Assembly: GCA_921293015.1 (NCBI GenBank)
Contig: OV121097.1
Location: forward strand, 14,190,924-14,254,923
From: Phorcus lineatus
Taxonomy: Eukaryota > Mollusca > Gastropoda > Trochida > Trochidae
Direction of reading: 5' to 3'
Length of the DNA: 64,000 bases
Within the stretch, counting starts at the first letter, position 1; each line of letters opens with the position of its first letter. The notes below the pieces were generated by a model, which was not told where the DNA came from, searched no databases, and saw only the letters and a list, made by a program, of their open reading frames with translations. Position numbers and translations under genes: made by a program. Of the stretch, positions 1 through 64,000 are shown piece after piece.

Positions 1-1844
1 TTTAGAACGCAAGTAATTATTCAGAAAACGGCCTGTTTTCTTTCCTTTTGTACGGCCCGCTACAGTGACGTCGATGGTTTTATGACAGTGCTAATAACTG
101 TATATATATTCTTCATATTTTTCTATATATTCCTATGTATATGTTTTTCAATATTTTCAAGTTGTTGAGTACATTCACAACAGAAACATGTCAATTCTCT
201 TATACAAACACCTGAGGCAATCACCTACCCAGATAAATAGTCTTTATATATGCTTTAGTAATCAGCAACTCTTTATTGTCCATCACTTTAGGCAATCGAA
301 ATGAAACAATTGTAACATCTATACTTAAGGAAGTATCATGTCAGTCATACTCTATTTGACATTTAATATGCTTGAGGGCTTAACAGCTTTCAGTCATGTG
401 AATCCCTTAAATAGGGCCCTCTCTGAAACGAACATCAGTGGAGACCAGAGTGGAGCCCAGAGTGGAATCTACAACGGGGAATGAGTGTGGAGTCTAGGGT
501 CAACTTCACAGCTGACCTTTTCCTTCACACTCATGATGTCATAATGAAATAAACCATCATCTCTATGACGTCATATTCTTGTGTCTATCTGTCCACTCCT
601 GTCTGATCAGATGCTCTCCCCGGAACTCCGAGGTTGGATCCTATAGCATCAAGCTAATTCCCTGGGATAAAGTCTAGACTGGTGTCAACCTGTGAGATGG
701 TAATGCCTATCGTCCTGTGGGTTGGCGCCTTCTTTGACAGTTTTATCACAAATCGCAGTTACTCGCGCTGAAACAATTGTTTCTAGGCAAAAGTTATATG
801 TGTTCATGTTCTCCTACTGAAACTATGTCATTAAATAGGATTAAGGCCATGAGTCATAAATTACTTTATTCATTTTTAACCAGAAGTTTTAACTTTATAG
901 AAAAAGATTAAGTGCAGCCACATCATGAAATGTCCTGTAAAGTTATGTACGTTGCCACTGGTACTGGATGGTCATGGAGAAATGACAACAAACGTTTACA
1001 ACCGATCCCATCTCCAAATGACTAATGAATAAAGCTCAATATAAGGACATATACAGCTGCATATCAAAAGTTGTGTCTTAGTGCAAATATCATGTAATTT
1101 TCGGTTGGTTTGAATGTCAATAAAACAACTTCATTAGAACTGACACAGGATCTCCAATTTTCAATGTGTAAAGTAGTGATTTATTAATTTATTGTGGGAT
1201 TGCCTCGTCTCTCCAGCATAAATTCGAATTTTGGCATGATTAAATGGACAGAAGGGGTCACATTTTCAAAATTACGATTTCCCAAAATTTCGATTAAAAT
1301 GTTCCATTTTGACTCTCGGAGAACAAAATCAGCAAATTCCTATTGACTTTGTGCAAACGAACAAATATTACTTGTGTTTAAAAGGTGTTAATTACCTGTT
1401 AAGGAGTTTGTAGAAAAAAAATTAAAATCCTGTTTACGAAATTTTTACCCCCGTCACTTCACGGTCACGGTTAACTGTAGGATATGCCATACGATTGCGT
1501 AAAGGTGCAATGGATCTTCTCCTCTTTATTGAAACTTCAAAATAATCCATTTCTTTTTCGCAATGCTACGATGCTTCAAAGACATGCGAAGTATATCATA
1601 TTTGCACTACGACCTGCAGGTTTGTGAACAAACTTTTGGTCTGCAGCTGTACATGTAGAAAGGTTACCATGGTGTAGACATCCGTGCCTACATCAGTGAT
1701 TGAATGTTTACCAGGTAATATATATATGTATATTCATAGATAGAACTGAACCAAAACAACTGCATGAAGAGCAAAAACCGTACGTTAATTGCCAACATGT
1801 TAAAGAGACATTTGTGAGTTGTTTGAGTCATTTATGCTAAACTT
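1..1844. other. Non-coding stretch, nothing recognised
   Basis: No open frame of note, no recognisable protein similarity and no clear tandem repeat was seen on either strand. The sequence is AT-rich with scattered homopolymers, like the rest of the intergenic DNA in the window. Confidence 0.5.
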
Positions 1845-1880
1845 GAAGAAGAAGAAGAAGAAGAAGAAGAAGAAGAAGAG
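1845..1880 (+). repeat. (GAA)n microsatellite
   Basis: About 12 uninterrupted GAA triplets, followed by an impure purine tail (GGAAAAAG). A simple sequence repeat in non-coding DNA. Confidence 0.95.
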
Positions 1881-2662
1881 GAAAAAGATTTATTTGGATT
1901 TGAACAGATTGTTCCTCGTCCATATTTCAATGGTGTACAGTCATGAAAATAACAACACTTTCAATATAGAGGAAACTTGGAATTCTTTCTAAGCAAAATT
2001 TGTCCGGGTGATTATTTCCTAAACACTTTCAAGAGGCACTCAGTCAGTTTTTCAGTTATTATTCTTACCGTCAACAATGGTGTCATATGTTATCAGTAAT
2101 GACTGATTCTGAAAAGTTCCATGTGAACGCTAATCGGTTCAGAGGAACAGGAATAAAGGTATGGGTTATGAAATAGCGATTCCGATCGGAAAACGAAAAT
2201 TTTATGAGACAAAGGCAAACTATTTAAAGCATAAAGAAGACAGAATTATATTTTATCTCAGAAAGTTTTAGGAGAGGTATGAAAAAGATTGGTCCAATTT
2301 TCACATGAAGAATTTCAGCACTACCATATTCAGTGACCAAAACTGCTTCATCAGCGTATTTGAATCATCCGAGCACTTTGAAATATTGGAAGGAGTTGTG
2401 CGGATTAAAATACGCTGATAAGTAAGATGATAGAAACAAAACAATATGAATTTCTTTTTTGAGCTAATTCTAAAAAATTTGGGGAGTAATTGCACCAGTT
2501 GTTGGATCTACTTCAAATATTAGTAAAAATATTTATTCAGATATCGCGGTCTAGATTCAAGATTCTCATTCTGTGTTATTAACCTACGGTCTGAATTTTC
2601 ATAACCAAATGACAAACTCTTCAAAACACATTGATAGTGACACAGTCCGTTTCAACTCCGAA

Positions 2663-2696
<34 letters not shown>

Positions 2697-3998
2697 GGTA
2701 ATAGGTCGATGAGGACTCCTTTGGTCGATCCATATTGAACCAATCATCAGTAAATGAAACAAGTCTTCCTTTACATTTTTGAAAATGATGATTGTTTTTG
2801 ATTACACAAGGATCTGAATAGAATTTGGCAAAGTCGGTAGATGAAAAATGAAAGAACACCAGGAGGTCGGCCATGTCCTTAAGATGCAACAATCATGAGA
2901 TGTTATAAACGTCTAGCACGCCCTGCGTCCTGACGACAGTACTAGATCGAGAGGAAAAGGAGGGGGGCGGCGGTGAAGCGTTACAGCTGATTGAAGCTAC
3001 GTCCTCCTTTTTCGCCATTGGACTTTTTCCCTATTATCGGTTGCTCTGATTTATCCTAAGAAAAACTGGCCAATTTGAGTCATGTTCTGTCATGTTCTGT
3101 TGAATAACCCACATATGCAAGTAATTCAAGGAGTAGGTTCAGTTACACACAAATTTGAATGTATAAAAAAGACGTCATCATGTCAGTGTTAAAGTTTAGA
3201 TTGAAAATGCCCTTTCTGTACAATTAAATGTGGACCGATTGGTCAACGTTTACATAAAAAAACTAAAATAGAACTGGGTTAGAAAAATGTTGAACTAATC
3301 ATTTAGAATAAGCCCCATAAATTGATATCGTTAACATTTTTTTCTGTATAATATGAAGACTCTGTAAAGAAATGAAATCAAAAGGGACGGAGGAAAAGTA
3401 ATAATTTCTAGTTGGTACAAAAACGATATCAAAATCGGTGATGAAACTATCTATTTCCTACAATTACTCCATAAAAGACATATTATAAAGTTATAAAAGA
3501 GTTGCCGTTGAGTTAATGACTATAGGCATTTCACAAGTAGATATAAATTTATAAAGGATAAAAAATAGTTTAAATGGAAGGAAGTTTAGAATTATGACTA
3601 TTACTAGCCCACATAAATTGAGCATAATTGCCGACAGAGTGCCCAAACTAATATTTCCGAGACTTGGCTGTTTTTGGGACGGCGGCGCTAATTTAGTGAC
3701 GTCTGATTTAATTCAAATACGTGCAGCGGTATTACACTAGTATGATATTGCCGTATACATATTTCAGTGCAGAATCCTAAACGAGTGACTAATAAAAGCT
3801 TAAATACGATTTTCGTATATAAAATTTTTGAAGGAATTAAGAAATGTCTCACTCTCTTTGCAGTATAATGCAATGTACTTTACACTAACTCACTCACTCT
3901 TTGCTATGTAAACGTTTGTGCTTGAACTAGGTCTAGTCCTTCTTTTCCATTCAATATATCGACATTAGTTCACCACAAGATTTTATTGGATCCAAATT
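1881..3998. other. Non-coding stretch with one long G run
   Basis: No gene was recognised. The open frame on the minus strand over 2599-2892 is an artefact, because its proline run is the translated poly-G/poly-C tract. The stretch ends at a short transposon. Confidence 0.5.
2663..2695 (+). repeat. Poly-G tract of 33 bases
   Basis: Uninterrupted run of 33 G. Such runs can form quadruplexes and are prone to length error in assembly, so the exact count may not be biological. Confidence 0.95.
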
Positions 3999-4328
3999 CA
4001 TCCTGCTAAACCAGCGTATATGATTTCGGTCTTGCTCCTTCCTAATACCCTGATCTCTTTCACGCCAAAAGCCTCGTATGGCTGGCGGCTTGATATTCGT
4101 GGCTTTGCTCACCTGTTATTTTTTCAGCCAATGAAATGTCGTTGATTAAGGAGCTTGAAGCTACAATAATTCTACGAATTTTTCCGTCCGGGTTGAAACG
4201 CTGTTGCAGAATGCGAGTCATCTCATTAGCTAGTTAGATAGCTAGCGATACGAGCGTTTTGGCTTGAAAGAGATCAGGGTATTAGGTAGGAGCGAGAGCG
4301 GATTCACTTACGCTGATTTAGCAGGATG
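3999..4328. mobile_element. MITE with about 70-bp inverted ends and 9-bp target duplication
   Basis: The left end CATCCTGCTAAACCAGCGTA is mirrored at the right end (CGCTGATTTAGCAGGATG), and the match continues inward through the ATACCCTGATCTCTTTC block to about 4071 and 4257. The 9-bp sequence ATCCAAATT occurs just outside both ends (3990-3998 and 4329-4337) and reads as a target-site duplication. The interior has no coding capacity. A 9-bp duplication with long inverted ends is typical of Mutator-like elements; that class assignment is inference. Confidence 0.8.
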
Positions 4329-4459
4329 ATCCAAATTTTAAAAAAACAATTGCATCTGCAATTTAATAGATTTTATTACAAATTTATAAATTTTAAAACT
4401 AAATGGTAAGAATATTTACATAAGTACACTGTTAAGCGGGAAATATCAGCCAAAAGACA

Positions 4460-6550
4460 ATGAGATTTTTCAAGATTGGATATAGAATACACAGACTGTT
4501 ATGTAATGACCAAAGTGAATGTGCAAAATTGTCAATACATGTACTTGTCATTTGAGGACATGGCTTGCAACTTATACAGAAAGAAATAGTAAACTCAACC
4601 AAAATTATATTTTGATAAGGATATCTATTACTATATTTTACATGTTACAATCATTATCACACAAAAATAATTCTAAAACATACACTATAAAAATTTCTCA
4701 TTGTTCAAAATTCTCAATTTGCAAAATTACATTGAGTCGTTTGGTGGGAATGGCCTGCAACTTATACTGAAGGACATGTGAATATTTTGATAAGGATAAA
4801 TATTGTTACCTTTGACATGTTACTATCATTATTAAAAACACAATGATTTATACATCCATTATAAAAGAAATTCTCAATATGCAAAATTTTCAATTTGCAA
4901 AAATCATATTGAGTCAATCGGAGAGAATGGCTTGCAAGTTATACAAAAGGTGATATAACTCTATAAACATAATATTTTGATGAGGATAAATATATCTACC
5001 TTTTATATGTAATTATCATTATCACAAAATTTTGCTTAATATATGCAATATGAACACAAATTCTCAATATTCAAAATTATAATTTTGCAAATAGCTTATT
5101 GAGTCAATCGGAGGGAATGGCTTGCAACTTATTCAAAAGGAAATGTCAAACTCAACGAACATGAAATGCTGATAATGATAAACATCCTTACCTTTTCATG
5201 TTACACTAATTATCACACAAAAAAATTGCTTTATACATGCAATATAAACAAAATTCTCAATATGCAAAATTCTCAATTTGCAAAACTCATATGAAGTCAA
5301 TTGGACGGAATGACAACTTGTACAGAAAGAAATATTAAACTCAACAAAAATTATATTTTTATAAGGATAAATATTTCTAACTTATACATGTTACTTTCAT
5401 TCTCACAAAAAAACCTGAACGATATAAAAGTAAATTATCAATATTAAAAACTGTGAGTTTGCAAAAATCATATGGAGTCAATTTGAGGGGGTGGTTTGCA
5501 ACTTATACAGTTGAAGATATTACTCTATGAAAAAATATTTTTATGAGGATTAATGTTACTACATTAAACATTTTACTATAATTCTCACACAAACTATGCT
5601 TTATATATGCAATATATTTAAAAAATACTCAATATGCAAAATTGTCAATTTTCAAAGAGTATATGGAGTCAATCGGAGGGAATGGCTTGCATCTAATGCA
5701 GAAAAAAAATATTACTCTATAAACATTATATTTTGATACGGATAAATATCACTTCCTTTATATGTAACTATCGTTATCACAATAAATATACTTAATACAT
5801 GCATTATTAAAGAACTTCTCCATATGTAAAATTGTCAATTTGCAAAAATTACATGGAGTCATTTGGAGGTAATGGATTGCAACTTATACAGATGGACATA
5901 TTACTCTATAAACATTATATTTTGATAAGGATAAATATCACCACCTTTATATGTAACTATCGTTATCACAATAAATATACTTAATACATGCATTATTAAA
6001 GAACTTCTCCATATGTAAAATTGTCAATTTGCAATAATTACATGGAGTCATTTGGAGGGAATGGATTGCAACTTATACAGATGGACATATTACTCTATAA
6101 ACATTACATTTTGATACATGTAACTATCATTATCCCAAAAAACATTGCTTTATACATGCATTATAAAAGAACTTCTCCGTATGCCAAATTTTCAGTTTGC
6201 GAAAATGACATGGAGTCAATCAGAGGGAAGGTTTGCAACTTATACAGATGGACATATTCATCTAAATGATCATAATATTTTGATAAGGATAAATATTGTT
6301 ACTGTTTACTTGTAACTATCATTATCACAAAAACAATGCTTTATACAGGCATTATTTTTTTTCACTTCTCAATATTCAAAATTCTCGAATTTGCAAAAAT
6401 CATATGGAGTCAATTGGAGGAAATGGCTTGTAACTTAGAGAAGGAAATAGTAAACTCAACGAAAATAATATTTTGATAGGATAAATATTACTACCTTTTA
6501 CATGTAACCATCATTATTACAAAACATTGCTTTATCATTGCAATATTAAA
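4460..6550 (+). repeat. Tandem array, period about 190 bp, about 11 units
   Basis: The landmark AATGGCTTGCAACTTATA recurs with variants near 4559, 4748, 4926, 5117, 5308, 5490, 5680, 5871, 6060, 6226 and 6422, spaced mostly 178-196 bp apart. Each unit also carries TTTTGATAAGGATAAATAT and a CTCAATATGCAAAATT block. Units are diverged and AT-rich. The period is close to a nucleosome repeat. Small open frames inside are chance. Confidence 0.9.
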
Positions 6551-7859
6551 AACAGTGCTCTGAGAGCACAAAATCCCCGCAACAAGTCCAATTGAGGCAG
6601 ACCTTACCTTCTGAAGAAGCATTTCGAATGATGTGTATTTCAAGAAGAACTACTATATAGATCACGTTTATTTGATAGACATGAATTACAATTTTTCCAA
6701 GTCTAGGACACTGTACACAAGATAAGAGCTTTCTAGAACCTTCTCTTCCCGGAGAAGAAGGTGAAAAGTGGTTAATGTGCGCGTCCCTGTTGCCCATTAG
6801 AAGGGCCACAAACTATCGTTTATTATCTCTATTCGTTTATAATCTTTATTCGTCACTGTGTATCTACAGATTATTTAGGATTCTTAGTAACTACATGTAG
6901 TTGTAGAGAAGTCGAAGGGCAAATATTTTATGGAAGGATTGACAAAGAGACGATGGACGCCATGCCATGACATCAGCCCATCATTGACCCTTACTTTTAA
7001 CAGTCAGAGGAGAAGATTTTTTAATGTTTCGATTTTATAATCAAAACAATTGGGAAGCCAAGGTTTACAGCAAACTGCAATCTCATTTATTATCCAAAGT
7101 GTTACAATCAATTTGGCATCTGTCTCTCAAAATTTGCTAGGTTTAGAGCTTATTAAATCTTTTATACTAAACTTGGTTGGTCTATTCGAACTTCCGTCTT
7201 TTGCATATGAAAGATCATAGGGACGACCTCAATTTTGGGACAAAATAAGATGCCTGTTTTAAGTAGCACAAATTCAGTCTAAATTTATAGAGAGAGACAT
7301 TTATTTAGAGAAAAACAAGTTTGACCCTCTCTACAACATTGTCAAAAAAAATGACATCTAAAAGCGATATGACTACAATTAAATCATCATAATGCTAAAA
7401 CATTCTAGATAAGGGCCTCGAAATCATTCTCACCACTCAGAACAAATTGGAAAATTCCAGAATACTCCACCCTTGATGCTTTAACTTCGTAAGGCAAGAG
7501 GGTCAATGGTAGTGGTTTATTAAGACATCCATATGTTTACTGACAACTATTGAAGAATGCCTCTGTATAAGAAATGATTCTGACCCTTTGGTCCTCTGAA
7601 AACAAACATACTGACACTCATGGATGGAACTACAATACAAACGATACTAGTTTCTTACAACAACTCTTGTTTACACATACAATTTCAGAAGACCCTCGAT
7701 CCTATATATTTCTTATTTCTACAGCACAATAACTCACTTTCGGTTGGTATCCTGAAAATCAATAAAGAATATCCAAGCCTGCTCGATAACCAGAATGCAA
7801 ACATTTTGTTACCTCATGCACAACATTCCTCTATTAAAATGAAACAACATTAAACTTAC
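6551..7859. other. Non-coding stretch downstream of the STAND-ankyrin gene
   Basis: Lies on the 3' side of the minus-strand gene ending at 8091. Open frames here (for example 6546-6809 minus and 7620-7853 plus) show no recognisable domain and no splice support. Confidence 0.45.
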
Positions 7860-7985
7860 CTTGCAAGACCCCTGAACCTTGCGAAAGTTCCAGTTATAGC
7901 CAATATAACCTTCAGAACATTTCCTGAATTTTTCTGGAAATAGTCCTTTATGAAATAATGTGAATGATATAAGACCAAATATGGC
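7860..7985 (-). pseudogene. Orphan exon-like stretch resembling part of an EGF-like repeat
   Basis: On the minus strand an acceptor (TTGAATGCAG) and a consensus donor (CAAG then GTAAGT) bracket exactly 126 bp, open in phase 0 for 42 residues. The C-terminal part reads KCSEGYIGYN followed by QGSCK, which looks like the C..GY.G..C pattern of multiple-EGF receptors with the usual Cys after YN replaced by Trp. It lies 3' of the stop codon of the STAND-ankyrin gene on the same strand, so it is not part of that protein. It may be a relic exon of another gene or chance; no partner exon was found. Confidence 0.3.
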
Positions 7986-8090
7986 CTGCATTCAACCATA
8001 AAAAATGCGGTTAGCAGTAAGGCTTCGTTAAGACAGATACGGAGTTCGGCACAAGGTTAGAAAGTAGAGTTAATATTTACGAGTCATATG

Positions 8091-9800
8091 TTAATCTTTG
8101 GTATGTTTCGATACCACCCCACTCAGATATTCAAGGGCTTCAGAATTACCAGTTACCAATAAAGCATCCAATAATTGTTTTTCAGTTCCACGTAGGTAAT
8201 CCATTGGTGTCCTTCCTTCAACATCAACAGGATTCACTTTGGCACCGTTGTTGATCAACAATTTAAGTTCAACCGTATTTGATTTTCTAAACATATCAAA
8301 AGGTGGTTTAAATGTATCGTAAATTTGTAAATTTCCACATAGAAAGTGCAGGGGTGTCTTCCCATCTTTGTCCATACAATTTATAACAGCGCCACCCTTT
8401 ATCAATTCCTGAAGTGCCATTTCGTAAAATGTTCCCATTTGATTTTCACAGAGATAATGGAGGGGTGTCTTGCGTTCTTCGTCAATAACATTGCAAATTG
8501 CCCCGCCTTTGATCAGTTCCTTAATTGTATCAACTTTAACTTTTTCCAGTAAGTTCCCACGTAGATAATGAATGTGTTTATCTCTTTCTCCGTGCAGAAC
8601 AAATTCTAGCATTCGATTTTTACAAATAAAGTGGAGAGCTGTCTTCCCCTCTAAATCACTCATATTTACATTAGCCCCACCTTCGACCAATGTCCTAATT
8701 GATTTAAAATTAACTCCACTCCCTAAACTTCTACAAAGATTGTGAAGAGGTGTCTTCCAATTGTTGTCCATAACATTGACATCAGCCCGACATTTAATTA
8801 GTGCATGAATTGGTTCGATATCATGTTCTGTCATTGGATTTTCACAAATATAGTGGAGAGCTGTCTTCCGATTCTTATCCCTTAGATTTACATCAGCCCC
8901 ACTGTTGATCAACAACTGAAGAGATTCAACTCTTAATATCCTACTTTTACATAGATAGTGAAGTAGTGTTTTCCCTTTTCCATCAACATGTTTGATATCA
9001 GTCCCACTGCTGATCAGTAAGTGAAGAGTTTCCGTGTTTTCTGACCCGCATCCAAACAAGTAATTTATTGGTGTCTTCCCTTCCTTGTCAATTTTATTAA
9101 TGTCAACTCCACTTTTGATCATTACTTGTAGAGTGTCAGTACTGTTTCTGTTTTGAAACAGATAGTAGAGTATCGTTCTCCCTTTTATGTCTTCATAATT
9201 GACATCAGCCCCACCGTTGATTAGCAAATGAGTAAGTTCAACATTTTCTTTGCTATCAAACGATGAAAAATAGAGTGGTGTATTTCCTTTTTCAGCATTT
9301 TCTCTTCTATGAAACAACAAATAATTGAGTGGTGTATAGCTGCTCTCATCAGGGAAATTGACATCAGCCCCACTCTTGATGAGGCACTCAAGAGTTTTAA
9401 CATTTGCCTTTTTATACCTACACAAATAGTTGAGAGGTGTCAACCCTTTGTCATCGACACTGTCAACATCAACACCACTCTTAATCAAGCACTGAACAAT
9501 TTCAGGTTTTACAGTTTTACTTTGACATAGGAAAAAGTAGCGAAAGAACTTCATGTTGGGGTCATCGTTCAATATCTCAGATGATTTATTGATGAATAAC
9601 TTGAGAAGATCAACATCGACATTCTGATGAGTACAAAGAATAGCTGTTACGGTCAGACCACAGTGACCATCAACAATGTTGATATCTGCTCCGAAGTCCA
9701 CGAGGACTCTCATTGCTGTGTAGTTTCGAGAATAAGCAGCCCTCAGAAGCATTGTTAATCCACAGGTGCCCTTAAGGTTGATACAAGGGGTGGTTCCTCT
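8091..9800 (-). CDS. Last exon: ankyrin-repeat domain
   Basis: One 1710-bp exon, entered in phase 0 from the ATPase exon (acceptor TTTCTTTCAG, first residues RGTTPCINLKG), ending KHTKD and TAA. It holds 12-13 repeats with the ankyrin signature: a KTPLHYLC-type helix start, an ELI(K/N)xGA second helix end, and DVN/DIN turns spaced mostly 33-45 residues. Several spacers are longer than the canonical 33, for example around FVLHGERDKHIHYL. One unit near GNTPLYFSSF looks like a partial internal duplication. The final 30 residues leave the repeat pattern. A first ATG in frame lies at 9750-9752, but the splice-linked start is better supported. Confidence 0.88.
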   Translation of the reverse strand, partial: RGTTPCINLKGTCGLTMLLRAAYSRNYTAMRVLVDFGADINIVDGHCGLTVTAILCTHQNVDVDLLKLFINKSSEILNDDPNMKFFRYFFLCQSKTVKPEIVQCLIKSGVDVDSVDDKGLTPLNYLCRYKKANVKTLECLIKSGADVNFPDESSYTPLNYLLFHRRENAEKGNTPLYFSSFDSKENVELTHLLINGGADVNYEDIKGRTILYYLFQNRNSTDTLQVMIKSGVDINKIDKEGKTPINYLFGCGSENTETLHLLISSGTDIKHVDGKGKTLLHYLCKSRILRVESLQLLINSGADVNLRDKNRKTALHYICENPMTEHDIEPIHALIKCRADVNVMDNNWKTPLHNLCRSLGSGVNFKSIRTLVEGGANVNMSDLEGKTALHFICKNRMLEFVLHGERDKHIHYLRGNLLEKVKVDTIKELIKGGAICNVIDEERKTPLHYLCENQMGTFYEMALQELIKGGAVINCMDKDGKTPLHFLCGNLQIYDTFKPPFDMFRKSNTVELKLLINNGAKVNPVDVEGRTPMDYLRGTEKQLLDALLVTGNSEALEYLSGVVSKHTKD

Positions 9801-12800
9801 CTGAAAGAAATGTATGTGAGATGTATTAGTCTCAAATCGGGCGGAACTTATTGTTATATCACAATCAGGAGAAATAATAAGATATATGGGAAAACTATAT
9901 CATACAAATTCAGCTACATAATAAATTTCGGGATAATGTAATACAGTTTTTGCCTAAATATAAGAGTTTGAAACATCTTTAGGAAATAACGAAAATTATC
10001 GACTGATACGCAATATTATTAATAATTATCGTCAATCAAACATAGATACATTGCGTCTTGAAATATGAAAATTGGACAAAATAGGTTCAAGGCACCATAA
10101 GTTTGATTCCTGAATGTTAATCTTAAAGAAAGAAAAGAGAAACAAACCAACTCATTTCCTACCTTCCTTTTCACTATCTCCTTCACAAGTCTCTCACAGA
10201 ATGTTATATCTTTAGAAATGTCATGTGTAAATATGGTATAGCATCCTTTCTCGCATATCTCAGGGATAAACCGTCCTACTAAAGCATTCATCACGTCGTC
10301 TTCTTGTTCTAAACAGATGTAGCATGTACTTGTTTCATTTGTTGTTGATTTGAATCTCACCTTCTGCAGAATTACTGACAGACTTGCATGTTTTACAACA
10401 AGAAGAGGATCTAATTCAGCTAAAACACTCAAGACACTCTCATAAACTGATGGGTGGGTGAACTCCCATTTTCCCCCAGCCGTCTTCTTGAGGTAACTGC
10501 CTGTCTGTTTAGCAGCTGTTTCTCTCAAAAATCGCCTCTTCCTTCCATCAGACACACTGTTAATGTTGAAGACTCCATCATTTTCTATGAGTGAGATGAA
10601 CAGATCCTCACATCCAGATTTGAATAACAACCTTGTAGTCGCATCCAAGAATTTCAGTGGAGTTTTAAAGAACTCTAGAAGCGTGATGTTTTGACCTCCA
10701 GCTCGTAACCCTGCATACATTTTACAACAAAGCGGGAAGCCGTGGGGTGTGTGCATTCTTGCAGCTTCCAACTTTGTCCTATAACTTTCTGGCACCCCCT
10801 TCGCCTGCATGTGATAATTGAGGATCTTATAGCGATCTTTTTCAACTCTTATGCTACTGAGATCCACTGATTTTGCGGATATAAGTTCTCCATACCGCTC
10901 GAGGTGATCCTTTGCGTCCTGTAATACATTTTTCCTGCTAACAAGTAGAACTCGTGTCAAGGGTTCCTGTGATCTTTCATGCGAATCCAAAATATCCCGA
11001 ACCAAAGTACCCCATAGACTCAAGGAAATGGGATCAAAGGTAAAAGCACCAAATATGTCATTCAACATGATAACACGATCCTCTTTGATCATTGAGATAT
11101 GATGATAATCCTCAGGAGTTTTGATAACATAGACTTCCTTCTTGTTAATGTTCATTAAGGCTTTCAAAACCAAATATGCAAGAGTAGTCTTCCCATCTCC
11201 AGCATTGCCTGTGATCGTGATCCATTTTTGCCCACCTTGCAGTTTCTCCACGAGGTTATCAACCAAAAAGATATGTATCATGCCTTCTGTTTCATCTCTT
11301 ACGTTCCTCTTGGTGAACTCTGTAAAAAACAACAAATAAAGCCTTCATCGAGCTCATAACTAATTTAACGTTTTGTTTGATAGACGATGTTTGTAAACAG
11401 AATCCTCTGTTTGTGGCTGTTTAACCTGACAGCATGATTTGCATTCTCACAGATGAGAGAGAAAAGTGAATAAGCGTGGGAAAGACAGATCCACCTAGAT
11501 ATATGAATGCAAATACTTCAAATGGTCCCTTTATGGTGCTCAATGTGGTTTTGTGTAATTTCAAAAAGTTATTTCAACATACGTACCTAACAAATGATTT
11601 CGATGGTCATTTTGTGTTCCAACTGTAAAGGAAAATAAGTCTATTTATAGTTTACACATGAATGTGACTTTTTCAACCTCACCTCAGTAAAGACGCCTAT
11701 TGTATGAAATGAAAACGGAGTAGATTTTAAACGTTTTCCGAAGTCAAGATTAACAGACAATAGTTGATCATAATTATCTGACATTGATCCTTTGTGATAA
11801 ATTGACAAGGCCGTATATGATAAAATGATATGTTTTTTACAAACATGATTCTACAAGGATAAAATAACAACATTCTTTATGAGGGAAAATTTCATTAGTT
11901 GAAAAAGCTATAAAACGAGAAACTGGAAATGCTAAAAATGAGAAACTGACACGGTTTTTATACAAAGGACTGGCAAGGTTCCATATGTTCCATTGTTCCA
12001 TATGATACATTGACAAGGCTTCATCACAATAACTAACACTATATTTTCATTGAGTAACCAGAGGTTGTTGAGAGAAGTGTGAAGTGTGGCTGTATATCAT
12101 GATAAATTGTCAATTTCCTAATGATTTACTGACAAGGTTCTCCGTCCTAAAGTGACAAGTTCTAGAAGATTCTTTGGCAAAATATGGACTTTTAAGTTCA
12201 ATGTGATAATCTTAAGAGGTTTTTTTCTGAACTGTCACTCGCATAGTTATGTTATCATAATGGGATTAATTATCTCATGCAACAATGACAATGTTCTAAA
12301 CATTTAACTGACAATTAACTGATAATATCGTGTTATGGTCAGCTTAAAAAGTAATATCATAAACTGATGATTTGGTATTATGATAAATTTAAAAGGTACT
12401 ATGATTAACAGATAAGTTGGTACAGTCTGATTAAAATCGACCCTGTTCCGAGGAATAAAAGTTTCAAAATATTGACTCTATCGAGATTCGAACTCTATCT
12501 GTGTAGGCCATCCTCTCCAGATAGATAGAGTTCGAATCTCGATAGAGTCAATATTTTGAAACTTTTATTCCTCGGAACAGGGTCGATTTTAATCAGACTG
12601 TAAGTTGGTATTATGATGAACCCAAAAGGTGATATGAATAACTGATAATTTGGTATTATGTTTAAGTCAAAAGGTAATAACATTAACTAATAATTTGGTA
12701 TTATGGTAAACTTAAAAGTTGCTATGATTAACTGATAATTTGGCATGACAGCAAACTAGGTAACATGATTAACTGATATTTTGGTGTGACGGTAAACTTT

Positions 12801-15800
12801 AAAGGTAATAGGACTAACTGATAATTTTGTATGATAGTACACGTACACGATAATACGATTCACTGATAATTTGGTATGAAAGTAAACGTCAAAGGTCATA
12901 AAAAAACTGATAACTTGGTATGAAAATAAACGTAAAAGATGATATGATTAACTGATAATTTGGTATGACAGTAAACTTAAAAGGTAATATGATTAACCGA
13001 GAAGTTGGCATTATGGTAAATCTAAGACGTAATATGATTGACTGATAATTTGGTATGACCGTCAACTTATAGAGTAAAATGATTAAATGACAATTTGGTA
13101 TGACAGTAAACTTAAAAGGTCAGATGATTAACTGAAAAGTAACAGTCGTAAACGTAAAATGACAAAGTTATAAGAGACGTTATTGTCATTCAAGTTACTT
13201 GATAAGCACTAATGTTGTAATTGTGGGGAACTGATAAAGTAACAAGATAAACTAAGACTTTTTCAGCCCATAAGACTTCTAAATGTAAATGTTGTTGAAA
13301 GGTTACAAGGCTTATTTTGATAAACTGATTATATCTTAATCACGTGACAGGGTAAAAATAATAAATTGACTTCATATTTAAATGACTATTTTCACGACCA
13401 TTCCTCGATTATCACACAAGATACAAAAGGTAATTGAAAATATTTGATTATCTCTTACCGTTTCCATTAACTATACCGATAACATTGCAGTTTCCTAATA
13501 TTGTTGAATTGCTGGGGCCATCAACTGAAAATGTTCATAAAACATTGTATAAGATTAATGGAATTTGTTATTAAAGGCATATTGAGATCCGTCAACAAAA
13601 ATATGATATCTTAACATTTTACACATGTATCACAAACAGATATACTGTATTTCCTCAATTACAACCCTGGCCTCTAGTACAACCCGAGTCCAGGTAATGG
13701 GATCCTGAATATATAAATTATAATCCGGGTATAACACATACACAGCTTGACATTGAATAGAATCCGGGGTGCGAAATAGAACCCCGAGGTTGTATTCGAG
13801 GAAATTGTTTCTAGGATATATGTTCGGTCACTGTGTCGATACCCTTTTATGGTGAAAGTTTATAAATTAAACTACATTTAAGTTTTTTTAGATCCCCCCA
13901 CGAATCACAAGCTTTCTAACACCTTAGAGTTATCTCCCCTGCTATGACGTCACGCTTCTCTCAGTTATGGCCGCCGCCAACATCGAGCTATGAGCAAGTT
14001 TGAACTTTAAAGCTTTTTAAACCTTCTTTTGATCCTCATGTAAACAAACCAATGGCCACTGAAAACACGAAATGACGGCGTTCGTCTCGATCGACTGCCG
14101 GGTACAAACTTCATCTTTTCGAGGCGGAAAAGGCGACCTCAAATCCCGCAACTCCGACGTCGGCGTCTGGCGCCAAAACCGCGTTTGTCAATTCCGAAGA
14201 GAAAGAAGATGTTAGAGACTGAAATCATACAACTGCAAGGTGAGATCCAGTGCCTTCACCTCGAACGTAAGCTGTCGCAATTGCAAGAGGAAAAATGTTG
14301 TCTCCTTCACCCCGCTTCTGTGAATGTTTGTGATCAACCCACAAATAACGCGGGTCGCCATTTTGCTGTCGATGAATCTGCAAACAGCCCAGAACCGACA
14401 TCGGTAGAAACAACCCTTACCCCTTAAACACAAGGTATGAAATCATCGAAAGTTCTACGAATATGTGACTTTGTCTGGGATTATCCTGTAGAAATGAGTC
14501 ATGAATCGGTTGAACGTAGGTCAGGTGACAAACCCCCTTTCGACGGGTTACGAATATCATGGGAACACTTATTAAGGAAGGCAAACTTCGGGGTGAATCA
14601 ATCGAGGGATATTTGAAATACAGTACACCTGGAAAAGTGTCCTTCAATATGACACCGAGTACCGTCAGAGGCAATTTGATGATGGTTCCCCAAACTCACG
14701 TAACCGTGGACCTTTTCTCCCTAACGGCGGGGAAATTTGCAGGCGTCATAACAATGAGAATTGTTTCAGTGGTGACTGTTGTCTTGCATACAACTGTTCC
14801 ATATGTTTCTCTGCACACCACATTGCGAGAGCTCACGACACACCTGGGATAACCCGTGCCCAAACCAACGCCGGGTACGCACACCCACCTGCAGGTGTGC
14901 CAAAAAACTACTTACTCAGGCCAATCAAACCCCATCACTAATGAAACATCCTAATGCTGACACCTTTTGCTTTGATTACACTTCATGGACCAATTTACTT
15001 CCTCAAGATGATCCAGACAGAGAATTCATTTAAGATGGTGTAGAAAATGGCTTCAAAATTATTGATATTGATTCTGTTCCTGTTATTGGTGTTCCTGGTT
15101 TTTTTTAAAACTATAATTCTTCACTAAAGCACAGAGCAGCTGTTGAATTACAACTTGGTTAGGAAATTGTGCATGGAAATTATGTGTTAACAGACTGCCA
15201 ACCAGTGATCTGTAGTGCGTTCCCACATGGACCTTATTTGGCAATAAAAATAATTACACCGAGTTGTTACCTGGCCAAAGTAGATTTAAGCAAAGCGTAC
15301 AGGACAGCGGGACTGCATCCATCAAATTATGCCTTTACCCGATTGCACTGGCAATTTACGGGAGATAAACATTTGACCTACATGGATGATACTAAACTTC
15401 CTTTTGGTGCCGCTAAAAGCCCGCTAATTTTCCAAACCCTGACATCTGCGGTGTGTAGGATTATGTGGTCCAAGTATGGTATTGATGTTATAGCTTACCT
15501 TGATGACTTTCTTATTATATCTGATACATATGCCCACTGTTTGCAGAGTTTCTTTTTATTATGTCAAACACTTAGGCAACTGGGCTTTCGCATAAACTGG
15601 GGCAAAGTGGAATGATCAGCTCAGAGCCTTGTATTTCTGGGCACTAGAATTGACACTGTTGCCTTGAACCTATCCTTGGATCGTGTGAAACTGCTAGATT
15701 CGCTTTCGCTAGTGGATACATTCCTGAGACGCGAACGAGCGTCAAAATGACAACTACAGTCCCCTGCAGGTAGCCTTAACTGGGCCTGTGCTGTTATCCA

Positions 15801-17446
15801 TAGTGGTCTGGAGAGTTATTGATGTTAAAGGTATTCTAAAACATGCATCTCACAAGACTCTGTTGAATGAAGACTTTCGTAGTGATCTGTCCTGGTGGAA
15901 ACATTTCTTGCTTGCAGATCGATCATGGATAAGAGACTTGTTACCTGTGTTCAAACTGACGCATGTTGTGAAGGGGATGGTGGTGTTGTAACTCTGACTA
16001 CTTCTATGTAAACTGGTCGCTCGATATGCCTTTAATAAGTGGATGGCATATAAACTACAAGGAAATTATGGCAATGATTTGGGCTATTTTTAGGTGGGCC
16101 CCTATTTTTCAGAACAAGAGAGTAACTCTAATTCGTAACTGATATAGTCACTGCCAAATGTGTTATGAACAAATGAACGTCAAGGTTCAAACCAATAATG
16201 CCATTTCTGAGAGCGATGAACTTTATCAGTGGTGTGTACAACTTTAAGCTCAGCGCTCGCTGCCTCCCAGGTAAAGACAACTAACTTGCTGATACCTGTT
16301 TGCGCCTACATGAGAGAGGAAAGTTTGTCATGTTATATAGACTTTTATCATTGCAAACTCTGAGTGTGACTGAGCTACTTTCTCTGATGTCCCCCGGTTT
16401 GTGTATTACAGGTGGCCCAAGAAACCACCTGACCCTGTGGAGCAAAGTTCAGTATTACGTCGACCAAGCTTGGACAGTGAGGACAAATAAGACCTATCGG
16501 ACACACAAGACAACATACTTTGATGTGCTCCATACTGAAAACCGTAACACTTCTTCCTATTAGAGCGTTTTAGAGCCTCTATTTGCTATCCAAGGTGCAA
16601 GTGTCTTGACTTATCGAGTATTTACGTCGTTTTTTCTTATCTTTTACCGCTTTTCATATCATTAAAAGTAAAGTGATAGTTTATAAATTTAACTACATTT
16701 TAGTTTTTTTAATGCCCCCCGAATCACAAGCTATATAACACCTTAGAGTTATCCCCCCCTGCTATGGCCGCCGCCAACATCGAGCTATGAGCAAGTTTGA
16801 ACTTTTAAGCTTTTTATCCCACCCTTCCCACCCAGTGGCAATTTAATCTGCTGTCAAAACCTCCATTTGACATTTATGATGTTCCAGTCTGATTAAAATC
16901 GACCTTTTCTCCGAGGAATAAAAGTTTTTAAATATTAACTCTAGCGGGATTTGAATGTATTCTATCAGCGGCTATCCTCTCCCCAAAGGTCTGAAAGCAT
17001 CCTCCTTGCTCACATGTTCTTACACCAGTTTAGCCCAGACAAAACCTAGTCATTAGCGGACCAATCACATCATCCCGTTTAAAATAACGATAGCGGCGTT
17101 AAAGGTTACCGAATGGTAAACGGGAGTTACTTCCCCCTAGATACTCATACTGAAAGCGTTTGCCGCTGTCATTGTGATTGGCTAGTTGAGATTGCGTCAG
17201 AACGTGAGAGCAAGGAGGGTGCTTTCAGATTGTTGTGGAGATGATGGCACCTGGTAGGAGACGTTCGAATCCCGCAATACAGAACTACAGAAATGCAACA
17301 AACGAACAACTTAAAAAAGTTATTGTATTCTTTAGCAACATACCATTTATGATTTGAGTTGTCAACTTCCCTTTAGCTCCAGTATTGTTCTCTACACCAG
17401 GCTCCATTATAGGTTGTTCCTCATGGTTCTTCCCTCCCTCGGCCAT
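8091..17446 (-). CDS. STAND-type P-loop NTPase with ankyrin repeats (NLR-like), five coding exons
   Basis: Exons in transcript order: 17344-17446 (ATG), 13459-13524, 11587-11622, 10163-11319, 8091-9800 (TAA). They sum to 3072 bp, an unbroken frame of 1023 residues plus stop, and every junction has GT/AG ends in matching phase. Order: a short acidic leader starting MAEGG; an NSTI/GN-rich segment; a short GTQNDHRN linker; an ATPase domain with Walker A GNAGDGKT near residues 106-113 and a Walker-B-like strand ending LNDIFG near 150-159; then 12-13 ankyrin repeats. The ATPase resembles the STAND NTPases common in mollusc and other invertebrate genomes. By analogy to NLRs the ankyrin part may sense or bind a ligand and the ATPase may switch by oligomerising; no function is shown here. 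An alternative, equally in-frame 5' end exists at 18545-18635 plus 18040-18102 (1018 residues). Confidence 0.8.
10163..11319 (-). CDS. STAND NTPase exon
   Basis: A 1157-bp exon between acceptor TTTTTTACAG and donor AAG/GTAGGA. It opens EFTKRNVRDETEGM, then WITITGNAGDGKTTLAY carries Walker A (GxxGxGKT). RVIMLNDIFGAF follows in the Walker-B/sensor position with an unusual Asn where the first acidic residue is often found. Later come LLVSRKNVLQDA (sensor-like strand), and a helical region with GFPLCCKMYAGL, which matches the winged-helix GxPLA/C position of STAND proteins. The TGGKWEFTHPSVYE stretch also fits the WHD-like region. Reading on past the donor gives a tail without domain features, which supports splicing at 10163. 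Confidence 0.85.
11587..11622 (-). CDS. 36-bp micro-exon encoding GTQNDHRNHLL
   Basis: Acceptor ACTTTACAG-like end (CTTTACAG), donor G/GTACGT. It begins with two bases and ends with one, matching the phase-1 ends on both sides. It links the NSTI segment to the E-F-T-K start of the ATPase exon. Very short, so it rests on phase and on joining two coding exons without a stop. Confidence 0.7.
   Translation of the reverse strand: MEHKMTIEIIC
12300..13150 (+). repeat. Minisatellite, period about 45 bp, in an intron
   Basis: Units of the form ACTGATAATTTGGTATGACA plus GTAAACTTAAAAGGTAATATG recur about every 45 bp (for example near 12647, 12690, 12736, 12778, 12824, 12870, 12914, 12957, 13002, 13048 and 13093). 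The array lies in the intron between the 36-bp exon and the NSTI exon and is interrupted by a fold-back element at 12422. A shorter related array lies at 17560-17760. Confidence 0.85.
12422..12601. mobile_element. Perfect fold-back element, 79-bp arms, 8-bp target duplication
   Basis: Arms 12422-12500 and 12523-12601 are exact reverse complements (79 of 79 by eye) around a 22-bp loop. The ends read ACAGTCTGATTAAAATCGAC. The flanks carry AAGTTGGT on both sides (12414-12421 and 12602-12609), an 8-bp duplication of the minisatellite unit it entered. Eight bases is typical of hAT-type insertion. Related longer or truncated copies occur at 16884, 48335 and 57163. Confidence 0.88.
13459..13524 (-). 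CDS. NSTI-type exon, inner copy (B2)
   Basis: A 66-bp symmetric exon (phase 1 in, phase 1 out), acceptor CATTTTCAG and donor AACG/GTAAGA. It encodes DGPSNSTILGNCNVIGIVNGN. It is a diverged copy of the exon at 18040-18102, sharing the NSTI start and the GN ending. Being symmetric, either or both copies could be included without breaking the frame. Confidence 0.72.
13650..13808. mobile_element. Short inverted-repeat element (copy 1)
   Basis: The left end TTTCCTCAATTACAACC is mirrored by GGTTGTATTCGAGGAAA at the right end; the inside repeats CCTCTAGTACAACCC and GAACCCCGAGG. A diverged copy sits at the same place of the second 5' block (18212-18352), so the insertion predates the tandem duplication. 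Confidence 0.65.
13858..16822 (+). mobile_element. Decayed DIRS/Ngaro-like (tyrosine-recombinase type) retroelement
   Basis: About 145-175 bp of related direct sequence flanks the element: 13858-14031 and 16678-16822 share AGTTTATAAA, CGAATCACAAGCT, ACACCTTAGAGTTATC and GCCGCCGCCAACATCGAGCT. Between them, in order, lie a coiled ORF from 14185, a Cys/His-rich stretch (CFSGDCCLAYNCSICFSAHH) like a gag zinc region, a reverse transcriptase with YLDDF, an RNase-H tail (ARCLPGKDN) and the start of a recombinase-like core-binding region (RTNKTYRTHK). Direct rather than inverted termini fit Ngaro better than DIRS-1. Stops and shifts show it is dead. Confidence 0.75.
15169..16563 (+). pseudogene. Broken reverse transcriptase / RNase H of the DIRS-like element
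   Basis: The open part 15169-15615 has VDLSKAYRTAGLHPSNYAF, KLPFGAAKSPLIFQ and the catalytic AYLDDFLII. The frame then meets TGA at 15613 and continues with family-like sequence (LVFLGTRIDT, RERASK) to another TGA at 15748. A frame change follows before NEDFRSDLSWWKHFLL (from 15788). At least two stops and one shift make it non-functional. Similarity is to DIRS-type polymerases known from animals and slime moulds, judged by motif only. Confidence 0.78.
16884..17280. mobile_element. Truncated copy of the CAGTCTG-ended transposon
   Basis: Starts CAGTCTGATTAAAATCGACC like the fold-back element at 12422, then AGGAATAAAAGTTT. Inner inverted segments are visible: AAGCATCCTCCTTGCTC near 16990 against GAGCAAGGAGGGTGCTTTC near 17208, and GCGGGATTTGAA against TTCGAATCCCGC. 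The mirrored outer end is missing on the right. It lies inside the first intron of the inner 5' block and is absent from the outer block. Confidence 0.65.
17344..17446 (-). CDS. First coding exon, inner copy (A2)
   Basis: ATG at 17446 (context GGAATGG, good for initiation) gives 34 residues beginning MAEGGKNHEEQPIMEP and ends N then G/GTATGT, phase 1. It is clearly paralogous to exon A1 at 18545-18635: shared MAEGG, IMEP, VE, GA and GK and the same donor. No good pyrimidine-rich acceptor in the right phase lies upstream, so a first exon is preferred over an internal one. Confidence 0.65.
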
Positions 17447-17559
17447 TCCTGTCTCTTCCTGTTATGGACTGTCAATTTTTTGTGATAAACTTAAGGGTTT
17501 TTTCCTTAACTGTCAATGACTTAGTTCAATTATCAATAACCGATTCATGATCTCGTGAA

Positions 17560-17760
17560 ACACCGATGAGGCTCTTTTTAGTCAACGGACATGATAACAT
17601 GATGAACTTATAATTTGATATTACGGTAAAGTGAAAATGTAACATGATGAACTTATAATTTGGTATCACGGTAAACTGAAAATGTTACATGAAGAACTGA
17701 AAAGTTGCTGTTATCGTAAACTGACAAGTTAAATGAAACATCACTATTATGCAAGTGTCA
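17560..17760 (+). repeat. Short tandem repeat related to the 12.3-13.1 kb minisatellite
   Basis: GATGAACTTATAATTTG followed by GTAAACTGAAAATGT(T)ACATGA recurs two to three times at about 50 bp. It occupies the same relative place beside the outer NSTI exon as the larger array does beside the inner one. Confidence 0.6.
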
Positions 17761-18039
17761 TGATAAACTAAAAGGATGCCATTATGATGAACTATCATAG
17801 TAACCCACTAAACGTATAATTTGTTTATGGTAAACTGATAAGACTAGTTTGAGCCTGTAATCCTCTACTCGCAAATAATGATGAATAATGACAAGGTATA
17901 TTTTGATAAACTGGGCATAACTTAATCAAGTTACAGCGTAACAATAATAAATTGACTTCAAATTTTAATGATCATTCCTTGATTATTACAAACGATACAA
18001 TAGATAACTGGCATATCTAAATATTTGATTACCACTTAC

Positions 18040-18102
18040 CGTTCCCAATTACATTGCCAACAACATAGCAATGTTCTATTGTTGAATTGCTCGGATCTTT
18101 GG
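18040..18102 (-). CDS. NSTI-type exon, outer copy (B1)
   Basis: A 63-bp symmetric exon, acceptor CACTTTCAG, donor AACG/GTAAGT, encoding KDPSNSTIEHCYVVGNVIGN. It is homologous to 13459-13524. Phase 1 at both ends makes A1-B1-micro-exon-ATPase a continuous frame (1018 residues). Confidence 0.68.
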
Positions 18103-18211
18103 CTGAAAGTGTTCATTTTATATAATCAATTGAATTTGTCACCAAAGGCATTTTTATATATTTCAACAAAGATATGATATCTTAATATTTTACACATGTA
18201 TCACAAACAGA

Positions 18212-18352
18212 TATACTGAATTTCCTAAAATATAACTTTGGCCTCTAGTACAACCCTATAGGCTCCTAAAAAATACAATACTCGATAAAACATACACAAT
18301 TTGACATTGAAGAGAACGAAAGGTGCGAAAAGAACCCCGAGGTTGTATTCGA
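18212..18352. mobile_element. Short inverted-repeat element (copy 2)
   Basis: Counterpart of 13650-13808 with the same internal CCTCTAGTACAACCC and CGAGGTTGTATTCGAGGAA ends, more decayed on the left. Its place between B1 and A1 mirrors the copy between B2 and A2. Confidence 0.6.
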
Positions 18353-18544
18353 GGAATATATACGTTCTGTCACTGTTTAAGGGGACAATTCATGAGATGG
18401 ACAATTAAATCTGCTGTCAAAACCTCAATTTGGTATTTATCATTTTCTAACTTAAAAAATGTAAAATCAAAAATATTTATGAGAACTACAAAAGAACAAC
18501 AAACAGGAAATGTTAAAAAGTGATTGTATTCTGTAGCAACATAC

Positions 18545-18635
18545 CATTTGTCGACTTCCCTTCAGCTCCAATATAATCCTCTACATCGGGCTCCATTATA
18601 GAGCGTTCCGCGGGGTTCTGTCCTCCCTCGGCCAT
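18545..18635 (-). CDS. First coding exon, outer copy (A1)
   Basis: ATG at 18635 (context AGAATGG) gives 30 residues beginning MAEGGQNPAERSIMEP, ending N then G/GTATGT, phase 1. It splices in frame to B1 (18040-18102) and, in principle, to B2. The 65-bp minisatellite begins directly upstream and is built from this exon's own start region. Whether A1 and A2 are alternative promoters of one gene, or A1/B1 are left from a partial second gene, cannot be told from sequence alone. Confidence 0.62.
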
Positions 18636-20160
18636 TCTTGTCTCACGGGTCAATTGTTTAAATGTAGGTACTCTGCAGGGTTCTGTCCTTCCTGGGCCAT
18701 TCTTGTCTCCCAAGAAAGATGTCTAAATTTTGTTATTCCGGCTATTCTTGTCTCTTGGGTAAAATGTTTAAATGAACTAATTCTGCAGATTTCTGTCGTC
18801 CCTCGGCCATTGTGTCTTTCAGGTCTAATGTTTACACTTCCTTATTCTGCAGGGCTCTGTCCTCCCTCGGCCATTCTTGTCTCACGGGTCAAATGTTTAA
18901 ATGAAGTTATTCTGCAGGGTTCTATCCTCACTCGGCCATCTTGTCTCCTAGGTCTAATGTTTAAATGTGGTTATTCTGAAGGTTTCTGTCCTCCTCGGCC
19001 ATCTTGTCTCCCAAGTCTAATGTTTAAACGTAGTTATTCTGTTGGGTTCTGTCCCCCCTGGGCCATTCTTGTCTCCCAGGTCTGATGTTTAAACGTAGTT
19101 ATTCTGTTGGGTTCTGTCCCCCCTGGGCCATTCTTGTCTCCCAGGTCTGATGTTTAAACGTAGTTATTCTGTAGGGTTCTGTCCCCCCTGGGCCATTCTT
19201 GTCTCCCAGGTCTGATGTTTAAACGTAGTTATTCTGTAGGGTTCTGTCCTCCCTGGGCCATTCTTGTCTCCCTTGTCTGATGTTTAAACGTAGTTATTCT
19301 GTAGGGTTCTGTCCTCCCTGGGCCATTCTTGTCTCTCAGGTCTAATGTTTAAACGTAGTTATTCTGTTGGGTTCTGTCCCCCCTGGGCCATTCTTGTCTC
19401 CCAGGTCTGATGTTTAAACGTAGTTATTCTGTTGGGTTCTGTCCCCCCCCCTCGGCCATTCTTGTCTCCCAGGTCTAATGTTTAAACGTTGTTATTCTGT
19501 AGGGTTCTGTCCTCCCTGGGCCATTCTTGTCTCCCAGGTCTGATGTTTAAATGTAGTTATTCCGTAGGGTTCTGTCCTCCCTGGGCCATTCTTGTCTCCC
19601 AAGTCTAATGTTTAAACGTAGTTATTCTGTTGGGTTCTGTCCTCGCCGGGCCATTCTTGTCTCCCAGGTCTAATGTTTAAATGTAGTTATTCTGTTGGGT
19701 TCTGTCCCTCCTGGGCCATTCTTGTCTCCCAGGTCTGATGTTTAAATGAAGTTATTCTGTAGGTTTCTGTCCTCCCTGGGCCATCTTGTCTCCAAGGTCT
19801 AATGTTTAAACGTAGTTATTCTGTAGGGTTCTGTCATCATTGGGCCATCTTGTCTCCCAGGTCTAATGTTTAAAGGTAATTAGTGTGTAGGGTTCTGTCC
19901 TCCCTGGGCCATTCTTGTCTCCAAGGTCTAATGTTTAAAGGTAATGAGTGTGTAGGGTTCTGTCCTCCCTGGGCCATTCTTGTCTCCAAGGTCTAATGTT
20001 TAAAGGTAATTAGTCTGTAGGGTTCTGTCCTCCCTGGGCCATTCTTGTCTCCCAGGACAAATGTTTAAATGAAGTTATTCTGCAGGGCTCTGTCTTCCCC
20101 CGGCCTTTCTTGTCTCACGGGTCAATTGTGTAAAAGAAGTACTTCTGCAGGGCTCCGTCC
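18636..20160 (-). repeat. Minisatellite, about 24 units of 65 bp, derived from the exon A1 start region
   Basis: On the minus strand each unit reads about GAGACAAGAATGGCC(C/G)AGG then GAGGACAGAACCC, a TACAGAATAACTACG segment, and TTTAAACATTAGACCTGG. The same order (TTTAAACAATTGACCCGTGA, GAGACAAGAATGGCCGAGG, AGGACAGAACCC) spans the start codon of exon A1. GGCCAT landmarks fall every 64-66 bp from about 18690 to 20100. Units at 19060-19780 are most alike; edge units are degenerate. Most units still carry an ATG GCC start followed within about 10 codons by TAA. The long plus-strand frame at 18654-19085 is a by-product. Confidence 0.92.
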
Positions 20161-23100
20161 TGCCTTGACTTCTTATTAGGCGATACCTTTGATAATAGAA
20201 GTGGATAAGTCACCTGATTGGTTTCATATTGCAATCAACCGAAGTCATCAACGAATAAATATTTGAAATCTTAACAGTGCACCACTATGTGTTTCAAATA
20301 ACCAACAGTTAGGTTGCTTTGAACTCCTTGAGTTTGAGTGATGATACAGATATGAAAAACCTCAAATTAAATTATAACACTTAGATTGTAAGACAATAAA
20401 TACGCCTTTACTGTTTACCGTTAACTTTACGAAAGACACTGGTGGAGAATTGTGTCAAATTGAATAGAAATGGGGCCACTATTTGCCGAGTTACCTCCTA
20501 CAATGACGACATCCAGAAACCTAAAACGTACTTCCTCATTACAACCTTGTGCGTGTTATGTCGTTTTCTCACTCCACAATGTCGATATAAGATTCACCCA
20601 TATATCTGAATCTCAACACTCACCCGATAGAAACAGGATCTGTTCTTAGCAGGTTCAAATTTATCATCATTTGAATGAATTTTGGTTAGAAAGATCAAAC
20701 CGCTATATGGCGCCCATTTGCTCAGAAAAACATGTCTGGCATTTATGATTTGGATCTATTTATATCTCAATTATCTCTTTTGTTAAATACAAAAATTATG
20801 AATTTATGAAGAACATCCATGTCAACATCCACAAACAGATATATTCGCTAAATTATTTGAATATTTATTTGAATTCAGTTGGTTGAATTTTCTGGTTTAA
20901 TTGACCATGTTAACGGGTCACTGATCAAAGGAAGGTAACTCTGCTTATCTCATTTGACTAAATTTAAGTTGCGCTTTCAATTCCATTTGTATTGTAGATT
21001 AAATTGACACCCGGATTAGAAAGAATTTCACGTTGAATAATAAATTTTTAATTATATTGGGTGATACAATAGTAAACCAAGGGATATGATGTGATATTGT
21101 ATAATGATATACTAGTAACTTTTCTTTAAAATGATGCATTAAGATGAAAAGAGATTGTTTTCTATTAGTACTCTGTTAAATATTTTAATGACTTTAGTGG
21201 TGGCATATTTTGATAATTCCTCTGGGCTAGACGTTTTTGTTTAAATGAATCAGAAGTGAACAAATGTGAGTAGTTATTTGCTCTAAAGATAAAGGAGATA
21301 ATGCAGGACCTTGCCGAACAACCAATATAGTACTTATGGGATATGGGATATACTGCACTACAAAAACTCATAATGAAGACCGTACAGAAGAAAAGCTTAG
21401 TGAGAATAAACAATTACTAGAGAAAACTATAAAGCACTCCCCTTTTCTTTAATTAAATGTGTCTTTACATTATACTGTAGTGATAATAATATATATCTTT
21501 TTTTTAAATCGCTGACGTCAAGACCTAACTAGGAATTAGTAAAACATATGACATGGTGAAGAAAGATGTTTGTATTTCTTTAAAGTAAAGTTCACATCAT
21601 ATCCTGGTATAGAATCAGGTTCAAGTTAGCTTGAATGTCGCATTGACACACAAACTACTCTTGACGTTAAAAATGTCGGAGGAAGGACATAACCCTGCAG
21701 TAGTTATAAATTGAAGAGTCAAGTAAAATAAAGGAATAGTATTCCAAACTCTATTAAACAGATCCTGTGTCATTTTATCTGTACATGTTGTTTTAAGTCA
21801 TTAGGATTCGAAATGATCAAGAAATACAAAAGCTATATTGGACATCCTCCGATACACAGGGATATGTATTGCTAAAAAAAATACGTCCTAGGTAAAAGGT
21901 TCGTTCACTGACAACTATAAGTCTTTTAGATATATATGACGATAAGTAATGGGTTTTAATGAACGAGGGTTTTTTATACCTAGCACCTGATTTTTCAGCA
22001 ATACAAACCTCTATGCTCTAGTCTACTAGATGCGCAGGGTTATTGCCCATCTTGCTACTGTGGCGTCCCCTGTTCTTCCACTGCATATGAAATGTCACAC
22101 ATTGTGATTGTATACCTATATCATTTAATATAAGATCATGCATAATGTTTTTTTTCACACACCCCCCCCCCCCCCCCCCAAAAAATGTGAAATGTTTTTA
22201 TACCATTTTGTACATTTTCGTCTGACGAAAAAATACGTCACCGCTTAACCCTGGTGGCTTTCGTTTTACATGATTGAAAGACTACGAGGGGGAATTACAT
22301 TTTGGATCTTTTTAAAAACGCATTTACTCACAAATATGACGTCTACATCATCAATTAGATAAGACCATAAACCAAGTTCTCCAAACCAGTATTAAAATGT
22401 ATTACAGCACTTTTTGAAAACAAATTCTTTATCTTGAAGTCTCCTCCCATTTAATGCAAGATATGTTTACTATAGCGGGTAAAATATCTAAATAATGAAC
22501 CCAAGCGAAAACTGCATCCGGCCATTTTAGTTTGAAAACCTTTTAATCATTCGAGGAAGGCTTCGGGTGGCTTCGTTTCGTTTCGACTCGTTTAAGAAAT
22601 CCTTATACCGATTAGAAATAATGTAATAAAACTTTTCCTTTTCGCAAGATTCTTTTTTTCCCCTAAAACCCGTGTCTAACAATGGAATAGACATGCAGAT
22701 TGAATGATTATCATAGTAAAATACTACAATTGTGATACCTAGAAGATCGAAACGAATTCGTACTTTAATGGAATAAAGCTCGTAAAACCGTAACAGAAAA
22801 CACTAATGCATATAATCAGTTCCTCCGCATGGGTAAGATATGTGATTAAAATATAATTTCTATCCACAAAATTTGAAACTTCATGAGATCTTTGGCTAAT
22901 ATTTACAAAAGCAGGTGTTATGATGAACTAAACCCACACTATACCAAAACTTTATGATTAACACGAAAATTATATAAGTTATCATTTTAAAATCATTGTA
23001 AATCGTAAGTTTCTTTTAATTTGCACTGCGCCAGTGAAAGGAATACCTAAGGAATGACACTTGTCCTTACATATATCCAACCACAATCATCACTCTGCGG

Positions 23101-24720
23101 GTAGACTATAGTTTAGTCTAAGAAATATTTCAATAATTTACTATTCCTTCATCCATAACATCTTTTCTTTGGGCTCCTAATTTCATATCTAGAATTGCTG
23201 AATGTGACCCTAGACTGTCTTAAAGGCTCCTTGTTATATACACAGTCATAAAGCAGGACTACGAAATGGGCTGCTACGTGAGTTGTCGGGGTCACGTATG
23301 TCAAAGGTCATCAATGGTATGTCATTCTATCGATATTAATTGAATGTTGCTAAAAGTTATGCTTCCAGTGGTAATCGATTCAGTATAATGAAAATATAAA
23401 GGTATTAAGGTGCGTATATGATCGAAAACCGAACAGTCTATCATGACTGACGTGCGTTATTTCGCCAAAGGTTATTTTGTAAACTTATCTAAAGCAGAAA
23501 TAAGAACAGAATGAAGTTGATAGTGTTTAATGAGACGTCTGATTTCAGCTTCTGACACATGTAAGGTTGAAAACTCTTAATTGCTTATGTATACTTAACA
23601 AAAAAATATAAGGACCATCCAAAATTCAATAATAAAGCATCATCTGAATTTGTATATGTCAATGTGCAGTTTCAAGAAAAAATAATTGATGAAAAAATTA
23701 CTGATCGTAATCAGACGGGACTATTTCTCCTCATAACAGTCAATTGAATTCATTAGATGTAATATCTGCTTCTTCAAATCTATTTTTTTTCAACGTATCA
23801 TTTTACGCATCGATCTTCTTTTATTAAGTCTGTATCATTTCTTGCAAACTGAGTCTCTGAGCGAGGGACACAAATACACAATTTCAAATGCAAAGGGAGT
23901 ATATTTTCCTTCACAACAAAGTAGGTGGTTGAACCGTGGTTCGTGTCCTAAACTTGCTTTAAGTTCGTGTTTTACTTCGTACGAAAATCTTCTATAATCG
24001 GAGATCTAGATATGATTACCAAAATAAATATGTTTTGTAGAGAATCGCTTTGTGTATTGATATTAAAATAATACTTTATGCCTTTGCGGTTTTAGACAAA
24101 TCTATGATCTAAAAAATGATGCAATGAAAGTTAAAATGAATTAAAAATCAATCCTATATTTTTGTGGAAACGAAATGCAAGGGTACATTCACGTTATTAC
24201 AAGTAAGTGATTAGTATATTCTTATATATTGTCAAATAAGTAGAAAAAAGCGCCTTTTTTCATGTCATTTTCCTTTCAAAAAACTTTTCAATAATTCAAC
24301 GATTAAAAATATATGATGAACAAATACTATATATTGTTTTCTAGAATTTGGGTTAATTATAAGATAAAAACTGCCCTAAATACACCAAATTTGAGAAAAA
24401 CTTTTGAAAAATAATTATATGATAAATGCACTTTTTATAATACTGCAGTTTATGGTCTTTAAAAGTAGGTAACAAAATATGTAAGTTCATCGTAGATCTG
24501 TAATTGCTTTATTGGCGGCCAAGTGCTCTACCGCCTAAACATAGCACCTGTCAACAAGAATGACTCATTGTTCACACGAGTTACCCGCCCTTGTTGTCAA
24601 ATAGTCATTAGAATCCTCCGAAGCTTGTTAAAAGTTATACTGCCAAATTCATAAATGCTAAGTCAATCACGATGTCTTATTTAACATCCTTAATATCTAA
24701 AAGGTGTTGTCGTTATGTCG
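20161..24720. other. Intergenic stretch, no gene recognised
   Basis: Separates the minus-strand STAND gene from the plus-strand DENND1 gene (divergent arrangement). No exon with family similarity was found; the 82-residue minus frame at 21165-21413 has no recognised motif. It contains a poly-C run at 22162. Upstream promoter elements of the STAND gene could lie in its left part. Confidence 0.5.
22162..22179 (+). repeat. Poly-C tract of 18 bases
   Basis: Run of 18 C between CACACA and AAAAAA. Simple repeat in intergenic DNA. Confidence 0.95.
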
Positions 24721-24747
24721 CTTTTGATGAGTTTCTTATCGGACAAA

Positions 24748-24906
24748 GTGCGTCACGTGACTATCAAACATGGCGGACGAGGGTGTACTTCCGCTGCTAT
24801 CTTGTTGATCTTTTTGACAAGTTAAATTCCTGCATATGATGCTCCTAATATAGAACTATACCTTGCATTCCTTTTTTTGCCGGGTTCATGACTTGACTTT
24901 CATGTG
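24748..24906 (+). promoter_or_regulatory. Probable DENND1 promoter and 5' leader
   Basis: GCGTCACGTGAC (24750-24761) is an E-box/CLEAR-like palindrome, and CAAACATGGCGGAC (24766-24779) resembles the YY1-type motif found at many animal transcription starts. The local base composition is richer in GC than the surroundings. No TATA box was seen at a suitable distance. The start codon of DENND1 follows about 130 bp later, so transcription probably begins within this stretch; this is inferred from motifs only. Confidence 0.5.
24770..24808 (+). other. Possible upstream ORF of 12 codons in the DENND1 leader
   Basis: ATG GCG GAC GAG opens a short frame reading MADEGVLPLLSC and stops at TGA (24806-24808), about 100 bp before the main ATG. 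Its ATG lies in the YY1-like motif, so it is translated only if transcription starts upstream of it. The context (ACAATG-like, AACATGG) is favourable. Confidence 0.35.
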
Positions 24907-27900
24907 ATGGGATCTCGTGTCAGGTATGATGTTAACTTTTACTAAGGTACAGCTGCTTCCGCGTTAGTTGTACAATGCAAGACCATTTTCACTCGATCGA
25001 ATCAATGACATTTTGTTATCAACACCCACCTGTTGTAAGATTAATATTGCTTTTCAAGATTAAATATTTATGAAAAAATTGCGTTATATTTACTATGAAT
25101 AATGTATTTATTTCAAAAGTCTAAGGCTTCAATAATTATTGCCTCAAGTAGACTTTGTAGGTCTGTCTTTTCACTTTTGAAGGGTATTCCCAATGAATTA
25201 ATTGCATGGAACTTTAATGTATGTAGATCATACAAAAACGATTAAACTGCAAACCATCTAAGTTAAAAATGAAGTATTCATAATGGAGCCATTTCGTAGA
25301 ATAAATATGTGTTGACTGTTGAATAGTTATATGCTTGAAATTTCTTGACATGAATTTATTTATGCCATTTAAGTACTTTAGTTTCTTGATCGTTGTCATA
25401 GGGCCTATTGCATGATATATTGTTATAGGTTCAATAGGGGGGCTGTCAAAGTTACATAATGTCGAGAGATCAATTTCACCCACATAATGAGGTGCTAAAA
25501 TGCTGTTATCAAACCAACCAGAACAGTCCATGTTGCTCAGTCAACCATGAAATAAAACTGAGAAATAAAAAGACAGAAACTTAAAGAATAGTTAAGATTG
25601 AGTGTTGGTAAGTGATAGTACTTATTTAATAACCTGCCCATTCCATAAAATGAATATGTTACTAATTCAAAAAGTGTTCAGAGTTCCATTGTTGACCATG
25701 CTGACCAAATTACCCTAACAGCTCATTAACTATAACACAACTAATTAATCAACTGCAACAGGTTAATTATGCCTTTAGGTGCAAATACATCTAAACTGTG
25801 ATAACTTACTTGAATTATATCTCTCATTAGTTGTCAGTTATGAATATTTGTCAGTACAGTATGTAGAATACACATGTAGAGCACAATGGTTAGAGTATAG
25901 TGGTTAGAATGCTGGCCTCTCATGCTTAAGGCCCAGAAGAAGACACAAAAAATGTGTGACATGGGTCCATCTGCAATATGTGCCAATCATGAAAATCTTG
26001 GCTCCCTTTCCCAAGCATTACTCGCTTATCATGTATCACTTTATTTCTGATATATATGATGTTAACAATTTAAAAATATAGAAATACACTGTGTTTAATT
26101 TCTATTCATTTACAATAAAGCATTCTCAGGAAATTGTTTAAATAGATATTTTGCATTTCCTTTCTTTTGCAATTTGAAATGTAAACAAGTTAATTTTTAC
26201 AATTTCTTATAAATTGAATTTTTAATTTTTTTTATTGTGTTTAGTTATCTACAACATTCATAGTTGAAAATGTATGCAATTTGACCTTTATGTGACGTTA
26301 TATGTGGAAGAGAATGTATACTATATTAATCCAGTCATGCCTACCTGAAATTGGTCAATGTAAATACTCAGAATGTATGTGAAATGACTATGAATGGTAC
26401 CCTCAGGGGGGGCGGGATAGCGCAGTGGTTAGTGGTTCGAATCCCGCCAGGGGCTCGGCAACTTTGTCTGCAGTAGAGAACTGTTCTACACGCAGTAAGG
26501 TTTGGGTGCAATGCTACACTGAATTTTAGCGCATTACACCCATGGTTTGCTAGTTCCAGCCGATGCTTGCAGGTTTCACCGCAATGCATGGCCACAATGG
26601 TGTCGCGGGCTTTCTCCCTGCATTAATATTAGCAGCGGTGATATAAGTTAAATACTCTTGAAAGCGGCGTTAAAACCCAGTTCACTCACTCACTATGGTA
26701 CCCTCAGAAAAGAAATAAGGTGATAAAAATAAAGTTATCTATTCATTGACTTGCTTGATAAAAATTTTATTACACCAGAGCTCCTTTAGTATCTTGTATG
26801 GTAACAGCAAGTTTTCTGTTATTTTGCAGAGAGAACCCAGGAAAACTGTTCGAAGTTTTTGTAGAAATAGCAAAGCCAGACACAGGGCAAGGTAAGATCT
26901 TTTATATATTCATTGAAGCTGTCTTCATTTTTTCTATCAGCTCTTGTTTATAAGAAAGTCAATCTGAAACATTATTTTCATAGGATTTCATAAATGGTAA
27001 ATTAAAGTGACACAGAGTATGTTTCATGAATTTTGGATGTGGCTTAAACAGAGCCAAAATATAATAAAACTTGAGTTAAGTTCAAATTGGCTATCTAAAA
27101 TTGCATCGTTATCTCTTAAATGGCAAAATTATGACATTTTCTTGTTTTGATTGTAAATGAAAAGTAGCTATATCAATGTTATGAAGTCGAAATTCGGCGT
27201 CCAATTTATAGTGTACATTAGTTAAATGAACTTCTAAGCAATACCATCCTACATTCCTCGTTTATTCTACTATGAATAAGTTTCCAAAATAACGTTTGCG
27301 ACATTGCCGTGCACCATTGTCCATTTTTTTATCATGAGTCTCAACTTTGTTTCTTGTTTATCGTCACTATGCTCACTGATAAGCATTGAGCTGTTAATTT
27401 TCAGAAACAACCACTACTTGTTGATGAAATAATACTTTTAGGTAGTTTGACATATTTGACCACAATTTGCCCCTTTAATGCAGAATATCAGAAAATTCTT
27501 ATACCAACATTTTTAAAAATTTGCTTCTTCCCTTCCTAAGACTACATATGATTAAAATAAATGGGTTTTTTTTGTTGGCCACGCATCACCTAACTGTAAA
27601 GTGATTTCATCATAGGAAAGAAAATGAACCCAATACGATTGCCCTCGTAGGTAAGAAATTTTATTATTTGTGTTACATGTATTCATATTGACAGGTAAAT
27701 AGGTAATAACATATATTCTATGTTTCAGATGCATTTATTCTGCAGCAGTATCCCCCAGATTACGATGAAGGGGTACGTTCATTTCACAAAGTACCTCTTT
27801 AAATACATTTAATTTCTTCTTGAACATATAATGTACAATTTTATTACGAAACAAATATTTCCCTTCAAAGGAATTTGTTTACATTTGAGGTTGAATAAAT

Positions 27901-30900
27901 AAGTTTTTATTGTAACTTAGTGCATTGTAGTGATATCTGCAAACTGTTCATTTCACTAGTGATAGGACGTTGTGTCAAAATTTGTGGGGTTTTTCTATGA
28001 AACAGAAGTATAGATAATGATGATGAAAGCATATTCTGTTTGGGGATAAGTCTGGTTGCCGGCAGCAAGCTAAAGAATACTGTTAATACCCTCAGATACA
28101 TGTAATTTATTGAGATTAAATTTAATGATATCGTAGATATATTACCCCTCACAACAGTTCTTAGTACCCTCTGATAGTTGTAAATTATTGAGATTAAACG
28201 TGATGATACTGTACATACATTACCGCTCACAACAGTTTTTAGTACCCGTCTGATAGATATAAATTATTTAGGTTAAATATCGCATATATTACCGCTCAAA
28301 CCTGTGTTTAGTACAACTCTGGTACATGTAAATGATTGAGGTTAAATATTAGGATATCATAGATACATTACCCCACACAACAGTATTTAGTACCCTCTGA
28401 TAGATGTAAATTATTGAGATTAAATATTAGGATATCATAGATACATTACCCCACACAACAGTATTTAGTACCCTCTGATAGATGTAAATTATTGAGATTA
28501 AATATTAGGATATCATAGATACATTACCCCACACAACAGTATTTAGTACCCTCTGATAGATGTAAATTATTGAGATTAAATATTTTGATATCATATATAT
28601 ACATTACCCCTCACAACAGCTTTTAGTACCTTCTTAAAATTAAAAATATTGAGGTTAAAAATTATGATGTTATAGATAAATTACCCCCCATAAAGGCTTC
28701 CACATATGTCTAATGTTACAGGAAGAAAATACATTACAATTACTAGTTAACCTTGAAAAACATCAAATAGCACATCATTAAGCTAAAAGAGGAAAATTTC
28801 ATTTTATGACACATCTGTTTCCTGTATCATATTACTTACACAAAGAGCTTTGATATTTATACAGAATTATTTATAAGTTATCTTTAAGGGACATTTACTG
28901 TAATAGTTTTATACTGCATGCGTGTTTAATTTTTGCAAATTTGCTTTTGAGAAATGCAATAAAACTTAATTTTTGGAAAAATAAATACAATTATTACAAA
29001 CAAGGATTTTGTTTTGCAATTAAACTCTTAAAAACAATCAATGGCAAATTTTCTAGTGTCGCATGTGATTATCAACTTTTGCTTATCCGGTTAATCAGGG
29101 TTAATATAAGTAAACATTTTCATTTGATTTGATTTTTATTTGCCTTAATTGCGTGAAAAATAAATCTCGCAAAAAGGTCAACTTTGAACTTTGCGTTAAA
29201 TTTGCACACTGAAAGTAATTAAATATGTTTACAGTATTGCTGAGACATTCACAAAACTAAATTTTATAGAAGAAACTTGTTTGTGTCATTGGCTCTGAAA
29301 TTGATAATATTAGATCTCATTGAATTTTCTGGTTTAAACTACTTTCTATCTTCGTTAACTAGGTATTGCGATGATTATGTTCTTATAACATTCATTAGTT
29401 CATTTGTTGTTAAAATTGGATGGCCTAATATTGATATACATGTCATGATGATTTTGTAATTATCAGGAGCCCTGATGATGATTTTGTTCTCTAAAATAAT
29501 TTCCCCTGACAGAAACAATATGATCTCTACATTGCCATAGATGTCCAAATACTAACCTTTAACCTTTAACCTAATAAGCAGTTTCCTCTCCATTAAATAT
29601 TTACATTGGTGTCATTATGAATGAATTTTATAAATATATCCCTTAATAATATGTGACCTGGAAAATTAAGATTCACCTTTTCAGTGCCATTCAACAATAT
29701 GATATTGGTCAAACCTTGTCCACCCATAAATTCGGGTCAACTCAGGGTTTAGATGTCTGGGATTGAATCCCAATACTTGTTTAGACACCTCCTATTGAAT
29801 CCAGCAGTGGTAGTACCCAGATATAAGATCAACTTTTAAAGTCATAGTCTCATTTTTGCAAGGCAAATTGTAATGCATGCCGGACAAATAGTTTACCACT
29901 CACAGAAATCTTTTCCCTGACGTTTGCAACAATTTTCAGAACTCTGCAGGCATTTTAGCCCTCAATAATGAAGTTCAAACTACCCTACCCTACCCTAATA
30001 TTTATTTTGGCGAGCGTTAGTCCTTATGCTAAGGCCGTGACGAAGAGCACATAAAATTTCCCAGCTGAATATCCAATGAAAATAGCTAATAGCTTACGCT
30101 TTTTCAAATACAGAAATAACAAAAAAGGAGTAAACTCAATGAAGAATGCGTCTGTCGTAAGTGTCGGCGCTTCAATTACTAGATTTCAGGTGTTTCGCCC
30201 TCTCGATTGGATTGCACTTGATTCAGTACCTCATCGGTCTGAAACGGCATACGCCAATTAGCTGCTTCATCCAAAACTGTAAACGGGCATAAAAATGAAA
30301 ATCTTTGCAGACGCGACTGGAAATATTTGTGTTAGGGATCAGATTTTGTTCGCGAAGAATAATTTGTTCAGTTTAGTTGCCTTACAAAAATGAGACTATG
30401 ACTTTAAGCTTCTGTTTATATGTGTATAATTTTGCAATTTGAAGTTTACACATATTAAATCCTCAACGTTGATTGGTTGAGAGCATGGTCATGTGATCTA
30501 AATTCCAGAGGTTCTTTTCCAAAGAACTTTCGGAAAAAAATTTCATACTTGTGTGAACAGTTTCTAGCTGAACTAGGTTGCGTGAACATTGACCGGAACT
30601 ACTTTCTCGGTTCCCCCATCAGCCACAAGGCTGCTTAACTTTGGGATGAGATGCACACTCCTTAGACACCTTCTGTTAAGTAGATACGTCACTGACATTT
30701 GATCTAGAATAGAAAGATATACCTTATCTTACTGAACTACAAAAGAAAGAGTCACCCATGTGTTTTATGGGGCAATGGTTGATTTTCTGACTCACTTGTA
30801 GAGTGTGCAGATCAAATGCAGAGAGCAGCCATCTTGATTCAAGATTCAAATAGAAAACGCACTCTCAAAGTTTGTGATGATAATTAGATTGTCAACAGCA

Positions 30901-33900
30901 TTATTGATAGTACACATTTGCTTAAACATTGATCACTTGTTAGAAGTGATATGATATATTGAATGTCCATTGAAAAATGAATTGTTTTGAATTCTATGTA
31001 CCTGTGAATTCTGCTACCAATGAAATTAATTTAGTCAATATTAAAATTATAATTCCGTATTCGATACAGCAGAACTCATATTTTAACCCAAACTTAGTGT
31101 TGTTAAATCAAATGTAACAAGGGGATTTGACAATTAATAAACAAGCTTGACATGGAATCCATTGGACCGTGTTTATCATTTTGTTTTTACATTAGTCTTT
31201 TGTTTGTTTCAGGATGTACTTAAGGAGATACCAAAGTTTGTTTTCCCATGTGAGATGGATTGGTAAGTCTTGTCAGTTATGATTCAGGGGTAAAAATTTC
31301 TCACAATAATGAAGGGGGAGGGAAAGTGTAGTGGTTAGCGCATCCAGCTAAAAGCAAGAGATCTCATGTTCAAATCCCAACATGCTCGGCAACTTTGTTG
31401 GCTGTTAGGTTAAGGTGCAATGTTTGCAGGTTTAACTGCAATGCATAGCCACTATAGTATTGCAGGCCACCTCCCTGCAACAAAACTAGCAGCCATAATA
31501 TGGGTGAAATAGTCTTGAAAACTAGGTGAAACCCCAGTTCACCTCACCTCATTATTATGAAATTAACTTTTACCATTTACAAGACAATCTTTTTAATAGA
31601 TAGAAGCATATCTAACATAAACATCCAGAACAAGCATAACCTCGATGTAATTATTGAGGGCGTTCATACTGAAATGGCTACATGTACTGGTAGTTTTCAT
31701 TTGACCCGTGACATTTTTATTAAAAACTAGAGATGTTAGGGTTGAGTGATAAGAAGTTTTACCATTTAAAAAAAACAAATCGAATGAGACAAATCATTGG
31801 AAAAAATTTTTAAATTTATATTTGTTAAAAACATCACAGTTCCTTTTAATGTAATTTTGGACTGTGGTGAGGATTTAATTGTTTTAACTACGAGCAAGTA
31901 ACTTCATAGATTGAAGACATGAATTAACTTGAAGTAACAGTTGATGTTGTAAATTTTTTCATAATTAACGGTCGCATAAGGTTTATAAGATTTCTTGCGA
32001 TTGACTCAGTTGAAAATTGCTTTTAGTCAGACCAAGACTACTGTTGATAGTCATGTGACCATTTCTTGACCAATGAGGTCATGTGACCATTTCTTGACCA
32101 ATGAGGTCACACTCATGAACTTTTTGCAGAATAATGGACTGTTGAGTGTCACTCCCTAATAGTGAAATTTAATAAAATAACCTAATTTAATAATAACTCT
32201 TTTTCACCATACGATTAGATATTCTGACAGAGTAATAGTATTTCAAAATGAATGGTGCATTTCAGAAATTTTCACAATTGTGGAAATCCTTTCTCAATAT
32301 GTTTGTCAATGCGTACATTTTCCAAAGGTTATACAAACTGATCTCTCGAATTTTTCAAGCAAGAACATTTTCTTTATGAGTTGATAAAATATTTTACCTC
32401 TTGCATTATATGATTATGTGGATTTGATATTCCGTTATTATGTTGCAGCTCAACAGTCGACCATTTCACGTTTGTTATGACCGACCTTGAGAGTAGGTTC
32501 AGATTCGGGTTCTGTCGACACGCTACCGGCGCCCAGACATGTCTATGTATAGTCAGGTGGGTGCTACAATTACAAAGAACCTATACAATTGATCATTGAT
32601 CATTCAGACTTTAATTGTCAAAATTCTTCACAAATCACACCTGGCACTTTTCACATGGATATTTTTCCGTTTACCACCATTCTCTCATGTACTGTGTAAA
32701 ATGCTAAACATCTGTAAATTTTGAAGTAATAATAATGTTCTTTTATTTATTTCCAATGCCAAAAAGCTTATAATCGAATATCCCCTTATAATTTTTATAC
32801 CAGCCTAAGGCTAATGTTTTGGACACCATTATAATAAGCTATTTCAAGGGTTAAAAAATCTTCAAGTCCCAGGTCACCGACTTGCCACATTTTACTGTAG
32901 ACTAAACCAAAAACCAACAGAAAAGTCTATCAGTTTTTTTGCTTTTTCTGCACATTTAACTGCTACAGTGACATATTTTCTGACAAAAAGTGAAAAATCT
33001 AGTTTAAGTTCATGAATTGTGATTCCTGGCTTTTAACCCTTGGCTTCTTATTAACCAGCTCCATGCCGTGGTACGAGGTGTTCTATAAGCAGCTGAACCT
33101 GCTGGCCGAGATCCTCAACCGAACAGAAAACAATGATCTCATCCCGTTTCTGGAGTCCATGTATAACCATGAGGTCCCCATGCCTGGTGTACCGGTCACC
33201 ATCGTCGCTCAACAAGAGGTGGGGCACAGGAAAAGAGAATTTATTTTGAAATCTAATTATTTAAAGAGGATCACAACTTAATCATAAGTTCACAGACTGT
33301 CGTCTTACATTTTAGAAATCAATTTTTTTCATATTTTTTATCAAGGAAATGTTCAACCTTTTGATGTGTAACATGTTTATATATATGCTAGTATGTCCCA
33401 AAATGATAATCCTCTCTGAAAGATAATTTTTATTTTAACTGTGGTCTTTAGTTATGATGATTAAGAAATCCTGAATTATAACTGGTGTAAAACATTGAAC
33501 ACCATCATTCAGCTCATTTGATACAATTCATTGAAACTGGTGTTACAGAAACAATGAAGAGAAATATAAAAAAGACACTTTTTCTTCATGATATGCTTCG
33601 TTTTGACACAAAGTCTTGTAAGCTAGATAATAGTTTATTCAAGTTACCCAAGAATCTGCATTGAAAAGTTGCAGATTGTGAATAAAGAATTTGTCTCCAT
33701 AATTTTCATTTCATTCCAACATCTAAATGTCTCTGTGTCTGTTCCAGATGTTCAGCTTCACAAGCCCAGACCCAGAACAACTACCCAGTATTCCTGCTAG
33801 TGTAAGTAATAATAGTAAAAATAATGAGGATACTTTTATTCTGATGAACTCACGCTCAAGGCACCACACACATAATTACCCTGGACTAATATCGCCCCTT

Positions 33901-36900
33901 TTTCATTCTCAACTCCTCAGGAGTATGCAACCAAGCAGCCGATTAATTGCTTTATGGTTTTCTGTCACATTGCCATCACCAAGCACTGTTTTGTAAAGGC
34001 TGCATACAAAATTGCCCGCAAGGCATAATTCAGTCTCGATTAATGGTTGTTTTGTCTTGATACATTTTGTCATCCAGTTCCTGAATGTACAGCATCTGCG
34101 ATTGATAGTTTTATCAGAAATGTTCTAGAGGTTACAAGTTGTTTGATCTGCATTCTTACTACAAATAAAGGTGCAATGCTGTAAGGCTCTAATGAACCAT
34201 TGATTAGGACTGGTGTTAGATATGCCTTGCAGAGGAAGTTAAGTGTATAAAGAAGGTTGAATGTTTAGGACTATAACTGTTTATTCTCTTTCAAATGTAT
34301 TCATGTATCTTCTGACGTTTTAATGCTAAACATGTTTCTTGTGATTTTAAACTTTTGAATAATTTTTTCTCTTTCAGCGTAATCTAACCGAATATTACAA
34401 TGCAATAGATACAAACAACATGATGGTGATATTTGCAAGGTAAGAGGAAGAAATTTTATGTAGAGAAAATTTTGACGCCAATCTGTTAGTGAATTTTTAT
34501 ATTTCACATGAATAATTTTCACTGAGATTGAACTTAAATATGAAAACAACTAAAGAAACCTTTGCAAAATTTGCACTTTTTTTCAGAGTATGCTCGAACT
34601 GTAAATGCACAGCTTTTAGTCAAGATGGGGATTGAACAATCCCTTTTTCACAAACTTAATTATATCTGAAAGAGAGAAATCATTATCAAATCACCTGTAC
34701 AATCCTTCAAGCAAAGGGAGATAATAAGTTATCCAACCAAGCATACCTTTGATCCAGGGTAAATGTTGATAAACCTGAACTTTATACCTAGGATTTATAA
34801 AAAAATAATAAGTGCCTCCTTTGTGTTTCTTTCCCTATATCCTATGTCTAGGTAGTTGAATTGATAACAACTGCATTTCAAGTTTTAAGTCGTACACATA
34901 AGCAACTCTCTCTTTATGCCATATATCGGCCGGCAAAATTCTAAACGTTTACAATTTTGAACATATTCAAGTGGCAGAATTCTTTTTATAATCTTTAGAA
35001 TTCCAAATTCCAAATACCAAAATTAAGAAACTATCTGAAGACTTTGAAGGAAATTTTCTTGTTGAAAGATACATTTTCAAAAGAAACAACAAGTTGGAAA
35101 ATTTCAACAACAAATGGAAATCAATGATACCAGTATTGAAGGAATAATGTAAAACAATCCCTACACTCATAGTGATATTTTCATTTTGAATGTCTCTTAA
35201 TTGTAGTTATTTCTGTGTCCATACATTATGCACAAACTCTGTAACCTATGGGAACAAAACAAAAAAATTGTTTTAAAAATCTTTAGAATTCAATCGAATT
35301 AAACTTTTTTAAGTGCCCCCTCTGTTAAATGTGAAAGCGCCCATGGTACTAACACATTCTCTAAAATTGTAGTTATTTCTGTGTCCATACATTATGCACA
35401 AACTCTGTAACCTATGGGAACAAACAAAAAATTTTTTAAAAATCTTTAGAATTCAATCGAATTAAACTTTTATAAGTGCCCCCTCTGTTAAATATGAAAG
35501 CGCCCATGGTACTAACACATTCTCTAAAATTGTAGTTATTTCTGTGTCCATACATTATGCACAAACTCTGTAATCTCTCGGAACAAACAAAAAATTGTTT
35601 TAAAAATCTTTAGAATTCAATCGAATTAAACTTTTATAAGTGCCCCCTCTATTACATTGGAAAGCGCCCTTGGTACTAGAACATCAAAAACTGTATATAT
35701 TATTACCTGAATGTTCTTGTGTCGTATTGCAGCATGCTAAACGAGAGGAGAGTGCTGTTCACGTCAAAGAAGCTGAGTCGACTGACAGCGTGTATACACG
35801 GAGCCGAGTCTCTCCTTTACCCCATGCACTGGTCAGTTTGGTCTTAGATGACCTTACATAATGAATTCTCTTCTGACCTCAATATAAAGTACTTTAAAAA
35901 TTAATTTTATGCATTTTAGGTCCTTAACCCTTAAGATGCGGGTCCCGGAATATTCCGGGATGAAATTAGCTTTGCCCGCAAGTCCCCTTAGCGGGATGCG
36001 AGTAGCACACTCTATTTTTCTCACGCTAACTAATTATGACCGCGGGTCTCGGTAGCGGGGCCCGGAAATTTATTGCCTAGCAGTAGTCTCAGTTCAACGC
36101 TTGTATTTTCGTTCCGGCTGTCGCTAAGCAACCGTGTTTTGTTTCGTTGGTGTTCTAAATAATGCGCGAACATGCGCCGAAAGTTATGAGAGTATTGATA
36201 ATGTTTATCGTACCGAAAATAAACGTTAAAATCACTCAATTTTTCCCCACTCCCCGCCGCACGTGCTAATAGCCTGTGGGCACTTTCTACCCTCTCGCAC
36301 GAGCTTACCGACCCGCGCATGCTATCGTTTACTGAGACGCGTGCATTTTGACCCTATGCACGCCTTCCTATCGCACGCCCTATGCTCTGAACCCTTGGGC
36401 GTATTACAATACCGGTTGGATCTTTTGAAAGAGCAGAAAATTGTCTTCAATTCAATATAAAATACATAACTACGCCACCTGAAATGAAGATACAGCATGT
36501 GCCGCAAAAAAGGTGATTTTTACATATTTTTAGTTTTACACCATTTTGTCACACCAATCTTCACATGATGTGGTCAACTTATTTTGACAATTTTTATATT
36601 ATAAAATAGAGAGAAAGATTGTCTTTCATTCCATGTAAAATTTGTACATGCGCAAAAATAAATAAAGACACAGCAAGCGCCGCACAAAAAGCTAATTTCT
36701 CTATTCAAATCATGTAAACTGAACGGCGATTTTGACACGTGCCTTTATTTCGTTTATATCTTCTCAACAGCTAGGCGTATTTTGAAATTGATTACCTCGT
36801 GATAAAGAGGAAATAATTGTCTTCGATTTGATGTAAAAAAGTTATATGCAGTATATAAAATAAAGATACAGCAAGTGCCGCAAAATTGCGACTTTTCTTT

Positions 36901-39900
36901 ATTCTTTGTGTTTTTACCATTTTCTCGCACTTTATATCACATAAAGTTCTCGGGACATTTTGAAATTTCATATATCAAAATATAGAGAAAAGGATGATCT
37001 TTATTTCCATATAAAATTTGTATGTAAACGAAAATCAGTAAAGACCCGACGAGCATTGCGCAAACAGGCAATTTCTCTATTCATATCTTGTTAACCGAGA
37101 AGCGATTTTTTCAACTGCTTTTTACACTTCCTATCCATTTAACGGCAGAGCGCATTATCAACATTTTTATATCACAATAAAGAGAAATGGATCGTCTTCA
37201 ATTCTATGTAAAATTTGCAAATTACAATGAAACAATAAAGGAGCGGTAAGTGATGTCGCAATTATCAAAATCTGTTTTCAAATACCTGAGGGTACAATCT
37301 TTGCAAACTATATATATTCCAAACCAAGCGGTACATATTTATCATTTTCATATCAACGTAAAGAGGAAATAAATACCTTCATTTTCATGTGTAATTTGCC
37401 CATATTTGCATCAAAATAAAACGTGTGGAAATTATGCGACAAATGTCGCGGTAAGGCAATTATCAAAGACTTTATTCACTAGCTATACCCACGTTATGTT
37501 GGTAATAACTTCTAATTACAGTGCAAAAGATTGTTATGATTTATTTTTTCGTAAAGAAGAATAAATTGCCTTCAATTCCATATATAATTTGCATGTATAC
37601 AAAGCGAATAACTTGAATTATAAAATTGGAAATAAAGACAATTTCTGTTAAGTGTGAGTGTATTTTTCAGCGGGGATACCCCGCCTGCACGCGCTCCGGG
37701 GCTACTAGCTTAGTAATATTACTGTGGGGGTCAGAACGTTATCGGGATTTATCACTACCCTGCTTTCGTTATTTATATCTTTCGTTTAGGATGGCGTATC
37801 GTAATAAAATTTATCGTGAAATATAGAGCAAGAAATTAGCTTCAATTCCGTATATAATTTGCATGTGTGCACTCAGTGATTAAATGATTTTATAATGTTT
37901 GAAATGAAGACAATTTTTAAAATTTAGTAAAATTCGTTCCAGACATATTATAAAAATAATTTTTATATCGATGTGAAAAGGAACAATTCATCTTTAGTTT
38001 CGTTTTGATTTCGCGCATGCGCTCTTGGAATTTATTGAGTTATGGCGCCCGAATTAAAAACAAGTTTACTTCGGTTGTAGAAACCGTTCCAGGGGTGATA
38101 GAAATTTCATTCAAAGTGTCAAGTAAGTATCATCCATTTATAACACGGGATTCGCCGACTAGCTTTGTATAAAACGACGATAACGTCCGTATTCCGCCAT
38201 GTAAACACGCCATATGTTGTTAAAACGGTCGCATCTGGCGGCGCTGGAAAATTCGGCCACAGGGGCTAATTGCGTTATTACCGTAGCGAGGCGAGTGCTG
38301 GAAAATTCAGCCACGGGGGCAAAACTGGTCAAAATAATATTCAGCAACGGAAGGGTTAAGCCACAGTGCAATGAGTAATTCTATCCTGATAATGCTGAAT
38401 GTCAAGCAAGGAACCAACAACTCCCATCTTTTTACATCTTTTGATATGATGCAACCGAGATTAGAACCCTGGTCTTCTGGGTGCTAAGCGGACACCCTAC
38501 CTACTTAGCTACATCACAAATGCACACAGATGATCTATCTATACAGCCATCGATGTTTTGTTTAATTGTAATTGTGATGTATACTATCTGCATTATGACT
38601 ACAAAGATATGAAAATGATTCTCAGGAAAAACTTATTTTTCAATTTGCAAATGAAAACTTTGCTTTTTTTTGTTTCAGGCAACATCTATATATACCTGTT
38701 CTACCATCTCATTTATTAGATTATGTAACGTAAGTATATTTATATGTTCTCCTCAAATGATTTGATTAAATAGATATAAGTCTATGCACGCATGATTATC
38801 TATGAGAAGTAACTGAGTTCGTCCGGAAAAATGTTGTAGTTGTGAAAAGAAAAGTAGAGAATTAAAACACTTCAAAACTTAAGGCCAAAACTTTGAAAAA
38901 AATAGTTTTGTATGACGACAAATTTATGATGATGTGTGAAATAACCAATATAGTAGTGCTGATGAGTTGGTGTGCTATTCAAATTAATCTTTACTAAATC
39001 TAACAAATGTTTATGCAAATTGAGTTAATTTTCTGACACCTTCACTTTATACTGGATATACTGTGCAGCCGCACTAGAAAGTGTCATTGAACCTCATGTG
39101 TTTTGTTTTCAGTGCCCCGATGCCATTTGTGATAGGAGTTCATTCTGCCCTGATGGGGGTAAGTTTTCTAAGCACTAAACAACTTTAGATCTTTAACTGC
39201 CAAGGGATTTTAGCTTTAAATTTCAAAGCATCATTTTTTAAAAAATATTGTTTAAGCATATGGATATGATATTGCATAAAAATCTACCATTGTTCATTTA
39301 TTATAAAACATTCACACCGGGTTTATATTTCACATGAATAGAAGAAAAGGATCCAGAGGATGTGTCTGTGTGGGTGTTGGGGTGGGGTGGGGGTGTTTGT
39401 TTTTAGGGGAGATCATCTTTCCTAACAAAGGGTTTTGTCTTGGTGCAAAAAGTCATTTGATCTAGTTTATTGCATAATTAGGGATTATGGAAATAAATCA
39501 TTATCTATTTTAAATGTTCTATCATCTTGATGCAGAAAGTGAGAACGATGGAGATCGGCGATGCTGTGATAGTTGATGCAGACAAGAACACAGTGGAAAC
39601 AGAACATGACGACTTTGAAGCCTTGCCTGATGAAGTGGTGAGTTACCTCCACTGTGCACTTTTTTTAGGCCAGAAATAGTTTCAACTATTGGATTATATA
39701 ATTGCAACTCCAACATATCACATTGAAGGAAATTTGATGTCTTTCTTTACCTCCTGGTCTCGGGATATTCTATGATAATAAAAATAAAAAACAGTGGCAA
39801 GTCCCTCTTGTTGTTGTTCCTGTATATTGGACAGTCAGATTGGTTTGTCACAGTTCAACAGCAACCCAGCTGGCTTGAGTGCTTTAAATAGAATTAATTT

Positions 39901-42900
39901 TCTGCACAATGCAGGATTTCTCATAAGCTAAGAAGTTCATTTCTCTAACAACTAGCCCTGCACTGCCAATTATGACTTGAATGTAGTTTGTAAACTGCTC
40001 CTCTGTTCTTTTTCTTGTGCAGTTATCAAGTCCTATTGACATGAGAGATTTCCAATAAACTTACATCTTCTGCTCAATGCAGGGTCTGTTATCATTAAAA
40101 AGGTTGTTTTCTCTAACTTCATACCGAGCTATGAATAACTAAAATATATTGTACACTGTTCCTATGTTATAAATCTTGTAAATCAACCAAGCAAAATTTC
40201 CAGTAGAATATTACTTCTGCACAATATAGGTTCTCGCATTCTGCAAGAAGGTTGATTTTTATGACTACAAGCCCTGCACTGCTAGTAATAGCTAAAATAT
40301 ATTTTGGACACTGTTCTTCTGTTGTTATTCCTGTACATTGACCACTGTAAATGGTTGACACAAATTAATCTAGCTAATACGTCTGCCCTATCCCCAGTCA
40401 TCGTACCTGAAGAAGAACCTGAAGGGGGAGAGGGTGAAGAGCTCCATGTTGGACACCGGCGACGCCATCTCTCGCGCCTTCCTCAACGCTCTCGTCAGAC
40501 TCATAGGTAAGCTGTAGTATTATAACTATCAGTCCCTCTTGGTTTCTGAAATTCCGTGGTTGCAGAAAATATTGCGGAAATGGGCTTCCAATGGAGAAAA
40601 TGGCGTGATCCGCGGAAAGTTATTTTAATGCAGAATGCCTGCACAATTCATCATTTTCTGCTGCAGAATTTACTCATTTTGTAATTTTGGAATTTTTTTT
40701 TTTTTAAATCCAAATACATGGAAAAGTTAGCTTAAGGACAAAATTATGTATGGTTACACAAAAACAAACTAAAATACTGGTTACAAAATATATTTTTCAC
40801 ATCTAAAGATATTACATTCATAAGTTTATCATTTGAAAGCAATTCAATATCACCCAACTCTTAAAGAAGTGTAACAAATGTGTATAAAATGTAAAAGTAT
40901 GTTATCATTTTAGTGTATAAAATTGCAGAATCTTATGCAGAATTTGGTAAAATTGGGTGCACAATTGAGTTAAGTATGCCGCAGAATTGTTTATATTCCT
41001 TCGCGGAATCCAGCATTGCATATTTAATCAGACTATCACTCAATGTTATCCATCAGGTGGATATCGTGATGCACTCAAATTCCGCACAGGGGAACCAATC
41101 ACCTTTGACCCAGAAGCATTTGTACAGACCCGAACAGAATCCATGCGAACATTCCTTGAAAACATGCTCCAGCTACAGATCTTTCAACAGGTGAGAACCT
41201 ACCTGGATTTATTTATATTGATTGAAACATATTTTATTCATTCAAGAAATGGATTGGGCACAAGTTATCGAACTTAGAAAAGCCCTCTCCAGATATTTAC
41301 AGCATCTATTTACAACATTGAACAACAAGAGACGGACAGGAATATGTACAAGAGAAATTAGTGAAAGCGTTTAGTTTGAGTGCTAAAAATATGTTAAAAT
41401 TTGAAAACATTCGGATTTTCACAAATAGTGAGAACTGCATTACAATGTAAAATGAGAATAATATCTATTGTAACCCTGTTTCATACAATATTTTCCTAAG
41501 ATGTAAAAAAAAATTCACTTTGAGTGATATACAAGGGGCATTCAAGGAAGTAGTGACAAACATTTTCACAACTATAACCACATTGACAACATGCATCATT
41601 TCTGACATTTAGTCTAAATAAATCATAAGTGAGCTCGTCATGTATCTTAATCGAGTGTGCATAACATTATGTTTCCGAATTCCATATGAGTAGTACACTG
41701 GTGCAATTTTTTTTATCCACATGAATATTTGATTTAAAAAGGCGATAGATTCGCAATTTCTTATTGACAACGGAATTTTATTCAATAATTTGATTGATAA
41801 TGGAATAAACTGTTAAGGAGAAATGTCCAATAGGCCTAAAGTGCCCAATAAGGTCATAGCTTCACGTTCTTTTTTAGATTGGGCAAATTTTATCCTGAAA
41901 AGATTTTCCTGATCTTTCATCAGGAGTGAAAAATAAGTGTTCAAATATACCTTCCTGACCATTAACCAACAGCTGAATTTGGGATTTTGGGAATTTGTGA
42001 ACATATTCAGCAAGCCTTATTGCTTGTGCACTTTTGGATCATAACTTTCCAAACATTTGCTGAAGTGGTGCATTCTGATATTTTAAGTAATTATTTTTTG
42101 CCATTTCCAAGTAGAATTTCAAATATCTACAACTTTATTTCTGGAGCAGAAGTCCAAAACCGTTCTCTTATTTTTCGGAATCTCTACTCAATCGTTTGAT
42201 TAGAATTTGTATTTTATGATAAGAAATATTTATTTTGGACTGATGAGATATGTTATCTTCCGACCTCTTGTTCTGAACCACAAACTCTGTGAGAGGTGAA
42301 TAAGTGTTTCAATGAAATGGTCAAGAGAACAATCCACAGAATTGTTTTTCTGTCAACTCAGCTTTTTGATTATGTATGTTCTTCCCATTTCAAGTTTAAC
42401 CTTGTCGATATGAAGATTTTCATACTTATGATATCAGATCGTACTTGAATTTCTTTTTCTTTTCAGTTCATTAATGGTCGTCTTGACAATTTGAATTGCG
42501 GCAATGGCTTTAGCGACATATTTGAGAAAGAGGCTGTTCTACACGCGGACAAACTCAACACTCAGTCCGAGTACAAGAAGTGGCTAGGAAACATGCGGGT
42601 ATGGGCAATAATTGAAAATATTTCAGTTCTTGAGACCGAGGAGGTCACATGGCCATTGTTTGTAATGTGTAATCCAACGATATCTGTTACTCAGGCTAAA
42701 CATGGTCTTGGAAATTTGAGATTTTGTTTTTTAATTATGAATTTGTAGTAGGTATCAGTCAATTACCGAATTGATATTTTCAGTTTACTTGAAAAAAAAT
42801 TTGAAATTTCCATGGCAACAAGATTCAATTGAAATCAGGAATTTTAAGTTTTGCATTCAGAGAAAAGCATAATGATATTGTCTTTTTATTTCAAGATTGC

Positions 42901-45900
42901 ATATTTAGTGCAACTTTGAGAGTAATTCGTGTCACATCCACCAAACTTTATGAATTGTATCATTTATTAAGAAGTATTGACTATTAATTAAGATTAAAAT
43001 TTTAATGCTTGTAACAAGACATTGATGCATGTTAATTATTCAACGTAACTTTGGAATCTTTTCTACAGGGAAAATTTTTATTTTGAATTGATACACTGGA
43101 AAGATTATACCTTTAGAATGTATGTAATTTAGATGTTGTTTAAGCTCAGACATCAAGATGCTTTTCTATTTTCATCGAAAACTATTTACAAGATGTTTTG
43201 AATGTATTATCATTACCACGAAATTCACAGAGTGCTTCTTGAGTTTATTCAAGAATTTGTGACTATCAAAGAGTTAGAATTAAATAGTAACAAAGAATTA
43301 AATGGTAACAAAGAATTAAATGGTAACAAAGAATTAAATGGTAACAAAGAATTAAATGGTAACAAGAAGCATATGGAATTTATCACATGGGACGTGTGTT
43401 CGATGATAAATTTCATGGGAATAGGTTATAAGGGATCAGTTTTTTCATTATATTTTTATGATTACTTCAGAAACAAGGCAAGAAGTTTCATAAGAGCGGA
43501 AAGGAAGTTTTCTCTGACATGCGAGATAAGGTGAGTAGTCTGCAGAAATGGAAGCTGATTGTTTTGATTGGTTGAAATTGCAAACATTTTGCTTTTTGCG
43601 TAGACAGTTATGCGGAGGGCTTTGTTGTTGGATTTTTCAAAACATTTGGCAACTTTGTTTTATGATATGGCCATTATTATTTGCAGTGGATTTTGCATTT
43701 GCTTCATTATGAACCAACTCGTGGAAATCTTTTCATGACATCCAACTATTTTGTTATTATAAAATTTTCAAATGTATTATTCAAAATTCCTTGTTTAAAA
43801 ATGCACATTTTTCTTTTCTTTTGACTTTTTTCATTAACAGAACTTGTTTATATTTTCTATTTCATATTTCTTTAAATATGTTCCCACAAAAACTCATTTT
43901 AATGTTCAAATATTCATGAAAGTTACCAATTCAAATTTGATAAATTCAAATGACAAGTTTTGTGAGAACATTGTACCAATATTATTGATGTAATTCCCCT
44001 CTTTATGTTCAATATCCAACTTTTTCGATAATCATCTTTCTTTTTGTTATGCCATATTTAATAATTCCATACTGATGGAAAAACTTGAAGCATTTCATCG
44101 TAGTTTTCCCAAAGCATAAAAAAATTACTGACTTTGCCAAACCGCTGATTGCACAACTAACCTTGTGTGCATTCAATCAGGCTGTGCCATTTCTAGTCCA
44201 AGAAATGCTTGTATTCATACAAAGGTTAGCTCAGGATTTTATTACTTCTTGAGGGAATGGTGTTGCTTCATATTTTATCATCAGTATATTTAGTCTTCCA
44301 GTTCTGAAAATTCAATAACTGACCTTATTTTATCTCCTCTTTCAGTAATATTTTAAAGCATGACAATTTTGATATGAAAAAATCCCGATTAATTCTAGAA
44401 TCAATTACAAGACAAATAGTTGGTGATGGATCTGATTTTGTCTGCCCAATGATAGAGAAATTTCTGAAAATTCTTTCTCATTAGTTTGCGCAAAAGAACT
44501 CCCCAGTTGTTTGAACCTTAAAAACATTTTTAATCATCATATCTTTAAAGAGAGAATCCTCTCTGGAAATTTTTATGGAAACAAAATTTACAGGAACCTC
44601 AATCAAAATAAGTTTGATTATGAAGATTGCCTTTTTTAAATTTGATTTTTTTCCTCAAAGTTTAATGCACTTATAAACATGGTTAGAGATATCATTAATG
44701 ACCACATTTTTTTTCTTGCTTTGCTTTTCTTTCACTGACAACATTTATCGACAGGCACCTAATTTGATGAATTCCGCAGTACAGTCTGTAAGTTCTTTAT
44801 GCATGACCTGTCCGCCTGCCTTGTTGCTTCGTTAACCCTAACGAGCATGTCCTAATTAGTCCCAATCAGTCCATTTCCAGACTCCTTTTCTTCAATTTGC
44901 ACATGAAAGTTACTTGAAAACTGATTTTTTGTAATAAAAGATATTCAATTTGCCACAAAGGTACATGTTAAATTTCTCTAGCTTATACAGAATGTACAAT
45001 TCGCACATTTAGATAAATTTGAAACTGATAATGGAAATTTAGGATTAGATATCTGAATGTTTGTCATATCCTCATGACCATTATTTTCACCCTAATGTAG
45101 ATAATATTTATTTTTTGTTTGTTTTATTTCATTTTTAATTAAGATCTGTTTATTGTCATAATAGAATTAGATACAGTTTGTAGCAAGATGGTATATATAT
45201 TTTTTTTTTCTTTATTTTTTAAATTTTTTTGATTGTATTGCCTATATGTTTACATGTTTATTGTGTGATGAAATTCCTTTCAAAACATTGTTGATTTTTT
45301 AAAAATAGATTATGACAGATTTGTTTTTTCTTTTGATAGTTTTCGGTTAACGTTTGTCTCTTTGTAAAAAAATGTGAATGTATGTATTGTGTGATTTCTA
45401 TGCCAGGGACGACTGAGAAAGATAGAAAATTATTTTTGAATTTAATGACCCCTTTTAATGTACCCTTTGTTTCAATGTCAACCTGGTACTGTCTTGTTCC
45501 TTAATGAGTTTGTAAATATCTCTAATTCATTAAATACAATCCTTTTAACCTATTTTCATAAACAAACATTTCACTTCATATTCATTATATCATACTTCAT
45601 GTGTACTTATTTATTCATTTTGCTAAGCTAATTATGAAAAAGGATTTCTTGTAAATTAAATAATTTTTAGTTATGTCCAATGAACATATTCTTGTTATAA
45701 CACTATGATATCACAAAAACTGCATTGTGATAACTGATTTCACTTTAATCTTTATAAGAAATTGTATCTTGATAATTGCATTTTGATAAGTTATTTTGAA
45801 CCTATGTGCTTCTAGTAGCATGGATAGTGACACTTTATCATACAAATTCTCTGATGAAGTTAAATCAACACTGCAAGCTCATGGGATAGAGGAAGTAAAG

Positions 45901-48900
45901 AAAAATTTATTTTGATGTGTAAAAAAGACTTTGTTGGGCTTTGTCATCCAAAATAAGTGAGTCAGTGTCTTTAAAAAAGATTGACAAGTCATCTGAAAAT
46001 TATTTTCCCTTAGAACCCTCAGATAATTTTTCTCCATAAGCAGTATTATCTCAACACAGGTTAAATCTTCCCACACAACCTCTGTTACAAGTGGGCTAGA
46101 TTTCTTTCTTTTATCAACATCCCCTTCCTCATTTATATCTGTTCTCATTTCTGTCAAATCATACTTGTCTTTGTGCCTCTGTCCTGTAACAAATATGTGC
46201 ACACGCCACAGGTGAGGGAACTCTAGTCTTGATTGTTCAGAAACAGCTTAAGACAGATTTAACGTCATTCAATTAAACAGAGCTTGGTACAAGGAAATAG
46301 ATGAGAGCAAAGGGTTCATGGGAATAAATGACTTGAGCCACCCCTGTTAGGAGAGAATATATTACATAAAGAAAATATTTACCGAGATTGTGTCTTATTT
46401 ATTAGTCTCTCAGAATATCTGTCAAATAGTTTGACTGATTGTTTATGATGGAGCATGATTCAGTAGATAGATTTCACTGCATATTTATATATATAAGTCT
46501 TAACAAATTGGCATGACTTAATTCTTAAAATGGTTAACAATGACAGTAAAATTTGTATATAAGAGGTCTTTGACCAACATGAAAGACCTGTATTTTACCA
46601 TTGTCCATAATGGTAGAGAATCTCACCCAAGTGTCTTCTGATCTCAAGCATATCAACACGAGTTGATAAAAGTTCCAAATATTCAAGGTTTGCCGAGGAT
46701 ATTTTTACTTTTATCAACAAGTGTTGATATCATTGATATCAAAAGACACGAGGGTGAGATTCTATTTATCATCCAAATAATTGTTCATTTCAATTTCATG
46801 AAAAATTAATATTTCTGAACACTGCAGTACTCCATGACTCTCAATATGGTGTTGTCATAGCATTATGATGTCGTCATGTTAATGACGTCATAGCATTGTG
46901 ATGCCATTACTTGATGGTAAAAACATTTGTGATTTCATGAACTTGACTGTTAAAGGGCACTATTTAAAATCTGCTGTCAAAACGATATCTCCTTGGAGTT
47001 ATCACTAGATCTTCCACGAGCGATATCTCCTATGGAAACAGCTTTGTATGATAAAGCAGTATGTCACATTGGTCAAGAACTCCTCTTAAATCCTACTACA
47101 TTTCCCATTATCTGTGAAAATGTACCATATTAACAACATCAATAACAACATCAGAATTATTTCAAAATGATCATGTTGATAGCGCTCATTATTTTGATTT
47201 TAATGTTTTCTTATATTCATAAAAATTGTAGAGAGGAAGCTCGTTTCTACTTTGAGGGAAAATGTATGCAATTGACTGATAAACAGAAGGGGAGAAGATG
47301 TAAAATATGGTTTAAAAAATGTAACTTTGCGTTAAGTTATTTTATAATGAAATCCACATCATGGCTCCATAGATGTATTTTAAACATATATTATTTAGAC
47401 AAAAAGAAATTTTCACATCATTCCCAATCCAGCCCTACAATGAAAATTCCGGAAAACCAAACTCCTATTAATATTTTACACCTTGCACTTTTGATATACT
47501 TGCATCCAAAGAGTCTGATGAAGGGGTCTATCCCTAAAAAGGTAACACTTCCTGTTTTTCTTGTGGCTAACTCCATGTGATGATGACAGAGTTATCCCCC
47601 CTCTTCTGTCCACAGAATTTCTGTTCTGAAAAAGGGCTTAAATCAAAAGAAAAGAGGAGATTCTTTTTATTCAGTAACATTATGTTATTTCTTATTGACC
47701 ACAGATGGTAAGAGCCAGCTACAGGAATATTCCAATGATTTTGTCTTTGTCTAATAGTTTTAATTATCTTTGTCTCACAGTTTTTGTTTATTTGTTTTTT
47801 TTTGGCAGGTAAAACATCAGAGTAAGAAGGCTGTGTCCGGAATCAAGTCCAAACTCAATGAGGTAAGTTCTTCTAAATATTTGTTTTATGATTATTTTTA
47901 CAATTTTAAATCAGAACCTTTAACTTTAATTCATGTAAAATTCAACAAGGAGACAGTGACCAGAAAAAAATCTTAATTCCTAAATTTTCTGACACAAATT
48001 GACAATGAATTATTTTCAATGTCTTCAACCGTCCCAAAAATTTTAACAAGGATTTTAGAGGAGGGCTTGTAAATTATTTTTGCAAAAGAATCATCTCTGT
48101 AATTATGAATATTGATGATTAATTGAGTTAATAATGACGTATTACTTATCAAATTCTTATACCAAAGTGAACATTTCCACCTCTTGTTTTGACAGATTAA
48201 CGAAGGAACAAAGAATGCGAAAGGATTGCGAGGTTCCCAGTATTCACACAAACAACGACCAGCCACCATCATTGCTTCTAGTCTAACCAGTCAACGGGTA
48301 GGAACAATTACTGAAATGATCTTATAAGAGTAGATGAAGTTACGAGGAATAAAAAGTTTTTCAAAATATTGACTTGACCAGGATACAATCTCATTCAAAT
48401 TGGAGTTTCCATTCAACAAAGGTCTGACAACAGTTTATAAAGTCGTATGTTCTGACAAAAGCTCAGCTAGCCAATAGCAAGGTCTCCAGAAAAAGCTTTT
48501 GGTGTCAGCAGCAAGGGGCAGGTAACTCCTGAGACACTACCTTATCATTGACGTCTTACTTTTTAAATGCCATGAGGTCAGTGGTGGCAGAACTGGTCAC
48601 AGAACATGTGCCTTTACAGACTGTTGTCAGTCAGTGTGGAGAAGACTCTACCAGTATAATCAGTATTTTGAAACTTTTAGTTCTCAAAACATGGTTAAAC
48701 ATGGTCAAAATATTTCAAGTTCTTTCCACATGCTTCAGAGTATTTCAAGATGTACAAGGAATAATTCGATTCCAAATAAATAATTACAACACTTTTCCAA
48801 ACAATTCAGAAAATGTATTAAAAAATTGTTGCAGGCTTTATCCTGCTTAAAAATGTTAAAATATGATGCACAATTTGGTTTCAGCCCCCAAGACCCACCC

Positions 48901-51578
48901 AGCCACCAAATATCAAGGCAAAACAAGGGGAAAGGTAATTGACTTCAACACTTTTGCTGTGTTAGCTAAACTTTTAATGCCTTCTGGAAGTTAAGAAAAT
49001 TATATACATATATATATATATACATATGGATTAACAAATAGTTTCTTCAATATAGCTTGTAGATATTGTTGATCTCACACGAGCGATATGGATGATAAGC
49101 AATTATATGCTGACTTACAGACCCACAACCCAGTACAAGCTGATTGAAGTGGCCGAGGAGTCAACGACAGAGGAAGAAAATATGACATACCAACGGGTCA
49201 GTGTAAACCTCATGTCCGACCCCGATATACAACACGCGTGTAAGAGGTCAGCCTCGTCTGAGCTCATCTCGGACACAAGGGAGGTCAGTTGATTGGTGGA
49301 TGGTATATGAATGCACGACCCCCTTGTATTCAACCCCTTGTATCGAATCCCTTGAATTGAACTCCCAGTATCAAACCCCCAGTATGAGATGAACATTATT
49401 TGCATCGTCATGTTCATCTAAGCTGAGAAGAAATTTTTGATGAATAAGTCAAAATGCACGATACCCTTGTATTCAACCCCTTGTATCAAATCCCTTGAAA
49501 TCAACCCCCAGTATCGAACCCCAAGTATGAGATGAACATTATTTGCCTCGTCATTTTTCATTAAAGTTGAGAAGAGTTGTTTGGTGAAAATGTCAAAATG
49601 CACAACATCCTTGAAATGCACACCGTTACCATATTTACATCTCTAACCATTTTTCTTGTTGTTGAGAACAGTTGCTTAGTGAAAAGTATAAGTAAAGCTA
49701 TTCACCAAACAACTGTTCTTAACATTAAACATGATGACAAAACTTCTGTTCATCTCATACACCTTTGTATTTCAATCCGCGGTATGAGATGAACGGAAGT
49801 TTTGTCATCATGTTTAATGTTAAGAACAGTTGTTTGGTGAATAGCTTTAAAATGCATGAGATCCCCCTCCTCTCACCCCCACCTCTGCAGCTTTCCTTGG
49901 GTCGATTTTGATCCTTAACAACTGGATCAAAGGGCATAACATACAGTTTCAGCATTTTACTTATTCTACTAAAAAAATGTTTGGGCCGGACATTTGTGTT
50001 GATGGGCTAAGCATGACATACTAACTTTCTTTTTTGTATTTAATTTAACATAATTGTTTTCTAAGCTGACAAATAACTAATCACATATTATTCAATTCTA
50101 AGATTTTTTTTTGTTGATTTTTTTTCTTTTTTGGTACATGTACACGAATTGAGAAATAATATTTCCAAAATTGTTGAAAGAAGTACATTGTTCTGGGATA
50201 TACATTTCACAGAAATAGATGCATTGCTTTTATAACATAAAACTTGTGTCGATAAATCTTAGTAGAAAGGAGATGCCCTTTGTTTGTTGGTTACAAATGA
50301 AACTTAACATTTACAAGTCTTCAGTTGCAGTGGACTAGGGCTATCATTACAACATAAAATAATTAAATATTTAATCATTTGGAAGAGTAGTTGACAAGTC
50401 GACCAGAACTTCATATATTTTGAATAATTACAAGTTGAGTATTTGTTGTAGTTATGTATTTCTTCAGACTTTGATTAACCTTTTTCAAGGTATATATTTC
50501 TTTATTTTGTACACAATCTTATTGAGTGGATGATTAATTTCTGATATTGTTGCAGCTGGTCAGTGATGATTCCTCCTCAATTGACACACCCTCGAGTGGT
50601 GCTCAAACTCCCGCTGAGCTAGAGGATTCTGGGATACCATACGTTGACCTGGAAGCCAAGCAGCATACGAATGAAAATACTCATACAGAGTTTGCTTCCT
50701 TACCTCGGAGCTCTCCTGTGATAAGGAAAGTAAACGGGTCACCTGTGATACCTGTTTCGGGTCCTGCACCTATACCTGCACCACGAGCAAGTGTTGCTAG
50801 GCGACAACGACCTCCTGTTCCACCCCCAAAACCAAAAGAGGAACAATTGATTCGCTTTGAATCTACAGAATCAGAACCGGATCATGAATTTGATCCATTT
50901 GCCAAAAACTCCAAACCATTGGATGCTTCCAAAGCAGATGATTCTTTTGAAGGTTCACCAAATTTTGAACGAGCAAGGCCTCAGCGGCGATCATTAATCA
51001 ACCGGTCGCCAGCGTTCAGGCAACCCGGTCAAGAAACCCCAAAACGAAACTCTTATAAACCAGACAGGTCTCCTGAACCCCCAGAACCTTTAGACCCTAC
51101 AGCTCTGTTCGATCCTTTGGCAGGCTTCGATAAAACTAAATATTCCACATCACCCTCCTCAACCAAGCCTCAGAACGAGGACCCCAAATCAACCTTGTTG
51201 TTTCAAGACTGGAATTTAGGTCACGTGAGCAGTCCATTGATGACAACGCCCCCCAGACCTTCTATTGGACGCGTGCCATCAACATCAACCAACCCGGGCT
51301 TCAACATGCCCATAAGGACACCCCCAGTTCCTGCCCCAAAACCTAGGAACAGCATGGCAACATTTGGGACAGGATTTCAGGATACCAATCTAGGAAACCC
51401 TCTCTATGTGACCCCACGGGGTACCAGCTCAACTGATAAGCCGACCCCTGTGCCCAATAAAAATGACCCATTTAGCGACCTTCTTGACCTTCAACTGGGT
51501 CCTATGGTCAAGAAACCACCGAAGCCCCCAGGGGAAGGTTCTGGTGGAAAAGCAAACACTTGGGAGACTTTTGATTGA
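24907..51578 (+). CDS. DENND1: DENN domain-containing protein 1 (connecdenn), Rab35 exchange factor family, 22 coding exons
   Basis: Coding exons: 24907-24923, 26830-26891, 27729-27772, 31213-31262, 32449-32556, 33059-33218, 33748-33801, 34378-34439, 35733-35831, 38679-38729, 39113-39158, 39536-39637, 40398-40506, 41057-41190, 42467-42598, 43471-43530, 44755-44787, 47809-47862, 48196-48297, 48885-48934, 49121-49283, 50556-51578. They total 2715 bp, 904 residues plus TGA, with GT/AG ends and matching phases throughout. It starts MGSR as in vertebrate DENND1A/B. uDENN covers about residues 1-130 (DYDEGD, FRFGFCRHATGAQ, PWYEVFYKQLN); cDENN about 165-290 (RNLTEYYNAIDTNN, LTACIHGAESLLYPMHW, PMPFVIGVH); dDENN about 300-410 (RAFLNALVRLIGGYRDAL, FINGRLDNLN). 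Family role: GDP/GTP exchange on Rab35 at clathrin-coated and endosomal membranes. Which vertebrate paralogue is closest cannot be decided by eye; invertebrates probably have one gene. The 11-residue exon 44755-44787 could be alternative. Confidence 0.95.
26407..26694 (+). mobile_element. tRNA-derived SINE with 13-bp target duplication
   Basis: The head has pol III boxes: GCGGGATAGCGCAGTGGTTA (A-box type) and GGTTCGAATCCC (B box). The body contains ACTTTGTCTGCAGTAGAGAA, and the tail reads AAAGCGGCGTTAAAACCC then TTCACTCACTCACT. ATGGTACCCTCAG occurs on both sides (26394-26406 and 26695-26707), a clean target duplication that implies insertion by target-primed reverse transcription. It lies in intron 1 of DENND1. 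Similar tails are common in mollusc SINEs. Confidence 0.88.
28080..28700 (+). repeat. Intronic tandem repeat, period about 78 bp, about 8 units
   Basis: The landmark TTTAGTACCCTCTGATAGAT recurs near 28162, 28241, 28311, 28390, 28468 and 28546, with degenerate units at both ends. Three central units (about 28380-28600) are almost identical, which suggests recent unequal exchange. It lies in intron 3 of DENND1. Confidence 0.88.
29837..30406. mobile_element. Short transposon with about 29-bp inverted ends
   Basis: AAAGTCATAGTCTCATTTTTG (29837 on) is mirrored by CAAAAATGAGACTATGACTTT (to 30406), continuing to GCAAGGCAA against TTGCCTTAC. The roughly 570-bp interior has no recognised protein; the 61-codon frame at 30076 is unsupported. 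It lies in intron 3 of DENND1, and the ends overlap palindromic TTTAAAG/CTTTAAG, so the target duplication is unclear. Confidence 0.7.
31311..31550 (+). mobile_element. Diverged copy of the same tRNA-derived SINE
   Basis: The head is GTGTAGTGGTTAGCGCATCC with a degenerate B box (TGTTCAAATCCC), then CTCGGCAACTTTGTTGGC, a GCAATGCATAGCCAC core and a GTGAAACCCCAGTTCACCTC tail. Core and tail match the SINE at 26407, but this copy is older. It lies in DENND1 intron 4, right after exon 4. Confidence 0.78.
35200..35660 (+). repeat. Intronic tandem repeat, period about 165 bp, three units
   Basis: Each unit begins TTGTAGTTATTTCTGTGTCC (35201, 35367, 35530) and runs through GAATTCAATCGAATTAAAC and AAAGCGCCCATGGTACTA. 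Units are nearly identical; the third is cut at AGAACATC shortly before DENND1 exon 9. It lies in intron 8. Confidence 0.92.
35928..38355. mobile_element. Probable non-autonomous piggyBac-type element with internal about 190-bp repeats
   Basis: TTAA borders both ends (35924-35927 and 38356-38359), and the termini read CCCTTAAGATGCGGG and CGGAAGGG, so CCCTT/AAGGG are mirrored next to TTAA as in piggyBac-like transposons. The interior is more GC-rich than its surroundings and has at least seven degenerate units of about 180-195 bp; landmarks are CTTCAATTCCATATATAATTT and AAAGACACAGCAAGCGCCGC. No transposase frame is left. It lies in DENND1 intron 9. The short matching ends make the class tentative. 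Confidence 0.6.
38453..38523 (-). repeat. tRNA-like SINE head
   Basis: On the minus strand GTAGCTAAGTAGGTAGGGTG (A-box-like) is followed by CCGCTTAGCACCCAGAAGAC and GGGTTCTAATCTC (degenerate B box), tRNA-like in spacing. There is no foldable acceptor stem, so it is a SINE fragment rather than a functional tRNA. Intronic in DENND1. Confidence 0.5.
43276..43366 (+). repeat. 18-bp tandem repeat, five units
   Basis: GAATTAAATGGTAACAAA repeated five times (the first unit has AGTAAC). It lies in DENND1 intron 15, about 105 bp before exon 16. Since 18 is divisible by three, it keeps a chance frame open (ELNGNK repeats), but the spliced exon 16 starts at 43471. Confidence 0.93.
46608..46766. mobile_element. 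Short inverted-repeat element in DENND1 intron 17
   Basis: GTAGAGAATCTCACCCAAGTGT at the left (first 20 bases suffice) is mirrored by ACACGAGGGTGAGATTCTA at the right; the inside also mirrors ATCAACACGAGTTGATAAAAGT and ACTTTTATCAACAAGTGTTG. It is about 160 bp with no coding content. Confidence 0.6.
48335..48700. mobile_element. Diverged copy of the CAGTCTG-ended transposon in DENND1 intron 19
   Basis: ACGAGGAATAAAAAGTTTTTC and AAAATATTGAC at the left are mirrored by ATCAGTATTTTGAAACTTTT at the right. Middle sequence GGTCTGACAACA and TTCTGACA...GCTAGCCAATAGC resembles the copy at 16884-17280. The outer termini are lost. Confidence 0.5.
49300..49625 (+). repeat. Tandem repeat, two units of about 160 bp
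   Basis: AAAATGCACGA..CCCTTGTATTCAACCCC, then GTATGAGATGAACATTATTT and GTTGAGAAGA..TTG, occur twice (about 49307-49460 and 49450-49620). A related third part feeds into the hairpin at 49694. It lies in DENND1 intron 21. Confidence 0.75.
49694..49848. repeat. Inverted repeat with 67-bp arms (hairpin)
   Basis: Arms 49694-49760 and 49782-49848 are reverse complements with one mismatch (66 of 67) around a 21-bp loop. The arms share the GTATGAGATGAAC and GAACAGTTGTTTGGTGAA blocks of the adjacent tandem repeats, so the palindrome arose from that repeat family turned on itself. It would be transcribed within DENND1 intron 21 and could fold to a long duplex RNA. Confidence 0.92.
50556..51578 (+). 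CDS. DENND1: Last DENND1 exon: unstructured tail with endocytic peptide motifs
   Basis: Encodes residues 565-904 of DENND1; acceptor GATATTGTTGCAG. It is Pro/Ser-rich with no fold. Visible motifs: PPVPPPKPK near residue 651 and PPVPAPKPR further on (SH3 ligands); DPF near 677 and 868 (AP-2 ear type); FDPLAGF in the middle; LLDLQ near 873-877 (clathrin-box-like, with Gln where the acidic residue is usual); and a terminal WETFD (WxxF-acidic AP-2 ear type) as the last five residues. These agree with the known clathrin/AP-2 binding of connecdenns. An in-frame ATG at 50547 lies before the acceptor and is intronic. Confidence 0.93.
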   Translation: MVSDDSSSIDTPSSGAQTPAELEDSGIPYVDLEAKQHTNENTHTEFASLPRSSPVIRKVNGSPVIPVSGPAPIPAPRASVARRQRPPVPPPKPKEEQLIRFESTESEPDHEFDPFAKNSKPLDASKADDSFEGSPNFERARPQRRSLINRSPAFRQPGQETPKRNSYKPDRSPEPPEPLDPTALFDPLAGFDKTKYSTSPSSTKPQNEDPKSTLLFQDWNLGHVSSPLMTTPPRPSIGRVPSTSTNPGFNMPIRTPPVPAPKPRNSMATFGTGFQDTNLGNPLYVTPRGTSSTDKPTPVPNKNDPFSDLLDLQLGPMVKKPPKPPGEGSGGKANTWETFD

Positions 51579-53048
51579 GTTAGTTACTGTGATACAACTA
51601 GTTCATTTAATATTTTATTTTTTGCATAAGAATATGTTCATGTTTCTCTTGTCTCTACCCATGTTTCTTTTCATTTCCCAGAATGAGGTTGTTCATCAAA
51701 CAACGTAATATTTTAATTTCTGACATTCTGTGAAGAAGTTAACTTTTTTGAGAAAACCTGAATAACAAATGTTTCTTTGTACTTTGTCTTTTAATTTCGC
51801 TCTTTACAAACTATCGTCACGAATGAAAGGGTTGTTAGTTACCGGTATTCTTTTGAGAAATATTTCAGTATGTGAATCTTTTTTAGTTCATAAGAGCTCA
51901 AACATTGTTACAAATGTTTCAGGTGAAATATCTTTATTGTTAAATATGACCTTGTTGCCATGGCAACAGTGTACAACTTTGTCATTGATATCATGGTTGT
52001 TATGGTTACCATATTCTTTATGATATCCTTCTTAACCATAGATAACATGGTTGTCACGGTTACCATATGCTAGTTATAATTGTTATAGGTACCATGCTAT
52101 TTGTCATAGCTACCATGTTAAGCATTGTAGTCGTTGTTACCCAATTCAACATGGCTGTCATGCTTCTGGCCTGTTCCTGTTATAACTAAAATTCAATGAG
52201 CAATTGTTAAATCAAAAGCCATCCCCATGGTCTATGTAATTGTTGAAGTTTGTTAACCATTCTATTAATAATCTGTTGAATATAATATTCAAAACCCCTG
52301 TTGCTAGGTAACGAAAGATGTTGTCAAAAAATATAGTGAATCTTCAAATTTCATAACACAAAATGAAGATGTCAAGCTTTTGCTTAGGCTTGAAATTCCT
52401 ATTCCTTCACGAAATACCCCTTTTTTAAAATCATAACAAATTAGGTCTTTTAGAAAACAAATCGCCATGGTTATGATTTTTTTCATTGTAAGTGAGATCC
52501 TCTTTAGGGAAAATTATTGTTTTCAAGTGAAGCTTGTTTAATTGAAATGCCTTGTCTATATAAATGGTTTAGCTTCAAAACATACTGACATCTGTATATC
52601 GATATGTTGAAAAAAGTTTTCAAAAGGATAAAAAATTTCATTACAAAAGTCATATCTTCCCAGTAAACCTCTGTTACAAGTGGATCAACTTCTTGGCTAG
52701 AAATATAGAATAATGGTCAGTTGTAACAAAATTTTGCAGTGAGCAACATTTCAATCTACACACTCTGAATGTTCCTGTAACTCTTGTTGAAACTAGAGTT
52801 CCTTTATCTGTGCTTTACGCACATTTTTCTTACATAAGAAAAATTGGTCAGTCACAGATAAAAACAATGATTGCATTAAAGTCAGGATGGCATACCCAGG
52901 TTATATTTCATCTCTAGGGGATTTTGAAAAAATAGCCAACTACAGTCTACTTTGTACAGAGGTGATGTGGGAAGAAATGCCATTACTAGCTTCTGTGTCA
53001 AGAGAATGAAGTGCCATGACATACAGAAAAGATCAGAGTCTTGTAAAC
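51579..53048 (+). other. DENND1 3' flank, probably untranslated region
   Basis: No coding similarity. No AATAAA lies in the first 1.8 kb after the stop; the first ones seen are near 53443 and 53607, and a well-formed one is at 56370. A patch at 51955-52150 repeats ATGGTTGTCATGGTTACCAT loosely. Frames at 51463-51708 and 51769-52023 are chance. Confidence 0.45.
51954..51967. promoter_or_regulatory. Perfect RFX-type X-box palindrome
   Basis: GTTGCCATGGCAAC is an exact 14-bp palindrome matching the consensus bound by RFX transcription factors. It is about 375 bp past the DENND1 stop and inside a degenerate repeat of similar ATGGTTACCAT sequence, so it may be chance. Confidence 0.35.
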
Positions 53049-53049
53049 A

Positions 53050-53442
53050 CTAGGTTTGAAACGGTTCACTACTACAGTAGTTGAACCCCATTATTTTACG
53101 GTGCACCGTACATTAACATGGATATTCGGTTCATACCACATATTTAATTTGTGTCCAAAATATCATTTTAATAACTTAAAAAAAAGCCTGATAATATTCA
53201 AAAAGTCAATGATCAAAAATGTTTTTATTTATTATCATTCAACGTCTTCCAAAGTGGTAACGATACCTGTCGCCATTTTCCCGGAAGTAAACATTCGGAA
53301 CGATTTATTTCGATCTTTAACTCTCAACAATAGTGTTTGAATGATGTGACTTTTCGAAATCTTGTTCATAGACATATGGCGACTATTGGTTAAACCGAAC
53401 CGAAAATGTACCGAACCAAGGGTCCTGTACCGTTTCACCCCT
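53050..53442. mobile_element. hAT-like MITE
   Basis: The left end TAGGTTTGAAACGGTTCAC and the right end CCGTTTCACCCCTA are mirrored (TAGGGGTGAAACGG in reverse). Flanks GTAAACAC and ATAAACGC agree at six of eight positions, fitting a decayed 8-bp duplication. It contains no transposase; open frames within are chance. Confidence 0.65.
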
Positions 53443-56400
53443 AATAAACGCCTCCACAGGCGTGAACTCAGGCACAGATGTATTTGTATCTGGTTTGGCG
53501 TGAAAGGGTTAAGCAGGAATGTAGACTAAACATGTAGACTCAATAACAGGAATTAAAGAGTTCTCTAAAGAAGTTTTAGGACCTTTACATGATCACCCGT
53601 AGCCCTAAAATAAATTTCTCAAAGAACAAGTGTACTTTTATTTAACAAACTCTCCTCATTGCTGATTCTTTGCTTTATTCAGTTAGTAATTGCCAAATTT
53701 TGATGTAAGGAGTTTGTGCATTCTGTTTAACATCTGCTGAAGATTACCTATGACTTAAAAAATATGTGTTCCTTTCTTTTGCATTTTAATGAATCAATAA
53801 GAAATGTTTAGCAGCCTTGTCAGCGTATATTTAAGATTTGGCGAACAACGACATAATTTTATTTATGCAGCCTAAGATAAAACCGTTTATATAAGGAAAT
53901 TGGATTATTGTTTTATCATATGGATATTTGATCTTAGATTATTGTTTTCAGTTAGTTAATGAATTAAAACATGAAAGTCATTTGCATGATATTTCTTAAT
54001 GAACAACAACAGAGCTATGCAGAAGTTTGCTTTTTCAGTTTCTATGGTTACCAAAATGCTATTTTGTTACAAAGCAAATATGTCAAAATATTTTTGTAAG
54101 TTAGAATTGTACAAACTTGTTAATGAATATTTATGGAATAGAATATTTATGATAGTTGTTACACTGTTGTCTGATTGTGAAATTGTTACTGTCAAGTACT
54201 GTACTTGAATTATTAAGTTGCTCTCAGAAACTTCAGGGATTAAAGAAATTTGAAAATTCTTAACCAATTAATCATCTTAGAAAACCATATTATAAAGAGT
54301 CCAGGGATTAAAAGAATATGAAAATTCAAAACCAATTATTGCTTTTAGAAAAACAATTATAATACTTGAACATTTAAGCGATTTAGTGTTTATGATCTCA
54401 AGTTTTGGATACATGTACTAATCATGGCAGATAACCAGCCATTCAAGGTTCAACCAGGAAGGGTTTTTTTCTCAAATCAGTAGTGCTTAAAGGGGCATTA
54501 GCACATTTATTTATGTAAAAAAGTGTTCTCATAAAACAAAAACAAATGTTACCAATTGCGAGGCAATCTATTTTTATCAAAAGAAGTAGCTCTCAAAGGA
54601 TCTCAACAAGTTTGTATAAGCTATGTGAATCAATTTATCTACTTTAAATGATTGAAAGGTGTTGTTATAGTTACCAGAAAAGGCCAGTAGTCTCCCCTTG
54701 GTTATTCATTCTATGACTACGTATAATCATGTCGGGTCATAAGGCATTCGACCCTCTCAAGATAGGTATATGGATACCACTTGGGTATGAAAATGTATTT
54801 ATCGGGGTAAATTTGAAGATGTAAAATTTTTAAAAAACGTGCTACTGCATCTTTAAGAATTTACATTTAGAATTTATTTTCTAGAAAAACTGTTTTCATG
54901 TCGGTACATTGGAATGGGTAGGATGTTTTTAGCACTGATTATTTTGAGTGATGCACGGTTTGCCTAAGATTTTCTTTTTTGTTCTCTATTATCCAATTTA
55001 CATACAAACATAATGAAAAATCAAACAAGGAGGTCAAGGTCGTAGGTCTAGGTCAAGGTTGTAGGTCTAGGTCAAGGTCACTGAATGATTTAGCTGTTTG
55101 GATAGTCAGTATTGCCAATCAGTGCTGGTGCTGAAAATGGTACAAGACTTTGTTCTATTGCAGTTGATTTAAAAAAATAAGACAATACTAGTATTGTCTT
55201 ATTTACAATTGTTTGATATCTGTTGAGCAGTAATGAATGACAAAGATGTTTTTTGTTAAAACATAAGTCATGTCCTAACATTTCAATATCTTAAGCATGT
55301 TCAAACAAATATTTAAGTTAAATTGATATTTTTAAAAATGACTTCTTCTCGAGCATATTTCATTGACAGGAAATCACGAGTGAAAGAGAGTTAGCTAGGG
55401 TTTACCTCAGCTTTGTGATAAGACAAAATTATACTCCAGGCTAGCTACTTTTCAAGCTTTTTGCCATACATTTACTAAGGTGAATGAACAACACAGATGC
55501 CCTTACTGTGCTGATGAAGGAAGAAGCTAAGGTGAACTTTAGCTTAATAAATGGTAGTTCAATGATTCAGATTTCAAGCCATCCCTAATGTCTTTCTCTA
55601 ATAATAATGAAAAATAGCTGACAAGCTATTTTAGATATGAATTATCACTAAGAAAATCCTGTTTCTGTAACTTTCAAGTTTAGTTCAAAGTTATTCTAAC
55701 ATTTTGTTTCTTACAATTCAACCAAAAGAACAGTTACCTTATCCTTGCTATCTGTTCTCGTGGACTGAATACCTGTATGGTCATAAAACATCTACTGCTT
55801 GTTTCTCATGGCATATAAAGGTACTTACACCTAGGTACTGGAATTTACATTGTATTTTGACCCTTCAAAGGGAATTTCATACCAAGGTATTATTTGTAGA
55901 AACGGAATTATAGGGGACATTCCTGTTTGTACATGCCTGTTATTAATGCACAAATATTTCTCAATCCAGTTGAAGAGGCCGATAGAACATTACATCACCC
56001 AATCTCATTTAAATCAGTTCAAACCTTACTCTCAACCCTCACTGCATTTCCAATCTGTATACTGCTCCACGGAGAATATGTTGGCCATCGTAACATCAGA
56101 AATGCAGCGAGGTTCAGGTGTATGGTGTGAGCTGATTTTAATGAGATTTGACATCCTCCGACAATAGTTTACTCATGTGAAGAGAAGCAAGCCTTAGATC
56201 TGTAGTTGAGTTTGTAACGCTGCCTATTGTCCATGTTGCATTGTGAATATATCATGTGTTAACATAATCAGCAGCTTGTGTAAGCTGTCAACATCTCTGG
56301 GTCCTGCAATATCATTTAGATGATCTTCAGTAGTCTTTCCTTGCATTTTGTGTGTAGATAATCAAATGAAATAAAGAAAGTCACAATATTATGTCAGCGT

Positions 56401-56939
56401 GTTTGTATGTTTTTTTGCAGAATACATATTAGTAAAAAATGTTTATTGATGCTTTAATTCTTAATCAGGTTCGTGTTCATATATTTTCTGATATCACTCT
56501 AGGGGTGTTCAGTTATTATGTTTTTACTCAGTGACAGGTCCAAGGTCCAAGGTCTGTTGAATTGGAAAAGATTCATTTGAGAAAAAAATGCATTGGACCA
56601 GTTTGAAACTGGGCCAATAGCCAATATTGATCAATCCTCCTGTCATTGTGAGTCGTCACAAAAATACTTCAAAATATTTTCAAAAAACTGGCTATGAACT
56701 TTAAACATTGTTTAACTTTCAAATTCATGTACTCATGCATAAAAATTCAACTGAGTCAAGATCACCAAAAGACATTAACATGAGTTCCCTGAATGGTTCT
56801 TGAGATATTGCTCTGACAAGATTAATGTCTTAACAAGCTGAAAAATTCAACACTTGTCTCGATCTGACTATAATTTACTGTGTTCCAATGAATACAATTT
56901 TTTAAATATTTTCTTTTCCAGATTCAAACTTATTCTGTC
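53443..56939. other. Non-coding stretch, possible distal DENND1 3' end
   Basis: No exon recognised. AATAAA at 56370-56375 is followed about 25 bp later by a GT/T-rich run (GTGTTTGTATGTTTTTTT), the usual layout of a poly(A) site. If used, the DENND1 3' untranslated region would be about 4.8 kb. Open frames of 63-105 codons here show no domain. Confidence 0.4.
55028..55081 (+). repeat. 18-bp tandem repeat with nuclear-receptor half-sites
   Basis: AGGTCAAGGTCGTAGGTCT, then AGGTCAAGGTTGTAGGTCT, then AGGTCAAGGTCACT: three units of TAGGTCAAGGT(C/T). The extended half-site TCAAGGTC(A), bound by ERR/SF-1 type receptors, is present in each, complete in the last. Confidence 0.7.
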
Positions 56940-57163
56940 TAGGGCTCTCTTTTTCAGACGATCTGACACAGGTCAAGTGTAGACAAAACCAAGTCACGCA
57001 GACCAACCACATCATCTAGTTTTAAATAAGGATGGTGGCGATCAAGTTAAAGATTTATTTCAAAGAATTATTTGCCCCTTGCTACTGAAAAGTTTTAATC
57101 ACATTAAAGTCAATATTGTAAAACTTTTATTCCTCGGAACATGGTCGATTTTAATTAGACTGA
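56940..57163. mobile_element. Copy of the CAGTCTG-ended transposon, right end kept
   Basis: Ends ACTTTTATTCCTCGGAACAT then GGTCGATTTTAATTAGACTG, matching the right arm of the element at 12422-12601. The left end is not evident; ACCAACCACATCATC and GATGGTGGCGATCAAG resemble the interior of the 16884 copy. Confidence 0.6.
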
Positions 57164-58616
57164 TGCTTGACTATGACCTTTAAAATAATGTGCCGAACAC
57201 CAACATCAAGTGGCCCTGACATCTTAAAGTAGTTTTGTGTTATGTTAGCTAAGTTGTTAAGAGAATCCAGTGAATTGAACTTGAGAAATCTAAAACAAAG
57301 AAAACAAAATTGCAAAATGTTAAATGAATCGAGGCAACTGTTTTTAGAGTATTTCAACCATATGTACGAAAGGACTATGCTAAAAACTATACAGTGCTGT
57401 CGGGTAAAGCTACGCACCTAAGAGATACATGCTCATTCTTCCGAAAAAATACAGAATATGGGATAAAAACCACATCACTGTTAAAGTTTAGAGCTTCACT
57501 GATAATATTAATGTAAAATATACATGTTGAAATGTGTTTGTCAGTGACACTGAAAGTTTTTCTGTGACTACCCCCCTATTCCTGTATGTCGGCATGTGTA
57601 GGCTAAAGATACTCACGCAGTGTTTGAATACAACTAACATTTCCAAAATTATGATTTTGATAGATTTTAAAACTGTTTTCTGAAGTGTAGGTAAGGGCAA
57701 TCCAATAGTCGAATCAATATTTTGGTTTCCAATGACAATTGTTATGGGAAGGCAAACCGTTTGATGACGACATGTTTGCTAGGAATTTTGTCTGTTTTAC
57801 CAGTTTTGTGCCTATAATCAACAATTAAGTCCTTTTTATCTTTTCAAAAACTTCATGCTATCTTCTAAATTGCCCTAAGATGCATATATATAGACATATA
57901 TGCATTACAAGCTAACACTCATCCTTCTTTATTAGTTTTGTGCGAGTGCGTATCTTTACCCGACACGGCTGTATTCCCAAACGCAGTGGGGGAAAATATC
58001 ATTATCATCGTTATCATTATCGAGATTGCTACATCAAGGAAGAAAGCATCAAGAAAAGTCTAAACAAGTTTATTTACAGTTCAAAAACTTTGGCATAAAA
58101 TTGAACACATTTTTACAAGTTTAAAATATTATAAAACAAGGTTAAAACTCAACATCCTCAATTCACATGAATGAGGTGTCAACAGTAAATGATTTTATCC
58201 ACACATTATGTGTCTGCCCTGCTTGAGACCTCATACAACCAAAAACATCCTGTACATCAACATAATTGTATCAGTCTAGCTCCTACAACTACCCTGATAT
58301 TCCTTCAAAAAGCCTCTTGTTGCTGAATTAAGGCTTGTAACTCAATGCTGTCCATAGCATGATATTTGTCAGCCAATGAAAACGAAATAATTTTAACACT
58401 ATGCACTGTTGTCTAGTGGGACTTTCATGAAAATGGTGCTTGAGAACTTCGCAACAAGAAAACACAGCCTCTGATTGCTGATAGATAATTCTATCTAGTT
58501 GTGCATGTATCAATATATATCTGTCAATCTCTGAACATTAAATACTTTGGTAAATGTGCAGCCATGTTTTTCATACCAACATACTGTCTGACGATAGAAA
58601 CACTCTTTCGTTAATT
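57164..58616. other. Intergenic stretch between DENND1 and CENPA
   Basis: No exon or repeat was recognised. Minus-strand frames 57151-57417 and 57488-57700 have no domain features. Confidence 0.45.
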
Positions 58617-59676
58617 ATACCCCCGCCTTACAGCGTAAGCGTGGGTATATAGCGTTCATTCTGTCCGTCCGTCTGTCTGTCTGTCTGTCCGTCTGTCACA
58701 AATCTTTGTCCGGAGCATATCTCCTAAACTATACATGCTAGCTTCACCAAACTTCATACACTTATCAACCATGATCCCTAGATGTGCCTTTTGAGGGTTA
58801 GACTAACAAATGATTTTTATTTTTTGCGGTTTCCATGGAAACATGACTAAAACAGTGACTCTATGACCAAGTCCTTTGTCCGGAGCATATCTCCTAAACT
58901 ATACATGCTAGTTTCACCAAACTTCATACTCTTATCAACCATGATCCCTGGATGTGCCTTTTGAGGGTTAGACTAACAAATGATTTTTATTTTTTGAGGT
59001 TCCATGGAAACATGACTAAAACAGTGACTCTATGACCAAGTCCTTTGTCCAGAGCATTTATCCTAAACTATACATGCTATCTTCATCAAACTTCATACAC
59101 TTATAAAACATGATCCCTAGATGTGATTTTGAGGGTTAGACCAACAAATGATTTTTATTTTTTGCAGTTTCCATGGAAACATGACTTAAACAGTGACAAA
59201 GTCCTTTGTACGGAGTATATCTTCATAACTATACATGCTATCTTTACCAGACTTCATACACTTATCAACCATGATCCATAGATGTGCCTTTTGAGGGTTA
59301 GACCATCAAATGATTTTTATTTTTTTTGCGCTTTCCATGGAAACATGACTAAAACAGTGAATTTATGACTAAATCCTTTGTCCGGAGTATATCTTCTAAA
59401 CCGTACATGCTATCATCACCAAACTTCATACACTTATCCATATTGGTGCGTCTCTTGAGGGTAAGACCAAAAAATTATTTTTATTTTTTGCGTTTTACAT
59501 GGAAACGTTACTAAAACAATGACTATCTGACAAAGTGCTTTTTCCTGAGCATATCTCCTAAACTATACATGCTAGCTTCAACAAACTCAATACACTTATC
59601 AACCATGATCCCTAAGTGAGCTTTTTGAGGGTAAGACCAACAAAGAAAGCCAGACTATAGTTTGAAGCGGGGGTAT
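58617..59676 (+). mobile_element. Element with ATACCCCCGC inverted ends and six internal units of about 167 bp
   Basis: ATACCCCCGC at 58617-58626 is mirrored by GCGGGGGTAT at 59667-59676. A (GTCY)n tract follows the left end. Units starting TTTGTCCGGAGCATATCTCC recur near 58708, 58879, 59047, 59208, 59380 and 59541, each with ACTATACATGCTAGCTTCAC and TTCCATGGAAACATGACTAA. A GTGAGCTGTGCTCACTT palindrome lies just outside the right end and may belong to it. Elements with terminal motifs and a central tandem array are frequent in molluscs; no transposase is present. Confidence 0.82.
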
Positions 59677-61060
59677 GTGAGCTGTGCTCACTTCTTTACT
59701 TGTTTGTTTGACACTTGTATTACCTATCATCCAGATGGTATCATTATCGCTAGATTCGGGTCATTTCATTGGCTGGTTATGTAGAGCAATAAAAGGCTTT
59801 CTGCCAAAAGGATTTCAGGGTATTTATAAGAGTTATGAGGATACAACCATGCTGATGTAACAGGATGAATCGAATGATACCAACTTCCCCTTCAAGGCAT
59901 AGCTCAGGCCAGTATTCATCACTAGCTTATTTAAGACTTGCTGCTGAACACCAGAATTTGTATAATAAGGGTGACTCTCCTTCAACAGCAACAAGATGCA
60001 ACCTTCATAAAATTTATGAAAGAACAATAAAGTTCTGCTGCAGCAGGCTAGAGGCCTGGCTCAGAAAATTTAGAGAAATGCTGCAAGGCTTCAATTAGCT
60101 ATTGATTTGGACTGGTGTGGATTATGCCTTGCAAGGGAAAGTTGGAAAAGTCGAGCACCTAGTGAAATGAAAGTTGCATGATATAAGCAGGATGTTTTAC
60201 ATCGAAATGCATGCAGAGAGAAAAAATACTCTCAATAAGTTTTTTACATTGGTAAGTTTCAAAAAGATAAAAAAAACAACCAACTTTATTACACATTCTA
60301 AATTTCATATCAGGTTTTTTGTGTGAAAATTGTTGCAAATTTTTTTGGGAAAAAATTACTTGACCTTATAAAATATGTCATTCTTAAAGCTGATTTACAT
60401 TTTTTTAATCTTTGGAAAACACTTTGCAGTGCTTCATACAAAAACAACTCATTTCATTCATTATCGATTCCTAAATTTGATTAAAACACATGAATTACTA
60501 TGACATGATTTATGATAAATGGTTTGAAAAATGCTAAGAATTCATGAATGAATAATTTAAATGAATAAAACCCTCCGAATTCATGACTGCAAAATGCCCA
60601 AAATATCATGTAACCTATTTTTTTTAAACCAGTAATTGTAGTAAATCCCTAAGATATAAAAATATGCCTAGCTACAATTATTATTTTGTTTTTAATCTCT
60701 GAAGATCTTAAAAATTGAAATTCTTGCTCAATTCCCATACAAGTAAAATCTTTCCTTAACATGGAACTATCATGCACAATCAAGGTATAAAACATTGTTC
60801 ACTTCCATAATCTCATTTTGGATATATTCCAAACAATTTCTCGATATCCAGCTTTTTCAAAATCTTTTCAAAATTCCTTTTCTTCTAGTTTCCATCTCAA
60901 GTGCAATTGATAAGAATAAAACCTTTGAATGTCTGTTAATTTCTTGATCATAATTCAACTGCACACAAATTTTCTCCTAGCTTCTGAATTATACCCATCT
61001 TCTTGATTTGTAAGTCTACCACTCGAAGAAAATTTCCAAATTTGCGGCACTTGCTTATCT
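59677..61060 (-). other. Likely CENPA 3' untranslated and flanking sequence
   Basis: No coding similarity. It lies 3' of the CENPA stop on the minus strand. A segment near 59950-60140 (GATTTGGACTGGTGTGGAT and ATGCCTTGCAAGGGAAAGTT) is also present in diverged form at about 34190-34245, so it is a dispersed repeat. Confidence 0.45.
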
Positions 61061-63239
61061 TCAAAACTCGCCTCTAATTCTTCTTGATAGCCATATGTCT
61101 TTAGGCATGATTGTCACTCGCTTAGCATGTATTGCACACAGATGGGCATCCTCGAATAAATGCACCAAGTACGCTTCACATGCCTGAAACATACATGAAC
61201 AATTTAATGGTTATGACATCATTGCCTGGACTTCATAAAAGAATATCACTGAACATCACTGGAAGAACAATCCATTTCATCTCAAATATTTTGATATAAT
61301 TCACATATAAGGCAAATTGACTTATTATAATTTGATCGAGACAAACACAAGTTTGTAGCATTTTGTTCTCATTCATTATTCGTAAAAATATTTGTTTACT
61401 AGAGTATTTATAATTGTATACCGTTAAATTGCGGATAAAAAATAGTTTTCAACTTAAATATTTTGAGCAAATCCATCTTACAATGACTCATCTAAAATAA
61501 AACAAAAGATAATAATCTGTCGAGTTTGGAAAACCCTTGTTTACTAAATATAAAATGTTATCATGAACTGTGTGAGATACAATCATTCAGATAATTTAAG
61601 CTGAAATTATTATATTGGTGACTATGGTTACGTTAACTGCATGTCTACGCAAATTCGGGCTATTTTCTGATCAATCCCAATTTCGAACAGGTTTTAACTT
61701 TCAAAAGAAATGAAGAGGCAGACGAATCTTTTGACCTATTTCCATGGGGAAAATAATACCGCTCAGTGATGGTTGAAAACCAAAGTTTTATTTATTGATA
61801 AGGTCTGATTAACCGGGCAAAAATCATATACTGTGTTTTGTAAAGCCGGCAGACCGGCTGTCAAAAATGCCAACACTGCTTTCAAACGGATAGTGCATTG
61901 AAGTGCATTCTGTCGTGTAAAAGACATCACGCAATTTCAGTCTCAGTTACAGGAACAGTTCAAAGGCTCCGTAAGAAACAATGTTCCAAATGCATTATTT
62001 ATTTTATGTAAAGAAAACAAGGTATTTCTAATGTGAAAGTGCTTGTCTTGTAGAGGGAAATAAAGCACTCATAATGTCTTAAGAGATAAGAGAGGAAGTA
62101 CATCAATCCAACTCTAAATACTTACCTCCTGTAAAGCTAATATTGCCATAGCTTGCCACATCTTGGGTTCTGTATACAAGTTGTTTGCAATTTCTTTCAC
62201 CTGAAAAAAGATTCATAGTGAAGTATTCATTGATCTACAATTTAGTAATAGATCAACAAGAAAGGAATAATAAATTGTGTCTAGAGGATAAAGACTTGCA
62301 AACTGAAAATAAATTTCTGTAAATAAAAATCTACATATTCTTACAAATACATGTATACATAACGAATAAAATTAAGCCAATATAAGACTGACAGGCCCAA
62401 ATCAATGACTTAACAGTACCTTGCTGTATTGTCACTTTTCTGTGCCAGAATGGGGAAATATGTACAGTATACATATATATGTATATATCTTCTAGAACCT
62501 CTTATGCTGCTGTCTGCAGCCTGAGTGTAATAAAGTTCAGTACAGTTCAGATACTATCGGTTGTCACACTAGTATCATGATACATATTGTATCATGAGGT
62601 TGGTGTATCACGCTAAAAATTTGCCTCGCACTACTGAGACAATGATTTTAAGTCAAAGGTACCATATTCGACGTGATAAGCGCCCGGGGCGCTTAAAAAA
62701 TTCGTAAAAGGGGGCGCTTATTAAAACGATAAAAATTGTCCTCAAGTTTAGTCTTGAATGTGTTATCTTACGATACACATGTCTTTGAAATATGGTTTTG
62801 TAACTTTTATAGTTTTGATGGTGGCCGGGGGTATAAAAATCCCCTGTATTCTTCACTAAAAGAGTTATTGCAAGACTGATAAACCTTCTTTAATGAATCG
62901 GCATGCAAGGTAAGCAATGTTTAGAGGTGGGCGCTAAATCAGGACGCATATTGTTCAGTCAAAAACGTGGTGGGTGGGCGCTTATAGGGGAGTGGGCAGT
63001 TATTAAGTCGAATACGGTATATATCTTTCTAAATGGGAGGGATGTTTCTCCACTTACCACCCTTGCAAAAGGCAGTTTACGAAGAAGGAGGTCTGTAGTC
63101 TTCTGATATTTCCTGATCTCTAACAACGCTCTAGCTCCAGGTCGATACCGCCGCTTCCTCGGACTTGTTCCTGGAGTTGATCTGCTGTTGTTCCGACCTG
63201 GTCGCTTTGGAGGTGTTCTTCTGTTCCTACCGCTATCAT
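61061..63239 (-). CDS. CENPA: Centromeric histone H3 variant CENP-A (5' part missing)
   Basis: Three exons in transcript order: 63058-63239, 62126-62200, 61061-61183 (TGA at 61061-61063), phases matching, giving 125 residues plus a partial first codon. The tail is Arg/Pro/Ser/Thr-rich ([21 protein letters not shown]). Then comes the H3 fold: [20 protein letters not shown] (alphaN), [16 protein letters not shown] (alpha1), [20 protein letters not shown] (loop 1 and alpha2), [20 protein letters not shown] (alpha2 end), [20 protein letters not shown] (alpha3). Against canonical H3, loop 1 is one residue longer, Trp sits at the start of alpha2 where CENP-A has it, and FEDAHL resembles CENP-A rather than H3. 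Introns also argue against a replication-dependent H3. Role: marks centromeric nucleosomes and recruits the kinetochore. The exon at 63239 opens mid-codon (acceptor CTGCTACAG), so the start codon lies upstream, probably beyond the window. Confidence 0.93.
62660..63020. mobile_element. MITE with TACCGTATTCGACTTAATAA-type ends in a CENPA intron
   Basis: The left end TACCATATTCGACGTGATAA and the reverse of the right end (TACCGTATTCGACTTAATAA) are mirrored, both followed by a GCGCCC-type block; further inverted GGGCGCTTAT segments lie inside. About 360 bp, between CENPA exons at 62200 and 63058. No coding content. Confidence 0.75.
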
Positions 63240-63321
63240 CTGTAGCAGCGTAAAGTAGTGAAAGAATAAGGAGATATTTTCAGAGAAAATAATTAATGGA
63301 CTCATGGTAGGTTTAACTTGG

Positions 63322-63768
63322 CATTCTCTCCCAACAGAGGTAGCTCCGTCATAAATTACTATACAACCTCTGTCTTATTTCGAAGGTTTCTTGTGCATGA
63401 ATTGTAGAGCGCTGATTGGATGCAATCAAAGTTAGTTGTGCAATCAGCGACGCTGTTTCAATAGTTATCATTCAAATCGCCTAAGTTATTTCCGTAAGTT
63501 TCCCAAAAGCTAAACATTATTCGAATATGCACCTTGCACTTTGAGTCATCTTTACAGAACACAAACGCCTCATTTTCCCACTGTTTCATTGCACAGGCCT
63601 GTGTGACATTCATGCATTCGTTGTTTTCATTGGCTGAAAGATAGCCATGTAGTTTAAGTTGCAATATTGTCCCGCTAGGGGAAAGTGCAGGAAGACCGAA
63701 AAACCTTCGAATGGAGACAGAGGTTGTATAGAAATTTATGACGGAGCTACCTCTGTTGGGAGAGAATG
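63322..63768. mobile_element. Element with about 75-bp inverted ends upstream of CENPA exons
   Basis: CATTCTCTCCCAACAGAGGT at the left is mirrored by ACCTCTGTTGGGAGAGAATG at the right, the match continuing through GACGGAGCTAC and ACAGAGGTTGTATAG to the CCTTCGAA block. Inside, on the minus strand, an open frame (63458-63664) contains a Cys-rich stretch (NECMNVTQACAMKQW, FCKDDSKCK) preceded by an acceptor-like TATCTTTCAG. This could be a captured exon or chance. Probably within the first intron or 5' flank of CENPA. Confidence 0.72.
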
Positions 63769-64000
63769 GGAATTTGGCAATTATTTTTTTTTTAAAAGAT
63801 GCAAGTTATTGACTGGTAAAATGTGGAGAGTCAATGACCTCAGACTTCTCCTGGATGTAATCAATGATTAACAAATCTTTTCAGAGTAAATAAGCAATGG
63901 AATTACAGAAATCTTTTACAGAACTTTGTCTGAAAGTCAAACTATCTTTATGGTTAAGTTTCTAAGCAAAAGAGGCTAGTCATTAACATTTCAATATTAT
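63769..64000. other. Right-edge sequence, no exon recognised
   Basis: Searched on the minus strand for a CENPA first exon (ATG, basic residues, phase-1 donor) without success. Confidence 0.4.

Follow-up and report, generated by a model that had tools for sequence, protein, structure and literature searches.

The window, by which we mean the whole 64,000-bp stretch of DNA analyzed, contains a minus-strand gene of an immune type whose exon chain was modeled from the sequence (Table 1). Adjacent frames of this gene match nSTAND3 (E 5.6e-18) and Ank_2 (E 3e-52) in Pfam, which places it in the nSTAND3-ankyrin family, and in the model the two frames would be joined in one transcript. When compared with solved structures, the NTPase frame produced weak matches, of which the best was to UvrB (E 0.0025). 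The 5' part of the model comprises two modules, each with a first exon (A1 or A2) and a second exon, and it is at A1 that the tandem array described here is located.

Table 1 The array, the exons of the sequence-based gene model, and related first exons
Feature	Position	Strand	Remarks
Tandem array, 23 units of ~65 bp (GAGACAAGAATGGCC...TAA...TTTAAACAT...)	18645–20116	(-)	Tandem Repeats Finder (TRF), unit cutting
Partial outermost unit, other DNA beyond	20117–20165	(-)	Tandem Repeats Finder, unit cutting
Coding part of exon A1 (MAEGGQNPAERSIMEPDVEDYIGAEGKSTN/G), from which the array unit derives	18545–18635	(-)	Donor GTATGT, phase 1
Exon 2 of the A1 module (AKDPSNSTIEHCYVVGNVIGN)	18040–18102	(-)	AG acceptor, GTAAG donor
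Exon A2, paralogous first exon without start-derived array (MAEGGKNHEEQPIMEPGVENNTGAKGKLTTQIIN)	17344–17446	(-)	
Exon 2 of the A2 module (VDGPSNSTILGNCNVIGIVNGN)	13459–13524	(-)	
Candidate small exon (VGTQNDHRNHLL)	11587–11622	(-)	Phase 1 to 1; gene model
nSTAND3 NTPase exon	10022–11319	(-)	Stop-to-stop frame 10022–11344, first bases precede the AG acceptor
Ankyrin-repeat frame	8094–9899	(-)	
MAEG(G/N)(Q/K)NP first exons	C39:4982393, 5004177, 14539511, 14554209; window 18635	(-)	Five nSTAND3 genes

The second exons of the A1 and A2 modules encode CYVVGNVIGN and CNVIGIVNGN, respectively. These peptides are reminiscent of the amyloid or RHIM-type signaling motifs of NLR proteins; a Pfam search with the joined N-terminal models, taken up to E 5, found neither a RHIM nor an amyloid family. 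At A2, ACAG stands just 5' of GA-ATG (17446, minus strand), an arrangement that would keep the frame if A2 were an internal phase-1 exon. The intron between the first and second exons of A2 contains a reverse transcriptase frame (15163–15612, plus strand; RVT_1, E 3.5e-14), which is flanked by direct repeats at 13852–14019 and 16673–16816.

The array at exon A1

Tandem Repeats Finder reports a 65-bp unit present in 22.0 copies at 18740–20165 (88% matches, score 1971). Both the array and exon A1 read on the minus strand. Cutting at GAGACA yields 23 units upstream of A1 and the partial outermost unit, with exon A1 itself as the 24th member; the array directly adjoins the exon (ATG at 18635), and unit 22 is shortened to 45 bp. 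The unit corresponds to A1's own segment from about -35 to +30, its flank part being the DNA just 5' of A1. The match between unit and exon spans GAGACAAGA-ATG to codon 10 (GAA), after which the array passes into TAA and flank and the exon continues coding. In a BLAST-type comparison, A1 alone (from -9) matched the array 20 times at E 1e-3 or better; the strongest match covers 39 bases at 92% identity (E 1e-12), so that chance is excluded. The sequence-only reading, which named no strand, had described about 24 units of 65 bp directly upstream of A1, each made of the exon's 5' border and first codons, and these results bear out both the extent of the array and its derivation.

Neighboring units are 97–98% identical within units 2–4 and 13–17. 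The corresponding identity is 80% at the outer edge of the array and 42–80% at the A1-side edge, from unit 18 onward, where the values of 42 and 46% involve the truncated unit 22. This pattern is that of local duplication with decayed edges, as in an ordinary minisatellite. With head-to-tail units in the size range of 10–100 bp, high mutual identity and growth by local duplication, the array qualifies as a minisatellite, a type of repeat that is common in the window: 11 arrays picked out of the Tandem Repeats Finder output, the array at A1 included, cover 6274 of the 64,000 bp.

Most copies were said to retain ATGGCC followed by TAA within about 10 codons. ATGGCC is indeed intact in 21 of the 23 units, the exceptions being unit 1 (AAGGCC) and unit 22 (ATAGCC). 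The description of the stop holds for the 17 of the 21 mini-ORFs that have no more than 11 codons (14 of 10 codons, one of 11 and two of 3) and fails for four longer ones (13, 16, 22 and 35 codons); the stop codon is TAA in 17 cases, TGA in three and TAG in one. Every mini-ORF has A at -3 and G at +4, as does A1 itself, and all 21 end before the real A1 ATG, none overlapping the A1 start. Between a stop and the next ATG, 32 nt is the commonest spacing. TAA sits where the exon-like part of the unit (...GAA) meets the flank part, and it may therefore stem from the duplication junction alone. On the opposite strand, a 182-aa open frame (18537–19082, plus strand) that is probably not coding runs through part of the array.

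Genome-wide occurrence and paralogous first exons

The genome searched comprises 958 Mb in 74 contigs, with the window on contig C39; its gene content points to an animal, perhaps a bivalve. The counts given here are lower bounds, and very common words were skipped by the search. A 141-base query composed of the A1 start, one unit and a bit of the next gave at least 24 matches, and all 24 fell in the array, A1 or A2. A 29-base start pattern allowing up to 3 mismatches gave at least 17 matches, all at the locus (15 units, A1 and A2), with none for the reversed control. Within these lower-bound searches, all 24 and all 17 matches thus lie at the A1 locus, and the array is linked to exon A1, as had been claimed, rather than scattered as a dispersed repeat. 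The unit pattern had no match in IMG/VR viral contigs. In the window, Rfam gave no match at gathering thresholds and no tRNA was found.

Comparison of the NTPase frame with the genome gave 95 scored matches of 297 candidates, the window's own gene included. The large nSTAND3 family is clustered on few contigs (C25, C41, C39, C29, C19, C15 and C11). Flanking DNA was compared for the five closest paralogues, all of which are on C39. Four of them have a first exon in common, which starts with MAEGNKNP in two and MAEGGQNP in two; the fifth (L060) has no such start within the 10 kb examined. The degenerate pattern MAEG[x][QK]NP has five matches in the genome and none in the control, and each match is located upstream of an nSTAND3 exon on the same strand, 1.2–7.3 kb away. 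Five nSTAND3 genes share a conserved N-terminal octapeptide. The A1 start is identical to that of two paralogues at 26 of 27 bases and to that of the other two at 22 of 27; the NTPase exons of the first pair have only 47–48% protein identity to the window gene. The coding part of each of the six aligned first exons ends with AAYG, and GTA follows.

Sought at other STAND-gene starts, as the sequence-only reading had suggested, the unit is absent upstream of the four paralogous starts, where 2.3–2.5 kb gave no BLAST match to array sequence at E ≤ 1. The flank of A2 is likewise without a start-derived array; the 2.5 kb upstream of this exon contain a 45-bp array followed by the array of A1. Of A1, A2 and the four paralogues, six starts in all, A1 alone has a start-derived array. 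Other short repeats occur upstream in three of the four paralogues, including a 1.9-copy 65-bp repeat about 1.4–1.5 kb upstream of P14.55 that is unrelated to the array unit by BLAST. Because the same start and exon layout are found in array-free paralogues, the exon seeded the array and is the older of the two; by these comparisons, the exon is old and the array private to A1. At 21669–21704 on the plus strand, there may be an inverted copy of this segment in a decayed state (ATGTCGGAGGAAGGACATAACCCTGCAG; E 0.006 by nhmmer and 9e-4 in another comparison to the A1 start). It reads MSEEGHNPA and has an in-frame TGA soon after.

Matches between the two modules were found at 13030–13834 and 17595–18376 (70% alike over 838 bp) and at 12183–12419 and 17463–17707 (68% alike); what lies upstream of A2 is therefore similar not to the array but to the sequence downstream of exon 2 of the A2 module. 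Between 20101–26000 and 11301–18650, the only similarity is a single match of 22 bp, formed by the edge of the array. Of the two copies, A1 lies outermost and starts with MAEGGQNP, A2 starts with MAEGGKNH, and we infer that A1 retains the original 5' flank. The dN/dS ratio between A1 and A2 is 0.62 for exon 1 and 0.37 for exons 1 and 2 together, estimates that are weak because they rest on 51 codons.

A1 and A2 differ at six sites within 39 shared bases, and the units have the A1 state at five of these. All four paralogues have the A1 state at positions 6 and 31, two of the four at positions 23 and 24, and none at position 34. The A1 state at position 32 is found in none of the units: 16 have T, like A2 and the four paralogues, six have A, and one has a gap. 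Dating the array by these sites was therefore rejected, since the paralogues share the A1 state wholly at two sites and partly at two. Only position 34 supports a putative origin of the array on the A1 side after the split of A1 and A2.

Conservation within the unit and competing explanations

Of the 23 units, 21 have an intact start codon, where triplets average 17.5; counting ATG itself, 21 of the 63 triplets are kept equally well. For the ATG–TAA pair, both codons are intact and in the same frame in 17 of the 23 units (pair mean 12.6), a value reached by five of 33 equally spaced pairs, ATG–TAA among them. Both are thus better preserved than the average of the unit, though not to an outstanding degree.

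Changes in longer blocks were assessed by column permutation, with P values that serve as a guide only, as the units are not independent; 22-unit figures are those with the truncated unit 22 dropped. ATGGCC shows 3 changes where 13.7 are expected (23 units), or 1 where 10.8 are expected (22 units), and its quietness has a P of 0.02 at the fixed place and of 0.5 anywhere. The flank 5' of each ATG, TTTAAACA, is outside the mini-ORF and is also retained in A1's own flank; it shows 2 changes against 18.2 expected with 23 units, the P anywhere being 0.025 with 23 units and 0.098 with 22. The corresponding values are 0.08 and 0.47 for GAGACAAG, and 0.02 and 0.16 for a 14-base block across the ATG, GAGACAAGAATGGC. 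The unit thus has a quiet part in non-coding sequence and another around the ATG, but chance is not firmly excluded for either. Either of the blocks TTTAAACA and GAGACAAGAATGGC could mean constraint and, because both are quiet, a cluster of promoter motifs and a role for upstream ORFs (uORFs) remain rivals.

Across codons 2–10, the change is 0.03 at codon position 2 against 0.11 at positions 1 and 3 (nine columns per position). This is a coding-like hint for which a passenger reading alone does not account, and the bias could be inherited from few ancestral units. A hairpin with the ATG in its loop (CCUGGG/CCCAGG) was considered and rejected, as four short pieces (one unit-type sequence, the A1 start and two array pieces) fold near their shuffles, with z of -0.20, 0.46, -1.01 and 0.33. 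For a 495-nt stretch, folding gave z -2.21, and one of 100 shuffles was as stable, which would weigh against a passenger reading.

One alternative is that the array acts as a homotypic promoter or enhancer cluster, in which each unit would supply a transcription-factor or initiator element (for example, TTTAAACA) and the whole would form a strong or repressible element of A1. The position of TTTAAACA among the least changed blocks, outside the mini-ORF, and its retention in the A1 flank agree with such a function, for which the tandem-repeat enhancer of IFNB1 (PMC13373173) and the MSY2 start sites at DDX3Y (PMC3039753) are precedents. The quietness of TTTAAACA fades when the truncated unit is left out of a set of units that are not independent, however, and the ATG-spanning block is about as quiet, so that the signal is not limited to non-coding bases. 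The four paralogous starts, moreover, are without any such array. We hold this explanation to be tentative and, on the whole, unlikely. The sequence-only reading suggested, among other effects, translational tuning: a transcript starting upstream would carry up to 21 short uORFs that repress or tune A1 according to unit number. The start context, the lack of overlap with the A1 start, the commonest spacing of 32 nt and the reduced change in ATGGCC and its surrounding block all fit this proposal, but the conservation is matched by as many triplets and pairs as given above. If 50–80% of ribosomes are assumed to pass each uORF, 21 of them would leave 5e-7 to 9e-3, which would turn A1 off rather than tune it. 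Short spacing also disfavors reinitiation after short uORFs; the same source describes, in addition, a DENR–MCT-1 reinitiation route that is independent of distance (PMC5972666). A uORF ladder thus seems quite improbable, and what stands of the earlier interpretation is an amplified exon start, linked to its exon, with a unit that matched this locus only in the lower-bound searches, whereas the tuning of translation is conjectural.

The reverse derivation, in which a pre-existing minisatellite gave the gene its start codon, has hardly any chance of being correct. It would explain the homology between array and exon start, but the four paralogous genes and A2 share the start and the exon layout without an array, and in most units a stop codon stands at the point where the exon reads on; we rejected an exon born from the array on account of the array-free paralogous starts. 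A far-reaching variant, which we rate as very unlikely, is that the gene, as that of an immune receptor, multiplied its own promoter together with the start segment, alleles then differing both in the number of transcription starts and in that of strong short uORFs. Were this true, the number of decoy starts in an mRNA would depend on the start unit and range from 0 to 21, which would give one member of an expanded receptor family an on/off setting that is heritable and mutates fast.

We favor, with a probability of about 0.65, a locus-private minisatellite that carries its mini-ORFs as passengers and is most likely located in a 5' intron, the 5' flank or the promoter. It would have begun when an old first exon, specific to its subfamily, had the region of its start codon (about -35 to +30) duplicated in tandem, and repeated local duplication would have enlarged and homogenized the array to 23 units directly 5' of the gene. 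Start codons, strong context and short ORFs would have been carried along because they are inside the duplicated segment, and TAA would have been created at the duplication junction. Situated in the promoter, 5' flank or 5' intron, the array would not be read as a full-length leader. As 21 strong uORFs, mostly 32 nt apart, would block A1, transcripts of A1 are expected to start in or after the last units, or to have the array spliced out. Any effect on the gene would be exerted through the choice of transcription start or through spacing. The array probably varies in length between individuals, a difference in copy number that we extrapolate from one assembly.

Related systems and other features of the window

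The thymidylate synthase repeat (TSER of TYMS) is located near the start codon, inside the mRNA leader, and differs from the A1 array in having 2–3 copies of 28 bp and a unit that is not known to contain a start codon. TSER is a repeat of variable length in a 5' region, as the A1 array probably is, with a 28-bp unit (PMC7766907). The MSY2 minisatellite upstream of primate DDX3Y, whose repeats supply testis transcription starts, is also a tandem repeat upstream of the start codon of a protein gene, and its likeness to the A1 array extends to a unit of about 100 nt that was amplified in some lineages only (PMC3039753). MSY2 lies 885 nt upstream in 3–4 copies, whereas the 23 copies of the A1 array abut the exon; its transcription starts are demonstrated, whereas the A1 array is described here from genomic DNA; and the A1 unit contains the gene's own start codon, whereas the MSY2 unit is not so described in the available part of that paper (PMC3039753).

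The MORC3-repressed tandem-repeat enhancer of IFNB1, which has 45 PU.1 sites, resembles the A1 array in being a tandem repeat close to an immune gene, in which one short motif recurs many times. It is an enhancer with demonstrated PU.1 sites that the available text does not describe as exon-derived (PMC13373173), whereas the A1 array is exon-derived. GCN4-type leaders likewise have several short uORFs before the main ORF, but these are few and their regulation is shown, in contrast to the 21 near-identical ones at A1, which are known from DNA (PMC5972666).

Among the titles and abstract openings listed from open-licence PMC text, none described a minisatellite that had grown from a start-codon segment, and PMC3045353, PMC3899988 and PMC8195603, where searched by term, offered no closer precedent. 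What is unusual here is that the repeated unit includes the start codon of the gene itself, which recurs 21 times in a strong context. The array provides a clear case of a minisatellite traceable to its seed, which is the start codon of the adjacent gene and which the array-free paralogues show to be older. It also serves as a warning that ladders of strong mini-ORFs may form passively and are not in themselves a mark of translational control. Should the array set transcription starts, the locus would allow a direct test of repeat length varying the expression of one member of an expanded receptor family.

Several further features were observed in the window. A histone-fold frame at 62965–63279 (minus strand; Pfam Histone, E 6.1e-11) resembles the H3 or CENP-A type. 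A 346-aa proline-rich frame at 50538–51575 (plus strand), with no Pfam match, is presumably like the tail of DENND1 proteins. An element at 12405–12600, 16867–16982 and 57105–57162 occurs in direct and inverted copies, is palindromic at about 12423–12600, and is perhaps a small mobile element. Finally, an 18-bp array of 5 copies at 43276–43365 (plus strand) lies inside an open frame and reads as KELNGN repeats.
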